From Thermoproteus sp. (GTDB taxonomy: Archaea; Thermoproteota; Thermoprotei; Thermoproteales; Thermoproteaceae), in the NCBI GenBank assembly GCA_038893495.1, contig JAWARJ010000001.1:1-64000 (forward strand): a stretch of 64,000 nt of DNA. Reading direction: 5' to 3'. The position numbers and the translations under genes are program-made. Below are positions 1 through 64,000 of this stretch, piece after piece (positions within the stretch are counted from its first letter, which is position 1; each line of letters begins with the position of its first letter). The notes below the pieces were generated by a model. That model saw nothing but the letters and a program-made list of their open reading frames with translations, ran no database searches and was not told the origin of the DNA.

Positions 1-3325
<3,325 letters not shown>

Positions 3326-3580
3326 GTGCGGACGGCGGGCGAAAGGGCGTGGCGGCGTGGGGTCCTTTTAACTCCTCTCTGTCTTGTCGGTTCTTGGCGC
3401 TCGCCATGTGTTTGTATGGCGGGGCTTGTGCGATAGCGTGCGATGTTTGGCTATCGTGGGGTCTATGCGTTGAGGCGTGTTGTGTCCGATATTGGAGATG
3501 GCCGTGGACATGTCGGCGATTGGTGTGGCTTGTTGTGTCTGGTGTTGGGTGGTGCGCCGCCGCTGGTCTTAGCGACGTTA
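3326..3580 (+). other. 23S 3' processing arm and GT-rich rDNA trailer, no gene
   Basis: Bases 3326-3338 are the 3' arm of the 23S processing stem. A pyrimidine-rich stretch at 3363-3385 (ccttttaactcctctctgtc) may be where rRNA transcription ends. From about 3395 to 3560 the plus strand is strongly rich in G and T. Reading frames cross it but have no start signals or family resemblance, so I see no gene here. Confidence 0.5.
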
Positions 3581-3590
3581 AGTATAAATA
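3581..3590 (+). promoter_or_regulatory. TATA box of the toxin-like operon
   Basis: agtataaata is centred 25 bases before ATG 3610. This spacing is that of a leaderless archaeal transcript and it fixes the start of the secreted protein. Confidence 0.7.
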
Positions 3591-3609
3591 TTTCTCTGTC
3601 GCTGTTGTT

Positions 3610-6364
3610 ATGTTGGCCCCGCGGCTGGGGCTGGTCTTCTTTCTGCTTCTCGCCGCCTCGGCTTTGGCCTATAGCGTCTTCTGGGGCGAGTTTGTGCACT
3701 GCGACGTCGGCTCCTGCCTCTATCCCAATCCCGACGGGAGGTTTCTGTCTATCTCTCAGTCGTCTGTTGTTTTCGACACTAGGGGCGACCCCTCGGCTAT
3801 GGGCTTCTACGTGGTGGCGGTGGAGCTGACTAGACATACGCAGCTCAATATATCCGGCTGGTGGTCCTATTCCCTCCCCCGCACTATGGCCTATGTTGTG
3901 TCGGACAAGGGCTTTTCGGCTCTCGAGTGTTCGACGGGCGGGGGGGCAGACTTGTCTCGCCTCTGGCCTCCTTTCTCCGGGCGTCTACTACCTCGTGTTG
4001 GTCGACGCCTGGGCCCAGCAGACGGTCCGCGTGGAGGCCGACGGCCCCATTAGGCTTGTAGACGTTTCTGCCCAGCGGGCGGCCTGCGCCCTTTGGCGTT
4101 CCGGCGTCTTGAGGGGCCAGCGCCTCACCTACGCCTTCAACTGGCCTTCTACTCCGGGCGCCTCTATCTCGCAGGATGTGGACGAGTCCTCTTGCGGCCC
4201 GCCTCAACTCCAAGAGGCGCTGGCCTTCGCGGCGGCTGTGGGCCTCAACGCCTCTGAGGCGTCCCTCTTGACGGCGCCTTTAGGCTACAACGTGACGGCT
4301 GTGGAGAGGAGGTACGGCGAGGCCGTGTTTTACCTCCAGCCCGACCTCACCTACGTCGTCCCGCTGGTCTACGAGGTGCAGTGGCCCAACTCGGGCCGCC
4401 TCCTCCTCGTGAACCCCAGCGCGGTGAACGTGACTTGGGCTGTTGAGGTCCGCCTCTCCAACAAGTCGTCTTCCTCCGGCTCTTCCCACGGGCGCCTTCT
4501 GGGCGTCTTTAACGTGTCGCTTCCTCCCTATTCGGCGAGGTGGCTGTACCTCTTCGGCGCCTCTGAGGTGGGCGGCCTCTACGTCCTCTCGTATCGGGTT
4601 AGGGCCGTCGGCTCCTACAGCTGGGGCCCGCTGACTTTCAACACGGATGGGAGGCTGGTGGCTCAGAACGGCTCTCTCTTCAACTGGCTGTTGGGCTTTT
4701 TCGAGTCTTTGGGGGGCCGCCTCTCGGGGAATCAATGCGCCGTGGCTTACGGCGATGGGAGGAGGTGGGCGGCCGGGGAGATGTTCCTGCAGGGGCTGGC
4801 GACTGAGCTCGACGTGACGGCCGGCGGCGTCTTGACGGTCCTCACGTTTGGCGACTACGGGGCGGTTAGGCTCGGCGGGAGGTCTGCGGCTGAGGCCGTG
4901 GCGGCGGCTTCCGACTTGGCCAGGGCCGCGAGGGCCCTCCGTCTGGTCCAGTGGGCCGCCCTTTTGGCCAACGGGGCGGCTCTGGGCTACGACGCCTACC
5001 TCAAGGCCGCCTCTGGGGAGGTGCCTTGGGAGGAAATTGCCGACGCCGCGGTCCTTGCGGCGGGGCCTGTGGTGCAGAGGGCGCGGGCCGTCTCTGCGCT
5101 TCTCGCCGCCGGCTCTGGGGTCATGCTCTTCTTGGGGGAGCCCTTCGACGCGGCCTCTCAATTCTCTCAGGAGCTCTACTCGGCCGCGTCTCAGTACGGC
5201 AACTACTCGGACTGTTTCGTCTCCGGCGCCCTCGCCGCCCTTTCGACTTACGTCAAGGAGGTCTACGCGGCGAACGCAATCGGCGTGGTCTCCACATTCG
5301 TTGACCTCTCCCGCGCGACTCGGAGCCCCGCCTGGGCCGCCTACAGACAGCTGGCGGCACTGTCGGCTTTTGAGTATAGAACGCCTGGTCCTATATATAT
5401 TGATGCAGAATTGTTAAGGAGACTCGGTGGGAATTATAAATTTGTTTTTGTAGGAAAGGAGAAAATAGGGGTTAACCAAAATGGGGAACTTAGACTGTTC
5501 TATATTGGGTCTGAGAAAGGCGTATACCGAGTATTTACACGCAGTATTAGAGAGATTAGTTCCGTGGATATATTATCAAAAGGAGGATATACAGCACAAC
5601 TTGTACGTTTTTACTATCCTGCAGATAATGAATACCTATTAGGTGCTAGAATATTATTAAACAACAATCCCGTAGTTTTAGGATATAACGATGCCTTGGT
5701 TGCAGCACTAGTGGGTAAAGCTACTACAGGTCTTGTGTGGAAGGGAGAAGATGTCCATATAGCAAGAAAATTATTTAATACATATATAATCAATTTTGAT
5801 GTTTCAAAAATTGAACATTTAACTTCTTCAAGAGAAACATTAGTAAAATATCTTATGGGTCCTGTCTTGTCTGAATTATATGGTATACGCCCAGAGTTAT
5901 TAGGGTTTGAGGTAAGCCTGCCGTCTGGCTATGCGGAAGTGACTGTAAGGATGCCCATGCTAGGGATCAATCCTAACGATAAGGGACTTCAAATATATAT
6001 ACAGGGTCCAAGACCTGATTTGTTAGGCATCCTAGAAGACGGCCGTCTTTTATGGGTAGAGGTGAAAAACTTAGATAGGCTTTCCTCGTTTCCGCCTGAT
6101 CCTAACGATATAAACTACGTCAGACTTAAGGACGAATTTTTAAGCACGGGGGACAGAGCAATGTACTTAAAAAGGTTTATCAAAGATATGGGAGCCGAAA
6201 AAGCCTCTTCCCTCTTGACCGCCACAGTTTTGGCGTTTTCGGGCGCTGGTCCTACAGGCGGCACTGTATCTAATGTGTTTACAATGTCTCCTGTTTATAA
6301 GTTCCCAGACCTCTCTGGTAAGGTTCGTGTTGTATTTATAGTCGGTATTTTTCCGCGGAGATAG
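3610..6364 (+). CDS. Secreted polymorphic-toxin-like protein with C-terminal PD-(D/E)xK nuclease motif; frameshift at a G7 run
   Basis: The reading starts at ATG 3610 and shifts +1 at the G7 run 3940-3946; read with six Gs it gives about 917 residues. Residues 1-22 form a signal peptide (hydrophobic LGLVFFLLLAASALA). The GC-rich part to about residue 582 holds eight N-x-S/T sequons and all the cysteines, and ends in Ala-rich hydrophobic helices (about 400-575) like the helical segment before the tip in bacterial polymorphic toxins. From about nt 5356 the DNA turns AT-rich. The last 335 residues have no Cys and no sequon, and carry RPD (D803), then E817-V-K819, the spacing of a PD-(D/E)xK nuclease. 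A small ORF and a large ORF follow with a 4-base gap and a 4-base overlap. Seen: the composition change, signal peptide and motif. Inferred: an exported effector with a nuclease tip. No homolog was recognised by name, and the break may be real, phase-variable or an artefact. Confidence 0.6.
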
Positions 6365-6368
6365 AGCA

Positions 6369-6542
6369 GTGGTTTATAGCTCTGAGATGACGCTAGACGA
6401 GCTAGCTGATAAAGGTCTACTGGGTGAGATGTTTGACGAATTTGTGAATAACTTCAGCGCGGTTAACGCGGTAAGTGGCGGTGTTGATATACAACAGCTT
6501 GTCGATAAGTATTTATCTAAACTGCCTACCCCTCTTAGATGA
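6369..6542 (+). CDS. Small acidic protein, candidate immunity protein
   Basis: This frame starts at GTG 6369, four bases after the toxin-like stop, and gives 57 residues (51 if ATG 6387 is used). Its TGA overlaps the next ATG as ATGA at 6539. The peptide is acidic (about nine Asp/Glu against four Lys/Arg in the shorter form) and probably helical, with no signal peptide or membrane segment. Its AT-rich composition matches the toxin tip rather than the GC-rich flanks, as expected if tip and small gene moved together. In polymorphic toxin loci the gene right after the toxin usually encodes the cognate immunity protein, and immunities to nucleases are often small and acidic. That role is inferred from position and charge only; no family was recognised. 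Confidence 0.5.
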   Translation: MVYSSEMTLDELADKGLLGEMFDEFVNNFSAVNAVSGGVDIQQLVDKYLSKLPTPLR

Positions 6543-8194
6543 GGTTTTTGTCCGCCTCTTTGGCTGACTCTGGGGAGTTCCGCGTGTGGGCATTTCGACA
6601 TGATGTGGTGAATACGGCGGGCGACGCGTTGTTGCTGGCCGACCGGTTTGAGGCAGAGACGCCTCGCAGATTGGCTGTGGGCGTGGCTAATTGCGTCTTG
6701 TGGGCCTCGGCGGGGGTGGGGAGGAGGCTGGCGGCTCCGCTGGCCGACGTCGAGTGCCTGGCCGTTGAGGCCGACGGCGTTTTGTACAGCCCTGCCGCCT
6801 CTCTCCACTCCTTATCCACGTTTTTAGAAAGCTTAGTGGAGTTCGGCCGTGGGGCCCTTCCCTGCAGACACCTCTGGCCGCCTTTTATAGCAGAGGGCCG
6901 CCGCCCTGTGAGGCTGATACACAGATGGCCCTACGGCGTCGTCGCGGGCGGCCTCGTCAAGGTTTTAGAGTATCCGGAGGGCTACCCGGCCCGCTACGCC
7001 TCGACCGTCCTTAAGCTGTACGGCGTGGCTGGCGAGGGCCTCATCACAACGCCCTCCCGCGCGCCGGGACGGGGCCTCCACATAGGCGAGGAGTACGGCG
7101 TCTACCTAGACGGCCTCGTAAAGATGGAAAGCCCGTGGGGTCTCGACTTCGCCCTCAACGTAGTCCTCGGCACGGTGGGGGACAAGTGGATTCTCATGGG
7201 CAGAGACGGGCTGTACGAGGCTGTGTTTGTTAAAACTGGGGGCGCTAAGGGGGAGGTGGGCTACGTAAAGGTGACGTCTCCCTACGAAGGCGACGTGAGG
7301 CTTGTGGAAGGCCCTAGTTATTGCAATTTTGAGCTGTGTGGAGACGTTGCGAGGTGGCCTTTAGACAGTGGGGGCGTCTGCCTGTCTGCGGCTCCCGACG
7401 TGTCGGTTGAGGCCGTGGAGGAGTGGGCTGTGTTGCTTCCGCCCGACTTCCTGCCCGAGGGGTTGCGGCCCCCGCGCGCATCTCCGTTGTTGTTTTCAGA
7501 CGACTACGTCTACTTGTTCACGTCGACAGAAGAGAGACATAGACTGCGTGCCTATAGGCTTACGCGGGGGTATATTGCGCTGGCCGCCCCCGCCGCAGGC
7601 GCGAAGTGGAGAATACCGCTTAAGCCGCCGTACGGCGGGGCGAGGATTTCGAAGGGCGGCGTAGACAGCTACGCGCTGTATAGGTGGCTGGACGCCTCCG
7701 TTTTGTATAAATACTACGAGCCCCTTGCCTCGGCCTACGGCGCCGTCGGCGGAGGGTTTTTTGACAGAATCGCCATCCCGGGCGGAGGCCTAGACGCCGG
7801 CGCCGAGTTTGAGGTCTACCTCGGCGACTTCCTGCTACTAAAATCCCCCCGAGGCGTCGACCTTGCCCTCAACGTAGTCCTCGGCACGGTGGGGGACAAG
7901 TGGATTCTCATGGGCAGAGACGGGCTGTACGAAGCTGTCTTCAAGCGAGAAGGGGGCGCCGGGGGGAAGGTGGGGTATGTAAAAGTAGTGGGGCCGTATG
8001 GAGGCGACGTGGGGCTTGTGGAGGGCCCTCCCGCCCTGGGCGAGTTTCTGCCGTCTGAGTGCGGGTACTGGTCTCCGCTTACCGGGCGTTGTTACGCAGA
8101 CCCTAGACTTGACGTAGTTAAGAAGTGGCCTTTGGAGACTGTAGACGCCTCGGAGTACCTACACCTCCTTGAGGAGATACTCGCCCCCCGCTAG
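6539..8194 (+). CDS. Cytoplasmic protein with two tandem related halves, downstream of the toxin-like gene
   Basis: This 551-residue protein has no signal peptide or membrane segment. It consists of two related halves. The best-conserved block, beginning ALNVVLGTVGDKWILMG, occurs at about residues 205-265 and 443-503. The DNA of its core is identical over 68 bases (7151-7218 and 7865-7932). Outside the core the halves match weakly but in the same order (PYG, ASVL, PG-GL, VYL), and each ends in a Cys-containing stretch. The start overlaps the preceding small gene by ATGA, so translation is probably coupled. It could be a second immunity or accessory protein of the toxin-like locus, or an unrelated protein sharing the transcript. 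No known family was recognised. Confidence 0.7.
   Translation: MRFLSASLADSGEFRVWAFRHDVVNTAGDALLLADRFEAETPRRLAVGVANCVLWASAGVGRRLAAPLADVECLAVEADGVLYSPAASLHSLSTFLESLVEFGRGALPCRHLWPPFIAEGRRPVRLIHRWPYGVVAGGLVKVLEYPEGYPARYASTVLKLYGVAGEGLITTPSRAPGRGLHIGEEYGVYLDGLVKMESPWGLDFALNVVLGTVGDKWILMGRDGLYEAVFVKTGGAKGEVGYVKVTSPYEGDVRLVEGPSYCNFELCGDVARWPLDSGGVCLSAAPDVSVEAVEEWAVLLPPDFLPEGLRPPRASPLLFSDDYVYLFTSTEERHRLRAYRLTRGYIALAAPAAGAKWRIPLKPPYGGARISKGGVDSYALYRWLDASVLYKYYEPLASAYGAVGGGFFDRIAIPGGGLDAGAEFEVYLGDFLLLKSPRGVDLALNVVLGTVGDKWILMGRDGLYEAVFKREGGAGGKVGYVKVVGPYGGDVGLVEGPPALGEFLPSECGYWSPLTGRCYADPRLDVVKKWPLETVDASEYLHLLEEILAPR
7151..7218 (+). repeat. 68-bp direct repeat, copy 1
   Basis: Identical to 7865-7932, 714 bases (238 codons, same frame) downstream within the same gene. 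The identity is confined to the core of the duplicated protein block, which suggests gene conversion after an older duplication. Confidence 0.95.
7865..7932 (+). repeat. 68-bp direct repeat, copy 2
   Basis: Exact copy of 7151-7218. Recombination between the copies would delete one repeat unit in frame. Confidence 0.95.
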
Positions 8195-8397
8195 ACGGCG
8201 CCCGCGCAGGCTGAGGGCCGCCTCCGGCGTAGCCCCGGGCCGTTCGAGAGCTAAGAGCCCACGCACCGCGGCGTCTGGTCCGGCCCTGGCGATTTGGAGT
8301 TAGAAGGAATGGCGGAGGGCCCTGGAGCATCGAAAGGGGCGCCTGAGCCGTTCGGCGTACAACGGGGGCTTCCCGGCGGGGGGCCTCCAGCCCGTTT
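8195..8397 (+). other. Intergenic, no gene seen
   Basis: GC-rich stretch after the tandem-halves protein. It has no open frame with a plausible start, no tRNA fold and no clear TATA box. Confidence 0.5.
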
Positions 8398-8574
8398 ATG
8401 GCAGATCAAGCATCGTACTACCCGAAGAAGTTTGGCCCAGGCGATGTGGTATTCATAGTGGTAGCGGCCGATAGGGAGAAGGCTGTGGTGTTTGTGACGT
8501 CGTTAGAAGAGTTAAAAGACGTGGGCTTCCTAAAACGTGTGGCACAGGAGGTTTATTTGCCTATCCCAGCTTGA
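8398..8574 (+). CDS. Small hypothetical protein (58 aa)
   Basis: An ATG at 8398 opens a 58-residue frame beginning MADQASYYPKKFGPGDVVF with normal GC-rich codon use. It has a hydrophobic strand (VVFIVVA) and a charged middle, and no signal peptide. It ends inside the convergent gene on the other strand (14-base overlap). No good TATA box is visible upstream, so it may be a remnant of a longer gene. No family was recognised. Confidence 0.4.
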   Translation: MADQASYYPKKFGPGDVVFIVVAADREKAVVFVTSLEELKDVGFLKRVAQEVYLPIPA

Positions 8575-9226
8575 TGTACGTCCCGGTGACGTTTTGTAGG
8601 GGCACGCCTACCTTCAGCTTCGAAGGGTCTACCTCCACCTCTACCACATAGGCGCAGTTGGCCAAGGGCTCCCCTGCCACCTCTCTATACGCCGTAGACC
8701 CCGACACATAGACGCCGTCTTCGGCGAAGACGAAGAGCACCTCTGGCTCCCGCCACTCACTGGGAAAGAACAAAAAGCCCCTCCCACTATTCACGTCTAC
8801 GACTAGATACGCTCGCATCAGTACCGCTATCGCTGGTTCCTGTATGATGCATGGGTTTATGTTAAACCTCTTGCAGTAGCAGTATCCCACGTTTTTAAAG
8901 GGGCCGTGTTCGGCTTGGAAAAAGCCGACCACAAACTGTCTTTCGAACACCGCATATAGCCTCCCGCCAGCAGTCCCCGCCGCCACGCATCTCCACGGCC
9001 ACGCGTTGCTCCAGTCGATTCCCAAGTCTGTCTTTATCTTCACCTCCCCGTTGTATTCGCACTGCGAATACACCACGCCGGTGACGTTCTTAGGCGCTCC
9101 GCACACGACAGTGGCGTTGATGGCACACGTGCCTTGAGGAGGGCTCGGCTTCTTGCCGGCGCTGTACACGAGAAACAGCACGAAAACTAGAACGGCTAGA
9201 GCTGAGAGGAGTATTTTGTTGGCCAT
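8561..9226 (-). CDS. Membrane-anchored extracytoplasmic protein, unknown function
   Basis: This 221-residue protein has one N-terminal hydrophobic segment (about residues 5-23) followed by an outside domain. It carries sequons (NAT, NVT twice) and several cysteines that could form disulfides, including a CYC pair. Its ATG follows directly on the TAA stop of the upstream gene, so the two form one operon. The architecture resembles the other anchored proteins of this zone (9227-9886 and 13548-15110), but I recognise no family and assign no function. Confidence 0.75.
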   Translation of the reverse strand: MANKILLSALAVLVFVLFLVYSAGKKPSPPQGTCAINATVVCGAPKNVTGVVYSQCEYNGEVKIKTDLGIDWSNAWPWRCVAAGTAGGRLYAVFERQFVVGFFQAEHGPFKNVGYCYCKRFNINPCIIQEPAIAVLMRAYLVVDVNSGRGFLFFPSEWREPEVLFVFAEDGVYVSGSTAYREVAGEPLANCAYVVEVEVDPSKLKVGVPLQNVTGTYIKLG

Positions 9227-9886
9227 TTACGCCAGGGCGGCTTTTGCGTAGACTACCTCCACCTCTACCTCTGGGTCTACCGACTTGACCTCTTTTATTA
9301 TCCTCTCTACGAGGTCTCCGCTTGCGCCGTTTTCGACGGTCACGATTATCTTATCGCCGGCTATGCCCACAGAAGTCACGCCCTTCAGCGCGGAGAGGCG
9401 GCGGCCGACCTCGCTTTCTATACGCAACATCTCTCCCAGCGACCTCTTTAACTGCGGCGTCTGGTACACCACGACGGCCTCGCCGCCCCATTGGAGCCTC
9501 CACGCCTTGGTAGCAGTGACGTTGCGCCACTGCACCTCGCCGGAGGTGAAGTTGTAGGCGGCCACTAAGACCCAAGCGGCGTCGACCTCTGTGACGTTGA
9601 CCTCGACGCCGTACCTCCTCAACGCGTCTACGATGGGCGCCACGTCGGTCTTTGAGAGAAGGCATACGTACGTGGCCGTCCCGTTGCTACACGCCATGGG
9701 CTCGCTGGTCTTCACCACGTCGTATTGGGCCAAAGCCGCGATTTTCCCCCACAAGGTGGCATGTTGCCGCACGAACCACGCCACCTCGTCCCCATTGGCG
9801 GCCGGCCCAGCCCGCACCAACCAGACCGCCAACGCGACAACCACGGCGACCGTTACGGCCGCCGCCAACCATATCTTCCGTTTCAC
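9227..9886 (-). CDS. Membrane-anchored extracytoplasmic protein, unknown function
   Basis: A protein of 219 residues starting at GTG 9886. A single transmembrane segment (about residues 6-25) is followed by an outside domain with several sequons (NGT, NVT, NFT) and two cysteines. The C-terminal half alternates strands and helices, with the pattern of a small alpha/beta domain (KGVTSVGIAGDKIIVTVENG, then a helix). It is the first gene of a two-gene operon with the 221-residue anchored protein, with no base between stop and start. A TATA-like box at 9904-9917 is centred about 24 bases upstream and supports the GTG start. Function is unknown. Confidence 0.75.
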   Translation of the reverse strand: MKRKIWLAAAVTVAVVVALAVWLVRAGPAANGDEVAWFVRQHATLWGKIAALAQYDVVKTSEPMACSNGTATYVCLLSKTDVAPIVDALRRYGVEVNVTEVDAAWVLVAAYNFTSGEVQWRNVTATKAWRLQWGGEAVVVYQTPQLKRSLGEMLRIESEVGRRLSALKGVTSVGIAGDKIIVTVENGASGDLVERIIKEVKSVDPEVEVEVVYAKAALA

Positions 9887-9903
9887 GTCAATTTCTTTAC
9901 ATC

Positions 9904-9917
9904 AGCTTTAATTTTTT
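9904..9917 (-). promoter_or_regulatory. TATA box for the anchored-protein operon
   Basis: On the minus strand aaaaaattaaagct is centred about 24 bases before GTG 9886, implying a leaderless transcript. Confidence 0.5.
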
Positions 9918-10051
9918 CGTTCGACTTTTCCATTTCTAGTAAAACACGTAGTTGCTGACACGTCGGGGCCGGCCGCACGCCTCGCGGAAGCCCCACCGCC
10001 GAGCCCTGCGCGTTGTGTACGGCCGTCGGAGCGCCCGGCCGCTTGGCCGGC

Positions 10052-10405
10052 CTACAGCACGAGTATTTTGCTCTTTTCGAGCCTTCCCGTCCTGGGGTCT
10101 ACCTTTAGGTCGAGGGACTCTAGCGTCAACACGCCGATGAGCACGTGTTCTAAACCGTCTAGCACTACGGCTCTGTCTATCGTCCTATCGCCCAGTAGCT
10201 CGACCTCTACGTACGCCAGCCACGCCTTGGCCGCGCCCGCCGCCGTGGTTACCTCAACGTCTCTAATCTTCTCCAAGCCCAGCTCCTTGGCCACCGCAGT
10301 AGGTATGCTCGTCCTAGTGGCCCTGGTGTCTATTAAAGCCTCTCCCTCCCACTCTAGGCCCTTCCACGGATTTCTAAGCCTCACCTTGACCCATATGTGT
10401 CCCAC
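10052..10405 (-). CDS. Retropepsin-like aspartyl protease homolog with altered active site (117 aa)
   Basis: I choose GTG 10405 over the upstream ATG. It gives the MGHIW-type N terminus of the paralog at 63094-63447, exactly the same length (117 residues), and a TATA box 22 bases upstream. The fold pattern is that of small clan AA proteases of archaea: the flap-like region, a late VLIGVLTLESLDL strand, then a D-P-x-T-G-x-L ending. The catalytic D-T-G is here D-T-R (in ALIDTRATRTSIP), whereas the paralog keeps DTGAT. Gly to Arg beside the catalytic Asp should disturb the active site, so this copy may be inactive or work as a binding protein. The substrate is unknown. Confidence 0.75.
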   Translation of the reverse strand: MGHIWVKVRLRNPWKGLEWEGEALIDTRATRTSIPTAVAKELGLEKIRDVEVTTAAGAAKAWLAYVEVELLGDRTIDRAVVLDGLEHVLIGVLTLESLDLKVDPRTGRLEKSKILVL

Positions 10406-10420
10406 GTCTCTAACTACTCG

Positions 10421-10430
10421 ACTTTTTAAA
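10421..10430 (-). promoter_or_regulatory. TATA box deciding the GTG start at 10405
   Basis: Minus-strand tttaaaaagt, centred about 21 bases from GTG 10405. The longer frame from 10567 would place this promoter inside the gene. Confidence 0.55.
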
Positions 10431-10628
10431 TCAGCTTCGCAAGGCCGCCTCAAGGCTCGCGGCAACGCGCCGGGGCGCTCCGCCACGGGAGCTGGGGGCG
10501 GCGGGACGCCCTCTGGGCGCCTCAAGGCGGTAACTCGCGTGGGCGGGCTACAGACGGCTCGCCGCAACTGGACGCCGTGCTGACGTCCTTACTCTCCCTT
10601 TAAGGCTAGGCGGAGCGGGCCCTCGAAA

Positions 10629-10638
10629 CGTTTTAAAG
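10629..10638 (+). promoter_or_regulatory. TATA box of the Nudix gene
   Basis: cgttttaaag is centred 25 bases before GTG 10658, which supports that start. Confidence 0.55.
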
Positions 10639-10657
10639 ACTGTATGCGGTCGGAGTT

Positions 10658-11107
10658 GTGGCCAGCCTGCCCGGGCCGCAGAGTAGGCGACCTTGCCACG
10701 TGGTGGCTTCCCACTTGTTTCTGGTGGAGGGGGGCCGCATCTTGCTGTTGAAGAGGCGCAACACTGGCTATTTCGACGGCTACTACAGCGTGCCGGCCGG
10801 CCACGTGGAGGAGGGGGAGGACGCCGTGCAGACGGTGATTAGAGAGGCTAGGGAGGAGGTCGGCATTACTCTGAAAGAGGTTGAGTTCGCCTATGTGATG
10901 CACCGCTTCGAGGGCCACTATAGGGTGGACTTCTTCTTCAAGGCGTTGAGGTACGACGGCGCTCCCACAAATGCCGAGCCTTCTAAAGCCGAGGAGGTGG
11001 CCTTCTACCCCGTCGACTCGTTGCCCGACAACGTGGTGCCCTACGTCAAGAAGGCCATTGTCGACTACTTCATATATGGGAAGAAGTTCGGCAGGTTTTT
11101 CCTATAA
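10658..11107 (+). CDS. Nudix hydrolase
   Basis: A 149-residue protein from GTG 10658. The Nudix box is complete: G-H-V-E-E-G-E, seven residues, then R-E-A-R-E-E-V-G-I, giving the Gx5Ex7REUXEEXGU signature at about residues 49-71 that binds the metal-diphosphate. Nudix enzymes hydrolyse nucleoside diphosphates linked to another group, for example oxidised nucleotides or ADP-ribose; the substrate cannot be told from sequence. The 3' end overlaps the MFS-like gene by 32 bases, so the two are probably co-transcribed. Confidence 0.9.
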   Translation: MASLPGPQSRRPCHVVASHLFLVEGGRILLLKRRNTGYFDGYYSVPAGHVEEGEDAVQTVIREAREEVGITLKEVEFAYVMHRFEGHYRVDFFFKALRYDGAPTNAEPSKAEEVAFYPVDSLPDNVVPYVKKAIVDYFIYGKKFGRFFL

Positions 11108-12101
11108 CGCCCTGCTGGCCTACTTGTCGATAGTACAAGCCTCATTTGCCTCAGACGCCGTCTACCTCGCCCAGACGTTGACCCCCTCGCAGTTCTTCGA
11201 GGTCTTCCTCTGGTACTACCTCTCCCTAGCGGCGTCGAGAGTTATCTTCGGCTATGCCGCCGATTGGCTCGGCTCTGGCGTCTTGCTGAGGGCCTCGCTT
11301 GTGTTCCAACTACTCGCCAACTTGCTGACCGGCTTCGCGCACGACTGGGCGTCCGCCTCGGTTGGGCGTTTGTTAAGGGGGCTGGCCACAAACGCCATGA
11401 TTATAGGAGTGCTGGAGGGCGCCTCTCATGCCCATTTTAGGAAGCTGTACGGACTGACCGAGCTGGCCATGGCCGCCGGCTACTCCGCGGCCTACGTCGC
11501 GCCGCGGCAATACGCATACGTGGCGTATTCCGTGTCGACTCTCTTTTTTGTTTTTACGAAGCCTCCGAGCGCGGCCGCGGCGCCTAGGCTTACGATATCT
11601 AAAAGCATAGTCCCCATAGCGGTGTCTGAGTCTTTCCTCAACGCGGGGCTTGCGCTCACAGTGCCCATAGCCTTAAAGCTTTCAGTGGGGGACCTCCTCA
11701 TGCCCGGCGTCTTGGCTCTAGCCGTGCTGACTAGAGCCGTTGTTCAGCTCGCCTCGCAGAGGGCGCTCGGCGCCGCAGAAGTTGCCGTAATTAGGACGGC
11801 CGAGGCGGCGATGTTGTACTCGATGTCCTACCTCCACGACTACGCCGCCGCGGTTTTGTACCTCGCCGTAAATGCCTTCGCCGGGTACTACAGGCCGTCG
11901 GTGGGCTTGCTCATACGCAAGGCGGCCCACAGGGCGGGGGACTTGGGCTTCCACTACTTCCTCAGAGACGTGGGCTCGCTCACAGGCTCCCTGCTGGGGA
12001 TTTGGCTCGGCGCGGACGTATTTAAAGGCATCGCCCTCTGCTACCTCTCCTCTGCGGCAGTACTTGCGTTTCTCGTCAAGAGCCCACCCGCACGCACTTA
12101 A
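11076..12101 (+). CDS. MFS-like membrane transporter
   Basis: A polytopic membrane protein of 341 residues with about ten hydrophobic segments. After the second helix comes a short motif RVIFGYAADWLGSG that resembles the loop 2-3 motif of the major facilitator superfamily (G-x-x-x-D-R/W). I take ATG 11076, which overlaps the end of the Nudix gene; the frame is open further upstream, but there it encodes no hydrophobic sequence. At 341 residues it is shorter than the usual 400 of 12-helix MFS proteins. The substrate is unknown. Confidence 0.7.
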   Translation: MGRSSAGFSYNALLAYLSIVQASFASDAVYLAQTLTPSQFFEVFLWYYLSLAASRVIFGYAADWLGSGVLLRASLVFQLLANLLTGFAHDWASASVGRLLRGLATNAMIIGVLEGASHAHFRKLYGLTELAMAAGYSAAYVAPRQYAYVAYSVSTLFFVFTKPPSAAAAPRLTISKSIVPIAVSESFLNAGLALTVPIALKLSVGDLLMPGVLALAVLTRAVVQLASQRALGAAEVAVIRTAEAAMLYSMSYLHDYAAAVLYLAVNAFAGYYRPSVGLLIRKAAHRAGDLGFHYFLRDVGSLTGSLLGIWLGADVFKGIALCYLSSAAVLAFLVKSPPART

Positions 12102-12109
12102 ACGCTCCC

Positions 12110-12335
12110 TCCGAGCCCCACGCCGCGAGGGCGGCTATAGTAGCTTGCGCCTCGGCCAGCCAAATAGCGGCATCCGCCCCACAGCCCTATGCCTAACTTT
12201 TCACACCTCGGCGACCCACCGGCGCGTCCCGCCGCCAAAAGGACCTCCCACACGAAGTCCCCTCTGCGCATCGGCGTAGACGTAGATGTCGGCGCCGATC
12301 CCATCTAAAATAAATTCACGCTGGCGGCATCGCCC
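12110..12335 (-). pseudogene. Decayed coding remnant on the minus strand
   Basis: Two protein-like blocks lie in different minus-strand frames. One reads ILDGIGADIYVYADAQRGL and runs to a stop near 12207. The other reads ADAAIWLAEAQATIAALAAW and ends towards the convergent MFS-like gene. Neither has a start codon of its own. They look like one gene broken by a frameshift. No family was recognised. Confidence 0.35.
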
Positions 12336-12403
12336 TTATGCCTATTAACAAATACTAAGGCAGTTGCTAGAAGAAGATATATATCTCTTCGGACTAGTTC
12401 TAG

Positions 12404-12681
12404 AAGCAGACTCAAAATTTATCTGAAGAGGCCAAGAAGATTATATGTAGCGAATTGCGAGACGGCATTGTAACTGTCGTGGTTTTACTAGTTGGATTTT
12501 TAGTCTATATGTATGGTCAGATTCGAAGCTTCTTGTTTCTAATTGGCCGTTGGCTTTGGTCGTCTTTGTGGTATTGGGGGCTATCCCTATTATGGCTCTA
12601 AGTTATAAGCTTGGGAGGGAGTTGGCGGCTGAGTACGCTCCCGTGGAGAGGGCTCGTGCTGTGGCCTCTGGATTAGAGTAG
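12404..12681 (+). pseudogene. Broken gene for a small two-helix membrane protein
   Basis: A TATA-like gatatatatc at 12375-12384 would put a leaderless start at 12404, where the codon is AAG rather than ATG. The frame from there encodes EEAKKIICSELRDG and a transmembrane segment (VTVVVLLVGFLVYMYG). After a frame change near 12515-12530 a second hydrophobic segment (LALVVFVVLGAIPIMAL) and a charged tail follow, ending at TAG 12679-12681. Both segments look conserved in kind, which suggests a recent loss. The stop overlaps the GTG of the next gene. Confidence 0.45.
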
Positions 12682-13266
12682 TGGGAGGTAGGGTGTGTTT
12701 TTCCGGAGCCCGCCCGCGTGGTGTGGCGTTATTACCGTACTATGTTACGGGGCGTAGGCTTGTGGAGTCTGTCTACGAGGCCGAGGGCGGCGTTGTGGAC
12801 TGCGTAGAGCCGAGCGGTTGGTATCTCGCCGTGAGGGGCCTTATTGTGGAGGATGTCTGGCCGGTGTACTACGTGGGTGGGGGTGCCGGTGCTGGTGACC
12901 GGCGTGCCTAAGGCCGCGGCCGATTTCGGAGATAAGAGAGTAGAACACGAGGGTTGCCTCTGGAGGGTGCCGGAGGGCTGTAGGGCGTGGGGCTCCATGG
13001 GGATTCAGCTCGGCGCCATGCCCTGTAGGGAGGAGCTGAGGCCCGCCGTCTACGTAGGCGCAGACCACGTGTTAAAAGTGGCGAGGCTAAAGCCCTACTC
13101 TAGAGCGCTGTTTGACGGCTTGGGGCTTTCAAAAATCGTACTACAATGCGGCCTCGAGAGGGAGGAGGCCCTCGTAAGGCCGGAGAAATGCGTGGAGTTG
13201 CCTAAGGCTTGGATGTACGTGAAGGGCGAAGAGACAAGGCCGCCGCAGGAAGCTACGTGCGGCTGA
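12681..13266 (+). pseudogene. Frameshifted gene of unknown function
   Basis: A frame from GTG 12681 runs to VWPVYYVGGG and then loses sense. The continuation is in the frame that reads WVGVPVLVTGVPKAAADFG and ends at 13266. The break lies at the G-rich gtgggtgggggtg around 12873-12885. Joined, it gives about 195 residues with seven or more cysteines and no signal peptide. The region to 13540 still has protein-like pieces in other frames, so the gene may once have been longer. No family was recognised. Confidence 0.45.
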
Positions 13267-13517
13267 AAACGCCGTCGTGGCGACGACCGGCCCGCGGAGT
13301 CGTGTCTGGGCCTGCGTCGAGGCGGCTTCCCCAAGCCGGGGGCGCCCAGCGGAGGGACATACGACTTAGTGGGGGCCGTTGGGAATACGTCGAGGGGCTG
13401 GCGGGGTCGGAGGAGTTTTCAGCTATTTCGCGAAAAACGAGGTGAAGGCCATCCCAAAGGAGGTGGTGGGGCTTTCCCCCTTTATGCAGGAAAGGCTGTC
13501 CGCTGGAGACGTAATGA
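13267..13517 (+). other. Degenerate stretch between genes
   Basis: Short protein-like pieces occur in different plus-strand frames, for example RWEYVEGLAGSEEF and NEVKAIPKEVVGLSPFMQE. They may be the tail of the broken gene before it. Nothing intact is seen. Confidence 0.35.
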
Positions 13518-13529
13518 AAATTTTTATGC
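13518..13529 (+). promoter_or_regulatory. TATA box of the 520-residue surface protein
   Basis: aaatttttatgc, centred 24 bases before ATG 13548. Confidence 0.5.
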
Positions 13530-13547
13530 ATACCAAGAGCCGTAAAT

Positions 13548-15110
13548 ATGTCGTCGGGAGGGGCTGGGCGGCGTCGGGCGTTTCGGACAGTGCTGTTTGC
13601 GCTGTTGGCCGCGGCGGCCATCCTCCTAATTGCGTACCAGACGCCCAACCCCGGCGTCACCATAAAGTTCGAGCTGTATGAAGACGGCGTGGGGGAGACG
13701 GACCTCTTGGCGAGGCCCGACGTGGCGGCTGTGGCGTTTGTGAGGGCAATCACGCCGGACGGCGAGGTGCCTGTATATATGGTAAGCACGAATGGAGTTG
13801 TCCACATACCGGCCTCGGCGCTGGCAGGCGCGGCTAAGAACTGGACAGATCTGCTGAGGGCTAGAGGGCACGACCCGGCGGATTTCTTCACGGCGCTGAT
13901 CGTAAGTCTAGTCGTCGTCAATAGGACCAACGGTGAGTTGTTGTGGCACGTCGTGTATTTCCTCGACTACCCGCCCGCCAAAATCGCGCGGGGAGACACG
14001 GAGCTCATCTACACACTTCATGTTGTTAAAAGCAGGGGCGAGAAGAGAGGATACGTGGCGAGAGTAGACCGGGAGGAGAAGAGGCCGCTCATCCCCGGAG
14101 CGGGCGGGGCGTTGCACGCCGCCTTCGGGCCTCCCTACGGCGAGCCGCCTAAGGAGGTATGGTGCGAATACATCCCCTCGGCCACATCGTTCTGTTGGTA
14201 CAGAAAGGCGTGGGTGGGTGTGGACAACTTGACGGAGGTGTTCCCAAGCTCCTACTTCTCTACATTCGACGGCAAGCTGTACGTGAAGACGCCGATGTTG
14301 ATGGCCGTCAATAACTTCACCTACAGCGGAACAGTCGACTTCGGCATAATGATTATACCAGCTACGTCGCGGCTCGCCGTAGGCGCCGCCGTCGCCGCGC
14401 CGGGCGAGCACGGCCCCTCTATTAGTCTAGCGGGGTGGAGTTGGGGAGGACAACGATATTACTTATCTGATGTGCTGGCTCTCGGCCCCACTACATCAGG
14501 CTGGATTTGGATATGGGGAAGGCCCGTCTTTACGTCGTACGACGTATGGTACTACACAGGCACCCACTCCTACTATGAAGGCGAGGAGGACTACTTCTAC
14601 ATAGCCGACATATATGTGAGCGGGACCACAGTGGTGTCGGGCCTCTCGTTCGGCCTCCCTCAAGAAATTATTAACTTCTTCTACGGTGGGATAAATAAAC
14701 AGCAACTGGTTATACCCGACATGGCCTTGGCCGACGGCAAGCTAGACCCCGGAGAGACATTTCAGCTCGGCCAGATCTTCCCCTATTTTGATAAGTGTGG
14801 CGCCGATTTTGAGGTAGGAGTCCCAATAGGCGCGGTGGCGGCGGCCGTATTGGCGAGGTCGCCTATACGGTTGGCGTTGTCGAAAGACGCCATCCCTGGC
14901 GTAGAGGTCTCGCTGTCAGTGCAAGGCGCCAATATCTACGTCTTTGGTAGTATACATAACTACGGAGACCATCCCGGCATTCCGACAGACCACGACGTGC
15001 CGGAGTTCATATATGTCGCTGTCGGCAAATATAGTTATACGGCTAGAGACATATGGGGCAATACGTGTTTGTATCAAGTGCCCGCGGGGCTGTACGTAGA
15101 GTCCAGATAG
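13548..15110 (+). CDS. Large membrane-anchored extracytoplasmic protein, unknown function
   Basis: A protein of 520 residues. An N-terminal positive patch (GAGRRRAFR) and one hydrophobic segment (about residues 14-30, ending LLIAYQTP) give an uncleaved anchor or signal peptide. The rest is outside, rich in aromatic residues and beta structure, with sequons (NWT, NRT, NLT, NFT) and a few cysteines. The middle (about 290-380) is rich in Trp and Tyr (GWIWIWG, YDVWYYTGTHSYYEGEEDYFY). It is a single gene with its own TATA box. It may be a surface or adhesion protein; no family was recognised. Unlike its neighbours it has no frame break. Confidence 0.75.
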   Translation: MSSGGAGRRRAFRTVLFALLAAAAILLIAYQTPNPGVTIKFELYEDGVGETDLLARPDVAAVAFVRAITPDGEVPVYMVSTNGVVHIPASALAGAAKNWTDLLRARGHDPADFFTALIVSLVVVNRTNGELLWHVVYFLDYPPAKIARGDTELIYTLHVVKSRGEKRGYVARVDREEKRPLIPGAGGALHAAFGPPYGEPPKEVWCEYIPSATSFCWYRKAWVGVDNLTEVFPSSYFSTFDGKLYVKTPMLMAVNNFTYSGTVDFGIMIIPATSRLAVGAAVAAPGEHGPSISLAGWSWGGQRYYLSDVLALGPTTSGWIWIWGRPVFTSYDVWYYTGTHSYYEGEEDYFYIADIYVSGTTVVSGLSFGLPQEIINFFYGGINKQQLVIPDMALADGKLDPGETFQLGQIFPYFDKCGADFEVGVPIGAVAAAVLARSPIRLALSKDAIPGVEVSLSVQGANIYVFGSIHNYGDHPGIPTDHDVPEFIYVAVGKYSYTARDIWGNTCLYQVPAGLYVESR

Positions 15111-16099
15111 CTCTAACCCCACCGCTTTTTAAAGTGTGGTTGCCTTATAGGAGCCCGCCTCGTCGTCTAAGTCGTCGCCCCCACAGGTCCGCACAGATGG
15201 GGCGGGGTCCTTACGGTGCGTTGCCCTACACGACGATGGGACATCGGCGAGCCTCTGCAATTCGGCGCGTTAAAACGTTTGGCATAATCCTTTTTGGTCA
15301 CGCGGCTAGGGGTACGCAGAAGGCGCGCACGCCGACCCGCCATTGCGGCTCGACCACCCAATCGGCGCTGTACCGACCTCCCGCGCGGCCTAGAGCCTGG
15401 ACTGGAGACAGCCGGCGGCCCTCGCCGCCTCGTCACGGGCCTAACATCTGTATCATTAAGCCCCCGGCGCCTCGTTGACCTGCACATCCCTGAAGGGCCT
15501 ATCGCTACTGTGTACAGAGCCGCCCTCGCGGCTAACGAGGGGGCCCCGCCGCCTAGACGCCCAGCGCCGGCCTAGGTCTTCCAACATGTTCGCACGGCTA
15601 CCACGCCGGATTGCCCATAGAGGAGCCCGTCTGGGCGTTTCCCTTTGGCCGGCGCCCAGCCTCTGCGATGGAGGTCAGAGACCCCAAGGCGGTGACCTGA
15701 GCACATGGGCTCCACTAGGCAGGTTTAAAGCGGGCTAGAGGGCAAGAGGGCTGGCCGATTTGCCTGACGTGCGCCTCGTTGCCACAGGGCTGGTCGAGGA
15801 GGGAGACGCCTCAGGCTGGCGCCGCGTCTCGCTCGACCGATAGGGTCTCTACTCCGAGCCTTTTTGCGGCTTGACGTAAGTCTGGTTGCCTCAGCTCACG
15901 CCTCGGCGCAGTTGTCACTGAGGCGCACCGACGCCGTCGACTGCGCAACCTTACACCAGCACGCCTAGCAGACCGCCGTGCGCAAGCCGTCTGGAGGATG
16001 CGTCCCTCCGCGGTCGTGGAGGGGCGCCGAGGCCTATGTGCCGTGACGACTATCGGCGTTCTGTTGCTTGGCGGACTGGCCGTGTAGGTCGACGAGGGC
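15111..16099 (+). other. About 1 kb without an intact gene
   Basis: Open frames here lack starts and resemble nothing. Two pieces look like decayed coding sequence: FGIILFGHAARG at 15278-15313, which resembles the LFG-S-x-ARG motif of minimal nucleotidyltransferases, and LPDVRLVATGLVEEGDASG at about 15760-15816, which ends in a stop at 15842. A TATA-like tttttaaag lies at 15125. No tRNA, repeat array or insertion element is seen. Confidence 0.4.
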
Positions 16100-16564
16100 C
16101 TACGCGGCTAGAAAGCCTTTTAGTCTCTCTACTAGCTTCAAGACGGCGTCGCGGTGTAGCTCAAATTCTTTTGCCTTCATGAAGTTGTGGTAGAAGTTGG
16201 CGTGTAGGCCCTCCGCCATTCTGAACCACATGACTAACTCCTTGTCTCCTGTCTCTTCGTACAGCTGGCCTATCAGCTCGGCGTAGTCTCTATGGCTGTA
16301 GTGGGGAGCGCCGCGGATTTCCGCTATGGCGTTTAACAGAGCCGTGACCGCCCCCCAGTACTTCTCGCCGGCTTGCGGCAAGTCGCCCTTTGAGTACAGC
16401 TCCTCCGCATCCGCCAGATACTTCTCGTAGAGCCTTAGGTAGAGCTCGACCCTCCGCGGGGGGTCTAGGCTCTGCGCCAACAGGTCCGCGAGGAAGAGCT
16501 CCAAGTCCCTTCCCCCAGCCGCCTTCCTCAAAAACTCGGCCAACACGGGGGACAAAGTAACCAC
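16100..16564 (-). CDS. PaREP1-type HEPN-like protein
   Basis: About 154 residues when started at GTG 16564, which has a TATA box (gctttataact) 23 bases upstream; an upstream GTG at 16615 would add 17 residues but would contain that promoter. The sequence has the PaREP1 pattern: a helical N terminus, then an E-L-Y-L-x-x-Y-x-K-Y-L-x-x-A-E-x-L-Y block, a G-D-x-x-Q-A-G-E-K-Y-W-G-A segment at about 75-87, and a helical tail with GLHANFYHNFM. The family is expanded in Thermoproteales and related to HEPN domains; its biochemical role is not established. Confidence 0.8.
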   Translation of the reverse strand: MVTLSPVLAEFLRKAAGGRDLELFLADLLAQSLDPPRRVELYLRLYEKYLADAEELYSKGDLPQAGEKYWGAVTALLNAIAEIRGAPHYSHRDYAELIGQLYEETGDKELVMWFRMAEGLHANFYHNFMKAKEFELHRDAVLKLVERLKGFLAA

Positions 16565-16581
16565 GTCATCTACCCCATCGA

Positions 16582-16592
16582 AGTTATAAAGC
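16582..16592 (-). promoter_or_regulatory. TATA box of the PaREP1-type gene
   Basis: Minus-strand gctttataact, centred 23 bases before GTG 16564. Confidence 0.55.
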
Positions 16593-16759
16593 TTGACGCC
16601 TTCACGTACTCCCACATACCTCTTTTAGCCTCCTCTTCCAATAGCGCGGGACCTCGACGTCTCTGCCCCAACTCGCCGTGTTGGAACTCATTGGCGTGAG
16701 CCCCGCCGCAAGTCTCCAGCAGTGGCGCTCTTGCGGCCTCGTGCGAGGGCCTAACGAAG

Positions 16760-16770
16760 CTTTTAAACTT
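16760..16770 (+). promoter_or_regulatory. TATA box of the HEPN/nucleotidyltransferase pair
   Basis: cttttaaactt, centred about 23 bases before GTG 16788. Confidence 0.55.
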
Positions 16771-16787
16771 TCGCGGCAGACTTGGGC

Positions 16788-17200
16788 GTGGATGTAGACG
16801 AATATAGGAGGTGGCTAGACATGGCTGAGAGGACTGTGAAGCCGGCGGTCAGAGACGCCGAGGGCGGGGACTACAACTGGGCGTGTTTTAAGGCCCACCA
16901 GGCGGCGGAGTTCGCCCTAAAGGCCTTGTTGTACGGGATCGGGAGGCCCGTCAGAGGCCATTCGGCGACCCGGCTTCTTAGAGAAATCTCTGCCTTCGCG
17001 GAGGTGGGGAAGAGCTCTTCGAGCTCGCCGCCCTTTTGGACAGGTTCTACGTGCCTACGCGCTATGTGGACGCTTGGAGCGAGGGAGTCCCCTACGAGTA
17101 CTTCACGAGGAGGGACGCCGAGTCCGCGTTGAAGGCGGCCGAAAAAATTTTAGAGTTCGTGAAAGAGACGTGGCGGCGTTTGAGTAGAGGAAGAGGCTGA
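16788..17200 (+). pseudogene. HEPN-domain protein with a one-base frameshift
   Basis: From leaderless GTG 16788 the frame encodes a HEPN domain: YRRWLDMAERTVKPAVRDAE, then YNWACFKAHQAAEFALKALLY and GHSATRLLREI. At the G4 run 17006-17009 the sense moves to another frame, which continues ELFELAALLDRFYVPTRY, YEYFTRRDAESALKAAEKIL and stops at 17198-17200. One extra G would restore about 138 residues. HEPN proteins pair with minimal nucleotidyltransferases as toxin and antitoxin or related defence modules, and that partner gene follows. The break may be decay or a sequencing artefact. Confidence 0.65.
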
Positions 17201-17525
17201 GGGAGGAGGCCTTGAGGAAGGCGCGGGACTTCGCGGATAGGGTGGGAGGCGCTGTGTTTTTGGTGGGCTCCTACGCGAGGGGGACTTCTCGGAGGACAGC
17301 GACGTGGACCTCTTGGTGGTGGGCCGCCTCGCCGAGCCGCCCCACCGTGGGCTTCTAGGCGTGTGGGAGCCCGGCGTCGAGGTGTTGGCCCTTATGGTCG
17401 AGGAGGCCCTGAAGGCCGTGGAGAGGTGCTACCCGTTGGCGCGGGACGTCGCCTTGGGGATGGTGTTGCGGGATGACTTAAAGATCGCCGATAGGCTGGT
17501 GGAACTAGCCAAGAGGTGTTTATGA
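17170..17525 (+). pseudogene. Minimal nucleotidyltransferase (MNT) with a frameshift and an early stop
   Basis: The MNT core is visible: a helix (REEALRKARDFADRVG), the strand VFLVGSYARG, then in a shifted frame DFSEDSDVDLLVV with the paired aspartates of the metal site. The shift is at the G5 run 17279-17283; one extra G would restore the usual GSYARGDFSEDSDVDLL. Upstream, a GTG at 17170 is followed in frame by TAG at 17185, and the first later start is TTG 17212. The protein would then be about 105-118 residues. It overlaps the HEPN gene. In such pairs the MNT protein usually modifies or neutralises the HEPN partner. Confidence 0.6.
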
Positions 17526-17641
17526 CGGCCTTATGGCGTAAGCGCTCTCTCGGCGGCGTGATCTGCCCTATTTCCAGCAAAAACGGCGCCGTTTGTCTGC
17601 CGAAACGGATTGAGTTGCTAGGGATTCGGCAAGGGCGATTG

Positions 17642-17653
17642 GGTTTATTTTTA
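17642..17653 (+). promoter_or_regulatory. TATA box of the CLC gene
   Basis: gtttatttttaa, centred about 24 bases before ATG 17670. Confidence 0.55.
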
Positions 17654-17669
17654 ATGCAGTATTTCAGCT

Positions 17670-19004
17670 ATGAATTACGCCATTAAGTGGCTCCTTTACG
17701 GCGTCATTATTGGCGTAGTCGCGGGGCTTTCAGCGCTTTTGTTTCACTTCACCGTGTCGCTCATAGCCGACGTCTTCGCGTCGATCACAGGCTTCTCGCC
17801 GACGAGCCCCAACGTCCACGGCGTCAGGTACTGGTTGACGCCGATCGCGGTGGCCGCAGGGGCCTTCGCGTCGGGCCTCTTGGTCTATACGTTCGTGGGA
17901 AGTTCTGAGGAGTTGGGCATAAACGCGATGATAGAGGCGTACCATAAGCGTCGAGGCGAGGTGGGCGTTAAAGTGCCCATATTGGGCTGGTTGGCCTCGG
18001 CGCTAACTATAGGATTCGGCGGCTCGGTAGGTAGCGAGGCGCCTATGGCTACGCTATCCGGCGGCCTCACATCGTTGCTAATGTCCAAGCTGGGCGCCGA
18101 TGATGCCGATAGGAGGACGGCGTTCGCGGCGGCCTTAGGCGTCGGCATAGGCGCGATACTGAAGGCGCCGGTCGGCGGCGCCATACTCTCCGCGGAGATC
18201 CTCTATAGGCGCGACGTGGAGTGGGCCGTCCTATACCCGTCGTTGGTCGCCTCGTCGATAGCCTATGTAATCTACTCTTCGGTCACGGGGTTCGGGCCTC
18301 TGCTCGGCAATTACAACGCGGCCGTGAGCGTTTACGAGCAACCGCTCTTCATCGCCGTCGGCGCCGTCGATGGGCTCATGGCGAGGCTCTACGTATACTC
18401 ACTACATAAATCCCACGAATGGTTTAAGGCGTTGAGGATCAATAATTACGCCAAACCGCTCGTCGGAGGGCTGGTCGTCGGGTCGATGGGCCTTATAGCC
18501 CCTGAGGTTCTAGGCGAGGGGCTGAGTTGGGCGAAGGTAGCCCTTTCGGGCCGTCTAGACGGCTTCGTGGTGTTGGGCTTGCCGGCCGCTGGCGCGGTCC
18601 TGGCCGTATTGCTTGTGCTACTGCCCTTCCTGAAGGTCGTCGCCACGGCGCTCACCGTAAACTCGGGGGCGGCCGGCGGTATTTTTGTGCCCGGCCTAGC
18701 GGTCGGCGCGTTCCTTGGGCTCGACATGGGCCTATTGTTCCGCCTAGCGTTCCCCGGAGTCGTGGGCGACGTAGTTCCGTTCGTCGTGGCCAGCATGCTC
18801 GCTATGTTCGGAGTCGCGTCTAGGGCCCCGCTGGCCGTCACCGCGATGGTCCTCGAGATGACGAACGACTACCGTGCAGTTATAGGCGCGTTGTTGGCTC
18901 TGGCCGTCGCCTACGTGGTGATCGGCGACGAGACGGTATTCCCGGCCCAACCGGCGAGTAAGCTAGCTGAAACGCCGAAGGCCTTACCTACAGAGCTCTT
19001 TTAG
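17670..19004 (+). CDS. CLC-type chloride channel or Cl-/H+ antiporter
   Basis: A 444-residue membrane protein of the CLC family with the expected order of signatures: GSVGSEAP (about residue 116, with the gating glutamate of the G-x-E-x-P element), GIGAILKAPVGGAILSAEIL near 155 and GGIFVPGLAVGAFLG near 333. No cytoplasmic CBS domains are attached. Two separate CBS-domain genes lie convergently just downstream, and the nearer one overlaps this gene by 21 bases. Both channels and proton-coupled exchangers occur in the family. The second (internal proton) glutamate of the exchangers was not assigned. Confidence 0.93.
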   Translation: MNYAIKWLLYGVIIGVVAGLSALLFHFTVSLIADVFASITGFSPTSPNVHGVRYWLTPIAVAAGAFASGLLVYTFVGSSEELGINAMIEAYHKRRGEVGVKVPILGWLASALTIGFGGSVGSEAPMATLSGGLTSLLMSKLGADDADRRTAFAAALGVGIGAILKAPVGGAILSAEILYRRDVEWAVLYPSLVASSIAYVIYSSVTGFGPLLGNYNAAVSVYEQPLFIAVGAVDGLMARLYVYSLHKSHEWFKALRINNYAKPLVGGLVVGSMGLIAPEVLGEGLSWAKVALSGRLDGFVVLGLPAAGAVLAVLLVLLPFLKVVATALTVNSGAAGGIFVPGLAVGAFLGLDMGLLFRLAFPGVVGDVVPFVVASMLAMFGVASRAPLAVTAMVLEMTNDYRAVIGALLALAVAYVVIGDETVFPAQPASKLAETPKALPTELF

Positions 19005-19373
19005 CCTCTGCGGATTTACTATGTCCCTTATGGATATAACTCCGACCATCCGCCCGCCGTCCATAACGACTAAGTGCCTTATGTTGTACATCCACATGAG
19101 CTCCGCGGCCCTCGTCAGCGGCTCGTTAGCGTCTATGGTTATAAGGCTTGTCGACATGAAGGCCTCGACGGGCGTCGATAGGGGCAGTCTGGCGCTTATA
19201 GCCCTCACTATGTCGCGCTCCGACAGTACGGCCACTGGCACGTCTGGCTTCTCTCTGTCGACTACCACCAACGCGCCGACTCCATGCCTCGTCAGCGCAT
19301 CCGCCGCGTCGAGTAGTGTGGCGTCGCGCGGTATCGTTATGGGGGGCCTCCTTATTAGATCCCGCACCTTCAT
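18984..19373 (-). CDS. CBS-domain protein
   Basis: This 129-residue protein consists of two CBS motifs, one in each half: MKVRDLIRRPPITIPRDAT with VAVLSERDIVRAI, and ITIDANEPLTRAAELM with MVGVISIRDIVN. Paired CBS motifs bind AMP, ATP, S-adenosylmethionine or similar ligands and act as energy sensors. I choose ATG 19373 because it overlaps the TGA of the upstream CBS gene as ATGA. A longer frame to 19394 lies within that gene. Its 3' end runs into the CLC gene from the opposite side. Confidence 0.88.
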   Translation of the reverse strand: MKVRDLIRRPPITIPRDATLLDAADALTRHGVGALVVVDREKPDVPVAVLSERDIVRAISARLPLSTPVEAFMSTSLITIDANEPLTRAAELMWMYNIRHLVVMDGGRMVGVISIRDIVNPQRLKELCR

Positions 19374-19786
19374 TCCTCCGGCGGCGGCCACCATACCCTA
19401 TCTCCGAGGGACCTCAAGGCTCTGTCCTCCAGAAGGTCTCTAATCGAGATTACCCCCACGGCCCTCCCCTTCTCGTCTACTACTATCAGGTGCCTAACCC
19501 TCCTTTCTCTCATCTTCCTCAAGGCCTCGTATATATCGTCGTTGCGGGAGGCCGTTAGCAAATTGCCGCTTGTGCCGACCTCAAGCGCCTTGGCGCCCAA
19601 CGCCCCTCTGGCGGCGGCCCTAACTATATCGCGCTCAGTGATTATGCCCAACGGCCTCCCCTCCTCGTCCACTATGACCACAGAGCCTATATTCCTCTCG
19701 GCCATGAGCTCCGCCGCTTGTTGCGCCGTGGCGTCTCTGCCTAGCGTCACGGGGGGACCCTTTATGTAATCGCCGACGTGCGACAT
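19370..19786 (-). CDS. CBS-domain protein
   Basis: This 138-residue protein has two CBS motifs (GPPVTLGRDATAQQAAELM with IITERDIVRAA, and LLTASRNDDIYEALRKM with AVGVISIRDLLED). The start at ATG 19786 lies one base after the TGA of the PEP carboxylase gene. It sits in one operon, ppcA then this gene then a second CBS gene, so an adenylate-sensing role towards carbon fixation or the nearby CLC protein is possible. That is inference; stand-alone CBS proteins have many partners. Confidence 0.88.
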   Translation of the reverse strand: MSHVGDYIKGPPVTLGRDATAQQAAELMAERNIGSVVIVDEEGRPLGIITERDIVRAAARGALGAKALEVGTSGNLLTASRNDDIYEALRKMRERRVRHLIVVDEKGRAVGVISIRDLLEDRALRSLGDRVWWPPPEE

Positions 19787-19787
19787 G

Positions 19788-21167
19788 TCACCCCAGGAAC
19801 TTGCGGTATTTGCCCAACGCAATTATGTTCGGCTCGCTCCTAGGCATCCTCAAGAGCGCCAAGTAGGCGGGGCTCGGCCTTACGTCGAGCCCCAAATAGT
19901 CGGCGAGCTCCAACACGGACTTAGTTATGTTCTCGTCTAGGTACCTCTCCGCGACGGTCTTGTCGAAGAACTCCAAGTCGTATTCCAACTCCCTCTCGTA
20001 TGTGGGCAACGTCTTGAAGACTACGTCCAACTTGTCGGACTTAGCCAGCTCTAAGAGGTAGGGGGCGTCCAATAGGGTGGGGGGCAGGCCCATGGCGTAC
20101 CAAGCTGAGGTGTACACTATAGCTCTAGGCATGTTGACGACGCCCCCCTCGCCCAACAGAGTCCTCCCGTACTCCTTCCAGCTGACCCTATCTCTAGTGC
20201 TGGGGACCAGCCTCGCGACTTCGAGTAGCCTATCTACATACCTAGTGACGAGAGAACGGTATCTCGACGAGGCCTCTTGTATTATGTGGAGGACCTCCTC
20301 GGGCACTTTGGGCTTGGAGGCGCAACAAGCGTTTAGTATAGACTCCTTGACCCTCTGGTATTCTTCAAGAGATACGTCGTACCTCACAGCCGATTGTATC
20401 GTAGCCGTGTGGTAGCCGGCGTATTGGACCACCTCTAGATGCGCCAGCCTCAAATTGTTCAGAGCGCCTCTGAACGGCGGAGACCCCATGCCCAATATGG
20501 GCCTTATCTTCACCCCCAACTCCGCCTCTATGTCCCCCATCTTCGAGAGGGCGTAGGTTATGGCTAGGGCCGAGGCCAAATGGCCGTGGCGGACGGCCGA
20601 ATCAGACTTGCCCAAAAACACCCTCACGTCTCTCACCTCCTCGCCCTTGAAGACCTCGCTCAAGATGCCTTTCAGTTTGAGCTGGGCGAAGGCGTCCTCC
20701 AGCAACGGTATGACCTCCACATCGCCGACGTCCACCCCCGTCTCGGACTTGTAGACCTCACTTTTACGTTTTAACATGCGCCTCACCAACATGACGGTGT
20801 CGACGTCTTCGACCATGGGGAGCACCACCCACCTCACGGCCTGCCTGTCGGCGTACTTGACCGAGAAGTAGTTGGCCACTATGGCGGCCTCAAGCGAAAG
20901 CACGGCCCTATCGAACTCCTCCAGTTTGGGGTTGGGGAGCCTCACGGTTATATATACCTTCTCGCCCAGTGGGATCCCGCTCTTAGTCGCCTTCATCACG
21001 ATCTCTTTGGGTTGCCCATAGGGCGTCATTTTCCCCTCGTAGTCCACCATGACTTCGTCGCATCCATAGGCCGTGTAGTCCACCAGCGCCTCGTCTACCT
21101 CCTCAGCGGCAGTGATCTTGACTGTGGTGTCGGGATGTTGCGTGCACATCAGGCGCGGGATGTGCAT
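19788..21167 (-). CDS. ppcA: Phosphoenolpyruvate carboxylase, archaeal type
   Basis: This enzyme adds bicarbonate to PEP to give oxaloacetate, one of the two carboxylations of the dicarboxylate/4-hydroxybutyrate cycle and an anaplerotic step elsewhere. The protein has 459 residues, about half the size of bacterial PEPC and typical of the archaeal form. It opens with IPRLMCTQHPDTT and has VDYEGKMTP near 42, FLGKSDSAVRHGHL near 186 and GMGSPPFRG near 229. The gene is leaderless from ATG 21167 with TATA at 21184-21195. Two CBS genes follow in the same operon. It is divergent from the alcohol dehydrogenase gene. Confidence 0.95.
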   Translation of the reverse strand: MHIPRLMCTQHPDTTVKITAAEEVDEALVDYTAYGCDEVMVDYEGKMTPYGQPKEIVMKATKSGIPLGEKVYITVRLPNPKLEEFDRAVLSLEAAIVANYFSVKYADRQAVRWVVLPMVEDVDTVMLVRRMLKRKSEVYKSETGVDVGDVEVIPLLEDAFAQLKLKGILSEVFKGEEVRDVRVFLGKSDSAVRHGHLASALAITYALSKMGDIEAELGVKIRPILGMGSPPFRGALNNLRLAHLEVVQYAGYHTATIQSAVRYDVSLEEYQRVKESILNACCASKPKVPEEVLHIIQEASSRYRSLVTRYVDRLLEVARLVPSTRDRVSWKEYGRTLLGEGGVVNMPRAIVYTSAWYAMGLPPTLLDAPYLLELAKSDKLDVVFKTLPTYERELEYDLEFFDKTVAERYLDENITKSVLELADYLGLDVRPSPAYLALLRMPRSEPNIIALGKYRKFLG

Positions 21168-21183
21168 AAGTCTAAAATTTTAA

Positions 21184-21195
21184 GGTATTTAAAAC
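21184..21195 (-). promoter_or_regulatory. TATA box of ppcA
   Basis: Minus-strand gttttaaatacc, centred about 23 bases before ATG 21167. Confidence 0.6.
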
Positions 21196-21266
21196 TTATT
21201 TGTTTGTCATATAAAGACAATGTTAGTAGTTTATAATTATATATTTAAATTAATTAAACCTTTAAA

Positions 21267-21276
21267 ATTTATAAAT
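21267..21276 (+). promoter_or_regulatory. TATA box deciding the alcohol dehydrogenase start
   Basis: atttataaat is centred 25 bases before ATG 21296. It overlaps ATG 21275, so the shorter protein is preferred. Confidence 0.6.
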
Positions 21277-21295
21277 GGAGATATTTGCCGAGCGC

Positions 21296-22384
21296 ATGAA
21301 GGCCGCCGTACTGCATGCATACAACACGCCCCTTGAGGTAAGGGAAGTGGATATAAGCGGCCCGCACGAAGGCGAGGTCCTCTTGAGGGTGCTCTCAGCT
21401 GGCGTATGTCACAGCGACCTCTACGTGTTGGAGGGAGCCACACCGGTCCCGCCCCCCTTGGTCCCAGGTCACGAGGCGGTTGCGATAGTGGAGGAGGTCG
21501 GTCCGTCCGTTGAGGGCCTCTCGCCCGGCGATGTGGTGGTCACCTCGTTCATATGGCCTTGCGGCCGATGTAGGAACTGCGCCAGGGGGCAAGAGAACCT
21601 GTGCGAGAGGTTCGCCGAGGTCCGACTTAAGGGGGTGCTCCTCGACGGGAATACCCACCTCAGCATCAACGGGTCGCCCCTCAGGGTCTTTCTCGGAGGG
21701 CTTTGGGCGGAGGAGGCCGTCGTGCCGGCGTCCGCATTGGCGAAATTGCCCAAATCGCTACATGGAAGGCCTGAGCTTGCCATGTTGGGTTGTGCCTTCC
21801 TGACGGCATATGGCGCTGTCGTCAATTCCGCCTCCGTCGCGCCGGGCGACACAGTGGCCGTGATAGGCACTGGAGGGGTGGGGCTGGCCGCCGTACAGGT
21901 CGCGAGGGCCATGGGCGCTAGGGTCATAGCTATAGGCAGGAACCCGGAGAAGTTAAAGCTGGCCAGAGAGCTGGGCGCAGAGGTGGTCAACACAAGGGAG
22001 GTAGACGCTGTGAAGGCCGTGAGGGATCTGACCGAGGGGAGGGGCGCCGATGTGGTCATAGAGGCGGTTGGGAGCGAGGAGACGGTGGAGCTCGCCGTGG
22101 AGTCGTCGGCGCAGGGAGGGCGGGTGGTCTTGGTCGGATTGATGGCCGTGGGCAAGAAGGCGCCGTTACATGTGGCCAGAGTGGTGCGAGGAGGCATATC
22201 AATCGTCGGGAGTTACGGCGCCAGGCCGCGGGTGGACCTGCCCAAAGTCGTATCCCTAGTGGAGAAAGGACTCTTAATGCCTGAGCTTTTGGCGAGAGAC
22301 TTCTATAAGCTCGAGGAGATAAATCAAGCAGTCGAGGCGTTGAGGAGTGGGCGGTCCATAAGGCCGATAGTGCTCATAAGGTGA
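21296..22384 (+). CDS. Zinc-dependent alcohol dehydrogenase, candidate succinic semialdehyde reductase
   Basis: A medium-chain dehydrogenase of 362 residues. The catalytic zinc ligands are C38 (GVCHSD) and H59-E60 (PGHEAV); the structural zinc cysteines are C89, C92, C95 and C103. The nucleotide fold has VIGTGGVGLAAVQ. ATG 21296 gives the typical MKAAVLH opening and fits the TATA box. Its neighbours are PEP carboxylase and, a few kb on, the succinyl-CoA-reductase-type and 4-hydroxybutyrate-ligase-type genes, so reduction of succinic semialdehyde to 4-hydroxybutyrate is the likely role. This is inferred from context; the family alone would allow any alcohol. Confidence 0.85.
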   Translation: MKAAVLHAYNTPLEVREVDISGPHEGEVLLRVLSAGVCHSDLYVLEGATPVPPPLVPGHEAVAIVEEVGPSVEGLSPGDVVVTSFIWPCGRCRNCARGQENLCERFAEVRLKGVLLDGNTHLSINGSPLRVFLGGLWAEEAVVPASALAKLPKSLHGRPELAMLGCAFLTAYGAVVNSASVAPGDTVAVIGTGGVGLAAVQVARAMGARVIAIGRNPEKLKLARELGAEVVNTREVDAVKAVRDLTEGRGADVVIEAVGSEETVELAVESSAQGGRVVLVGLMAVGKKAPLHVARVVRGGISIVGSYGARPRVDLPKVVSLVEKGLLMPELLARDFYKLEEINQAVEALRSGRSIRPIVLIR

Positions 22385-22386
22385 GT

Positions 22387-23697
22387 TCAGTCCAGCATCC
22401 TGGCGGCCGATATGAGGGGATGCCACACCGGACCTGTATGAGGCATATACGAGTACTCTGCTAGGATCACCGAAGGTATCGGCTTTCCGATTAGTTGCGC
22501 CGCCATATCGACCACGGCGGCGACATAGGGCGTGCGCCCCACGACTTCAACCCCCACGAGGATGTCGCCAGAAGCCACCGCCTTCACGTGTAGCTCTCTG
22601 GATTCCTGCATGAAGGGTGCCCTATCCCGCGCGACCGCCACGGCGGACCTCACGTTGAGCCCTGCCCTCCTGGCCTCCTCCTCGCTTAAGCCGGCCTTGC
22701 CTATATACATATCGAAGAATTTAGTGACGGAGACGCCGACAACCGGCGGGAACTCCAACCTCTTCTCCCCATAACCTGCGTTGAAGCCCGCCACGTACCC
22801 CATCTTGTTGGCGTAGGGAGCCAGCGGGATCCAGACCGGCCGTCTAGTCACTGCGTGTGTGGTCTCCGCGACATCGCCAGCGGCATATACGTTGGGCATG
22901 GACGTCTCGAGGTATCGGTCGGTCCACACGGCGCCTGTCTCGCCTAACTTCGCCCCGAGCGCCACCGCCAGCTCGACGTTGGGCTTAACGCCAACTGCGA
23001 GAACAACCGCATCGGCCTCGACGCGCCCGCCAGAGGTCTCTACGTACTCGACGCGCCCGTTGCCCCCGATTCTCAACAACGTCTCGCCTAATCTGAGCTC
23101 CCCGCCCGCTACCGAGAAGTACTCATTCACGAGCCGGGCCATGTCGGCATCTAGCGTCCTGCCTAGAAGCCACCTGCCTGACTCCACCACGACGACCTTC
23201 TTGCCGGCTGAGAGCAAAGCCTCTGCAGTCTCAAGACCCACATATCCCCCGCCGACTACAACGACCCTCTCGGCGCCTAGGAGACCCTCCCTGATCGCCT
23301 CCAGCCCCGCTGGGTGGTGTATCACATATACCCCCTTCAGATCTATCCCCTCCACATTTAGAGGCCGCGGGCTGGCTCCCGTAGCTATTATTAGAAAGTC
23401 CCACTCCAACACGCCATTGTGGGCGCCCCTCAGCCTTATCCTATTGCCCTCAGAGGCCTCAGCCGTCGTATTGGCATATACCCTAACTCCCTTCTCTGCC
23501 GCGAATTGGTCCGGCGTATATAAGTACGGCCTTATGCGCCCCATCAAGGCGTAGGGAACGGCGCAGGGGGCGTGGGTTATGTAGGGACTCGCCTCGACTA
23601 AAATCACCTCCGCTGACGGATCTACGCGTTTGGCCTTAGAGGCTGCGGTGGCGCCCGCCGCGCCGCCGCCTACGACCACTATACGCCGTCTCGCCAT
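22387..23697 (-). CDS. FAD/NAD(P) oxidoreductase of the CoA-disulfide reductase / NADH oxidase type
   Basis: This 436-residue flavoprotein has an N-terminal FAD-binding VVVGGGAAGATAA, a second nucleotide-binding VVVVGGGYVGLETAEAL near 147, and the ATG-type NVYAAGDVAE FAD motif near 275. A cysteine in HAPCAVPYA (C45) sits where CoA-disulfide reductases and related NADH oxidases carry their single redox cysteine. A dimerisation domain follows. The gene starts 44 bases after the shortened iron-sulfur subunit gene on the same strand, after sdhA-sdhB. It might reduce CoA-disulfide, sulfur or O2, or pass NAD(P)H electrons to the neighbouring [2Fe-2S] protein; the last is speculative. Confidence 0.85.
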   Translation of the reverse strand: MARRRIVVVGGGAAGATAASKAKRVDPSAEVILVEASPYITHAPCAVPYALMGRIRPYLYTPDQFAAEKGVRVYANTTAEASEGNRIRLRGAHNGVLEWDFLIIATGASPRPLNVEGIDLKGVYVIHHPAGLEAIREGLLGAERVVVVGGGYVGLETAEALLSAGKKVVVVESGRWLLGRTLDADMARLVNEYFSVAGGELRLGETLLRIGGNGRVEYVETSGGRVEADAVVLAVGVKPNVELAVALGAKLGETGAVWTDRYLETSMPNVYAAGDVAETTHAVTRRPVWIPLAPYANKMGYVAGFNAGYGEKRLEFPPVVGVSVTKFFDMYIGKAGLSEEEARRAGLNVRSAVAVARDRAPFMQESRELHVKAVASGDILVGVEVVGRTPYVAAVVDMAAQLIGKPIPSVILAEYSYMPHTGPVWHPLISAARMLD

Positions 23698-23740
23698 ATA
23701 ATATAAACTTTATATACTATATATGCCTTTCTTTAAGTAA

Positions 23741-24052
23741 CTATTTATTTAAATCAACTACAAGATCTTTAATTATATTTTTATCGCTAATAGGTTCTAT
23801 ATATATATCCATGGTGTTTAGATCCATAAGCTTAGTGGTGCACGCCAGCTTTGGCGTCCCATTTATCTTGACAGCGCATGCGCCGCATACGCCCATCCTA
23901 CATGCATATCTAAACGCTATTGTGCCGTCTAGATCTTCACGTATAGTCAACAACAGGTCCAACACGGTGGTTTTGGGGTTGGCGTCTATGTGGTACGTCT
24001 GGTCGTACTGGACGCCGTCTTTAGACCGCCTTATAGTTACTCTATACTTCAT
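23741..24052 (-). CDS. sdhB: Shortened iron-sulfur subunit of succinate dehydrogenase / fumarate reductase ([2Fe-2S] domain only)
   Basis: The 103 residues form a plant-ferredoxin-like domain with C-R-M-G-V-C-G-A-C and a fourth cysteine eleven residues on (KLAC), which binds [2Fe-2S]. It ends DLVVDLNK, where SdhB/FrdB of usual size (about 230-300 residues) continues into the domain with the [4Fe-4S] and third cluster. No continuation exists in any frame before the next gene. ATG 24052 overlaps the TGA of the flavoprotein gene (TGATG), so the pair is coupled. Membrane-anchor genes are absent nearby, which points to a soluble or unusual enzyme. Confidence 0.85.
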   Translation of the reverse strand: MKYRVTIRRSKDGVQYDQTYHIDANPKTTVLDLLLTIREDLDGTIAFRYACRMGVCGACAVKINGTPKLACTTKLMDLNTMDIYIEPISDKNIIKDLVVDLNK

Positions 24053-25791
24053 CAGTACGCCCTCACTTCTGGGGGCCATCTCTCTATCTTCACGTCGGTA
24101 TACGCCACGCCGTAGCTCTCGCCTATCCTATAGACCAACGTGTGCTTCAACCAATTCCTGTCGTCTCTCTGTTGGTAGTCCAGCCTATAGTGCGCCCCGC
24201 GGGACTCCCGCCTGAAATATGCGCCGAGCAGTATGGCGTGGGCCGCCGCTATCATGCCGTCGAGCTCTATCACCTCCCTCAACTCCATATTGTATACTCT
24301 GCTTGTGTCGTTAATGTTTACGTCCTTCAAGTTCGCGGCCAGCCTGGCCACCGTGGTCAGGGCCTCGGCAATAGAGGATTCGCTCCTAAAAATGCCAGCG
24401 CCGTCGTGGAGGGCAGACTGTAGAGTCGACCTTATAGAGGCGGAAGAGATTCCGCCGGTCTCCTTCCTGCCCAGCCTGTAGAAAATTCTCCTCTCCTCTT
24501 CGTCCGCCACGGTCTTTACATATTCATCTAGGGCATTGGTCTTATTCTCTATGGCGTACTTCGCCGCTTGTTCTCCCGTCAGCCTGCCCCATACGGCGCA
24601 TTCGCTTAGTGAGTTAGAGCCGAGCCTATTGGCGCCGTGGACACTAACAGAAGCAGCCTCGCCAGCAGCCCAAAGCCCCCTCACCCAACTACCATCAGCC
24701 AACAAAACCCTACCATAGGTATCAGTATGGATACCGCCCATGAAGTAATGGACGGCGGGGGCTACTGGTATCAACTCGCTGAATGGGTCGACTCCTGCAT
24801 ACGTCTTGGCGAGCTCTATTAGTAGCGGGAGCCTCTCTTTCACTCTGGCGGGGTCTATATGCCTCACGTCCAGCCCTACGTAGCACATATCTCGCCACAT
24901 GAAGCCCCTGCCGGCTTTACACTCCATGGCGATAGCTCTAGCCACGACGTCTCTAGGCGCCAGCTCCATCTTCTGGGGGGCGTAGCGCTTCATAAAGCGC
25001 TCGCCGAGTCTGTTCACCAGATATGCCCCTTCGGCGCGGGCCGCCTCGCTGACGAGTATGCCGCTTGGGACCAACGCCGTGGGGTGCCACTGGACGAACT
25101 CCATATCCTTAAGCGCTATGCCCTCCCGTAGGGCGAAGCCCCAAATCTCTCCGGTATTGAGGTGGCCCATAGTCGTCAACTTGAACATCCTACCGCCGCC
25201 TCCCGCCGCTAAGATCCCCGAGGGCGCCCGGAAGAACCTCACCTCGCCTCTCCTCATGTCGAGCGCCACAACTCCATAGAATTTCTTATTTTTGATTACC
25301 AATTTTGTTACAATATGTTCTTCATAAAATTTAATATTATCGAATTGTTTTGAATATTTATATAGAGCGTTGAGCATATAAAAGCCCGTCTTGTCTTTAA
25401 CGAATACCGTTCTGGGCTTGCTCATCCCGCCGAAGAGCCTTAAGGCCAACGTGCCGTCTTGGTCTCTAGCCCACGGCACGCCTATCTTATCGAAGAACAA
25501 GATCTCGGAGGGCGCTTCTTGCGCCAACAACATGGCGGCGTCTTGGTCTACAAGGAAGTCGCCGCCCTTTACGGTGTCGTACGCGTGGAGGTGTATAGAA
25601 TCGCCTGTCTTTTCAGGATGTATGACCCCCGCCATGCCGCCCTCGGCGGAGATGCTGTGAGAACGAGGGCCTGAGACCTTGGTGACGATACATACGGTAA
25701 GCTTTTCGCTCGTCGCCGCCGCGGCTACGGCGGCCCTTAAGCCCGCCAGTCCGGACCCGACTACAACAACATCGCATTGTACTACCTCCAC
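24052..25791 (-). CDS. sdhA: Succinate dehydrogenase / fumarate reductase flavoprotein subunit
   Basis: This 579-residue subunit interconverts succinate and fumarate. It has the dinucleotide-binding VVVGSGLAGLRAA at residues 9-21, the RSHSISAEGGMAG segment with the histidine that usually binds FAD covalently, the substrate-site SEAARAEGAYLVN near 242 and HGANRLGSNSL near 380. In the dicarboxylate/4-hydroxybutyrate cycle it would reduce fumarate. It starts at GTG 25791, with TATA at 25813-25824. The next gene is only a [2Fe-2S] domain, so the electron path differs from a standard complex II. Confidence 0.93.
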   Translation of the reverse strand: MEVVQCDVVVVGSGLAGLRAAVAAAATSEKLTVCIVTKVSGPRSHSISAEGGMAGVIHPEKTGDSIHLHAYDTVKGGDFLVDQDAAMLLAQEAPSEILFFDKIGVPWARDQDGTLALRLFGGMSKPRTVFVKDKTGFYMLNALYKYSKQFDNIKFYEEHIVTKLVIKNKKFYGVVALDMRRGEVRFFRAPSGILAAGGGGRMFKLTTMGHLNTGEIWGFALREGIALKDMEFVQWHPTALVPSGILVSEAARAEGAYLVNRLGERFMKRYAPQKMELAPRDVVARAIAMECKAGRGFMWRDMCYVGLDVRHIDPARVKERLPLLIELAKTYAGVDPFSELIPVAPAVHYFMGGIHTDTYGRVLLADGSWVRGLWAAGEAASVSVHGANRLGSNSLSECAVWGRLTGEQAAKYAIENKTNALDEYVKTVADEEERRIFYRLGRKETGGISSASIRSTLQSALHDGAGIFRSESSIAEALTTVARLAANLKDVNINDTSRVYNMELREVIELDGMIAAAHAILLGAYFRRESRGAHYRLDYQQRDDRNWLKHTLVYRIGESYGVAYTDVKIERWPPEVRAY

Positions 25792-25812
25792 GACTTTTGC
25801 AAAAATTTAATC

Positions 25813-25824
25813 CATTTTAAAGTT
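25813..25824 (-). promoter_or_regulatory. TATA box of sdhA
   Basis: Minus-strand aaactttaaaat, centred about 27 bases before GTG 25791, in an AT-rich divergent spacer of 256 bases. Confidence 0.5.
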
Positions 25825-26018
25825 TATCTAATTATGGTAAATAAAGTAATTTTATAATTATGAATAATCATTAAATATTGGCTTGCAAAACTCACAGCGG
25901 GTACTCAAGTCGCCGCGCTGTTTATAACGGCCTCAACAAATTTCATATTTAAATTTTTCATTGAATGATAATATTATATAATTATAAATCTTCTCCATGG
26001 ATTAACATATTGAAAAAC

Positions 26019-26028
26019 TTTTAAATTA
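26019..26028 (+). promoter_or_regulatory. TATA box of the CO2-fixation dehydrogenase-ligase operon
   Basis: cttttaaatt, centred 24 bases before ATG 26048. Confidence 0.6.
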
Positions 26029-26047
26029 GTTGTATTGGTGATGCTCT

Positions 26048-27463
26048 ATGTCGAAAGAGCTGACTGTATATAATCCTGCAACTGGCGAGGTGTTGGCTGT
26101 CCTTCCCTCTGCTACTAGAGAGGACGTCAGGCGTATTATAGACGAAGCGGATAGAGCGTTTACGGGCTGGGCGGCCCTTCCCCTAAGGGAGAGGGCGAAG
26201 CTCCTCTATAAAGCCGCCGAGTATATGGAGCTCTCCTTCGACGAGCTCTTAAAGACTCTAGTGGCGGAGTCCGGCAAGCCCATTAGAGACGCCAGAGCCG
26301 AATTGTGGAGGGCCGTTGAGATAGTCAGAGCCAGCGCCGAAGAGGCAAGATACGTGCTCGAGGGGAGCGCGCCTAGAGTCGACGCCTACGGCTATCCTCC
26401 TGGCAACGAGTCGCGGTTGGTCGTGGAGAGGAGGGAGCCCGTGGGGATAGTCGCCGGAGCCCTCAGCTACAACAATCCGGCATCTACTTTTGCCCACAAG
26501 GTGGCTCCCGTAGTAGTGGCCGGCAATACGGTCATAGTCAAGCCGTCGAGCTACACGCCCCTGACTGCGCTTAAGCTCTACGAGATATTCAGGAAGGCTG
26601 GAGTCCCCGAGGGCGTAGTCAACGTGGTGGTGGGAAGCGGCGAGGAGATATTTAACGAGCTGTTGGACAGCCCCAAGGTCTCGGGCATATCCTTCACTGG
26701 CAGCACGGCGGTCGGCCTCCAGGTGGCGTCTAAGGCCGCCGGCAGGGGCAAGAAGTATATGATCGCGCCCAGCGGCTCGGACCCCGCCATAGTCTTCAAG
26801 GACGCCGACCTCGAGAGGGCGTCCTCTGTGGTGGTTAGGGCCAGATTTGAGAATGCCGGACAGAACTGCAACGCCACCAAGAGGGTTTACGTGGAGCGGG
26901 AGGTCTACGAAAGGTTCTTGGGCCTCCTCCTCGAGAGGACTGCAAGGCTTAAAGTCGGCGACCCGACAGAGGAGGATACCGACATGGGCCCCTTGATATC
27001 CGACAAGATGGTCAAATTGATGGAGGGCTTTGTCTCGGACGCGGCGTCCAAGGGGGCCGAGGTCCTGTTTGGAGGCAAGAGGAGGGAGGGGAGGGGCTTC
27101 TACTTCGAGCCCACCCTACTCAAGGTCGTAGACGGGAGGGCCGAGATGAAGGTGTTGAGGGAGGAAGTCTTCGGGCCTGTCCTGCCTGTAGTGCCATTTA
27201 GCGGCGAGGAGGAGGCCGTAGAGCTCGCCAATTCGACCCAGTATGGGCTACAGGCGGCCGTCTTCACTAGCGACTACAAGAAGGCATATAGGGTCGCCTC
27301 GGCGATAAGGGCCGGCTCCGTCATGATAAACGACTCCACTAGGGTGAGGTTCGACGCGCTTCCTTACGGCGGCGTGAAGAACTCGGGCTTCGGCTGGAGG
27401 GAAGGCGTGAGGTCCACTATGTACTACTTCACCGAGCCAAAATTCTACGTCTTTGGGCTTTAA
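26048..27463 (+). CDS. CoA-acylating-type aldehyde dehydrogenase, probable succinyl-CoA reductase
   Basis: An aldehyde dehydrogenase of 471 residues. The catalytic cysteine is C274 in AGQNCNA. The position of the general-base glutamate (E-L-G-G in hydrolytic enzymes) is replaced: here the segment reads M-I-A-P-S-G-S-D-P with A240. Loss of that glutamate is typical of enzymes that transfer the acyl group to CoA rather than water. Together with the ligase one base downstream, this fits succinyl-CoA reductase of the dicarboxylate/4-hydroxybutyrate cycle, as shown for the Thermoproteus neutrophilus pair. Leaderless start at ATG 26048. Confidence 0.87.
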   Translation: MSKELTVYNPATGEVLAVLPSATREDVRRIIDEADRAFTGWAALPLRERAKLLYKAAEYMELSFDELLKTLVAESGKPIRDARAELWRAVEIVRASAEEARYVLEGSAPRVDAYGYPPGNESRLVVERREPVGIVAGALSYNNPASTFAHKVAPVVVAGNTVIVKPSSYTPLTALKLYEIFRKAGVPEGVVNVVVGSGEEIFNELLDSPKVSGISFTGSTAVGLQVASKAAGRGKKYMIAPSGSDPAIVFKDADLERASSVVVRARFENAGQNCNATKRVYVEREVYERFLGLLLERTARLKVGDPTEEDTDMGPLISDKMVKLMEGFVSDAASKGAEVLFGGKRREGRGFYFEPTLLKVVDGRAEMKVLREEVFGPVLPVVPFSGEEEAVELANSTQYGLQAAVFTSDYKKAYRVASAIRAGSVMINDSTRVRFDALPYGGVKNSGFGWREGVRSTMYYFTEPKFYVFGL

Positions 27464-27464
27464 T

Positions 27465-29351
27465 ATGTCGAAAGAATTTCTAGATATATATCAAGAGTCG
27501 CTGAAGGACCCCATAGGCTTCTGGGAGAAACAAGCCGCCAGGCTGTATTGGCGCTCCAAATGGGACAAGACGTACGACGACTCCAACCCCCCATTCTATA
27601 AGTGGTTCGTAGGGGGCGAGACCAATATCGCGTACAACGCCCTGGACAGACACGTCCAGAGCGGCAAGGCGAATAAGGCGGCCTTGATATGGGTCTCCTC
27701 CAGCGGCCAGACTAGAGTGTTGAGGTATTGGGACCTCTATAGGGAAGTCAACAGACTCGCCGTGTTGTTGAGGATGAGGGGTGTCGAGAGGGGCGATAGG
27801 GTGGCCATATACATGCCCATGATCCCCGAGGCGATGATAGCAATGCTGGCGGTCAACAGGATAGGCGCGGTGCACACAGTGGTCTTCTCGGGCTTCGGCG
27901 CGCAGGCGCTCGCCGATAGGATAAAAGACGCGGACGCCAAACTCGTCATAACTACGGACGGCATGACGAGACGCGGGAAGGTCATACCGTTAAAGCCGAC
28001 GGTAGACGAGGCCTTGGCGCTAGCCGGAGTCGACGCCGAGGTGTTGGTCTACAGACATGTGGGCATCGGAGCGCCCATGAGGGAGGGGAGGGACTTCTGG
28101 TGGCAGGAAGAGATAAAGGCGGTTCCACTGAACGCCTATGCGGAGCCCGAGTGGGTCTCCGGCGACGAGCCGCTCTTCATCCTCTATACCTCGGGCACTA
28201 CGGGCAAGCCTAAGGGCATCCTCCACCTACATGGCGCGTATATGGTCTGGATTTGGTACGCCTTCAACCATCTAGTGGGCGCCGAGAGGGAGTTCAGAGA
28301 CGACATAGTCTTCTTCTCCACGGCAGACATCGGCTGGATATCGGGCCACCACTACGGCGTGCACGGGCCTCTGCTGAACGGCCTCACTGTGCTTTGGTAC
28401 GACGATGCGCCGGACTATCCGCATCCAGGCATATGGTGGGAGATAGTGGACGCCTACAAGGCCACCCACATCCTCTTCTCGCCGACGGCTATAAGGCTCC
28501 TGATGAAATACGGCGACGAGTGGCCTAGGCGGTATAAACTGGACAGCCTAATTGCGGTCTACCCCACCGGCGAGGTGTTGAACGAGGAGGCCTACAAGTG
28601 GTTGAGGACCTATATATGTAGGGAGCCCTGCCAAATAGCGGACATATGGGGGCAGACCGAAACCGCTTGTTTCGTCACGGCGCCCGGCTCGCTCAACTTG
28701 GGCGGATTTAGGTACAAATACGGCTCGGTGGGCCTCCCCTATCCCACATTGAACCTAGTGATACTAGACGACGAGGGGAGGGAGCTCCCGCGCGGCCAGA
28801 AGGGACATGTGGCCGCAAAGCCGCCGTTGCCGCCGGCGTTTCTACATACAATATGGAAGGACCCCAAACGCTATGTGGACGGCTATTGGTCTAAATTCCC
28901 CGGTTACTACCTAACGGGCGATTTGGGGTATATAGACGAAGAGGGCCACCTGCACATATTGGGCAGATCTGACGACGTGATAAAGGTCGCGGGCCATAGG
29001 CTGTCCACGAGGGAGGTAGAGGACATAGTGGCGTCCCATCCCGCCGTGGCCGAGGCCGCAGTTGTCAGCATCCCCGACCCCGTGAGGGGAGACGTACTGG
29101 CTGTATTCGTCGTGCCTAAAGCCGGCAGGCATATAACCGAGGAGGAAGTCGTGTCGCACCTCAAGAAGAGCCTAGGCCCTCTGGCTGTCGTGGGGAAGGT
29201 GGCCATAGTGGAAAAGCTCCCTAAGACGAGGACGGGGAAGGTCATGAGGCGTGTCTTGAGGGCCATGGCGCTGGGTCAACCTCTCGGCGATTTGAGCACA
29301 TTAGAGGAAGAAGAGGCGATAAGGGAAGTCGAGTCGAAACTCAAGAGCTAA
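27465..29351 (+). CDS. AMP-forming acyl-CoA ligase, probable 4-hydroxybutyrate-CoA ligase
   Basis: A protein of 628 residues of the acetyl-CoA synthetase family with all core motifs: the phosphate loop YTSGTTGKPKG at 244-254, IWGQTETACF near 402, YLTGDLGYIDEEGH and GRSDDVIKVAGHR, and the acyl-adenylating lysine K592 in TRTGKVMRR. ATG 27465 lies one base after the stop of the aldehyde dehydrogenase, so they form an operon. From the pairing I infer activation of 4-hydroxybutyrate to its CoA ester; acetate or propionate activation would use the same motifs. It overlaps the end of hypF by 11 bases, convergently. Confidence 0.88.
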   Translation: MSKEFLDIYQESLKDPIGFWEKQAARLYWRSKWDKTYDDSNPPFYKWFVGGETNIAYNALDRHVQSGKANKAALIWVSSSGQTRVLRYWDLYREVNRLAVLLRMRGVERGDRVAIYMPMIPEAMIAMLAVNRIGAVHTVVFSGFGAQALADRIKDADAKLVITTDGMTRRGKVIPLKPTVDEALALAGVDAEVLVYRHVGIGAPMREGRDFWWQEEIKAVPLNAYAEPEWVSGDEPLFILYTSGTTGKPKGILHLHGAYMVWIWYAFNHLVGAEREFRDDIVFFSTADIGWISGHHYGVHGPLLNGLTVLWYDDAPDYPHPGIWWEIVDAYKATHILFSPTAIRLLMKYGDEWPRRYKLDSLIAVYPTGEVLNEEAYKWLRTYICREPCQIADIWGQTETACFVTAPGSLNLGGFRYKYGSVGLPYPTLNLVILDDEGRELPRGQKGHVAAKPPLPPAFLHTIWKDPKRYVDGYWSKFPGYYLTGDLGYIDEEGHLHILGRSDDVIKVAGHRLSTREVEDIVASHPAVAEAAVVSIPDPVRGDVLAVFVVPKAGRHITEEEVVSHLKKSLGPLAVVGKVAIVEKLPKTRTGKVMRRVLRAMALGQPLGDLSTLEEEEAIREVESKLKS

Positions 29352-31584
29352 GCCGATACGCCGCATAGAGGATCTGCCCCAGCGCTATTCCTCCATCGCC
29401 TGGAGGTACCCTTTTAGGCAACAGGGCCTCAGCGCGGCTCCTAATTCCCCGTATTATGAAGTCGTTTACTGCCGCGCCTCCAGACACCACTATTTTATTG
29501 ACGCCTTTAGATTCGGCAACGGCCCTAGCCGCCTCGCCGAGCGCCTCACCTAAGGCGATCTGCGCTGTATAGGCCTTATCGGCCGCGCCGCTCCTTATCT
29601 CTACGAGCTCGGCGAAAAACTCGACGGCGTCTATGACGTTGCCCCTTATTTCCATCGATATGGGAAGTCTCTCGCCGCGCCTAGCGGCATCTTCTAGCAG
29701 TACGGCCGGCTCGCCCTCGTAGGTCCTCTCCCAACATATCCCCAATGCGGCGGAGACCGCATCTAGAAACCTCCCGACGCTGGAGGTCTTCGGCGAGGAC
29801 TTTGCGATTTTAGGCAATGCCGAGAGTTCCGTAGCCCCTCCTTTCAATCCATCGTGGAGACCCAATTCACGCGCCTTCTCGATACCTGCCGCCTCGCCCA
29901 ATGCCTCAATTAGATACGCAACGGCCATCCTGGCGGGCCTGAGGGTCGCTACATCGCCTCCAGGCATGGGGACATACCTCAAGTGGTACTCCCTACTGTA
30001 CCTATCGCCATCTACGAAGAGGACCTCGCCGCCCCAGACCTCGCCGTCGTCGCCATATCCGACGCCGTCTATAGTTATGGCCACAAAGGGCTCGTCGATC
30101 CCAATATCGGCGGCCACCGATAGGGCATGTGCGTGGTGGTGTTGCACCTCTAACGCCTCTGCGCCACCTCCCTCCGCCCACTCCCTACATAACCTCCTGC
30201 TATTATAGGCAGGATTTTTGTCGCATATAAGCGCCGCATCTTGAAGGCGGTATTCCCGCACGAACCATCTAAGCTCTGCGTCCAGCTCCATTAAGGTGTC
30301 GAAGTCGTCTAAGTCGCCTATATATTGCGTGAGGACCGCCTTGTCTTCAAAACCTATGGCGCCGGCGGTGGCCAAGTCGGCTCCGAAAGCCACTACGTCG
30401 CGTTTAAGTCTCTTCTTCAATCGGATCCACCTCGGCGCATATCCCCGCGACCTCCTCAAAAACACGGGCTCTCCGTCCGTTAGCCTAATTACCGAGTCGT
30501 CTACCCTATGGGCTATCTCCAAGCCGTGGTCCAGGATATAGTCGGCCAATCCCTGTTTTATTATACATTCGGCGGACTTACAAGTAGGGCTCCCATGTCT
30601 GTTACCGCTAGTCATAACGAGAAAGCCCCTAGTTTCCTCTAAGAGGTCGTAGTGATACGCCGTATAGGGCAGGAAGATCCCCTCAACAGAGAGGCCCGGC
30701 GAGACGTACTTCGAAATGGGGGAACCCTCCCTCTTGGGTAGAAGCACTATGGGCCTTTGTGGCGACTTCAATAATGACAAGGCCTTTTCGTCCACATAGA
30801 CCAATTTTTCAAGTGAGCCTTCGAGGGCCATCACGGCGAACGGCTGGCGAGGCCTCTTCTTCCTCTCCCTCAGCCTCAACACAGCCTGGTCGTCGTCGGC
30901 TAGGGCGGCCAAGTGGAACCCACCGACGGACTTTACGGCAACTATGTAGCCCTCTGATATCAACCTAATTGCGTCTCTGAGGGGGTCTCTTGACGGGAGG
31001 GGGGACCCCGCGCTGTCAAGTAGCCTAAAGCTAGGGCCGCAGTGCTGGCAGGAAATGCCCTGGTAGAAAAATCGCCTCAGCCCGCCTGTCTTTAGGTCTC
31101 TATACTCCTCCGCGCACTGCAGGCACATGGGATATGCATCCCAGGATGTGCGCTCCCTATCGTAAGGAAGCGCCCTCATCACTGCGAACCTCGGCCCGCA
31201 CCAACTACATGAAATAAAGGGGTAGCCAGTCCTTCTGGAACCTCCTCTGTATTCTTTAAGGCAAGCATCGCAGACGGCTAAATCCGGCGGTATTTGAGAC
31301 CTAACGAGCGCCGAATGTTCGCTTTTGAGAATTTCGAACGTCCTATAGCCTCGCGGCTCGGCGGGCTCTATCCTATATTCCTCTATTTCAATCGCAGAGG
31401 GCCTGCCGTTGAGTAGCTCCTCGATGAACTCGCGGACCCTCTGTCCCTCGGCCCATATCTCGACCTCGCCGCCGCCGAGGTTTCTAACATAACCTTTCAC
31501 AGAGTGCTTCTCAGCGAGGTAAGCCACAAAGGGCCTGAAGCCGACGCCTTGAACCACCCCGATGACGATAAGCCTAAAGGCCAC
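29341..31584 (-). CDS. hypF: Carbamoyltransferase HypF, [NiFe] hydrogenase maturation
   Basis: HypF uses carbamoyl phosphate and ATP to make the thiocarbamate on HypE that becomes the cyanide ligands. The 747-residue protein has all domains: an acylphosphatase-like N terminus (GVVQGVGFRPFVAYLAEKH), two zinc-finger-like C-x2-C pairs (CDACLKEY, CSWCGP, CLQCAEEY, CQHCGP), a YrdC-like domain, and the C-terminal Kae1-like domain with HHAHALSVAADIG and DGVGYGDDGEVWGGE. The start is GTG 31584, with TATA 24 bases upstream. Confidence 0.96.
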   Translation of the reverse strand: MAFRLIVIGVVQGVGFRPFVAYLAEKHSVKGYVRNLGGGEVEIWAEGQRVREFIEELLNGRPSAIEIEEYRIEPAEPRGYRTFEILKSEHSALVRSQIPPDLAVCDACLKEYRGGSRRTGYPFISCSWCGPRFAVMRALPYDRERTSWDAYPMCLQCAEEYRDLKTGGLRRFFYQGISCQHCGPSFRLLDSAGSPLPSRDPLRDAIRLISEGYIVAVKSVGGFHLAALADDDQAVLRLRERKKRPRQPFAVMALEGSLEKLVYVDEKALSLLKSPQRPIVLLPKREGSPISKYVSPGLSVEGIFLPYTAYHYDLLEETRGFLVMTSGNRHGSPTCKSAECIIKQGLADYILDHGLEIAHRVDDSVIRLTDGEPVFLRRSRGYAPRWIRLKKRLKRDVVAFGADLATAGAIGFEDKAVLTQYIGDLDDFDTLMELDAELRWFVREYRLQDAALICDKNPAYNSRRLCREWAEGGGAEALEVQHHHAHALSVAADIGIDEPFVAITIDGVGYGDDGEVWGGEVLFVDGDRYSREYHLRYVPMPGGDVATLRPARMAVAYLIEALGEAAGIEKARELGLHDGLKGGATELSALPKIAKSSPKTSSVGRFLDAVSAALGICWERTYEGEPAVLLEDAARRGERLPISMEIRGNVIDAVEFFAELVEIRSGAADKAYTAQIALGEALGEAARAVAESKGVNKIVVSGGAAVNDFIIRGIRSRAEALLPKRVPPGDGGIALGQILYAAYRLSS

Positions 31585-31601
31585 ATAGGCGCTTGTACCT
31601 G

Positions 31602-31613
31602 CATATATTTAGC
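31602..31613 (-). promoter_or_regulatory. TATA box of hypF
   Basis: Minus-strand ctaaatatatgc, centred about 24 bases before GTG 31584. Confidence 0.6.
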
Positions 31614-31642
31614 TTGTTTCCGCACGTAAAGGAGGAATCAAA

Positions 31643-31651
31643 GCTTATATT
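31643..31651 (+). promoter_or_regulatory. TATA box of the hypCDE operon
   Basis: gcttatatt, centred 26 bases before ATG 31673. Confidence 0.55.
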
Positions 31652-31672
31652 GAGCGTGGCGGTAGATATAAT

Positions 31673-32014
31673 ATGTGTTGGGCCGTGCCCGCCGTCGTGG
31701 TGAAGGTTGAAGGTAGCACCGCATGGGTCGATCTAGGCGATGGGGTGCCTAGACCTGTCGTGGTCGGCATAGACGTAGAGCGCATAAAGCCCGGCGATTT
31801 AGTGATGGCGCACGCCGGCGTCATAATCTCGGTTTTGGACGTAAGCGCAGTGGAGGAGATGAAGAAGAACTTTGTGGAGCTTTTCGCCGAGTTGGCGCCA
31901 GAAGGTGAGAAGGAGAAGGCGGCCGAAGAGGCCGAGACTATGTTCAGAGAGCTGTTGGAGCGGAGTAAGAAATATGCGGAGGCTAAGGAGCACAACCAGA
32001 TTGCAGTATGGTGA
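31673..32014 (+). CDS. hypC: HypC chaperone of [NiFe] hydrogenase maturation, with extended C terminus
   Basis: HypC works with HypD to assemble Fe(CN)2CO and delivers it to the large subunit. It opens with MCWAVPA, where Cys2 is the essential iron ligand, followed by the small beta-barrel (PRPVVVGIDVERIKPGDLVMAHAG). The protein has 113 residues, about 30 more than usual. The extra part after residue 70 is a charged helix rich in Glu and Lys, probably coiled coil. It overlaps hypD. Confidence 0.93.
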   Translation: MCWAVPAVVVKVEGSTAWVDLGDGVPRPVVVGIDVERIKPGDLVMAHAGVIISVLDVSAVEEMKKNFVELFAELAPEGEKEKAAEEAETMFRELLERSKKYAEAKEHNQIAVW

Positions 32015-33276
32015 TGCCTCAAACTGCTTGTAACGAGGCCTACTGCGGTGCATATTTGGACTGTTGGAACTGCCCCGTCATATCCAATAGGATAAAAGTC
32101 GTTGAATCTATCTTCCGTCGGAATATAGACCTAGCCTCACGGCTGAAGGCTCTCATATGGAAATACGCCGAGTATTTGACTGGCATGTACGGAAATCACT
32201 ATGTGTTCAAAATAATGGATTTCTGCGGCACGCATGAGTGGACTATAGTCCACTTCGGCCTTAGGAGCTTAATGCCCAAGTCAATAGAGCTCGTGCCGGG
32301 GCCCGGCTGTCCAGTCTGCGTGACTCCATCCTATTATATAGAACAATTGATCTCCCTAGCGCTAGACGGAGTTCCGATCTACACCTACGGAGATACGTTT
32401 AAACTGCCAGCCCTAAGGCCGGTCAAGGGGGCCAGGTCGCTGGCGGACGCAAAGGCCCGCGGCGCCGAGGTCAAAATAGTGCACAGCTTAATGCATGCCA
32501 CCTCTCTGGCGAGGTCCTCTAATAAGGTGGGTATTTTTGTGGGAATAGGTTTCGAGACCGTCGCGCCCGGCTACGCGGTGCCTATAGCTGAAGGCTTGGT
32601 GCCAGCCAACCTGAAGATCATGAGTCTTGTGAAGTTGACCCCGCCGGCCGCATATCTGGCTATAGACACAATTAGGGAGAAGCCCACAGACTTTCCCATA
32701 ATGGGCGTAATAGCGCCTGGCCACGTGTCGACTATAATAGGCGGGAAGGCGTGGGCGCCCATAGCTGAAAACTTCGGGATACCCGTCGTCGTCTCGGGCT
32801 TCGAGCCCAACGACGTGCTCATAGCAATTGCGGAAATCTTAAAACAGTTGAAAAACAGAGAGGCGAAAGTGGTTATCGAGTACACAAGGGCTGTCACATG
32901 GGATGGCGATCTTAAAGCCCAGGCGGCCATAAGGAAGGCGTTCGAGACGGTGGACTCCGCGTGGAGGGGAATCGGCTTCATACCTAAATCGGGCCTCGCC
33001 GTGAGGAAAGAGTACTCGTACGTCGATGCTCTGGTCCATTTCGGCATAGAGGAGTTGACGCCTGAGAAGTGGCGTTATGACCTCCCGCTTAATTGTAGAT
33101 GCGCTGAGGTCAATTTGGGCAAGGCGAAGCCCACCGACTGTCCCCTCTTCATGAAGGCTTGTACCCCCGATAGGCCGGTAGGGCCCTGTATGGTCTCCAT
33201 GGAGGGGGCTTGTGCCGTATGGGCTAGATTCGGCGGAGGCGGACTTGCCGACGAGATAGCCAAGTCTCTACTATGA
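32014..33276 (+). CDS. hypD: HypD, [NiFe] hydrogenase Fe(CN)2CO assembly
   Basis: HypD carries a [4Fe-4S] cluster and with HypC builds the diatomic-ligand iron group. The motifs are intact: MDFCGTHEWT near 71, GPGCPVCVT near 97, GFETVAPG near 180 and the C-terminal cysteine set (CRCAEVN, CPLFMKAC, PCMVSMEGACA). I take ATG 32014, which shares a base with the hypC stop (TGATG); ATG 32008 would add two residues. It is coupled at its end to the MBL-fold gene by ATGA. Confidence 0.95.
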   Translation: MPQTACNEAYCGAYLDCWNCPVISNRIKVVESIFRRNIDLASRLKALIWKYAEYLTGMYGNHYVFKIMDFCGTHEWTIVHFGLRSLMPKSIELVPGPGCPVCVTPSYYIEQLISLALDGVPIYTYGDTFKLPALRPVKGARSLADAKARGAEVKIVHSLMHATSLARSSNKVGIFVGIGFETVAPGYAVPIAEGLVPANLKIMSLVKLTPPAAYLAIDTIREKPTDFPIMGVIAPGHVSTIIGGKAWAPIAENFGIPVVVSGFEPNDVLIAIAEILKQLKNREAKVVIEYTRAVTWDGDLKAQAAIRKAFETVDSAWRGIGFIPKSGLAVRKEYSYVDALVHFGIEELTPEKWRYDLPLNCRCAEVNLGKAKPTDCPLFMKACTPDRPVGPCMVSMEGACAVWARFGGGGLADEIAKSLL

Positions 33277-33809
33277 GGTTAATATACGCGGATATTTCCC
33301 TCGAGAGGCTGGGCCCCTACGGGTTTAGATTGTGTTCAGGCGGTGGCTGTCTATGTGTGGACGTGAATGCCTGCGAGAAGCGGCTCTACACCCACGACCA
33401 TCACCGCGATGGGGAGGGCGTCGGCCCGCAGGGTCTGGAGCCTTGGGGGTCGTTTGAGGTGGACGGATGGCTTGTGACTCCGATTCCGGCATATAATGTA
33501 GTCAAGAGGCCCGACGGTAGCATCCCCCACCCTAAGGGTTGTTGTTTCGGCTATCTGATAGAAAGGGCTGGCGTTAAGATGCTCATAGCGGGCGATACCG
33601 ATTTAACGCCAGAATTGATTAAGGCGAGAGGCGTAGATATACTGGCAGTACCAATAGGGGGAGGGGGCGTGATGGCGCCTGAAGAGGCGGCAGACGCCGT
33701 AATGTCCATAAGGCCGAAGATCGTAGTGCCCTACCATTACTCCGATAGGAGGCACTATGCCCTCTTTAGAGATATAGCACAACCGTATACACAAGTAATA
33801 GACTTATGA
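33273..33809 (+). CDS. MBL-fold protein embedded between hypD and hypE
   Basis: A 178-residue metallo-beta-lactamase-fold protein of the small UlaG-like kind. It has Y-T-H-D-H-H-R-D near 39-46 in place of the HxHxDH metal motif, ML-I-A-G-D-T-D near 108 and I-V-V-P-Y-H-Y near 154. Some cysteines (SGGGCLCVDVNACEK, GCCFGYL) are unusual for the fold. Its start and stop both overlap the neighbours as ATGA (33273 and 33806), so it is translated together with hypD and hypE. A part in ligand synthesis or cofactor handling is a fair guess from this position, but no function is known to me. Confidence 0.8.
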   Translation: MRLIYADISLERLGPYGFRLCSGGGCLCVDVNACEKRLYTHDHHRDGEGVGPQGLEPWGSFEVDGWLVTPIPAYNVVKRPDGSIPHPKGCCFGYLIERAGVKMLIAGDTDLTPELIKARGVDILAVPIGGGGVMAPEEAADAVMSIRPKIVVPYHYSDRRHYALFRDIAQPYTQVIDL

Positions 33810-34822
33810 TATCACTATCCCATGGAGGCGGAGGGGTTGAGACCGAGGAGTTGTTGGAGCGGCTAATCTTCTCTAAGGTGCCCGACGCCTTGAAGAAGGT
33901 GGCGGGGGGTCTCGGCATAGATCTGCCCGACGATGCCGCCGCGTTGCCTATGGGCAACGGCGACTATATGGTGGTCACGGTGGACGCCTACACAGTAGAT
34001 CCGCCCTTCTTCCCCGGAGGGGATATAGGCTATCTGGCGGCCAGCGGCAGTATAAACGACGTGGTGATGTTGGGAGGGAGGCCCATAGCGATGTTGGACT
34101 CCATTTTGGTGGAGGAGGGGTTTGAGGAGCGCGATCTGGAGAGGATAGTGGGTTCTATGGTCTCCACGTTGACTAAATATGGGATAGCGCTAATAGGAGG
34201 CGACTTCAAGGTGATGCCTAAAGGCCAGTTGGACAAGGTGGTGATAACCACGGTGGGGATCGGAGTGGCTAAAGGCGGCTATATCGCCGACATGCCGAGG
34301 CCGGGCGACGTGGTGATAGTGACGGGCCCTGTGGGCGCCCACGGCGCCATGGTGCTGTCCTACAGACTGGGGCTGGAGGCAAAGATAGCCAGCGACGCCA
34401 AGCCCCTTGTGGAGCTAGTCCCGATTTTGGAGAAATACAAGCGGCATGTACACGCGGCGCGCGATCCCACCCGCGGCGGGCTGGCCACCGTGTTAAACGA
34501 CTGGGCTAAGGCCAGCGGCACCGTGATAGTAGTGGACCAAAGCTCGATACCAATAGGCCAGGAGGTCAGGGCCGTGGCGGACATGGCCGGCGTGGATCCG
34601 CTACACTTGGCGTCTGAAGGCGTCGCCGCCTTCGCGGTGACGCCAGAAGTCGCCGACGAGTTCTTAAAGGAGCTTAAAGGCGTCGGATTTAAAGAGGCGA
34701 CTAAGATAGGCGAGGTGAGGAAGAGCGAGCGTTATTCAGGCTACGTACTAGCCAAGACCGAAGTTGGGGGCTACAGGATCCTAGAGCCCCTGAGGGGGCC
34801 CTTAGTTCCGCGTATCTGTTAG
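33806..34822 (+). CDS. hypE: HypE, [NiFe] hydrogenase cyanide ligand synthesis
   Basis: HypE dehydrates the thiocarbamate on its C-terminal cysteine to thiocyanate. The 338-residue protein belongs to the PurM/SelD ATPase fold, with DDAAAL near 40, GGDIGYLAASGSINDVVMLGG near 73-93 and DPTRGGLATVLND near 222. It ends PRIC, with the modified cysteine as the last residue. The start overlaps the MBL-fold gene (ATGA). Confidence 0.96.
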   Translation: MISLSHGGGGVETEELLERLIFSKVPDALKKVAGGLGIDLPDDAAALPMGNGDYMVVTVDAYTVDPPFFPGGDIGYLAASGSINDVVMLGGRPIAMLDSILVEEGFEERDLERIVGSMVSTLTKYGIALIGGDFKVMPKGQLDKVVITTVGIGVAKGGYIADMPRPGDVVIVTGPVGAHGAMVLSYRLGLEAKIASDAKPLVELVPILEKYKRHVHAARDPTRGGLATVLNDWAKASGTVIVVDQSSIPIGQEVRAVADMAGVDPLHLASEGVAAFAVTPEVADEFLKELKGVGFKEATKIGEVRKSERYSGYVLAKTEVGGYRILEPLRGPLVPRIC

Positions 34823-34832
34823 GCGGAATTAA

Positions 34833-34845
34833 GGTATATAATATA
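34833..34845 (+). promoter_or_regulatory. TATA box of the hypAB operon
   Basis: ggtatataatata, centred about 24 bases before ATG 34862. Confidence 0.6.
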
Positions 34846-34861
34846 ATCACGGCGCGGATAT

Positions 34862-35272
34862 ATGCACGAATGGTCGCTCGCCCTTTCGGTGGTGCAGGCT
34901 GTGGACAAATGGGCTAGGGAACATAATGTAGAGGTCAAAAAGGTCGTCTTGGGGGTGCCTTCTATATCCATGTTAGATCTAAAAGTGCTCCAAGAGGCCT
35001 TCGACTTCCTTAAAAAGGAGTCTAGGCTCGAGGCGGCCAGCCTGGAAGTGAGGGTGAGGAGCCCGCGATTTAAATGTCGTAAATGTGGCTACGAGTTCGG
35101 CGAGGAGGAGGTGAAGGCCCAGATAGAGGCCGTGGCCGGGCGCTACGGCGAGGAGTACCCGTTACATTTAATGCCCGAGTTGGTCCCTGCGTTCGTCAGA
35201 TGTCCTCGTTGCGGCTCCCACGACATTGAGGTGGACGCCCAAATAAGAGTTGAGGAGATAGAGACGACATGA
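34862..35272 (+). CDS. hypA: HypA nickel metallochaperone
   Basis: HypA brings nickel to the hydrogenase large subunit. It starts MHEWSL with the nickel-binding Met1-His2-Glu3 and has a zinc site of two cysteine pairs, CRKC near 73 and CPRC near 117. The 136 residues include an insertion between the pairs, as in Thermococcus HypA. It is coupled to the ATPase gene by ATGA at 35269. Confidence 0.94.
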   Translation: MHEWSLALSVVQAVDKWAREHNVEVKKVVLGVPSISMLDLKVLQEAFDFLKKESRLEAASLEVRVRSPRFKCRKCGYEFGEEEVKAQIEAVAGRYGEEYPLHLMPELVPAFVRCPRCGSHDIEVDAQIRVEEIETT

Positions 35273-36000
35273 GGCCCCTAGTGGAGCTGGCCAGGGCGAG
35301 GCTTTCGGGCAAGAAGGTGGTGGCCGTAATGAGCGGGAAGGGCGGCGTCGGCAAAAGCCTCGTGGCCGCCCTCTTGGCCCTTTCCAAGCCAAACTCGGCG
35401 CTGATAGATCTAGATCTATTCGGCATGTCGGCACCGCAGCTCTTCGGGGCCAAGGGACTACACGAAGTGGATAAGAAGGGCGTAAAGCCGTTTGAGGTCG
35501 GCGGAGTTAAGCTGTTCAGCCTACAGGGAGTCGTGGGGGATAGGTTCGTCGTGTTGCCGGGTGCAAGCCAAGGAGGAGTGGCCGAGGCGTTGTTGGCCTT
35601 CGCGGACCTCGGCGGGGTCGAGAACGTGGTCGTGGACATGCCGCCGGGCATGGGGGAGGAGCTCTTGACCCTATCGCGCGTGGCTCAATTCAAGCCGGTC
35701 GTGGTCGCCACGCCGTCGGCCACGGCCCTAAAGGTGGCTGGACACCTTATCGAATATCTAGCCGAAATGGGCGTGAGGCCCCCTGTTGTCGCGCTGAACA
35801 TGTCTTACGTCCAATGCGGCGGCTCTAAGGTGTACCCATTCGGCGATCCAAAAAAGGCCGCCGAGGCCCTGACCGCAAAGGCTGACCGCATCGTTGAGTT
35901 GCCGATAGACCCAGAACTGGAGGGCTACGTGGGCCGTATAGCCGAGTACAGAGGTCCCCTTCACGCGGCCGTGAAGAATTTAATTGCGCCGTACGTATAG
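35269..36000 (+). CDS. hypB: MinD/Mrp-type ATPase acting as HypB in nickel insertion
   Basis: A 243-residue P-loop ATPase with the deviant Walker A VMSGKGGVGKSLVA near residues 20-33, a switch DLDLFGMSAP and VVVDMPPGMGEE near 123. It lacks the GTPase features and the histidine-rich stretch of classical HypB and resembles the ATPase-type HypB of Thermococcales that works with HypA. Position directly after hypA, with overlap, supports this. A single CGG motif near 184 may bind metal. It could also be a plain Mrp-like Fe-S carrier. Confidence 0.82.
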   Translation: MRPLVELARARLSGKKVVAVMSGKGGVGKSLVAALLALSKPNSALIDLDLFGMSAPQLFGAKGLHEVDKKGVKPFEVGGVKLFSLQGVVGDRFVVLPGASQGGVAEALLAFADLGGVENVVVDMPPGMGEELLTLSRVAQFKPVVVATPSATALKVAGHLIEYLAEMGVRPPVVALNMSYVQCGGSKVYPFGDPKKAAEALTAKADRIVELPIDPELEGYVGRIAEYRGPLHAAVKNLIAPYV

Positions 36001-36003
36001 GCT

Positions 36004-36318
36004 ATGTTTCGAATGGACGACGGCATAGCGCCTCGTGATTTGAAGATAGACGCCATAAGAGACGGGCTTAAGGAGATTAGGGCCAAGTTCCTCGAATGTG
36101 AGAAGGGCGGCAAGAAGCGCGAGATATGCCACGCCATTGTCGCCAATGAGCTCATGGGTTTTTTCGGGTCGCTATTGCCCAAAGTGATATACGACGACGA
36201 GTATAGGCGTTACATATTGGTGGGATCCGATGGCAGATTGTTAGTACTAGATGTAGATACGGGTTCTATAAAGTTAGTAGACATAAAGACAGCAATACTC
36301 CGACTCCTAGAACAATAA
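36004..36318 (+). CDS. Hypothetical protein of the hydrogenase maturation cluster (104 aa)
   Basis: The protein begins four bases after the HypB-type ATPase stop, on the same strand, and is likely part of that operon. It has a charged helical N half (DAIRDGLKEIRAKFLECEK) with two cysteines (C32, C43), and a beta-rich C half (YILVGSDGRLLVLDVDTG). There is no signal or membrane segment. Its stop codon lies within a 24-bp palindrome. No family was recognised. Confidence 0.7.
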   Translation: MFRMDDGIAPRDLKIDAIRDGLKEIRAKFLECEKGGKKREICHAIVANELMGFFGSLLPKVIYDDEYRRYILVGSDGRLLVLDVDTGSIKLVDIKTAILRLLEQ

Positions 36319-36333
36319 TTATAATTATTGTTC
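36310..36333. promoter_or_regulatory. Perfect 24-bp palindrome, candidate operator or terminator
   Basis: The 24 bases starting gaacaataatt are fully self-complementary. The palindrome covers the last codons and stop of the 104-residue gene and ends about 25 bases before the TATA box of the next operon, which encodes a winged-helix protein. An autoregulatory operator fits this position; an RNA hairpin ending the hypAB transcript is the alternative. Confidence 0.55.
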
Positions 36334-36358
36334 TAAAATTCTATATATGTAAAGAGGA

Positions 36359-36370
36359 TAAACATAAAAG
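36359..36370 (+). promoter_or_regulatory. TATA box of the pseudo-protease/regulator operon
   Basis: ataaacataaaa, centred about 25 bases before ATG 36390. Confidence 0.45.
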
Positions 36371-36389
36371 GATGTAGATTTTAGACCTC

Positions 36390-36866
36390 ATGACCATCTT
36401 AGTGTTTTACGTGGGCTATTTGTTTAAGCGAGACTCTGCAGTAGGCCTTGAAGTTGGGAAGCTTCTTGAGGCTGAGGGTATTCCGACAGTAGAACTGAGC
36501 GGAGATGCCATATTTATGGTCGACGAGATAAAACGCCTAGGTCCAACTAAGGCCATACTGGTTGGGGCTGTCCAGAGAGGGCGCCCTCCTGGCACTATAG
36601 AGATATATAAGTTCAGGCCCTATGTATATAAAAATCAGCTAGAGGCTCAAGACGCCTTGCGCCCATCGCTCGAGGGGAGGATCTCCCTAGAAGACCTACT
36701 AATAGGTCTCAGTATATTCGGTGCCCCTACGGACGAAATATATATAGCCGAGTGCGAGCCGCCAGTATTAGAAGAAGGAGTAGGGCTCTCGCTGGAAGGC
36801 CGCAGATGCGCAGAGGAGCTCGCCGAAAAGGTAAAGGAACTCTATAGGGAGCTATGTGCGAGGTAG
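36390..36866 (+). CDS. Degenerate paralog of hydrogenase maturation protease (M52 type)
   Basis: The 158 residues follow the HybD/HycI pattern: strand, short loop, VGLEVGKLLEAEG helix, ILVGAVQRGRPPGTIEIYK, and a C-terminal CEPPVLEEGVGLSLEGRRC resembling the family's IEP...GLS ending. The nickel-recognition residues are changed: the G-N-x4-D-E/D-G loop is here G-Y-L-F-K-R-D15-S16, the D-A of the second ligand is G59-A60, and the third, histidine, site appears as S-L-E101. A working protease for this hydrogenase is encoded at 41862. This one may sense or bind hydrogenase precursors. It overlaps the winged-helix gene by 13 bases. Confidence 0.65.
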   Translation: MTILVFYVGYLFKRDSAVGLEVGKLLEAEGIPTVELSGDAIFMVDEIKRLGPTKAILVGAVQRGRPPGTIEIYKFRPYVYKNQLEAQDALRPSLEGRISLEDLLIGLSIFGAPTDEIYIAECEPPVLEEGVGLSLEGRRCAEELAEKVKELYRELCAR

Positions 36867-37471
36867 AAGATGGAGCCTTAGAGATTTTGGCGAGGACTGC
36901 AGAAATAGGGCCTGCGAGGTTTTATGCGATATATAGAGGCACTAAGTTGCCGCTATCTACAGCTTGGCGTAAAACACAAAAATTGATCAAAGAGGGCTAT
37001 CTACATAAGGAAAAGAAAGAGGAGTTGATAGATATAACCGATAAGGGCCTCTTGGTGCTAGCCAGCCGCGGTCATTCCGGAGGCTTGGTGAGGCTCGCTA
37101 GATCCATGGGCTTGAGCGTAAAGGAGACAGCGATCCTTGCCGAATTTATATGTAAAAATATTAAAGTAAGCGGAATTTTGCTAACATCCATATGGGACAT
37201 ATTGAGGCTCATCCCCCCTCCGCGCTTTGCCGAACTTAAGGACACAGAAGCCGAGGCCGCCGCGGCCAAGGTCCTCCTCAAGGCCTATCCAGTAATAGAA
37301 CTGGACGGCATAGGGGCCTATTTGATAGATCACGGTGTAATAGTGGCGTCAGCTTGTTCTCTTTGCGGCGAGCTCAAATACGAGCTGTTTCCCAATTGCC
37401 AGTTGTGGGAGAAGGCTCTGCCGGAGCTTAAACGATTCCTAAAGAAGGCGAGTGGTCCTCGTCGCTCGTAA
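36854..37471 (+). CDS. Winged-helix DNA-binding protein, candidate hydrogenase regulator
   Basis: The N-terminal 70 residues form a winged helix (STAWRKTQKLIKEGYL, then the wing KKEELIDITDKGLLVLA). The middle is helical, and the C-terminal part has four cysteines (C93 and CSLCGELKYELFPNC), which could bind a metal or an Fe-S cluster. The 205-residue protein is coupled to the degenerate protease and lies just before the hydrogenase structural genes. A 24-bp palindrome stands before its operon. I infer a redox- or nickel-responsive regulator of the hydrogenase; no direct evidence. Confidence 0.72.
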   Translation: MCEVEDGALEILARTAEIGPARFYAIYRGTKLPLSTAWRKTQKLIKEGYLHKEKKEELIDITDKGLLVLASRGHSGGLVRLARSMGLSVKETAILAEFICKNIKVSGILLTSIWDILRLIPPPRFAELKDTEAEAAAAKVLLKAYPVIELDGIGAYLIDHGVIVASACSLCGELKYELFPNCQLWEKALPELKRFLKKASGPRRS

Positions 37472-37497
37472 CAATTTTCCTTTGAGGTGGAAAGTCA

Positions 37498-37506
37498 CTA
37501 TATAAG
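37498..37506 (+). promoter_or_regulatory. TATA box of the hydrogenase small subunit, deciding its start
   Basis: actatataa is centred 24 bases before ATG 37526. The longer frame from 37487 would contain it. Confidence 0.6.
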
Positions 37507-37525
37507 CAGAGGTCTTAGGATGTTC

Positions 37526-38884
37526 ATGGTTAAGATAAGCAGGCGTGACTTCCTTAAAGCGAGCTCGCTAGCCGCTATGTTATCTGCGCTCAACTGGCCG
37601 GCTTTAGTCAAGGCGGCTGGAGAGACCATTAGAGACGGCACGATAAATGTCGTCTGGCTGGAGGCGCAGGATTGCGCCGGCAACACCACCGCCGTCATTC
37701 AAGCCACGGACCCCTCGCTTTTAGACGTACTGCTGGGCACAACGCCCCTCGTGGGTCCCGGCACGGTTCGCCTTATATTCCACGAAACCGTTATGCCGCA
37801 GTGGGGCGCGTTCCACGTGCAGAGCGCAGCCGATGTGAGCAACGAGGCCGCGCTCGAACAGTACGCCGCATCGCAACCGCCGCCTGGCAACGCCGACGCC
37901 ATACTCGCCGATATAGCCAACGGTAAGTACGGACCGTACGTCTTGGTGCTAGAGGGCTCCTTCCCACAGGAATACGGCATCCAGGGCTCCAACATAACGA
38001 CAGCCGGCGGTTATTATTGCGCCATAGGCCAACACACTTGCACCGAATGGCTTAAACGTCTGCTCTCAAACGCGCTTGCGGTGGTAGCTGTAGGCAATTG
38101 TGCGTCATATGGCGGAATACCGGCCAATAAGGTCCTAGAGCCGCCGCCGGGCTTCAACTACGCGACGTGGTCCCAATCGCCTACAGGCGCTATAGGCTTT
38201 TTCGACGATCCGCTGAGGGGCATAAAGGGCGTGATACATCAGCCTTACTTCCAGCCGGAGGTAGAGCCCTTCCGCAAGTATATAGACGAAGGCGGCGTCC
38301 CCGACTTTAACACAGTCAAGCCTGCAATCGCCGTTCCGGGCTGTCCCGCAAACGGCAACGGCATCATGAGGACCCTCGCCCTCTTGGTGTTGGTGGCCGC
38401 CGGATATTTGGACCCCAAAGTGCTCGACAGGAAGGCCTTCTTGGACGAATACGCCAGGCCCTATTTCATATTTGGTCCCACCGTCCACGAGCAGTGCCCG
38501 AGGGCCGCTTGGTACGCCGCGGGCGACTTCAGGCCTTACCCCGGCGCGGGTGACGCCAAGTGTCTATATGCAGTGGGCTGTAAAGGCCCCGTCGCTCACT
38601 GTCCCTGGAACAAAGTGGGTTGGGTAGCCGGCGTGGGAGGGCCCACTAGGACCGGCGGAGTCTGTATAGCCTGCACAAACCCAGGATTCACCGACGCCTA
38701 CGAGCCGTTTTACGCCAAGTTGCCCTACGTGGGCGTGTCTCTAGAGGATCTCAAGAACATAGCCGTGGGGGTGGGAGGAGCCATAGCCGTGGCGGGTGTC
38801 GCCGCCGCGGCGTGGACGGCCGCCAGAAGCGCCGCGATTAAGAAGGGCGGCCAGCAACAGAAGGGCGAAGAGAAGAAGTCATGA
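37526..38884 (+). CDS. hynS: [NiFe] hydrogenase small subunit, Tat-exported, membrane-anchored
   Basis: The 452-residue subunit holds the Fe-S clusters that carry electrons from the active site. MVKISRRDFLKASS is a twin-arginine signal, so the enzyme faces outward. The first cluster motif, C-x-x-C in most enzymes, reads D-C50-A-G-N53 here, with Asn in place of the second Cys; other ligands follow in VGNCASYGG, PGCPANG, VHEQCPRAAW, CLYAVGCKG, HCPWN and VCIACTNPG. A C-terminal hydrophobic helix (GVGGAIAVAGVAAAAW) anchors it. It resembles the membrane-bound uptake hydrogenases of Crenarchaeota. The next gene overlaps by ATGA. Confidence 0.93.
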   Translation: MVKISRRDFLKASSLAAMLSALNWPALVKAAGETIRDGTINVVWLEAQDCAGNTTAVIQATDPSLLDVLLGTTPLVGPGTVRLIFHETVMPQWGAFHVQSAADVSNEAALEQYAASQPPPGNADAILADIANGKYGPYVLVLEGSFPQEYGIQGSNITTAGGYYCAIGQHTCTEWLKRLLSNALAVVAVGNCASYGGIPANKVLEPPPGFNYATWSQSPTGAIGFFDDPLRGIKGVIHQPYFQPEVEPFRKYIDEGGVPDFNTVKPAIAVPGCPANGNGIMRTLALLVLVAAGYLDPKVLDRKAFLDEYARPYFIFGPTVHEQCPRAAWYAAGDFRPYPGAGDAKCLYAVGCKGPVAHCPWNKVGWVAGVGGPTRTGGVCIACTNPGFTDAYEPFYAKLPYVGVSLEDLKNIAVGVGGAIAVAGVAAAAWTAARSAAIKKGGQQQKGEEKKS

Positions 38885-39909
38885 AGGCGAGGGTAGTCGG
38901 GAGCCTCATAGCCACCGCAATAACCGTAGGGGTCTCTTGGGTAATTGTCTACTATCTGTCGTGGATACCGTTACAACAGACGTGGCCGCAGTTCTGGTCC
39001 TTCGTGGCCACTAGAGGCTTTGCCTTAAACAACCTCGAGTTTTGGGATTTAGGCGTAAGCGTCTTTTTCGACGTGTTGATACTATTAGTGACGGCATATA
39101 GCACCTATTGGACTTTGGGCCATTTCGCCGTTTATGCCAGTGAATACGACAGATGGAGGAAGCTAGTGGTCTCGCCCAATAAGGTGGACAGGTGGAACGT
39201 CTGGCAGAGAGTCCAACACATCTTAATGTTCGTGACATTTGTGGTATGTGCCTTCACTGGCTTCGTGGCCATGTACGCCAACGAGCCCTACTGGAGGGAC
39301 TTCTACATAAACGGCGTGGTCTCCTTCTCGGGCTCGCCGCCGTACTTCTTATTCCCCAGCTTCACAGGCCCCGTCACCACGATAATTTTCATCCACATAA
39401 TTTCGGGGATAATAATGGGGGTTTTGGTCATAGCGCATTTTGCCTATTACGGCACTAGGGTGTTAGTAGATCTAGCCAAGAGGCGGCCCATAATGGAGAG
39501 GTGGCCCATATTGAGGCTATACACTTGGGGCTTTGTGAAGTACCTAGTGGCTAGGTCCATCTGGTTGGTCAAGCCCTCGTATAAATTGCCCGAGTGGACC
39601 CATAAATACGACCCGGAGCAACTATTTGAGTACTGGGGCGTCTATTGGGGTATCGCCATATTGGGCATACCAGGCGTCCTGATGGCCATATGGGGGCCTT
39701 CGGCCTTCGACGGGCTCGCGTTCTTGTTCCACACGAAGGAGGCCGTGCTAGCTGTGTCGTTCCTACTCATAGTCCATTTGACCTATACGCACTTCATGCC
39801 CCACATATTCCCCTACAACTCCACGTTCCATAGCGGCAAGATGTCATTGGAGTTAGCCAAGGAGGAACACCCCTTGTGGTATCAAGCCATTTCCCGCGAA
39901 CAGAAATAG
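38881..39909 (+). CDS. Cytochrome b-like membrane subunit of the hydrogenase
   Basis: A 342-residue membrane protein with five to six helices. Several histidines lie in or near helices (GHFAVY, VQHILMF, FIHIISG, IAHFAYYG, FHTKEAVL, LIVHLTYTHFMPH) and could bind two hemes b. Placed between the small and large subunit genes and coupled to the former by ATGA, it probably passes electrons from the hydrogenase to the quinone pool. It is related to the Isp1/HyaC type of membrane partner, with low similarity. Confidence 0.85.
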   Translation: MKARVVGSLIATAITVGVSWVIVYYLSWIPLQQTWPQFWSFVATRGFALNNLEFWDLGVSVFFDVLILLVTAYSTYWTLGHFAVYASEYDRWRKLVVSPNKVDRWNVWQRVQHILMFVTFVVCAFTGFVAMYANEPYWRDFYINGVVSFSGSPPYFLFPSFTGPVTTIIFIHIISGIIMGVLVIAHFAYYGTRVLVDLAKRRPIMERWPILRLYTWGFVKYLVARSIWLVKPSYKLPEWTHKYDPEQLFEYWGVYWGIAILGIPGVLMAIWGPSAFDGLAFLFHTKEAVLAVSFLLIVHLTYTHFMPHIFPYNSTFHSGKMSLELAKEEHPLWYQAISREQK

Positions 39910-39938
39910 TAGATTTTTCCACCTCAACGGAATGGGGG

Positions 39939-39948
39939 TCTTTAAATT
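39939..39948 (+). promoter_or_regulatory. TATA box of the hydrogenase large subunit
   Basis: tctttaaatt, centred about 24 bases before ATG 39967, so the large subunit also has its own start site. Confidence 0.5.
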
Positions 39949-39966
39949 CTACAGTTCTAGTTTATC

Positions 39967-41883
39967 ATGTCTACGATAAAGCTGTGGATAGACCCCATCA
40001 CCCGTATTGAAGGCCACTTGGCTTTATACGCAGAGGTCGACGCGAATAGCAGAAAGGTCTCGATGGCTCACGTCTCTGCTATGATGTTCCGCGGCTTTGA
40101 GGTGTTTTTGAGGGGCCGCCCGCCCGAAGATGCCATAGCTATAACTTCGCGCACATGCGGCGTCTGTGGCGCCGCCCACGCCAACTCGTCAACTAGAGCG
40201 TGCGATATAGCGTCGGGCTTCACGCCGTACCCCATGGGGAGCGCGTTGAGAAATATGGCATACGCCATGACTGACTTCACTTACGACCACCCGCTAATTT
40301 TAAACATGTTGGAGGGGCCCGACTACAGCGAGCTCATCGTGAGCAAGTTAACGCCCTCAGTCTGGCAGACGGCCCAGTCCACCCCCACGAACTACAGCGC
40401 CATACACGGCTACCGCACTGTTGCGGACATAATGAGGGACCTCAACCCCATAAACGGCAGGATATGGCAGTTGACGGTTAAGTATCAACGTATAGCCAGA
40501 GAGGCCGGAGTGTTAATATACGGGAGGCATTCGCACCCGGCGACTTTAATACCCGGCGGGATCTCCACAGACATAACCAATCTGCCCATGTTGCTACAGG
40601 AATACTACACGCGTCTCTCGCAATTGACGGCTTGGGTCAAATTCGTCTGGGCCATATGGCAGGAGCTCTACGAGTTCTTTAGGGACCACGTCTCGACACT
40701 CGAGGGGCAGCCCTACTCCTTAACACAAGGAAAAACTCACGACCCACCCGTCTTGCTGGCCGGCGGCTTCGGCGATGACCCCGAGGTGTACAGCAATGCA
40801 TACGACAACGCCAAGGGAGACTGGAGGGAGCTCTATGCCCAATTAGACACGATCTATAACGCCAGGGCGGAGAAGCCAGGCTTCGCCATAGGCAATCAGC
40901 TTTGGAGCAAAAGCGTAATCGAGTTGAACCGCGGCTATCTTGAGTTCGCCGATTCGTCCTTCTATGAGGATTGGGTCAAGGCCAACGTGGCGCCGCCGTA
41001 TGGCTGGTTGACCGAAGACCCGTTGGGCAATTCCCTCGCCTTCGGCTCCGATTTATATAAGTACCACATGTGGAACCGCACCACCATACCGAAGCCCGGC
41101 GCCATAAACTTCGCAGATAAGTACACATGGGCCGCCGAGCCTAGGCTGATGCTGAGAGACGGAAGGATCTCGCCCATAGAGACCAACCCCATATCCCAGC
41201 TATGGCTGGACACCCTCCACGCTACTACGTTCGAGATGGCCGGACAGAAATGGTGGGAGAGCAACGGTAGCGTGCTCAAGGTCTACCTACCGGGCGGCAC
41301 CGTGGCCGAAGATCTGCCTCCCGGTACTAAGGACGAGTTAACCATCACCTGGAACCTGCCTAGTTACTCCACCACCATGGAGAGGCTACTGGCGAGGGCT
41401 GTCCATTTGGCTGTGGTCAACGTAGTGGCTTGGGCCAATTTGCTCTACGCCCTGGAGCTAGTAAGCCAGGGGAGGACTCAAACCTCTAGGCCTTGGAGCT
41501 ACGGCAAGTGGCCCAGCTTTAGCTACAGCTTCGGCTGGCACCAAGTGCCTAGGGGCAATTGCATGCATTGGCTCGTGCAACAAAACGGGCGTATAGCCAA
41601 CTACCAGTACGAGGCGCCCACGACGCCCAACGTGAGTCCGCAGAATAACCGTTGTACCGACCCCTGGAAGGGACAATGCGCAGGTCCCTTCGAGATGTCG
41701 GTGCGCAACAGCGTGGTGACGGAGGAGGTCCCGCCGGACCAGTGGACCGGCCTTGACTTCGTGAGGGCTATCCGTAGCTTCGACCCCTGTCTGGCATGTG
41801 CGGTGCACTTCGAGGCTAAGGGCGAAGGTGGTCGCGTCTACACGACCATAGAGAAGGTGTTATGGAACGCCTGCGCGTTGTAG
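39967..41883 (+). CDS. hynL: [NiFe] hydrogenase large (catalytic) subunit
   Basis: This 638-residue subunit carries the nickel-iron site. The first cysteine motif is R-T-C64-G-V-C67-G-A-A-H and the second D-P-C608-L-A-C611-A-V-H614. A 24-residue tail follows His614, and its removal by the maturation protease gene just downstream completes folding. RIEGHL near 13-18 and the conserved GPFEMSV-type region are present. Hydrogen oxidation by this periplasmic-facing enzyme would support sulfur or other respiration and the fumarate and CoA-ester reductions of CO2 fixation. Confidence 0.96.
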   Translation: MSTIKLWIDPITRIEGHLALYAEVDANSRKVSMAHVSAMMFRGFEVFLRGRPPEDAIAITSRTCGVCGAAHANSSTRACDIASGFTPYPMGSALRNMAYAMTDFTYDHPLILNMLEGPDYSELIVSKLTPSVWQTAQSTPTNYSAIHGYRTVADIMRDLNPINGRIWQLTVKYQRIAREAGVLIYGRHSHPATLIPGGISTDITNLPMLLQEYYTRLSQLTAWVKFVWAIWQELYEFFRDHVSTLEGQPYSLTQGKTHDPPVLLAGGFGDDPEVYSNAYDNAKGDWRELYAQLDTIYNARAEKPGFAIGNQLWSKSVIELNRGYLEFADSSFYEDWVKANVAPPYGWLTEDPLGNSLAFGSDLYKYHMWNRTTIPKPGAINFADKYTWAAEPRLMLRDGRISPIETNPISQLWLDTLHATTFEMAGQKWWESNGSVLKVYLPGGTVAEDLPPGTKDELTITWNLPSYSTTMERLLARAVHLAVVNVVAWANLLYALELVSQGRTQTSRPWSYGKWPSFSYSFGWHQVPRGNCMHWLVQQNGRIANYQYEAPTTPNVSPQNNRCTDPWKGQCAGPFEMSVRNSVVTEEVPPDQWTGLDFVRAIRSFDPCLACAVHFEAKGEGGRVYTTIEKVLWNACAL

Positions 41884-42383
41884 GGCTGGGCAACCCCATC
41901 TACGGCGACGACGGCTTCGGCTCCTGCCTCGCCCAATACCTCTCCCTTTTTAACGACTTCGTCTTAGACGGCAACGCCCACGGCGTGGGGATATTGGGCA
42001 ATTTGACAGACGCCAACGTTCTGGTGTTCATAGATGTAGACATAAGGCTTCCGCCCGGCGCGGTGGCCCTCGAGAGGATCGAGGGGTCTCTCACTGTCGA
42101 CGAGACCAGAATGGTGGACGCCCATAGGGCTCCCCCCTCGCTACTTGTCGGATACCTCAGAGCCATGGGCAAGCCCGTCGAGGCCTATCTAGTCGCCGTG
42201 GGGCCTCGTAGGATCGAGCCCATGGCGCCGCCGTCCCGCGAGGTGTTAGAGGCATCTCCGAAGGCCGTGGCGCTCTTAAAGGAGGTGTTGGGCAAATATG
42301 GCGTTGAGCTAAAGGTCGAGGGCGATCCGAGGGGGGCCGTGGAGGAGTGCTACAAGAGGGCGTTGGGATGGAGGACCTCATAA
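41862..42383 (+). CDS. Hydrogenase maturation protease (M52, HycI/HybD type)
   Basis: The 173-residue endopeptidase removes the C-terminal tail of the large subunit after nickel insertion. It keeps the family residues: GLGNPIYGDDGFG with D17, the IDVD strand with D58, and VDAHRAPPS with H88, which form the nickel-sensing site. It overlaps the large subunit gene by 22 bases and the next small gene by 16. An extension of about 20 residues at the C terminus is rich in Gly and charged residues. Confidence 0.92.
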   Translation: MERLRVVGLGNPIYGDDGFGSCLAQYLSLFNDFVLDGNAHGVGILGNLTDANVLVFIDVDIRLPPGAVALERIEGSLTVDETRMVDAHRAPPSLLVGYLRAMGKPVEAYLVAVGPRRIEPMAPPSREVLEASPKAVALLKEVLGKYGVELKVEGDPRGAVEECYKRALGWRTS

Positions 42384-42589
42384 AAATAATCGCGGAGCTC
42401 GTCAAGGCGTATAGGGAGGTCAAATCGACTTTGGAGAAGCCGCTTGTAGACGCCCTAAAGGATGTCGTGAGTCAGGCTTTATATAGTCAATTGACGGATT
42501 TAGGAGTAGCTAAGGAGTTCGCGCCGGCCGATATAAACGCCTTGAAGAAAATAGTGGAGTCGCACTTCAAGAGGAAAGAAGATTATTAA
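42368..42589 (+). CDS. Small helical protein of the hydrogenase operon (73 aa)
   Basis: I start at ATG 42368, within the end of the maturation protease gene; an upstream in-frame codon is possible. The protein is helical and charged (MEDLIKIIAELVKAYREVK, then LVDALKDVVSQALYSQL), without cysteines or a membrane segment. Tight coupling suggests a role with the hydrogenase. No family was recognised. Confidence 0.7.
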   Translation: MEDLIKIIAELVKAYREVKSTLEKPLVDALKDVVSQALYSQLTDLGVAKEFAPADINALKKIVESHFKRKEDY

Positions 42590-42590
42590 A
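42581..42590 (+). promoter_or_regulatory. TATA-like box before the 196-residue protein
   Basis: gattattaaa, centred about 24 bases before ATG 42610. Confidence 0.45.
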
Positions 42591-42609
42591 CGATACAAGA
42601 GATCCCTTT

Positions 42610-43200
42610 ATGATATACGGCAAACAACACGTGTTTTGGCTCATCTACGGCACCGACTTCGACCTGCCCGCGGTCCTCGCCAAATTGGTAGGCCTCGGCT
42701 ACGAGATAGCGAGGAGCGGATATAGGGAAGGCTACGTCTACCTGGATCCATTGCCCGGCGGGTATGCGGCGAGGAGGGTGTATGAAGAGGGCGAGGTACG
42801 CCTCTTGGCGAACCTACAAAGGGGGGCCCTGGGCGTGGTGGCGGAGGAACACCAATTGATGTTGAGGGGGGTCGCCGACGTCTTTCGGGCGCTTTCCGAG
42901 TTGAAAATAGGCGAACCTCCTCGTGTGGAGTTACATGTGACCTTCGGCTTTGTGGGGAGCCTTAAGGAGTCGGGCGAGATAGACGCCGGGGACCTTAAGC
43001 TCAAACGCGCAGGTCTCTACGCCACTTACGGCGACCCTCATACGGGCGACGGCGTGCTCCTATCGATAAGCCCGCTGGGCCCCCAGAGGTATATGGCTTA
43101 TGTATTAATCGGCGGCAGATGGGAATTCGTCATAGGCTACGCTAGAAGGGTATGGGAGTTGGCCTCTAACATATTGAAGTCGGTTGCCGAAGGCGTTTGA
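42610..43200 (+). CDS. Hypothetical protein (196 aa) near the hydrogenase genes
   Basis: This soluble alpha/beta protein has no signal peptide or cysteine. It opens MIYGKQHVFWLIYGTDFDL and has a central helix after EEHQLMLRGVADVFRAL. The gene has its own TATA-like box but the same orientation as the hydrogenase genes and lies 20 bases after the small helical protein gene. No family was recognised; a role with the hydrogenase is only suggested by position. Confidence 0.7.
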   Translation: MIYGKQHVFWLIYGTDFDLPAVLAKLVGLGYEIARSGYREGYVYLDPLPGGYAARRVYEEGEVRLLANLQRGALGVVAEEHQLMLRGVADVFRALSELKIGEPPRVELHVTFGFVGSLKESGEIDAGDLKLKRAGLYATYGDPHTGDGVLLSISPLGPQRYMAYVLIGGRWEFVIGYARRVWELASNILKSVAEGV

Positions 43201-43206
43201 GCCCAT

Positions 43207-44928
43207 ATGGGCGTCGTGATCCCTCCCTCCATGAAGTACAAAACTATAGACGTGCAGGAATACGTCAAGATATGGCGGAGCTCCGTCGAGAGCCTCGAGG
43301 CGCTAACTAGGTTTTGGGGCGATTGGGCTCGCCGACTTGTCTGGCGGACTCCATGGCGTGATGTATTCGACGGGAGGCGTTGGTTCCCTGGAGGGGAGCT
43401 CAACGCGTCTGTCAACGTGTTGGATAGGCACAGGGGGACCTACGTATGGGATAAAGTCGGCCTCATCTTCGAGACTGAGGAGGGGAACGTCCGCGCGTAT
43501 ACCTATTCGCAACTACATGCCCTAGTCGAGGCAGTTGCCGCCAAGTTCAGGGCATTGGGCCTCGGTATCGGCGATTACGCCGTCATATACGCCCCTCCAC
43601 TGCCGGAGACATTGGCATCGGCCTGGGCTCTGGCTAGGATCGGCGCAACGTTCGAGTGGGTGTTCACAGGCTGGGGCCGTTGGTTTCTAGCGATGCGGCT
43701 GAGGGCTCTGCGCCCCAAGCTGGTTGTGACCGCAGATGCCTTCCCCCGAAGGGGGAAGCCCATACGCGTGAAGGACAATGTGGATGCGGCTCTTAAGTCT
43801 TCGGGCCTAGAGGCGAAGGTCGTCGTCGTGCCTAGGATGGGCGTGGACATCTCGACAGGCCCCAACGACATATATCTGGCCGACATTCCCGACTCGGGAG
43901 AGCGCGGACCCGCCTACGTGGAGTCATCCTACCCCCTCTTCGCGTTGCCGGCGACCGAGGCCGAGGGGTCTGAGGGCACTGTGTTGCATGAGACCGGCGG
44001 ATATCTGACTCAGACCTATGCCACGACGATTTGGATGGGGCTTAGGCCGAGGGACACTTACTTCTGCACTGTGTTGCCCGGTTGGATAACTGGCATAACC
44101 TACGTCCTCTTCGGCCCCTTTATGGTCGGATCTACAGTCGTCGTCTATGAAGGGGGGCCGGACTACCCCAGTTGGGACAGGTGGTGGGAGATTGTGGAGA
44201 AGCGCGCAGTTACTGTGTTTTTAACCACAGTGGGGGCGCTCCGCCTCCTATCTAAATTCAGCTCGGTGGAGCGCTATAACCTCGACACGTTGAGGCTTGT
44301 CTTAACTACGGCTGAGCCCATGGAGGAAGAAGTGTGGTGGTGGGCATATAGGTCGATAACTGGACGCGCCGCTGTGTACGACTACGACCCGAAGGGGGGT
44401 GGAGGTAGGATCCCTGTGATACATTATTATATCACGCGGGAAGTCGGCACGTTTTTCGCAGGCAATCTGCCGAACTTCGCCTTCGCGCCGATTAAGCCCG
44501 GCACTAGCGGGCTTCCATTTCCCGGATTTGCATTGGACTCCATAGGCCCTGATGGAACGTCGGTGAGGAACTCGGCGGGTAGGCTGGTCTTGAGGATGCC
44601 GTGGCCGGCCATGCCCTTAGAGTCCCATAGATGGCGTAGCGGACTCTTCTACCTTGGCGACTACGGCATAATCGACTCGCAGATGTATGTGAGGGTGGTG
44701 GGGAGGGACGACGGCGTGTTGAAGGTAAACGGATACAGAATCTCTCCAGGCGATATAAAAAAGGCGCTGGCCGAGGCGGGCGTAGAGGCCGAAGTGAAGG
44801 CTAGATTCGACCCGCAGAAGTTCCAAGTCCCCCTAGTGAGGACAAGGGCACCTCCAGAGGAGGTGATAAGGACTGTTAGGACCCTTGTGGGGCCCATAGC
44901 GGAGCCTGAAGTAGAACAACTCTACTAA
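43207..44928 (+). CDS. Degenerate acyl-CoA synthetase homolog (probable pseudoenzyme)
   Basis: The 573 residues align in order with the AMP-forming ligase at 27465: ELNASVNVLDRH, RWFLAMRLRALRPKLVVTAD, PDYPSWDRWWEIVEK, LFYLGDYGIID and GRDDGVLKVNGYRISPGDI. Yet the phosphate loop T-S-G-T-T-G-x-P-K-G is gone: at that place (about residue 248) stands FALPATEAEGSEGTVLHE. The Y-x-x-T-E-T motif is also lost (YDYDPKGGGGRIP), and the C terminus stops before the catalytic lysine. The frame is fully open, so it is kept by selection, perhaps as a binding or regulatory subunit. It lies 6 bases after the 196-residue gene; ATG 43231 is an alternative start. Confidence 0.72.
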   Translation: MGVVIPPSMKYKTIDVQEYVKIWRSSVESLEALTRFWGDWARRLVWRTPWRDVFDGRRWFPGGELNASVNVLDRHRGTYVWDKVGLIFETEEGNVRAYTYSQLHALVEAVAAKFRALGLGIGDYAVIYAPPLPETLASAWALARIGATFEWVFTGWGRWFLAMRLRALRPKLVVTADAFPRRGKPIRVKDNVDAALKSSGLEAKVVVVPRMGVDISTGPNDIYLADIPDSGERGPAYVESSYPLFALPATEAEGSEGTVLHETGGYLTQTYATTIWMGLRPRDTYFCTVLPGWITGITYVLFGPFMVGSTVVVYEGGPDYPSWDRWWEIVEKRAVTVFLTTVGALRLLSKFSSVERYNLDTLRLVLTTAEPMEEEVWWWAYRSITGRAAVYDYDPKGGGGRIPVIHYYITREVGTFFAGNLPNFAFAPIKPGTSGLPFPGFALDSIGPDGTSVRNSAGRLVLRMPWPAMPLESHRWRSGLFYLGDYGIIDSQMYVRVVGRDDGVLKVNGYRISPGDIKKALAEAGVEAEVKARFDPQKFQVPLVRTRAPPEEVIRTVRTLVGPIAEPEVEQLY

Positions 44929-45069
44929 ATGTGGATTACTTTTAGGCGCTTCATGTTGAAGGACATGCTAAAAGAGGCGAAATGTTCTCTACGACGGGCT
45001 AGGAGTCTGCCAGATGGTCGGCCTTTATATTTGACTGTCGTTAGGGGTAAGATCTTTGCTTATTATTAA
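44929..45069 (+). CDS. Small basic ORF (46 aa)
   Basis: The ATG follows directly on the stop of the degenerate acyl-CoA synthetase. It encodes a basic helical peptide (MWITFRRFMLKDMLKEAK, then RPLYLTVVRGKIFAYY). It may be a real small protein or chance; no family was recognised. The spacer after it, 45070-45172, holds no further gene. Confidence 0.35.
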   Translation: MWITFRRFMLKDMLKEAKCSLRRARSLPDGRPLYLTVVRGKIFAYY

Positions 45070-45172
45070 GACAAAGCTCATATAAGTCGTAACGATACGT
45101 GTGGTCTGGGTTGAACGACTCAGGAGAACGATGAAAAAAGATATACTGAACGTTAGGTGTTAGCAAATGGGG

Positions 45173-45601
45173 TTATTTCTCGCTTACCTGCTTTAAGTTT
45201 TCCTCCATGCAACTGCCCATGGACTTCAGTATGGTGAGCATAAGCCCCATGGCCTTCTGCACCTCTGGATCTCTCATGGCGCTAAGCAGACCGAACAGCC
45301 CAACCTTAGGCGCTCCGTTTTCTGCTATCTGCCTCAACGCCTTGCTGGTGCACGTGACTCCGCCCTGCATAGCGGCGCCCATGGCGTTTATGTCGGCGGA
45401 GTCCATAATGGACAACATGGATATCAAAGGCGCGGCGACTTTGAACACCTGTATATCCGCCATTAGGTGGGGCAACTTCTCCAACACTATCTTGATCGGC
45501 AGGAGTAGAGAGCTTAGCTCTTCTACCTCCCTCCTCAACGTCTGCACTTCGGCCAGTAGCCTCTCGTAGTCGGCCTTGGGCACTAGGACGGCCTCGCTCA
45601 T
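45173..45601 (-). CDS. DUF1641 family protein
   Basis: This 142-residue helical protein has an N-terminal coiled coil (DYERLLAEVQTLRREVEEL) and the DUF1641 core with a Gly-rich GLFGLLSAMRDPEVQKAMG segment near 100-118. Such proteins are often encoded after sulfide:quinone-reductase-like flavoproteins in archaea and bacteria. The same arrangement occurs here with an ATGA overlap at 45598-45601. Its role is unknown; a partner or anchor of the flavoprotein is likely. Confidence 0.85.
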   Translation of the reverse strand: MSEAVLVPKADYERLLAEVQTLRREVEELSSLLLPIKIVLEKLPHLMADIQVFKVAAPLISMLSIMDSADINAMGAAMQGGVTCTSKALRQIAENGAPKVGLFGLLSAMRDPEVQKAMGLMLTILKSMGSCMEENLKQVSEK

Positions 45602-46758
45602 GGCACCACCCCCAACAACCAGTTGAAATAGATTTTCTCGAACATCTCCTTGAATATCCTACTAACCGGCGACGGAGGTAGGAACATGCAGTCGGGATAC
45701 GGCTTCTGCTTCTTGACAAACGGCGTGAAGTCACAAGCGGCGGCCATGCCATAAGCGCCTACATCTAAGGCGCAAGTCCCCACTATCCTAAACGGCGGCT
45801 TGCCCAACGATATGCCGAGCAGATCGGCGAGGAGGTTGCTGACTACCCACGGGGAGTAGGAGTGGAGGATGGTGCCGGCCATGCCCACGGGCACGTTCGG
45901 CGCCGCCACATCGCCGATCACATAAACATCGTCATAATTCGCGCTCCTGAAGTCGCCGTTGGCGGGGTTGCGGGGCGCCGCCCAGCCGTTTTTAGCCAAG
46001 TCGCTATTTAGTACGGGATCGGGCGCCTTGTGGGGCGGCACTATCAACGCGGCGTCGAACTTCACCTTCTCGCCCGTGGCGGTCTCCAGCTCGTTCTTGC
46101 CTAAGCTCTTTATGGCGGGGTTCTGCCCCACGCCGATGTACTCGACACCTAACTGCTGTAGGAAGTTAGTCATCCATTTAGCGGCCACGGGGCCGAAGTT
46201 CTCGAAGGGCCTCTTCATGGGGTGGACCACCGTGATCTTGACCTTGTCCCTCAAGCCGCGGGTTAGGTAGTAGAAATGGGTGAGCATGGCGAGCTCTATA
46301 GGCGCAGGTGGGCATCTATACGGCATGGAGTGGACTCCGATGACTACGGTGCCCTGCTTTACTTGCGACAGCACGTCGGGCACTCTCAACGACGGCTCCA
46401 ATTCCCAGGTGTGCGGGAATCCCGTGTCCACAGTCTCCGCGCCGAGGGCCACCACCAGGGCGTCGTAGCTGAACTCGCCGGCGGTAGTTTTGACCTTCCT
46501 ATTGGCCGCATCTATGGCGGTCACCTTGGCCTTGACGAAGTTGACTCCGTGCCTCTTTATGTGTTCCAACGGGACTGATATCTGGTGGGGCTTCCTATAG
46601 CCGAAAGCAACGTAGAGGTAAGACGGGCGAAACTCCGTCCGGTCTTTGGCGTCTATCAACGTTATCTCGACCTCCTCGGGTCCCGCTACCTCTCTAACTT
46701 CTTTCGAGACTACCAAGCCGCCAGTGCCGCCGCCAAGGACCAACAGCCTTTTGGGCAT
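45598..46758 (-). CDS. Sulfide:quinone oxidoreductase-like flavoprotein
   Basis: A 386-residue FAD protein with VLGGGTGGLVVSKEV at residues 6-20, the ALVVALGAE segment near 103 and YDDVYVIGDVAAPNVP near 286. Cysteines at PYRCPPAP and GTCALDVG occupy positions typical of SQR or NDH-2-like enzymes; type assignment between them is not certain. Hydrophobic and aromatic residues at the C terminus (IFKEMFEKIYFNWLLG) could bind the membrane. With its DUF1641 partner it probably transfers electrons from sulfide or another donor to quinone. Leaderless from ATG 46758. Confidence 0.85.
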   Translation of the reverse strand: MPKRLLVLGGGTGGLVVSKEVREVAGPEEVEITLIDAKDRTEFRPSYLYVAFGYRKPHQISVPLEHIKRHGVNFVKAKVTAIDAANRKVKTTAGEFSYDALVVALGAETVDTGFPHTWELEPSLRVPDVLSQVKQGTVVIGVHSMPYRCPPAPIELAMLTHFYYLTRGLRDKVKITVVHPMKRPFENFGPVAAKWMTNFLQQLGVEYIGVGQNPAIKSLGKNELETATGEKVKFDAALIVPPHKAPDPVLNSDLAKNGWAAPRNPANGDFRSANYDDVYVIGDVAAPNVPVGMAGTILHSYSPWVVSNLLADLLGISLGKPPFRIVGTCALDVGAYGMAAACDFTPFVKKQKPYPDCMFLPPSPVSRIFKEMFEKIYFNWLLGVVP

Positions 46759-46776
46759 ATAGCTTGAAATTGACAG

Positions 46777-46790
46777 ATATATAAATATTG
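46777..46790 (-). promoter_or_regulatory. TATA box of the SQR-like operon
   Basis: Minus-strand aatatttatatatc, centred about 25 bases before ATG 46758. Confidence 0.6.
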
Positions 46791-46920
46791 CCGCGATAAT
46801 CCAGATCGTTACTATATTTGAGAATAATTGTAGATGTAGAGTTCTGATCGAAACTTCATATCTAATATAGAAAATATATTGTCATAAAATATAATTAGAG
46901 AAAAAGGATCAAGGCTCATA

Positions 46921-46930
46921 TAATTTAAAA
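46921..46930 (+). promoter_or_regulatory. TATA box of the MBL-fold gene
   Basis: taatttaaaa, centred 24 bases before ATG 46950. Confidence 0.55.
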
Positions 46931-46949
46931 ATGAGATAAGTCTCACACT

Positions 46950-47759
46950 ATGAGGATAACAATACTTATAGACAACTACCTCACACAACTTGCTACTTTG
47001 CGGCTTCGGCTTCTCGCTGAATGGGGCTTCGCCGCCTATATCCACGACTATAAGTTGCTCTACGATACAGGCCTTACAGGCGTTGCCCTATTGAACAACA
47101 TGCGAGCGTTGGGCATAGATCCAGACGAGCCGCAGACGTTAGTAATAAGCCACAGACATATAGACCACACCGGCGGCATCAGGAAATTGCTAGAGGCTAG
47201 GTCGAAGCCTCTGAGGATAGTAGCCCACAGAAACCTCTTCGCCAGAGCCTACGCCAAAGACGAAGAGGGGAAGATCGAAGATATAGGCGTCGATTTCGAC
47301 GAGGTCTTCTTGAAGTCAAAAGGCGCCGAGCTCGTATTGATAGAAGGCCCCTATAGGCTCAACGAGGCCGTTGTGGTCTCTGGAGAGATACCTAGGAAGT
47401 GGGGCCCCTCGCATCTAGGCGCCGTGATGGACAGCGTGCCGGACGATATGGCCCTATATGTCAACACGCCCGACGGCCTAGTCGTGCTTACCGGTTGCGG
47501 CCACTCAGGCGTCGAGAATATCGTCGAGTACGGCCTCCAGCTAACTGGAGCCAAGAGACTTAAGGCGCTCATCGGAGGCCTCCACTTCATGGGCCTCGGT
47601 GGAGAGAGGATAAACGAGGCGGTGAGCTATATAAAGAACAGGGAGCCCCAACTAGTGGTGGGAACCCACTGCACCGGCGTCTTGGGCCAAGCCGAGCTCG
47701 TCAAGGCGCTTGGCGCCAAGGCCAGACCGGGCGGCGTCGGTCTCACCATCGAGCTTTAG
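46950..47759 (+). CDS. MBL-fold hydrolase of the dihydropterin-phosphate-synthase-like family
   Basis: A 269-residue metallo-beta-lactamase-fold protein with an intact metal motif S-H-R-H-I-D-H-T-G-G near 67-76, a T-G-C-G-H-S-G segment near 185 and GGLHFMG near 209, then GTHCTG. This combination is typical of the family related to 7,8-dihydropterin-6-methyl-4-(ribofuranosyl)-aminobenzene 5'-phosphate synthase of methanogens. The substrate here is unknown. It overlaps the decayed membrane protein gene on the other strand. Confidence 0.85.
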   Translation: MRITILIDNYLTQLATLRLRLLAEWGFAAYIHDYKLLYDTGLTGVALLNNMRALGIDPDEPQTLVISHRHIDHTGGIRKLLEARSKPLRIVAHRNLFARAYAKDEEGKIEDIGVDFDEVFLKSKGAELVLIEGPYRLNEAVVVSGEIPRKWGPSHLGAVMDSVPDDMALYVNTPDGLVVLTGCGHSGVENIVEYGLQLTGAKRLKALIGGLHFMGLGGERINEAVSYIKNREPQLVVGTHCTGVLGQAELVKALGAKARPGGVGLTIEL

Positions 47760-48360
47760 GCGGCAAGCCCAACATGGACCTCACAGCCTCGAGAAGCGCG
47801 TATTTAGCGCCTCCCCTATCGTAGGCGGCTAGCACCCTCGACCATTTTACTCTTGACGCGGCTAGAGTGAATAGCGTCGTGATAATGGCCATCAACGCCG
47901 CAGTAGTAACGTTGCCGAGGTGCTCCACGAACAGATCGGCTGTTGAGGCCGACAATAAGACTGATATAGACGATAGAACGATTTTCTCCGCAAATACAGA
48001 GGCGAGGAATCTAGGCAGGCCGTAGCCCATGGCGCCTAGCGGTATATAAAGGACATCGTCTGCAAGAGGCGACGCGGCAAATAGGAATACGGCGATATCT
48101 ACGCCCAACTTTGATATTTTTCAAAGAGTCTTTTGGCATAATAGTACTCATCGTCCATGACTGCCTTCCCTATGCCGCGGCCGAATAAAAGAAGACGAAA
48201 GCCTTCCCGAGAGTTGCTCCTAAGGCCGTAGCTATTGCTATTAACATTAAGTTGAAAAATGTTATAAATACTTGCATAGATAATCGCAGTTAGATAGCCA
48301 GGTAAGGAGATAGAAGGCCGTTACGAATATTGTGAGTAAGTCTATAGGTCTCATGAACAT
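47743..48360 (-). pseudogene. Decayed VTT/DedA-like membrane protein gene
   Basis: The last 121 codons are open (from VDIAVFLFAASPLADDVLY) and hydrophobic, with the PLADD and PLGAMGYG elements seen in VTT-domain proteins. Upstream on the same strand the sense continues in other frames: IGKAVMDDEYYYAKRLFEKYQSW, then FFNLMLIAIATALGATLGK, then MFMRPIDLLTIFVTAFYLL at ATG 48360. At least three frame changes or stops separate these blocks, so the gene is not functional as read. The breaks are not at G runs, unlike in the accessory zone. Confidence 0.6.
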
Positions 48361-48383
48361 TATAAGTTACCAAAAATTTATTT

Positions 48384-48863
48384 TTATGGAAATTTTTTGA
48401 TTAAGCTCGTCTTGAGGACTTCGTCCCTCATTTCGGCCATGTGGGCTCTCACCCTCTCCCTCACCTCGGGGTACTTAATGCCGAGTATCCTAAGGGCGAG
48501 GTGGGCCGCATTGGCCGAATTGCCGATAGCGACGGTGGCGACCGGCGTGCCGCGGGGCATTTGGACTATAGAGAGAAGGGAATCCAGCCCGCCCAAGTGT
48601 CTAGTGGGCACGGGCACCCCTATGACTGGAAGCGGTGTCAAGGAGGCGGTCATGCCGGGCAGGTGCGCAGCGCCGCCAGCGCCTGCTATAATTACGTCGA
48701 ATTCCTTCTCGGCCTCTTTGGCGAATTGGTACATGAAGTCGGGCGTCCTGTGGGCGCTGACCACTCTGGCTTCGTAAGGCACGCCGAACCTCTCCAGGAC
48801 CTCTAAGGCCTCCTTCATGACCTCTAGGTCGTTTATAGAGCCCATTATTACTGCCACCTTCAT
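48384..48863 (-). CDS. purE: N5-carboxyaminoimidazole ribonucleotide mutase PurE
   Basis: PurE moves the carboxyl group from N5-CAIR (made by PurK) to C4 to give CAIR. The 159-residue protein has the usual motifs: [14 protein letters not shown] at residues 3-16, SAHRTP near 36, [12 protein letters not shown] near 61, and [13 protein letters not shown] and [16 protein letters not shown]. It is encoded apart from purK, facing citrate synthase. Confidence 0.97.
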
Positions 48864-48880
48864 GCAACTATAGTTGTTAT

Positions 48881-48890
48881 TGTATTAAAT
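48881..48890 (-). promoter_or_regulatory. TATA box of purE
   Basis: Minus-strand atttaataca, centred about 23 bases before ATG 48863. Confidence 0.55.
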
Positions 48891-48902
48891 GCCAATTCGC
48901 AA

Positions 48903-48912
48903 TTTTTATATA
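48903..48912 (+). promoter_or_regulatory. TATA box of citrate synthase
   Basis: tttttatata is centred about 20 bases before ATG 48927, slightly closer than elsewhere. Confidence 0.45.
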
Positions 48913-48926
48913 TAGCGAATATATCC

Positions 48927-50060
48927 ATGGCCTACTACCCTGGTCTTGAGGGCGTTGTGGTCAAAGAAACTCAGATATGTCATATAGATCTCGACAACTC
49001 GAAGATATACTACCGGGGCTACGACCTGGAGGAACTAGCCGAATACTCCACGTTCGAAGAGGTGGCTTACCTGTTATGGTACGGCAAACTGCCTACACGC
49101 AACGAGCTGGAGGACTTTACCTCCAAGTTGAGGCGATATAGACTGCCGCCGCGCCACGTGGTCGAGGCGGTCAGGTCGGCGCCTAGGTCCGCCGAGCCTA
49201 TCGACGTATTGCGGACCGCAGTCTCCGCCATGGCCTTTGGGGAGGATCTGTCTGATAGGTCGCCAGACGTCGAGCTCCTAAGAGGCCTCAAAATTACGGC
49301 AACCATGCCGTACATAGTTGCAGGATTCGATAGGTCTAGGCGCGGGCTAGAGCCTCTAGATCCGGCCGAGGCGCATAGCCATGCCGAGTACTTCCTCTGG
49401 GCGCTGAAGGGGTCCAGGCCCACTGAACGTGAGGCGAGAGCCATGGACGTAATGTTAGTGATATACGCCGAACACTCTATGAACAACAGCGCCTTTACTG
49501 CCGTCACTGTGGCCTCTACATTGGCCGACATGTACGCCGCAATAACCGCCGCAATTGCCAGTCTCAAAGGTCCCCTCCATGGAGGGGCCAATGTCGATGC
49601 GGCAAAGATGATAGAGGAGATAGGCGACGTGAAGAATGTGGAGGCTTGGGTAGATAAACAACTAGCAGCCGGCCGGAGGATACCGGGCTTCGGCCACAGG
49701 CTGTACAAAAGAGGGCCCGACCCCAGGCTGAGAGTGTTGAGGAGGTTAGCGCAGGACCTCGCCTCAGAGCGTGGGGACTTCAAGTGGGTAGAAATAGCGG
49801 AGAGGTTGGAGGACTACGTCGGGGCTAGGCTCTCTCAGAAGGGGATATTTCCCAATACGGATCTCTATGCCGCCGTTATTTTCAAATATTTGGGGCTCCC
49901 TGTGGACATAAACCTCCCTACCTTCGCCATCTCTAGGGTGGCGGGATGGGTGGCTCACGTTGTGGAGTACCGGCGTCAGAACAGACTCATAAGGCCCACT
50001 GAAAGATATGTGGGACCTGTAGGTCTGAGATATGTGCCGTTGGAAGAGCGACGGGGCTAG
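48927..50060 (+). CDS. gltA: Citrate synthase
   Basis: Condenses acetyl-CoA with oxaloacetate. The 377-residue protein is of the short archaeal/Gram-positive type. The catalytic histidines lie in GPLHGGANVD near 216 and GFGHRLYKRGPDPR near 252, and YRGYDLEELAEYSTFEEVAYLLWYG near 28-52 is typical. The FPNTDLYAA segment and AGWVAHVVEYRRQNRLIRP close the active site. 2-Methylcitrate synthase is the main alternative and cannot be excluded by sequence alone. It overlaps the split flavoprotein gene by 4 bases, convergently. Confidence 0.93.
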   Translation: MAYYPGLEGVVVKETQICHIDLDNSKIYYRGYDLEELAEYSTFEEVAYLLWYGKLPTRNELEDFTSKLRRYRLPPRHVVEAVRSAPRSAEPIDVLRTAVSAMAFGEDLSDRSPDVELLRGLKITATMPYIVAGFDRSRRGLEPLDPAEAHSHAEYFLWALKGSRPTEREARAMDVMLVIYAEHSMNNSAFTAVTVASTLADMYAAITAAIASLKGPLHGGANVDAAKMIEEIGDVKNVEAWVDKQLAAGRRIPGFGHRLYKRGPDPRLRVLRRLAQDLASERGDFKWVEIAERLEDYVGARLSQKGIFPNTDLYAAVIFKYLGLPVDINLPTFAISRVAGWVAHVVEYRRQNRLIRPTERYVGPVGLRYVPLEERRG

Positions 50061-51018
50061 GAGGCCAGAGTGCGCCAAACGGAGTCTTTCCATAAGTCGT
50101 ATAGGCCTTTGAGGTGGGCCAGTGGGGTGCTGGTGGTCATCCTGTAGGCGAACCATTTGAGGAACTTGTCCTTGTCGCCTAGCGCTGTCCATTCGTCCAT
50201 TTCGATTTCGAACACGCCGGTCTCTATTTCTCGCGCCAGCGCCTTGGCTAGAATAGAGGCTTGCCATAGAGCGCCCCAGCCTATAGGCGGGAGGCCCAAC
50301 TTGACCAGCGAAGAGTCGCCAATGAGGTAGACGCCCCTATATTGAGTCTCGAAGGTAGCCGGATCAACCTCAAGGCCAACCGCAAGAGGATGAGGACGCA
50401 AAACAGGCACAGAGATATGTAACTCGTCGCCTCTCCAATCGGGGGGTATTTCCAATATCGAGATTCCTAAGTGTTCGGCCCATACACGCCACGGGCCTAA
50501 TAGCTCTCTGTAATCATTGCTTATATAGACCAAATGAACTGCACCTCCTTACCAGGAAACCTAGTCTTTATGGAGTAGGCGATTTCTTGAAATCCCATAA
50601 CTGGTGTCAAGTCATTTACGACGAATCGTACGGCCTTGGCTTTACTTGCGGCCTCTAGGAGCGTCTTGGCGCCTCCGATAGTCCAATACTCGGCGTTGCC
50701 CAGCCTGGACCCGCCGGGCGCCAAGACTAGATAGTCCCCGCAGACAGAAGGCCCGTCGCTAGTCCTAACACATCTGTCGTCTATCGCCGACACGTTGGCC
50801 TTAATGAAACGTACGCGTTTAAGCCTAGAGAAAGGGAAGACGAGGTCTTCAAAGCCGAGAAGACCGGCTACTGCCATGGGGATCCCCACCGTGAATTCGT
50901 GAAAGTCCTTCTTGTCTATCACTACGATCTCGACATTGTCCGTAGCGGACTTGAGCCTATAGGCGAAATAAATCCCGGCCACGCCGCCTCCCACCACAAC
51001 AACCCTAGGCGCGCCCAC
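50057..51018 (-). pseudogene. FAD-dependent NADH dehydrogenase/SQR-like gene split by a frameshift
   Basis: The N-terminal frame (51018-50521, 165 residues) has VVVVGGGVAGIYFAYRL and a stop after VQFIWSI. The C-terminal frame (from about 50533 to 50057) has the second FAD element GVYLIGDSSLVKLGLPP and a helical tail. Together they make one flavoprotein of about 320 residues of the NDH-2/SQR superfamily. The join needs one base change near the short T run at about 50522. Either the gene is inactive, it makes two chains, or the read has an error here. Confidence 0.65.
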
Positions 51019-51055
51019 GGCGTCTGCGGAGCTGAAATATATATATTGCGTTGCG

Positions 51056-53146
51056 TTACGATAGATCTAGGCGCATTAAGCGCCTTAGATCTTCTATCTT
51101 CTTTCTATATATAGTCGTGCCGCCACATCTATAGATGAGTTCCTCGCCGCCAGCCTCGCCCAGAGGGACGCCGAGCCCCTCGCTCCCGGCCATAACCACA
51201 CGGCCGTTGCTCTCGCTAAATAGGAGGTAGTCCATCCTTGTCACGCCACCAGGGGCCTTGCAGACATCTACGATGGCCCCCACGCCGCTGTTGACAGCCA
51301 TCTTGGCCAGCGCCGTTGCAAGTCCTCCCACGCCTACGTCCGTGGCTCCCGTGACGTGTCCGACCAACTGCGGCATGATCTTCGCTATCTCTTTCTCCCT
51401 CATGTAGTCTATGGAGGGCGGCGTGCCTGCAATCAAGCCGAAGACCCTATGTAGGTACTCGCTACCGCCGATCTCCGCCTTTGTGGGCCCCCACAGGAAT
51501 ATCTTATCGCCGTCGCTCCACACGGCCCTCTTGGCTCGCGCCACGTCGTCAATACGGCCCAACACTACCACGGCGACTACCGGCCTTATGGACTCCCCAT
51601 TGTACTCGTTGTAGAGACTCACCTTGCCGCCTACTACAGGCACGCCGAGCTCCCTCGCGGCCTCCGCCAAGCCCTCCACCGCCTCTCTGAACTGCCAATA
51701 GGCCTGCGCCCTCGCCGGGCTCCCCACGTTTATCGAGTCGACGGCGGCCAGCGGCATCGCTCCGACGGTCGCGACGTTCCTATAGGCCTTCACGAACGCG
51801 TTGGCGGCGCCGAGCCTAGGGCTCAAATACGTATATCTGGGGTTTGCATCGCCCTTGACCGCCAGCCCCAAATCCCCGAGCTCGTACAGTTTAATAACTG
51901 CGGCGTCTCCCTCGCCGGGCTTTACGGCGGTCCTAACGCCTACATCGAAGTCGAACCTCTGGTATATGGCCTCCTTCTTGGCTATATTAGGGGACGACAA
52001 GACGAGCTCTATCGCCTTTTCCAACGGAGGCTCAGGCAGCTCGGGCAGAGGGGACGGCTCATATGGCTCAACCGGCCAGTCGAGCTCGGGAGCCCTTGCG
52101 GCCAACTCCACGGGCACGTCGCCTACGGCCTCGCCGCGCCACTTCAAGACGACGCGCTTGCTATCTACAAAACGTCCGATTACAGAATAGGGCACATCGT
52201 ATTTGTCCAACAGGTCCTCCAGACATTTAAGCTGGCTCTTCGACACGACGAAGACAAGCCTCTCCTGGGTCTCGCCCATGAGGACCTCGGCCGGCCCCAT
52301 ATCCTTATCGCTCATATGAATACGGTCTAAGTCGACCTCGACGCCGAGTCCGAACCACTCGGACAGCTCCGCCAAGGCCGTAGCCAGTCCGCCTCCGCCT
52401 AGGTCTTTTATGTACTTGACGCAAGTTCGCGCCTCCTGCACCACGTCTATTAGCCTCTTGCCCATAAGGGGATCGGCCACCTGCACGGCCCCCAAGTCCT
52501 CCTTGCCCGTCAGGACCTTGCTGGCAAACGCCGAGCCGCCGAGCCCGCTCCTATCGGCGCCGGAACCGGCCACCACTATGACATCGCCCGTCTCCACGCC
52601 TCCTCTCGGCACCTCATCGGCCTTCACCACGCCGATACATGTAGCCAGAACGATCGGCGTATAGGTAAACGCCTCGTCGAACCAAGTCTCGCCGCCTACT
52701 ACGGGCACGCCGACCCTGTTGCCGTAGTCGGAAATACCTCTAACTACGTTCTGTGCTATCCATCTGGCGTGGGGGTGCTCTAGAGGGCCGAAGTGGAGGT
52801 TCACCAACAGAGCCACCGGCCTCGCGCCCACGGTCAAGATGTCGCGGATTATCCCCCCGACCCCCGTGGCGGCGCCGTTGTACGGATCCACTGCGCTGGG
52901 GTGGTTGTGGGACTCTATCTTAAACGTGACGTATATACCAGGAGCTATCTCCACCAGAGGGGCGTCGGTGCCAGGTCCTCTGACCACCCACGGGGCCTTA
53001 GAAGGCAGTCTCTTAAGCCACTTACGAGTGGACTTATAGCTACAATGTTCGGACCAATGTGATGTGAAGAGGGCCAGCTCCACAGGCGTGGGCTCCCTCC
53101 CGAGTCCCTCCTTAATCGACTTCAATTCGGCCTCTGTGAGGCTCAT
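51056..53146 (-). CDS. purL: Phosphoribosylformylglycinamidine synthase subunit PurL
   Basis: With PurS and PurQ it converts FGAR, ATP and glutamine to FGAM. The small-type PurL of 696 residues opens [19 protein letters not shown] and has [18 protein letters not shown] near 27-44, [19 protein letters not shown] near 81-99 and [18 protein letters not shown] 53146 is chosen because TATA (ccttataaattt) lies 25 bases upstream; the ATG at 53182 would precede the promoter. Confidence 0.96.
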
Positions 53147-53165
53147 GGCTGGAGGGCATTCGCGC

Positions 53166-53177
53166 CTTATAAATTTT
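53166..53177 (-). promoter_or_regulatory. TATA box deciding the purL start
   Basis: Minus-strand aaaatttataag, centred 25 bases before ATG 53146. Confidence 0.6.
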
Positions 53178-53310
53178 AACATGCCATTAAATATACACGA
53201 GGTGTGTTGGCCAATATGCCCGGTTAAGTTTAAATGAACGATTAAAAGAGGTCTCCTTCTTAATTTTAAGCAATAAGTTAAATAATCTGCGCGGCATCTT
53301 TGGGAGCAAC

Positions 53311-53320
53311 AAATTTATTT
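53311..53320 (+). promoter_or_regulatory. TATA box of purN-folD-purM
   Basis: aaatttattt, centred 25 bases before ATG 53341. Confidence 0.6.
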
Positions 53321-53340
53321 TTACGTTGTTACTTAATCTA

Positions 53341-54171
53341 ATGACGTTGAAGCTGGCCGTATTGGCCTCGTGGAGGGGCTCCAACTTCAAGGCTATAATG
53401 GACCACATAAGGTTGGGAGTGCTACAGGGCGTAGAGCCCGTGGCGCTTATATACAGCGACGAGAACGCGCCCGTCAGAGAGATAGCGGCTAGATATGGAG
53501 TCAACTCGTATTTCGTCAAACATAGGGGGGTCCCTCGGCGGAGGAGAGAGGAGGAGATGTTGGCCGTCCTTAAGGATAACGGCGTGGATCTAATCGCGCT
53601 GGCGGGGTACGACTACATCCTTAGCGGCGACTTCATAAAGGAGTTCAAATGGGTGCTCAACATCCACCCCTCCCTGTTGCCGTTTGCAGGCGGCAAGGGG
53701 ATGTATGGCATGTGGGTACACATGGAGGTCTTTAAGGCTGGCGTGAAGGTCACAGGCCCTACGGTACACCTAGTGGACGAATCGGTGGATGGAGGTCCCA
53801 TACTCGATCAGTGGCCTATATATATAGGCGACATATACGCCCTTCCGATACCCTATGAGGAGAAGCTGGAGGTGCTGGCCAATAGGGTATTGATTTTCGA
53901 GCACAGGCTCTATTCGCGCGTAATACAAGCGGTGGCCGATGGGCTCGTAGACCTCTTTGAAGAGACCGTAAAGGCTCTGAAGGTGTTAGAAGAGGGGGGC
54001 AGGCTGAAGACCGTAGAGGAGCCCGTGCAGGTCCGTCGCGCGGTGTTGAAGGCCGATAGGGGCTGGCTCGAGAGGTGGAACGAGAGGCAGAGGACCTATG
54101 TGGAGTTTCAACTTAAGGAGTGGGCCGGCAAGCCTCTAGATTTGATCTTGCCGCCATGGTTACGTGGATAA
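53341..54171 (+). CDS. purN: Phosphoribosylglycinamide formyltransferase PurN, C-terminally extended
   Basis: Transfers a formyl group from 10-formyl-tetrahydrofolate (or an archaeal analog) to GAR. The catalytic motif NIHPSLLPFAGGKGMYG lies near 107-123 and the VDESVDGGPIL aspartate near 143. At 276 residues it is about 75 longer than bacterial PurN. The extra C-terminal part is helical and charged (WLERWNERQRTYVEFQLKEW). The next gene, folD, starts inside its end. Confidence 0.92.
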   Translation: MTLKLAVLASWRGSNFKAIMDHIRLGVLQGVEPVALIYSDENAPVREIAARYGVNSYFVKHRGVPRRRREEEMLAVLKDNGVDLIALAGYDYILSGDFIKEFKWVLNIHPSLLPFAGGKGMYGMWVHMEVFKAGVKVTGPTVHLVDESVDGGPILDQWPIYIGDIYALPIPYEEKLEVLANRVLIFEHRLYSRVIQAVADGLVDLFEETVKALKVLEEGGRLKTVEEPVQVRRAVLKADRGWLERWNERQRTYVEFQLKEWAGKPLDLILPPWLRG

Positions 54172-55091
54172 AAGGCGCTGAACTCCACAAGAAGGCGAAA
54201 GAGTGGGCGAAGGAGCACGTAAAGAGACTGGAGGAAATAGGCTTGACCCCAAAACTAGCCGTTCTGCTCCTCAACGACGACCCGGTGGAGCTGGAGACCC
54301 AGACCAAGTACGTGTCCCTGAAGGCTAGAGACGTCAAGGAGGTGGGCGGCGAGGTGGAGATATACGAGCTCTATCGCGTGCCCCCCGAGCGTAGAACCAA
54401 AGAGGCACTCCGCCTAATAGGGAGTCTTAACAGGAGGGACGACGTGACGGGCATATTGGTGCAAAAGCCGGTGCCCCCATTTATTGACGAGAAGACGCTC
54501 TTCGAAGCGCTCGCACCCGAGAAGGACGTAGACGGCCTCACGCCTGAGAGCAAAAAGAGGCTGGTGGCCGGCTTCGACCTAAACAACGACGTACTGCCCT
54601 GCACTCCAGCCGGCATATTGGAGCTCCTCCAACAGTACTCCATTGACGTCAGGGGGGCAGACGTCGTGGTGGTCGGCAAGGGCGAGCTCGTAGGGAAGCC
54701 ACTCTCGGTCATGTTGATGCAACTAGACGCCACGGTGACCGTCTTGCATGCACTCTCTAAAGACAGGCTCTATTACGTAAGACATGCCGATGTGGTGATA
54801 TCGGCAGTCGGGAGGCCGCCGGAGCTGTACAGAGACAACCCCTGGCGGCTCACCGGCGATATGATAAAAGAAGGCGCCGTAGTCGTCGGCGTAGGCGGCA
54901 AGGTAGACCCCTCAACGGGCAGATGGTATTTCGACGTGGACGAAAAGTCGGTAGCCGAAAAGGCGTCGTACCTCACGCCGAATATAGGCGGGGTGGGCCT
55001 CGCCACGCGTGCACGCCTCCTAAAGAACTTGATCAGGACCACCTACCAAGTGGCGAGGATCGCGGCGTCCCATAGAGTCTTGCAACCATGA
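54156..55091 (+). CDS. folD: Methylene-tetrahydrofolate dehydrogenase/cyclohydrolase FolD
   Basis: Interconverts 5,10-methylene- and 10-formyl-tetrahydrofolate, supplying the one-carbon unit used by PurN. The 311-residue protein has the Y-V-x-x-K element (KYVSLKARD) near 50, VQKPVPPFID near 104-113, DVDGLTP and VVGKGELVGKPLSVML near 172-187, and VVISAVGRP. Presence of folD suggests folate-type or compatible C1 carriers. The start lies 16 bases inside purN, and its stop overlaps purM (ATGA). Confidence 0.93.
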   Translation: MVTWIKGAELHKKAKEWAKEHVKRLEEIGLTPKLAVLLLNDDPVELETQTKYVSLKARDVKEVGGEVEIYELYRVPPERRTKEALRLIGSLNRRDDVTGILVQKPVPPFIDEKTLFEALAPEKDVDGLTPESKKRLVAGFDLNNDVLPCTPAGILELLQQYSIDVRGADVVVVGKGELVGKPLSVMLMQLDATVTVLHALSKDRLYYVRHADVVISAVGRPPELYRDNPWRLTGDMIKEGAVVVGVGGKVDPSTGRWYFDVDEKSVAEKASYLTPNIGGVGLATRARLLKNLIRTTYQVARIAASHRVLQP

Positions 55092-56017
55092 GGTATAAAG
55101 ACGCCGGCGTGGACATAGAGAGACAGAGGGCAGTCCACGAGGCGGCTCGGAGGGCACTCAGCGGGCTTGAAGGCGGCTATGTGAGGTACCTGCAGCTTGA
55201 CGGAGGAGACTACGCGCTTCACGTAGATGGAGTGGGCACGAAGGCCCTTTGGCTCCTACAGGCTGGCCGGCTCGAGACGGCCGGCTGGGACTGCCTCTAC
55301 GTCAACATCAACGACGTTGTGTGTGACGGCTTCAAGCCCGTAGCCGTGGTGGACTATATAGCCGTCTCCCCAGGGCTCGAGGAGAGGGCCGAAGAGGTAA
55401 TTAGAGGCCTGGCCGAGGCCTCCCGCAGGGCGGGCGTCGTGGTTCTAGGTGGAGAGACGGCCATAATGCCCGACGTGGTGAACGGGATAGATGTAGTCTG
55501 CACCGTGCTGGCCAGAAGGGAGGCACGCCCCAATGCTGTGAGGCCGGGCGACTATATCGTTGGCTTAGAGTCCACGGGGCCGCACGCCAATGGGTATAGC
55601 CTACTCCGCAAGCTCTTCAAGCTGGATGAACATATATGCGGCTCGACGGCCTCGGAGGTCCTATTGGCGCCCGTAGCGGACTACTCGCCAGTCGTGGAGC
55701 TGATGAAAGAGGGCCTAGTCAAAGCCGCTGCGCATATAACCGGTGGCTCTTTCTCCAAATTGAGGCGGGCGTTAGGCGGGCTCGGAGCCGAGATAGAGCT
55801 AGGCGAAATCCCCTGCTGGGCCGCTGAGGTCATCAGGAGGGGGGTCCCGAGGGACGAGGCCTATAGGGTCTTCAACATGGGGGTCGGCATGGCCCTAATA
55901 ACTGAAAGCCCTGACGAACTGATAAGGTCCGCTGAGAGCTACGGGCTGGCCGCACGGATCGTCGGGCGGGTGAAGCCAGAAGGTCCTCTGATAGTCGACG
56001 GCATGCAAGTAGCCTAG
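55088..56017 (+). CDS. purM: Phosphoribosylformylglycinamidine cyclo-ligase PurM
   Basis: Closes the imidazole ring (FGAM to AIR). The 309-residue protein has MRYKDAGVDIERQ at its start, HVDGVGTKALWLLQAG near 46-61, NINDVVCDG, VLGGETAIMPDVV near 119 and ESTGPHANGYSLLRKL near 159. It is in operon with purN and folD, and overlaps purQ tail to tail by 4 bases. Confidence 0.96.
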   Translation: MRYKDAGVDIERQRAVHEAARRALSGLEGGYVRYLQLDGGDYALHVDGVGTKALWLLQAGRLETAGWDCLYVNINDVVCDGFKPVAVVDYIAVSPGLEERAEEVIRGLAEASRRAGVVVLGGETAIMPDVVNGIDVVCTVLARREARPNAVRPGDYIVGLESTGPHANGYSLLRKLFKLDEHICGSTASEVLLAPVADYSPVVELMKEGLVKAAAHITGGSFSKLRRALGGLGAEIELGEIPCWAAEVIRRGVPRDEAYRVFNMGVGMALITESPDELIRSAESYGLAARIVGRVKPEGPLIVDGMQVA

Positions 56018-56652
56018 GCCTTAAGCCAAACCTTTAGGCTCAGCCACAACTTAGCCCCGCCGGTCCCTCCTCTAGACACGTGGGGGTCTGTCGCGCGCTC
56101 GGGGTGGGGCATCAGCCCCACCACGTTGCCTTCAGCCACTCCGGCCACGTCGTCGAAAGAGCCATTGGGGTTCTCTATGTACTTCACCACAGCCCTATAG
56201 GGCCCCGCGGGTATGTAGCGGCCTTCTGCATGCGCCACGGGCATGTATACGACTTCGCCTCGCTGGTACAAAAGAGTGAAGGGGGTCTCGTTGTCTACTA
56301 TCTTGACGGGGATCCACTTGCTGATAAAACCAGGCGGGTCGTTCGGCGCAAGGGCGCCCGGCAGAAGGCCCGCCTCGACTAGAATCTGAAAGCCGTTGCA
56401 GATCCCCAGAACGGGAACGCCCCTGGCGGCGTCCTCCCTCAATTGTTCTGCGGCCTTCGAGGCAGCAGCTATGGCGCCAGCTCTAAGCCTATCGCCGTAG
56501 CTGAAGCCCCCCGCGACCACTACCGCGTCGTAGAGCCCGGCTCTATAGTCTTTATGCCAAACTATCTCCCCCCTAAGTCCCACCACCTCCAGAGCCCTCA
56601 ACACGTCAAGATCGCCATTGGTGCCGGGAAATTTAAGCACGCCTATCTTCAT
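56014..56652 (-). CDS. purQ: Phosphoribosylformylglycinamidine synthase, glutaminase subunit PurQ
   Basis: Supplies ammonia from glutamine to PurL. The 212-residue class I amidotransferase has the nucleophile Cys in VLGICNGFQIL near 86, the FPGTNGDLDVLRAL N terminus and the MPHPERA histidine-glutamate pair near 187. I take ATG 56652, which overlaps the purS stop (ATGA), rather than an upstream start that would lie within purS. Confidence 0.95.
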   Translation of the reverse strand: MKIGVLKFPGTNGDLDVLRALEVVGLRGEIVWHKDYRAGLYDAVVVAGGFSYGDRLRAGAIAAASKAAEQLREDAARGVPVLGICNGFQILVEAGLLPGALAPNDPPGFISKWIPVKIVDNETPFTLLYQRGEVVYMPVAHAEGRYIPAGPYRAVVKYIENPNGSFDDVAGVAEGNVVGLMPHPERATDPHVSRGGTGGAKLWLSLKVWLKA

Positions 56653-56900
56653 GCCTCCACAACCCTGACGACTTCGATTATGTGGACGTTGGGATTGCCT
56701 AGCCGCGCCTCTCTGGCTATTTTGAGGGCCTCCTCGGCGGCGGCTTGTGGAGTGGGCGCGTCGATTAGGAGCATGAGGCATTTCCCCGCCCTTACGTCCA
56801 CCTTAAAGCCGAACCTCTGGAGGAGCTCTTTGGATATGGTCTCGCCTTCGGGCTCGCGTATAGAGGGCTTATACGTCACGTTTAGGTACACCGCGTACAT
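56649..56900 (-). CDS. purS: Phosphoribosylformylglycinamidine synthase subunit PurS
   Basis: The 83-residue subunit bridges PurL and PurQ. It starts MYAVYLNVTYKPSIREPEG and has GFKVDVRAGKCLML, as in the family, followed by a helix (PQAAAEEALKIAREA) and a closing strand. The start at ATG 56900 has a TATA-like box at 56915-56928. Confidence 0.92.
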   Translation of the reverse strand: MYAVYLNVTYKPSIREPEGETISKELLQRFGFKVDVRAGKCLMLLIDAPTPQAAAEEALKIAREARLGNPNVHIIEVVRVVEA

Positions 56901-56914
56901 GACGACATGAAATA

Positions 56915-56928
56915 GTTTATTTAAAAAA
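56915..56928 (-). promoter_or_regulatory. TATA box of purSQ
   Basis: Minus-strand ttttttaaataaac, centred about 21 bases before ATG 56900. Confidence 0.5.
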
Positions 56929-56981
56929 GTAATCCTAGATGCGCGAAAGGGTTTGGGAAAATTTTTAAGCATAAAATTAAA

Positions 56982-58121
56982 TTAGGCCGCCCTATTAAGC
57001 GCAACGGCTCCCTTCGGCGCCTCCGACGGGACCCCTAGGCGGGCCCTCGGCCTCAAGACCAGCTTCGCGAAGTCTCCGCCGTAGATAAGCTTGAGGGCTA
57101 CCTTGGCCGCAGATATGACCTCGCCGACGTCGCGCCCCACAATGTTAACATGGCCCATCTTGCGCCTAGGCCTGGCCTCCCTCTTGCCGTACCAATAGAC
57201 CTTGCCCAGAGCCTCAAGCTTCCTTATCGGGAGCTCCTCGTAGTGTCTGCCCAATATGTTGACCATGGCGGTGGGCCTATAGGCCGCCAGGCGTTTTAGC
57301 GGGAGGCCCAAGACGGCCCTCACGTGGTTCTCGAACTGGCTCGCGTCGGTCTCCAACGACCAGTGGCCAGTGTTGTGGACTCTAGGCGCTATCTCGTTAG
57401 CCAACACGCGCCCGTCTCTCGCCTCGAAGAACTCCACGGCGAGGACCCCCACGTAGTTCCACCTCTCCAATATCTTGTAGACGTAGCCGTAGGCCTCCTC
57501 AGGCGCGTCGGCCGGCGCGTAGTTCCACACCAATATGCCGTCTACGTAGTAGTTCTGCGCCGGCGGGTAGAACACCACGTCGCCATCCTCCCCCCTAGCC
57601 GCTATTATGGAGAACTCCCTCTTTATCTCTACGTACTCCTCGACCAACAGCTCGCCCTCAAGGCTCGCTATGGAGCCGGCCTCCCAGGGGTACGCGTACT
57701 GTCCCTTCCCGTCGTAGCCGCCAGTCGGCACCTTCACCATCGCCCTCCCCATGGACTCCGCTAGCCTCAACGCCTCGAGTCCTCCTCTGGCCGTCCGCCA
57801 GGGTATTGTGGGGACGCCCAAAGACTCGAAGAAACGCCTCTCCTCAATGCGGCTCTTCTTGACCTTCAGGTACTCCAACGCAGGTCTCAACTTGCCGAGC
57901 CTCTCCGCATATTCTGCGACCTTTAAGTCCACATTTTCGAACTCGTAGGTAACGAAGTCGCTCCTCTCCACATCGGCGAACGGATCTACGCTCCTCTCTG
58001 CGCACTTGAAGGCAGGCGCCACATCGTCGCGGTCATACACGGCGATGCGGATCGGAAGCCTCTGCGCCTCCCAACACATCATCAACGCCAGCTGGCCTCC
58101 CCCGAGGACCATCAAGCGCAT
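56982..58121 (-). CDS. purK: N5-carboxyaminoimidazole ribonucleotide synthetase PurK
   Basis: Uses ATP and bicarbonate to make N5-CAIR from AIR, the substrate of PurE. The 379-residue ATP-grasp protein opens MRLMVLGGGQLALMM and has VTYEFENVD near 57, VKVPTGGYDGKGQY near 130 and EIAPRVHNTGHWSLETD near 247. Leaderless from ATG 58121, with TATA 25 bases upstream. Confidence 0.96.
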   Translation of the reverse strand: MRLMVLGGGQLALMMCWEAQRLPIRIAVYDRDDVAPAFKCAERSVDPFADVERSDFVTYEFENVDLKVAEYAERLGKLRPALEYLKVKKSRIEERRFFESLGVPTIPWRTARGGLEALRLAESMGRAMVKVPTGGYDGKGQYAYPWEAGSIASLEGELLVEEYVEIKREFSIIAARGEDGDVVFYPPAQNYYVDGILVWNYAPADAPEEAYGYVYKILERWNYVGVLAVEFFEARDGRVLANEIAPRVHNTGHWSLETDASQFENHVRAVLGLPLKRLAAYRPTAMVNILGRHYEELPIRKLEALGKVYWYGKREARPRRKMGHVNIVGRDVGEVISAAKVALKLIYGGDFAKLVLRPRARLGVPSEAPKGAVALNRAA

Positions 58122-58140
58122 AGCCAGCTCCCCTGTTCCA

Positions 58141-58150
58141 TTTTTAAATT
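58141..58150 (-). promoter_or_regulatory. TATA box of purK
   Basis: Minus-strand aatttaaaaa, centred 25 bases before ATG 58121. Confidence 0.6.
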
Positions 58151-58232
58151 TTTACTTCAAGATATTCCGAGAGGTCATATGGGAGACCCCGAATAAGTTT
58201 AAGTGAATATGTAAAATATAGAACGCCGGCCG

Positions 58233-58931
58233 TCAAGACAGGAGCGTCTTGGTGAGCTCCAAGAGCCTCTCGTACCTCTTCAAGAGGCCGGCCACATCTC
58301 CAGTCTTCCTGTAATATTCCTTATCGAGATGTTCGCCGTCGCATAGAAGTCTGAACGTATCGCCGGAAATCTCGTCGACTAGAATTAAGCCGTCCCTCCT
58401 GCCGAACTCGAACTTGACGTCCACAAAGTCGCAATTAGCCCTCCCGTAGAGGTCCCTAAGGGCGCTGGCGGCCGCCAGAGCCAGCCTCTTCGTGGTCTCC
58501 ACCTCCTGTGGCTCCGCGAGGCCCGCCTCGATTATATCCTCCTCAAGCACAAGGGGGTCATGTAGCTTATCGTCTTTGAGGTGGAACTCCACAAGGGGCC
58601 TCTTAAACTCGGCCAGAGGCCTTACGGCCGGCATCCTCTTCAAATAGCTACCATATGCCTTAAACCTCACTATGACTTCGACCGGTATTACTGATGCCTT
58701 TTTGACCACTAACGACGTGGGGCCCGCGGCCTCTATAAAGTGGTGGGGTATCCCTCGAGAGCTTAAGTATGAGAACAAAAGAGCCGACAGCTGGGCCGCC
58801 AGCGCGCCTTTGCCGGGCGCCTTATCCCTCTTGGCCCCGTCTCCGGCCGTCACTTCGTCTTTGAACTCCATGAGGTACCTATCGCCGAGGTCGTACATCC
58901 TTTTGGCCTTGCCTTCGTAGACCAGCTTCAT
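58233..58931 (-). CDS. purC: SAICAR synthetase PurC
   Basis: Joins aspartate to CAIR with ATP. The 232-residue protein opens KLVYEGKAKRMYDLGD, then EFKDEVTAGDGAKRD near 22-36, EVIVRFKAYGSYLKR near 85, FVDVKFEFGRRDG and LVDEISGDTFRLL near 182. A single gene with its own promoter. Confidence 0.97.
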   Translation of the reverse strand: MKLVYEGKAKRMYDLGDRYLMEFKDEVTAGDGAKRDKAPGKGALAAQLSALLFSYLSSRGIPHHFIEAAGPTSLVVKKASVIPVEVIVRFKAYGSYLKRMPAVRPLAEFKRPLVEFHLKDDKLHDPLVLEEDIIEAGLAEPQEVETTKRLALAAASALRDLYGRANCDFVDVKFEFGRRDGLILVDEISGDTFRLLCDGEHLDKEYYRKTGDVAGLLKRYERLLELTKTLLS

Positions 58932-58945
58932 TATTAACCGAATGC

Positions 58946-58960
58946 TTAATATTTTTAAAT
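58946..58960 (-). promoter_or_regulatory. TATA box of purC
   Basis: Minus-strand catttaaaaatatta, centred about 22 bases before ATG 58931. Confidence 0.55.
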
Positions 58961-58999
58961 GTTTTTCCTCGGCTTCTCCCCGATGCCTTTAAGGAAAAT

Positions 59000-59009
59000 G
59001 CTTAAATAG
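59000..59009 (+). promoter_or_regulatory. TATA box of purD and the purF paralog
   Basis: gcttaaatag, centred 24 bases before ATG 59028. Confidence 0.55.
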
Positions 59010-59027
59010 AGAAGTTGCCTGCGGCCC

Positions 59028-60467
59028 ATGAGGAGTGTCCTCGTTGTTGGCGACGGCGCGAGGGAACATGCCATAGCTTGGGCCCTAGAGAGGTCGGGGG
59101 CGAGGGTCCACGCGGCGGTGGGCCATATGAACCCCGGCATAGCCGCAATAGCCAAAAGGACGGGGGGCTCGGCTAGATTGGCCAGGACCACAAGCCCTAG
59201 AGATGTAGTCAAAATCGCCGAAGAGCTCTCGCCGGATTTGGTCGTCATAGGCCCCGAGGAGCCTCTCTTCGCCGGCGTGGCCGACGCCTTGAGGGAGAGG
59301 GGCTTTTTGACCTTCGGCGCGTCCGCTAGAGCCGCCATAGTGGAGATGCGCAAGGACGTGGCTAGGGCGCTTCAGTGGAAGTACGGCATACCTGGGCGGT
59401 TGATATACGGCGTGTTTAAAAATGTGGAAGAAGCCTACTCCTTCGCGAAGAGCTTGGGCTCGGCCGCCATAAAGCCCATAAGACAGGCCGGCGGGAAGGG
59501 CGTGCGGGTGGTCTACGGCGACGCGAAATACCTAGATGGGGCCTTCGACGCGATTATACTCAAAGGCGCCGAGGAGGCCAAAGAACAACTTGAGGCCTAC
59601 GGCGACGTGGAGGCCTCGGTCTTGGTGGAAGAGGGGGTCTGGGGCGTCGAATACACAGTGCAGACCATCACCGACGGGGATGCCGTCTTCCCATTCCCGC
59701 CGGTGCAGGACAACCCCCACGCCTACGAGCTCGGCCTGGGCCCCGAATGCGGCGGCATGGGCACTATCTCCCCCCTGCCGTTTTTGGAGCGGGAGGAGGT
59801 GGAGGAGGCCGTCGGGGCCGTAAAGGCGACTATTGACGCCATAGCTAAGGAGTTCGGGGTGAGGTATGTGGGCGCTCTCAGCGGCCAGATGATGCTCACG
59901 GCCAGAGGGCCTGTGGTGATCGAATACTACGCGAGGCTGGGGGACCCAGAGGCCCTCAACGCCCTCTACCTCTACGACGGCGACGCCTACGAGCTCTTCG
60001 AGCTAGCCGCCAGAGGCAAGCTCCACAAGGCTGAACGGAAGTTCAAACAGGAATACACAGTGGTCAAGGCCGTGGCGCCTATGGGCTATCCGTTACGGCG
60101 CGATATAGCCAAAGGGAGGCGTTTCGACGTAAACTGGGGCCTCATTGAGCGCGAGGGCTGTCTGGTCTTTTTCGGGTCCGCGGAGGAGTCGCCGGAGGGC
60201 GGGTATACGACTTTAGGCTCTAGAGCCGTCGAGGTCTTGGCGGCCGGCCGGACACCCGAGGAGGCGTACGTGAAGGCCGAGCGGTGCGCCTCTGCGATAA
60301 GGGGCGACGGGCTGTTCTATAGATCCGACATAGGGTCCCCCGAGTATTTGCTGGCCATGAGGAGGAAGGCAGAAACCGCGAGGGCTGTCTATAAGTGGAG
60401 GAGGGCTAGGGGGCTCGACAGGTTTAGAGTGGTGTGGGAGCCCGGCAGAGGCGTGGAGCGGTACTGA
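59028..60467 (+). CDS. purD: Phosphoribosylamine-glycine ligase PurD
   Basis: Makes GAR from phosphoribosylamine and glycine with ATP. The 479-residue ATP-grasp enzyme opens SVLVVGDGAREHAIAWAL and has VVIGPEEPLFAGVADAL near 72-88, RQAGGKGVRVVYGD near 153, DNPHAYELGLGPECGGMG near 226, and YARLGDPEALNAL near 304. It is somewhat longer than bacterial PurD (about 430). The next gene follows after one base. Confidence 0.95.
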   Translation: MRSVLVVGDGAREHAIAWALERSGARVHAAVGHMNPGIAAIAKRTGGSARLARTTSPRDVVKIAEELSPDLVVIGPEEPLFAGVADALRERGFLTFGASARAAIVEMRKDVARALQWKYGIPGRLIYGVFKNVEEAYSFAKSLGSAAIKPIRQAGGKGVRVVYGDAKYLDGAFDAIILKGAEEAKEQLEAYGDVEASVLVEEGVWGVEYTVQTITDGDAVFPFPPVQDNPHAYELGLGPECGGMGTISPLPFLEREEVEEAVGAVKATIDAIAKEFGVRYVGALSGQMMLTARGPVVIEYYARLGDPEALNALYLYDGDAYELFELAARGKLHKAERKFKQEYTVVKAVAPMGYPLRRDIAKGRRFDVNWGLIEREGCLVFFGSAEESPEGGYTTLGSRAVEVLAAGRTPEEAYVKAERCASAIRGDGLFYRSDIGSPEYLLAMRRKAETARAVYKWRRARGLDRFRVVWEPGRGVERY

Positions 60468-60468
60468 T

Positions 60469-61611
60469 ATGTCGGCCGGGCTCTTCGCTATATATCATTT
60501 CGGCGGCGAGGCCAACCTCTATCCCTTAGCCTACTACGGCCTCAAGGCCATGGCCAATAGGGGGGATAGAGCAGTCGCGTATATATTAAGCGAGGCCGGC
60601 CTCCGGAAATTAGAGGTAGATCTGGATAAGGAGCCGGAGACCGCGACTGCGCCAGGCCGCGCGGCGGTTGGTTGTGTCTCCACAGAGGAGTGTTGTTGGG
60701 AGCACGGCGGCTCTGTGGTATGTAGCTTCGGCCCCGAGCGGCCGCATTTAGGCGAAAAGCCCAGGCGCACCGCCTATGTGGGCATCTCGGCGGAGGGACG
60801 CCTCTACGCCTATAGGCCTCCGGAGCTTTGGCATTTGGCGGTAGGCGCACACGGCTTCGACTTCGCGCTCGTGGCGACAGAGACTGCCGCCATAGAGGTC
60901 CTGGGCGGCGAGGCCAGGAGGAGCTTGAGGGGAGGGGAACTCCTCGTGGTGGATAGATATGGGGTGGGCTCCTCGGGCGGAGCCGAGCCGGAGGCCCTAT
61001 GCGCCTTAGACCTCATATACGCCGCGCGGCTGGACAGTAAAGTGGATGGAGTCGAGGTGGCCCAAGTGAGGTCTGCATTGGCCAAAAGACTTGCGGCTAG
61101 AGTCAAAGCCGACGTTGATGTGGTTGTCGGTGTCCCGGAGACCGGCGTCTACTACGCCTCCTGGCTGGCCAGAGAGCTGGGCAGGTGGTGCCATCCTGCC
61201 TTCGTGGCCACTGCGAGGGGCAGGAGCGCCCTGTTGGACGAAATCAAGGAGAGAATAGCCACAGTCCAGCTAAAGGCCAACGTGGTGGAGTCGGCCGTAA
61301 GGGGCCAGAGGGTCCTTCTGGTGGACGACTCGCTTATAAGCGGCCTCACCGTGAGGCAGATCTCGCAACTCCTGAGGGGCAAGGCGGGCGCGAAGGAGGT
61401 ACATGTAGCCGTCGCCTCGCCGCCCTTGAGGCGCCGTTGTCCCTACGGCGTCAAGATGCCCGACGAGAGCCACATGGTCTTTAACCATCTGAGCCGCGAG
61501 GAGGTCGAAGCGGCCCTTGAGGTGGATAGCCTAGTGAGCCTAGACCTAGAAGACCTCAAGGCAGCGGTGGGGAGGCCCCTATGCGTCTTCTGCCTCGCGG
61601 GCCGCGCCTAG
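60469..61611 (+). CDS. PurF paralog without the catalytic cysteine
   Basis: The 380 residues follow the amidophosphoribosyltransferase layout, but the N terminus reads MSAGLFAIYHFGG instead of M-C-G-I-x-G, so the glutaminase nucleophile Cys is absent. The PRPP loop is altered: VLLVDDSLISGLT rather than V-D-D-S-I-I-R-G-T-N. Matching blocks (LRGGELLVVDRYG, LCALDLIYAAR, VVGVPETGVYYASWLA, EVHVAVASPPLRRRCPYG) show common origin with purF at 61608, with which it overlaps tail to tail by 4 bases. It is translated with purD. It may bind and regulate PurF or PurD, use free ammonia, or channel phosphoribosylamine. Confidence 0.8.
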   Translation: MSAGLFAIYHFGGEANLYPLAYYGLKAMANRGDRAVAYILSEAGLRKLEVDLDKEPETATAPGRAAVGCVSTEECCWEHGGSVVCSFGPERPHLGEKPRRTAYVGISAEGRLYAYRPPELWHLAVGAHGFDFALVATETAAIEVLGGEARRSLRGGELLVVDRYGVGSSGGAEPEALCALDLIYAARLDSKVDGVEVAQVRSALAKRLAARVKADVDVVVGVPETGVYYASWLARELGRWCHPAFVATARGRSALLDEIKERIATVQLKANVVESAVRGQRVLLVDDSLISGLTVRQISQLLRGKAGAKEVHVAVASPPLRRRCPYGVKMPDESHMVFNHLSREEVEAALEVDSLVSLDLEDLKAAVGRPLCVFCLAGRA

Positions 61612-62864
61612 GCTCTGCTTAGCTCCCTCTCGGCCCACTCCACATCTATCTTCATGGGATAGACGCCCGTGAAGCAGCCGTAACAGACGTTAGGTCCCAG
61701 CGCGGATGAGAACAGATCGAAGTCGAGATAGCGCAAGCTGTCGGCGCCGAGCGCCGCGGCTATCTCCTCGACGTTTTTATTCGCCGCAATTAGCTCTTTT
61801 CTGTTCTGGAAGTCCATCCCGAAGAAACAGGGCCACCTGACGGGCGGCGACGCTATACGTACGTGCACCTCCCTCGCGCCTGCCCTCTTGAGCTCTAGCA
61901 CTATAGAGCGTAGATTTGTGCCCCTTATGATAGAGTCGTCCACTAGCGCCACCCTCCTGCCCTCGACGAGATCCCGCACAACCCTAAAGGCCTCGTCGGC
62001 GGTCCTAAGGCCAGGCGGCTTTATGAAAATCCTGCCGGCATATCTGTTCTTAACCACGGCGTCCACCAACGGCTTGCCTAGCGCCTCCGCATAGCCGATC
62101 GCCGCCGCGCGGGCAGTCTCGGGCACATACGCCACTACGTCCACCTCGGCCCCCTCGCCTCTAGCCAGCAGTCTGCCTAGACTCCGCCTGACGTCCCAGA
62201 TGCCCCTGCCCGAGAGCCTAGACGCGGGATGTGCGAAATAGACATACTCCAAGGCGCACAGCCTCTCGGGCCCTCTGGAGACGTCCGCAAGCTTAAGCGA
62301 GCCTTTGGAGTAAAAAAGCGCCTGGCCGGGCGCCAGCTCCTCTGCGTCTAGGCCCAGGGCCACGGTCTCGGAGGCCACGGCGGCCGTAGAGAAGGCGAGA
62401 GGTCTTATGCCTCTCGGATCCCTAGCCGCGACCACCCCATCGGGGGTCAACGCGATTAAGGAGGCGGCGCCCACCAGCTCGTCGAACAAGGCCCTCAGCC
62501 CGTCGAGCGGCCCGTACTCCCAAAACAACACGGCCAGCCTCTTAGCCAGGGCCTCTGAGTCCGAAGAAGCTCCCGGCGCCAGCCTCCTGTAGTTCACAAC
62601 AGTCCCGTTGAACGCCACCGCGACTTCGAAGTCCCTATGTTTTGCGAGGACGGGCTGGATCTGGACCCCGTAGGGCCCCGTCGTGCTGTACCTCGTGTGC
62701 ACCAAGACGGCATCGGCGCCGTCGCGAGGCCGCCCCAGCTCGACGCGTCCGCCGGAAAGGTAGGCGAAGCCGACCCCCTCCTCGCCTCTATGCATCAACC
62801 ATCGCGCCAGAGCCCCCGCCCTCTCGTAGGCCCCGTCGCCCCATACGGCCCCTATTCCGCACAT
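61608..62864 (-). CDS. purF: Amidophosphoribosyltransferase PurF
   Basis: Catalyses the first step of purine synthesis (PRPP and glutamine to phosphoribosylamine). The 418-residue protein starts MCGIGAVWGD with the nucleophile Cys2, has HTRYSTTG near 55, FNGTVVNY near 84, ARDPRGIRPLAF near 146 and the PRPP motif VALVDDSIIRGTN near 307-319. Cysteines near CFFGMDF and NVCYGCFTGVYP may hold an Fe-S cluster, as in Bacillus-type enzymes. Confidence 0.96.
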   Translation of the reverse strand: MCGIGAVWGDGAYERAGALARWLMHRGEEGVGFAYLSGGRVELGRPRDGADAVLVHTRYSTTGPYGVQIQPVLAKHRDFEVAVAFNGTVVNYRRLAPGASSDSEALAKRLAVLFWEYGPLDGLRALFDELVGAASLIALTPDGVVAARDPRGIRPLAFSTAAVASETVALGLDAEELAPGQALFYSKGSLKLADVSRGPERLCALEYVYFAHPASRLSGRGIWDVRRSLGRLLARGEGAEVDVVAYVPETARAAAIGYAEALGKPLVDAVVKNRYAGRIFIKPPGLRTADEAFRVVRDLVEGRRVALVDDSIIRGTNLRSIVLELKRAGAREVHVRIASPPVRWPCFFGMDFQNRKELIAANKNVEEIAAALGADSLRYLDFDLFSSALGPNVCYGCFTGVYPMKIDVEWAERELSRA

Positions 62865-62880
62865 GGCGAAAAGTCCTCAT

Positions 62881-62895
62881 GTAGTTAAAAATTTT
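62881..62895 (-). promoter_or_regulatory. TATA box of purF
   Basis: Minus-strand aaaatttttaactac, centred about 24 bases before ATG 62864. The spacer from here to 63093 is AT-rich at first, then GC-rich, and holds no gene. Confidence 0.5.
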
Positions 62896-63093
62896 ACTTA
62901 AAAAAACAAAGGCAAATATGAGACACATACGGCGCCGCATTTAATGTAGCGAATTAATAAAATTGCGGCGCTAACCTCCATATCAAGCTAAACCTAGAGC
63001 GCGGTAGCGCCACGAACAGTAATGCAAGACGAATGCGGCCTCGCGTGTAGCCGCGCGGCCGAGGGCTCAAGGGCCCGGCCGAAGAACACGGGG

Positions 63094-63447
63094 TTAATAA
63101 AGCAACAATGCACGCTCTTTCAACTTGCCTGTAGTCGGGTCGACCTCCAGCTCTAACACCTCTAATGTAGTGACGCCGATTAGCACCTTGTCGATTATAT
63201 CGGATATGAGCACGGGCACTACCTCGCCCCTACCCTCAATTTCGACCCAAGCCCTAGACCTCTGTAGTTCTATTATCCCGCCGCCCGTCTCGACTCGGGA
63301 GGTGCCAGTCGGGCGTAGCCCCAGCCTATTCGCCAATTCGCGCGGCACTACGGTCAAGGTGGCCCCCGTGTCGACGAGGCCTCTAGTCTCAACTACGGCG
63401 GATCTGTCCTCATTGCCTATCTTCACCAAAACCCACACATGGCCCAT
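63094..63447 (-). CDS. Retropepsin-like aspartyl protease homolog (117 aa)
   Basis: A small clan AA protease homolog with the catalytic D-T-G intact (RGLVDTGATLTVVPRELA near residues 23-40), a flap-like TGGGIIELQRSRAWVEI stretch, the VLIGVTTLEVLELEVDP strand and helix and a final GKLKERALLLY. It has the same length and layout as the gene at 10052-10405, which has DTR instead. Single-domain retropepsin-like proteins work as dimers; the target is unknown. ATG 63447 has a TATA box 24 bases upstream. Confidence 0.82.
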   Translation of the reverse strand: MGHVWVLVKIGNEDRSAVVETRGLVDTGATLTVVPRELANRLGLRPTGTSRVETGGGIIELQRSRAWVEIEGRGEVVPVLISDIIDKVLIGVTTLEVLELEVDPTTGKLKERALLLY

Positions 63448-63464
63448 ATGAGCAAGCGCGGCTA

Positions 63465-63476
63465 AAGTTAAAAGTC
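63465..63476 (-). promoter_or_regulatory. TATA box of the retropepsin-like gene
   Basis: Minus-strand gacttttaactt, centred about 24 bases before ATG 63447. Confidence 0.5.
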
Positions 63477-63521
63477 TGTCGGCCCAAACAGCCGGCTAAA
63501 CGCCCTTCGGCAAATCGGTAG

Positions 63522-64000
63522 CGATATGCCCTCACAAGGCCGTTGGCCCTCGAGGTCAAGCCCGGCGAGCTCGTGATCATCTACGGCACCAACGGTGTGG
63601 GCAAAACCACCCTGGCCAAGGTCCTAGCCACCCTGTTGCCCCCTCTGGGCGGGTCCGTGGAGCTCGACGGAGCGCCCATAAGGAAGATGCGGAGGTCCAT
63701 ATTCTACCGCCCCGAGATGGTCGAGGTGTCGCCTAAAATAAAGGCCTTCGAGTACGTGGAGGCACTAGCCTCCTTCTACGGCGCCTCCGACTCGGCGGAG
63801 GAGGCCCCTAAGGGCCGTCGACGTCCCCCGAGGCTGGATGGACAAGATGTCGCAAGGCATGCGGAGGAGGGTCCAGCTGGCCTCGGCTCTGGCGGTCGCG
63901 CCTAAAGTCAAGCTGGCCGTGCTAGACGACCCCTACGTGAGTGTGGACCTGGAGGGGGCGGCCGCGCTCCACGAGGCGGTCCTCTCGGCGTTTGGCAATG
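63522..64000 (+). pseudogene. ABC transporter ATPase, truncated start and frameshifted (runs off the window)
   Basis: The ATPase sequence opens in mid-domain: RYALTRPLALEVKPGELVI, with a TAG just upstream (63519) and no ATG in frame; TTG 63543 is the first possible start. Walker A is YGTNGVGKTTLAKVL near 63580. Sense is lost after SDSAEEAP at the C4 run 63805-63808 and resumes in the next frame as AVDVPRGWMDKMSQGMRRRVQLASALA, with the signature M-S-Q-G-M and Walker B KLAVLDDPYVSVD, to the window edge. One C fewer would restore the frame. About a dozen N-terminal residues are missing compared with the usual domain. Confidence 0.65.

Follow-up and report, generated by a model that had tools for sequence, protein, structure and literature searches.

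The polymorphic toxin systems surveyed by Zhang et al. (2012, PMC3482391), such as CDI with its CdiA-CT or the Rhs tips, are built around a long secreted protein with a constant body and an exchangeable C-terminal tip that can be nuclease-like, with immunity genes behind the tip and orphan tip cassettes downstream. Hyperthermophiles tend to be without such systems according to the 2012 survey (PMC3482391), and the archaeal polymorphic toxins were predicted but uncharacterised as of 2021 (PMC8416519). As summarized in the latter paper, Makarova et al. (2019, mBio 10:e00715-19) predicted arrays of toxin and immunity genes in archaea, with nucleases being the commonest tips. VARTIG modules of Thermococcales likewise have a recombined hypervariable C-terminal end and variable downstream genes, and have been proposed to serve self/non-self recognition or virus evasion (PMC8416519).

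We analyzed a 64,000-nucleotide stretch of Thermoproteus sp. DNA (hereafter, the window) that carries a locus with the same overall organisation as the polymorphic toxin systems: a long secreted protein with a constant body and an exchangeable nuclease-like tip, immunity-like genes behind the tip, and orphan tip cassettes downstream, found in the relatives G007 and G016 and as a fossil in the window. The locus departs from the known systems in its body, for which Pfam and NCBIfam gave no match, in an immunity-like family that is unrecognised, in orphan tips that mostly begin just behind the catalytic motif, and in its hosts, which are hyperthermophilic archaea. The arrangement of candidate toxin plus immunity genes and the nuclease-like tips are shared with the archaeal predictions of Makarova et al. 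as far as these are summarized in PMC8416519. VARTIG modules contain Ig domains and lack anything recognisable as a toxin, whereas the family described here has a nuclease motif in the tip and its large protein has no Pfam Ig match; a further difference from VARTIG is that nearly identical genomes place the crossovers within a few tens of bases. Judged by these likenesses, the locus would be filed best among the polymorphic toxin systems, as a variant in hyperthermophilic Thermoproteaceae. We tentatively suggest that it may represent a new polymorphic toxin family of these organisms that sits next to the rRNA operon, has a delivery body and an immunity family of its own and spreads between species by recombination; tip replacement in this family would cut the old nuclease just behind its catalytic motif and keep the immunity gene. 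No earlier mention of this Pyrobaculum/Thermoproteus family was found in the literature searched, the 2019 archaeal survey lying outside its scope.

Taken together, the sequences make it quite probable that the window holds a degraded polymorphic-toxin-like system, whose tip was exchanged by recombination and which has one or more immunity-like genes behind the tip. The secreted protein, of ~970 aa, would consist of a conserved delivery body and an exchangeable C-terminal nuclease-like tip cassette, and the immunity-like genes behind it would encode cytoplasmic proteins. By recombination, the GC-rich body would have received an AT-rich tip at nt ~5366, with part of an older tip left behind the immunity-like gene. 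The composition step, the tip types, the orphan fragments, a before/after pair of genomes, the D/E/K motif and the two-frameshift break can all be read from the sequences; from these we infer that the protein may be exported and enter rival cells, where the tip would be toxic through its nuclease and the product of the following gene would protect, with selection acting via competition between strains. The window copy would then be a damaged member of the family in which the composition step records the import of a tip, while Pyrobaculum supplies intact candidate toxin/immunity pairs. In addition, the family offers a testable nuclease motif and two genomes that naturally represent the states before and after a tip replacement, the crossovers being placed within tens of bases.

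The toxin-like gene lies directly downstream of the 23S rRNA in the window (Table 1) and no more than ~7 kb downstream of it in four relatives (G012, G016, G007 and G009, those in which blastn placed a 23S rRNA inside the stretch read). The gene starts upstream of the open reading frame (ORF) at 3893, its N-terminal end with the signal peptide being read in frame 1 from 3610 and followed by the G7 run. The N-terminal part matched relatives at 67–81% by blastp and positions 4–102 of the body profile (iE 4.7e-47), and the rest of the body matched positions 96–575 of 575 (iE 7.6e-266). The N-terminus, judged by eye, is signal-peptide-like in the window and the relatives; the body has many N-glycosylation-like sites. 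The body gave no Pfam or NCBIfam match at curated cut-offs, no RHS or filamentous-haemagglutinin repeats were recognised in it, and no delivery domain of known kind was found in the Pfam/NCBIfam searches.

Table 1 Features of the toxin-like locus and its surroundings in the window.
Feature	Coordinates	Strand	Evidence
16S rRNA 3' end	1-240		Rfam
23S rRNA	291..3335	+	Rfam, blastn
TATAAATA, archaeal promoter-like box, ~25 nt before likely ATG (3610)	3583..3590	+	read directly; inference
N-terminus (MLAPRLGLVFFLLLAASALAYS...) carrying the signal peptide; frame differs from that of the rest	3610..3951	+	blastp, body profile
Conserved GC-rich body, GC3 ~0.82	3932..5371	+	body profile, GC3
G7 run at frame break (G6 in G012 and G013)	3940..3946	+	alignments
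Composition change point and domain border, at conserved ...YRQLAALSAFEY motif	5366..5366	+	GC3, alignment
AT-rich tip at the C-terminus (GC3 0.33), with a putative PD-(D/E)XK-like nuclease region	5372..6361	+	tip profile 1-312/380, GC3
Candidate catalytic D (6017-6019), E (6059-6061) and K (6065-6067): PDLLGILEDGRLLWVEVK	6017..6067	+	invariant columns, alignment A1
Frameshifted 3' end of tip	6354..6542	+	tip profile 312-366, iE 5e-5; DNA alignment with G012
Candidate immunity gene, 551 aa, GC3 0.72-0.74, doubled domain	6539..8194	+	
Decayed GC-richer tip fragment of G007/G013/G016 type, in several frames	8282..8556	+	tblastn, tip profile

The window gene is broken by two frameshifts, one at the G7 run (3940–3946) and one near the 3' end of the tip, and because of these the copy as sequenced is probably not functional. 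There is close to an even chance that the locus is a decaying transferred pseudogene without current function, a reading that is compatible with a history of tip replacement: besides the two frameshifts and the decayed scrap downstream, copies in other genomes are interrupted as well, with an additional G in a run of Gs in G009, a TGG to TAG change in G016 and a partial copy in G013. On the other hand, the open frames of the tip and the immunity-like genes are still long, intact copies are present in G007, G012 and G013, and the first break, a single G within a run of Gs, could reflect a reversible change or an error of sequencing. A single extra G breaks two of the homologues, at 3940–3946 in the window (G7 vs G6) and at ~9848 of the L018 stretch in G009 (G5 vs G4). 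Such extra Gs in short G runs could reflect errors of sequencing, decay, or an on/off switch that can be reversed.

We examined the tip for signs of a nuclease. The D, E and K of a D-x13-E-V-K motif were invariant in alignment A1, and all intact tips keep the motif. In the intact G012 protein the tip covers residues ~606–1004, with D838, E852 and K854 as candidate catalytic residues, and the gene behind it lies at 10230–11264 of L014. The G012 tip gave weak matches to NucS_C (E 0.003) and NucS (E 0.0008) at this motif, both below the curated cut-offs. A phylum-wide search with the tip profile returned short hits that coincide with this motif, most of them in frames ~240–296 aa long, as would fit NucS. 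The likeness to the NucS C-terminal domain (PF01939) is a local similarity around D...E-x-K; only the catalytic core matches, and here the tip sits on a secreted protein. The structural model of the tip (pTM 0.81) has an order of secondary structures compatible with the alpha-beta-beta-beta-alpha-beta core of PD-(D/E)XK enzymes. A Foldseek search of this model against solved structures gave no significant match (best E 5.6e-3); the non-significant fold matches include EXO5, AdnAB, DinG, a Cas4-like protein and NucS.

The first-pass annotation had taken the small ORF at 6369–6542 for a candidate immunity gene that shared the foreign composition of the tip. This assignment was rejected: read in a shifted frame, the ORF matched positions 312–366 of the tip profile, and at the DNA level it aligns with the end of the G012 gene, which is uninterrupted there. 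It is thus the last part of the tip, thrown into another frame. The gene at 6539–8194, which contains two copies of a domain seen in the genes behind the tips of relatives, has a host-like GC3 of 0.72–0.74; the candidate immunity gene is therefore without the composition of the tip. Similarity between tips correlated with similarity between the next genes (rho 0.67, 1/5000 permutations), and the correlation was lower after near-duplicates had been removed (rho 0.41, 200/5000). The immunity-like proteins have no Pfam or NCBIfam family at curated cut-offs, and the fold model of the immunity-like protein, itself of low confidence, gave no match. In Pyrobaculum sp. WP30 (G013), the neighbouring immunity-like genes at L017 15038–16878 have a nearly identical middle segment (e.g. 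ALNVVLGTVGDKWILMGRDGLYEAVF), and both halves of the window gene at 6539–8194 likewise contain such a segment, which suggests that the copies exchange sequence or that the segment serves as a substrate for recombination. In the same genome a 1011-aa ankyrin-repeat protein (L017 7773–10808) lies behind the partial second gene copy and occupies the place of the immunity-like gene.

An alternative without a toxin sees here a hypervariable surface or recognition protein; shuffling of its end would serve to tell self from non-self or to evade viruses. Its secreted body with many N-glycosylation-like sites would suit this role, as would the shuffling of ends by cross-species recombination described for VARTIG (PMC8416519). 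We consider it unlikely, since D-x13-E-V-K is the sole sharply conserved part of tips that are otherwise 25–35% identical and is a nuclease signature with resemblance to NucS, and since the genes behind the tips are read without obvious signal peptides and track the tip type.

For the polymorphic-toxin-like system that we favor, the composition of the gene bears on how the present tip was acquired. The GC content of 0.61–0.74 over 4.6–5.3 kb falls to 0.33–0.47 over 5.4–6.5 kb and is 0.675 again at 6600–6799. A change-point test on third codon positions of ORF 3893–~6364 placed the best change point at codon 491 (nt ~5366), where GC3 drops from 0.82 to 0.33 with a log-likelihood ratio of 105.9. 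The switch from GC-rich to AT-rich DNA inside one frame, which the first-pass annotation had put at ~5356, is thus borne out, as is its extent to ~6.5 kb, although the small gene said to share it is no separate gene. A 464-kb sample of the same genome contains 155 ORFs that are 330 aa or longer; this step was the strongest among them, and the runner-up had a log-likelihood ratio of 26.7. The AT-rich 1-kb stretch has a GC content of 0.398 against a genome mean of 0.569 (SD 0.044), and equally low values were seen in 18 of 4430 overlapping 1-kb windows of this genome. These results indicate that the step is real, extreme and not due to chance. Other 1-kb stretches of the genome, near 1469400 (L034) and 1777800 (L037), are still more AT-rich (GC 0.30–0.32); they are probably mobile elements.

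The step at nt ~5366 coincides with a domain border of the secreted protein. Sequence identity falls right behind the motif YRQLAALSAF, where the composition steps; the drop lies at residue ~587 of the full protein, close to residue ~583 at which similarity had been expected to stop. Whole-length homologues in the relatives have the GC3 drop at the same border (body/tip 0.79/0.45, 0.84/0.64, 0.77/0.70 and 0.79/0.67), which is in part the pattern that the first-pass annotation had set against its own reading. Since the relatives have a milder step at this place, the border itself is old within the family. Unlike the position of the border, the size of the step is not conserved, and no other tip compared departs nearly as far in composition as that of the window.

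Full-length homologues were found only in the genome of the window and in its sister genus (g3), which includes Pyrobaculum sp. WP30; among GTDB contigs the related locus was found once, in Pyrobaculum sp. WP30 (CP012158.1). Between proteins with different tip types, the bodies are 48–71% identical in amino acids and the tips 24–45%; the body reaches 90% in the N-terminal part of G012 and G009, a region that includes a recent exchange. Where the tip type is shared (G007, G013 and G016), tips are 70–79% or more and bodies 66–80% or more identical, that is, both are equally conserved. When the G013/G007 pair was scaled to the body distance of G012 and G007, tips were expected at ~69% identity and observed at 30–34%. 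Tips falling this far below the identity expected from body distance form discrete types. Faster evolution of the tip without replacement was rejected on the high tip identities within a type (70–79%).

Tip replacement by recombination, as proposed in the first-pass annotation, is well supported by these sequence comparisons: the position of the drop is shared, the tips form types, orphan fragments lie downstream, and two genomes form a before/after pair. This pair is G007 and G016, which are ~97% identical across the locus. In their paralogue B the identity is 92–100% up to G007 position 6813 and ~50% beyond it, where G007 carries its own tip and two immunity-like genes; from G007 10265 onward the two agree again (96.4%), the matching part of G016 being the 3' end of its tip together with its immunity-like gene. 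Because this downstream copy of the G016 tip is truncated, G007 most simply represents the derived state. G007 and G016 have further orphan tip fragments, most of them followed by an immunity-like gene, and an immunity-like gene lies directly behind or before three of the four intact orphan tip fragments of the family. Most orphan tips begin just behind E-V-K, as do G007 10203–10670, 16664–17143 and 18165–18569 and window 8282–8556; the orphan at G007 ~19619–20224 keeps the motif (G007 10203–20224 is numbered on the reverse complement of L040+L016). This common starting point suggests that displacement removes the active site and spares the immunity-like gene. The window fragment at 8282–8556 matched the G007, G013 and G016 tips at 53–56% over 62–72 aa (tblastn) and positions 272–342 of the tip profile (iE 4e-13), starting a few residues behind the E-V-K position, and is probably a displaced older tip. 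In G004, of the same genus, only a tip scrap and broken immunity-like pieces lie behind the 23S rRNA.

It is very improbable that the step was mostly inherited, with a tip that was more AT-rich and fast-evolving from the outset and never replaced in the lineage of the window: the GC3 drop does lie at the same border in all relatives, but its size ranges from 0.07 to 0.49, tips of one type are 70–79% identical between genomes whose bodies differ as much as elsewhere, and displaced tip scraps exist, in the window included.

In support of replacement, ~950 bp inside the body are 98–100% identical in DNA between G012 and G009 and the identity then falls to ~50%, whereas flanking protein-coding DNA is 70–82% identical between species, which argues for recent interspecies recombination. 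Weighing against the favored reading, no AT-rich donor of the window tip was found in the genomes of the phylum (398 genomes, which gave only Thermoproteaceae tips and short nuclease-motif matches), and a viral or plasmid donor was rejected after searches of IMG/VR, phage and plasmid records had returned no match. G009 and G014 are 96% identical over a 4-kb stretch that spans the 23S end together with paralogue B (L018 2997–7035, L019 6315–10339), and a gene flanking this stretch is only 70% identical; the rRNA may anchor exchange between species. The 23S rRNA genes of G007 and G009 (L016 and L018) contain insertions with ORFs of 160–252 aa, which are probably introns with homing endonucleases.

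Follow-up and report, generated by a model that had tools for sequence, protein, structure and literature searches.

Can a fumarate reductase that has lost half of its iron-sulfur subunit and all of its membrane anchors serve an archaeal CO2-fixation cycle, and if so, what supplies its electrons? This question is raised by three neighboring genes in the window, i.e., the whole stretch of 64,000 nucleotides of Thermoproteus sp. DNA that was analyzed, which encode a flavoprotein of fumarate reductase type, a lone [2Fe-2S] domain, and a pyridine-nucleotide flavoprotein. The natural redox partner of the fumarate reductase of the dicarboxylate/4-hydroxybutyrate (DC/HB) cycle is given as unknown in the 2025 literature (PMC12794621, Figure 1).

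All three genes lie on the minus strand, where the sequence-only reading had placed them. The FrdA/SdhA-type flavoprotein (579 aa; positions 24052 to 25791) is complete. It is followed by the [2Fe-2S] protein (103 aa; positions 23741 to 24052), which corresponds to the N-terminal domain of FrdB/SdhB only, and by a flavin adenine dinucleotide (FAD) pyridine-nucleotide flavoprotein of the CoA-disulfide-reductase type (436 aa; positions 22387 to 23697), which is a candidate NAD(P)H module. The iron-sulfur gene was originally listed from position 24079. The next ATG, at 24052, is most likely the true start, because relatives align there, several of them with stop codons just upstream. This ATG shares bases with the frdA stop codon (TGATG), a stop/start overlap typical of translational coupling. 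The gap between the iron-sulfur gene and the flavoprotein gene is 43 bases, rather than the 44 first reported, and is therefore too small to hide a frame-shifted remainder of SdhB. No SdhC or SdhD anchor gene follows the iron-sulfur gene in the cluster, as had been noted from the sequence.

The end of the iron-sulfur protein after its ferredoxin-like domain, also part of the sequence-only reading, was corroborated by profile searches. The protein matches Pfam Fer2_3 (107.9 bits) and contains the four cluster cysteines, a second Fe-S domain ([4Fe-4S]/[3Fe-4S]) is absent from it in the profile search, and the dhsB model TIGR00384 aligns to it only at profile positions 9 to 101 of 222. Short proteins of this kind were identified in 13 Thermoproteaceae genomes, and P. 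aerophilum has a remnant of one. Each of the 13 terminates in [IV]KDL[VI][VTA][DE] followed by no more than four residues, and this shared end point coincides with the place where the second Fe-S domain starts in the full-length SdhB that these genomes encode. None of the cluster cysteines varies among the relatives, and dN/dS is about 0.08 to 0.17 in the four pairs for which it was calculable. Judged by these ratios, the short protein is under purifying selection, and the truncation is no error. The short form appears confined to this family: a pattern scan of 84,980 genomes revealed no lone Fer2 protein outside the Thermoproteaceae, and the 31 loci recovered outside the family were all long SdhB frames or frames cut by a contig end. 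Across the class, and across the phylum among the matches listed, all other Fer2_3 frames have at least 196 aa except one that is cut by a contig end; no other lineage has a short form among the class-wide matches or among the stronger phylum-wide matches, which were the ones listed. Nothing was found in the viral contigs searched. Structure prediction for the Fer2 protein (mean pLDDT, 75.5, with low values in the cluster loop and at the C-terminus) gave FrdB/SdhB as the best match and contributes little beyond the sequence.

The three genes are part of the published DC/HB CO2-fixation cluster of the Thermoproteaceae/Thermoproteales, whose genes have been tabulated one by one for P. neutrophilum (PMC12794621) and in part for T. 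tenax (PMC3189178); neither the genes nor the cluster is thus new. By comparison with the P. neutrophilum cluster (ACB39366 to ACB39373; PMC12794621), which contains the same genes, the window also encodes a phosphoenolpyruvate (PEP) carboxylase (positions 19788 to 21167, minus strand; assigned by position and identity), a succinic semialdehyde reductase (21275 to 22384, plus strand), a succinyl-CoA reductase (26048 to 27463, plus strand), and a 4-hydroxybutyrate-CoA ligase (27453 to 29351, plus strand). The FrdA, iron-sulfur protein, and flavoprotein of the two clusters are orthologous. The small protein is named SdrB/FdrB in the P. neutrophilum table, and those parts of the text that were available are silent on the missing half of SdhB (PMC12794621). 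In the openly readable papers searched, we found no statement that this iron-sulfur subunit lacks the second domain. The pair of FrdA and short iron-sulfur protein lies inside the cycle's cluster in the window's genome and in nearly all relatives, and the short protein is present in 13 of 13 genomes with the cluster-type 4-hydroxybutyryl-CoA dehydratase, an enzyme that the window's genome (G000; 1,995,394 bases) encodes at another locus. T. tenax and T. uzoniensis have the iron-sulfur gene on the strand opposite frdA, where it follows the gene for the succinic semialdehyde reductase.

The flavoprotein subunit has the sequence features of a fumarate reductase/succinate dehydrogenase flavoprotein. 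It gives full-length matches to NCBIfam NF004724 (905.7 bits; cutoff, 826) and TIGR01812 (693.4 bits; cutoff, 567.3), and alignment to Escherichia coli FrdA and relatives shows that the motifs RSHS, HPTAL, SEAAR, PRD, HYFMGG, and HGANR are kept. These include the His that links FAD covalently and the dicarboxylate-site His/Glu/Arg/His/Arg residues, all of which are retained in the alignment with E. coli FrdA. An assignment as L-aspartate oxidase was rejected, as the scores fell under the cutoffs and under those of the succinate dehydrogenase/fumarate reductase models. In the phylogenetic tree, the cluster FrdA proteins form their own clade beside the canonical SdhA of the family (position support moderate, 0.78), a placement consistent with duplication and reduction within the Thermoproteaceae.

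The sequence-only reading had proposed a search of the rest of the genome for the missing part of SdhB and for SdhC and SdhD, and this search gave different answers in different genomes. The window's genome contains a separate, complete sdhA-B-C-D operon (L008:4931-8218, about G000:C1:945930-949217); the SdhA of this operon and the FrdA of the window share 58% identity. This second succinate dehydrogenase (SDH), which could not have been known to the sequence-only reading, has the anchors of a membrane complex II; the cluster pair does not. In a search of the same genome for a separate SdhB C-terminal domain, only the full SdhB matched. In P. neutrophilum (G005), where the identities of FrdA, iron-sulfur protein, and flavoprotein to other genomes fall within about two points of the published table (PMC12794621), the only SdhA is the cluster copy and the only SdhB-type Fer2_3 protein is the short form. 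Searches of that genome for SdhC found none, and those for the SdhB C-terminal domain gave only weak matches (E of 2e-4 or worse; 28 to 30% identity) within larger proteins. The DC/HB cycle is cited as functioning in this organism (PMC12794621). Because the cycle includes the reduction of fumarate, the reduced pair is left as the sole complex-II-type candidate for this step in P. neutrophilum. The opposite pattern occurs in P. aerophilum, an obligate heterotroph, and in P. oguniense, which is argued to be probably incapable of autotrophic growth (PMC12794621): the cluster FrdA is lost in the former and interrupted in the latter, and both keep the full SDH. The reduced form thus appears to sort with the CO2-fixation cycle and the full SDH with respiration, which is a genomic correlation. 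Counting against the reduced pair as the cycle's enzyme, P. calidifontis, P. ferrireducens, and WP30 retain the cluster despite being described as heterotrophs (PMC12794621), and the full SDH is also present in most of the genomes, including the window's, and could contribute.

The short gene could be a decaying sdhB or the product of a sequencing error, and the P. aerophilum Fer2 remnant, which stands without FrdA, does resemble a relic. However, the common end point, the invariant cysteines, and the low dN/dS ratios across 13 genomes led us to reject both error and pseudogene formation; a sequencing error, which had been named as a possible undoing of the proposal, is excluded by the 13 independent sequences, and the chance that decay or error accounts for the window's gene is negligible. 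Alternatively, the pair could join the second Fe-S domain and the anchors of the full SDH as a membrane complex, for which sdhABCD is at hand in the window's genome. This is highly improbable, because the full SdhB already includes a Fer2 domain and comes with a separate SdhA, and because the pair is present in P. neutrophilum without any such partners. In P. neutrophilum, the other case raised against the proposal, rescue by a separate SdhB C-terminal domain or by anchors encoded elsewhere, is also excluded, since this genome has neither.

Together, the reduced set of P. neutrophilum and the opposite pattern in P. aerophilum and P. oguniense suggest that a soluble, quinone-independent pair of FrdA and [2Fe-2S] protein is very probably the fumarate reductase of the DC/HB cycle. 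In its simplest form, the enzyme would be a cytoplasmic heterodimer. A soluble carrier would deliver electrons at the [2Fe-2S] cluster, which is expected to sit as in the FrdB N-terminal domain of complex II, and from there they would move on to FrdA, whose covalently bound FAD would reduce fumarate to succinate. The quinone route would have been lost along with the [4Fe-4S]/[3Fe-4S] domain and the anchors, presumably after a duplication of the family's own SDH and the subsequent loss of the second Fe-S domain. As the one complex-II-type candidate in P. neutrophilum lacks the quinone-reactive part, its donor should be soluble. In the window's genome and most Pyrobaculum genomes, this donor would most simply be NAD(P)H acting through the adjacent flavoprotein, with ferredoxin as the main alternative. 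We give this reading as a whole, with the donor so stated, a probability of roughly 0.6 on the genomic evidence.

The donor is the less certain part. The flavoprotein contains Pyr_redox_2 (188 bits) and dimerization domains, and is closest, over its full length, to the CoA-disulfide reductase of P. horikoshii (E, 4e-103). It belongs to the same superfamily as AorC (PDB 8c0z_E), an NAD-linked subunit for which a link of Fe-S clusters to NAD+ has been proposed (PMC6365974). Members of the CoA-disulfide-reductase group are known to use NAD(P)H for the reduction of disulfides, persulfides, and polysulfides (PMC6026696). The cluster flavoproteins form their own clade, apart from a universal CoA-disulfide-reductase-like paralog at other loci, and the gene is intact and directly downstream of the iron-sulfur gene in seven genomes. 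No such flavoprotein accompanies the pair in T. uzoniensis or the metagenome-assembled genome G011, though both keep FrdA and the iron-sulfur protein, and the T. tenax copy lies at a different place and is broken in two by a frameshift. Of the soluble chain proposed by the sequence-only reading, the reduced, anchor-less fumarate reductase of the CO2-fixation cycle is supported, and its NAD(P)H step is plausible at most, the flavoprotein being of the CoA-disulfide-reductase type and patchy in distribution. A link from NAD(P)H through this flavoprotein may be suggested tentatively, at somewhat less than even odds. The complete scheme is likewise a tentative proposal: a new, minimal class of fumarate reductase in which an FAD subunit and a single separate [2Fe-2S] protein would obtain electrons from NAD(P)H by way of a CoA-disulfide-reductase-type flavoprotein, recruited as the pyridine-nucleotide module, so that fumarate reduction in the cycle would be soluble and membrane-independent.

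The same soluble pair could instead be fed by reduced ferredoxin docking on the lone [2Fe-2S] protein, with the flavoprotein acting independently as a CoA-disulfide, persulfide, or polysulfide reductase. The persistence of the pair where the flavoprotein is missing or displaced fits this arrangement, as do the kinship of the flavoprotein with the P. horikoshii enzyme and its conserved catalytic Cys, and ferredoxin has been hypothesized to be the fumarate reductase donor in Desulfurococcales with the same cycle (PMC12794621). The close position of the flavoprotein gene behind the iron-sulfur gene in seven genomes suggests a functional link between them, however, and the same genomes already have the separate CoA-disulfide-reductase-like paralog; direct supply by ferredoxin is less likely than not, although as a donor it ranks about level with NAD(P)H. 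A thiol-linked route appears far less plausible. In it, the flavoprotein would connect NAD(P)H with CoA-SH or a different thiol, which would in turn donate to the pair as in the thiol:fumarate reductase TfrAB. TfrB does begin with the same Fer2 domain (the first 99 positions of NF004898), and the neighboring flavoprotein is of a disulfide-reducing type; nevertheless, the thiol-handling, Cys-rich part of TfrB is missing from the pair, and no gene for it accompanies the cluster.

If the soluble, quinone-independent pair is indeed the enzyme of the cycle, it would be a clear case in which complex II, once duplicated, became a cytoplasmic enzyme by shedding half of SdhB, and would bear on the membrane coupling of fumarate reduction in these archaea. 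A search for its donor is feasible with two or three small proteins.

Among known systems, the flavoprotein is related over its full length to CoA-disulfide/persulfide reductases (P. horikoshii CoADR, 4fx9, and 3kd9); the catalytic Cys (HAPC motif) is present in all cluster copies, and the C-terminal PVW-PL motif is also kept. It differs from these enzymes in scoring below the TIGR03385 equivalog cutoff of NCBIfam (321.3 versus 578.8 bits) and in being encoded inside a fumarate reductase operon. The NADH-dependent fumarate reductase of Hydrogenobacter thermophilus reportedly consists of five subunits (FrdABCDE), unlike the window's pair; the two would share a soluble fumarate reductase serving CO2 fixation, linked to NADH in Hydrogenobacter according to the title of its description (Miura et al. 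2008, J Bacteriol 190:7170). The methanogen TfrAB resembles the pair in lacking anchors and in combining a related flavoprotein with an N-terminal Fer2 domain, and differs in the long Fe-S/Cys-rich C-terminal part of TfrB, which is absent here (99 of 488 TfrB profile positions matched). Complex II (FrdABCD/SdhABCD) shares with the pair a full-length FrdA with its active-site residues and a [2Fe-2S] domain with four cysteines; the pair is without the [4Fe-4S]/[3Fe-4S] domain, the anchors, and hence the quinone site. As soluble fumarate reductases with a different subunit makeup have been described (TfrAB and, as far as its title indicates, that of Hydrogenobacter), what would distinguish the Thermoproteaceae pair is that it represents complex II pared down to its two innermost redox centers.

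In P. aerophilum (G001), a lone remnant of the short [2Fe-2S] protein (L052:9429-9938) adjoins the gene for 4-hydroxybutyryl-CoA dehydratase, without FrdA, and its N-terminus continues into unrelated sequence upstream. This remnant looks like a relic that persisted after loss of the cluster. The P. oguniense cluster (G006, locus L042) carries interruptions in both FrdA and the flavoprotein, with an intact Fe-S gene between them. The cluster-type flavoprotein of T. tenax (G015:C1:1144709-1146012; locus L087), which lies ~190 kb away from the cluster, is represented by two overlapping reading frames, resulting from either a frameshift or a sequencing error.

Two segments of the P. neutrophilum genome (G005:C1:367221-367523 and 296892-297131) weakly match the SdhB C-terminal domain (28 to 30% identity), one of them ~8 kb from the cluster. 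Both are located inside larger proteins (frames of 437 and 475 amino acids), which are possibly HdrD/GlcF-like.

The window also contains a second acyl-CoA synthetase-like gene (43255-44901, forward strand), with 31% identity to 4-hydroxybutyrate-CoA ligase. The 4-hydroxybutyryl-CoA dehydratase gene of the window's genome (G000:C1:524295-524894, forward strand) is separated by ~500 kb from the remaining cluster genes, an arrangement that differs from that in most relatives.
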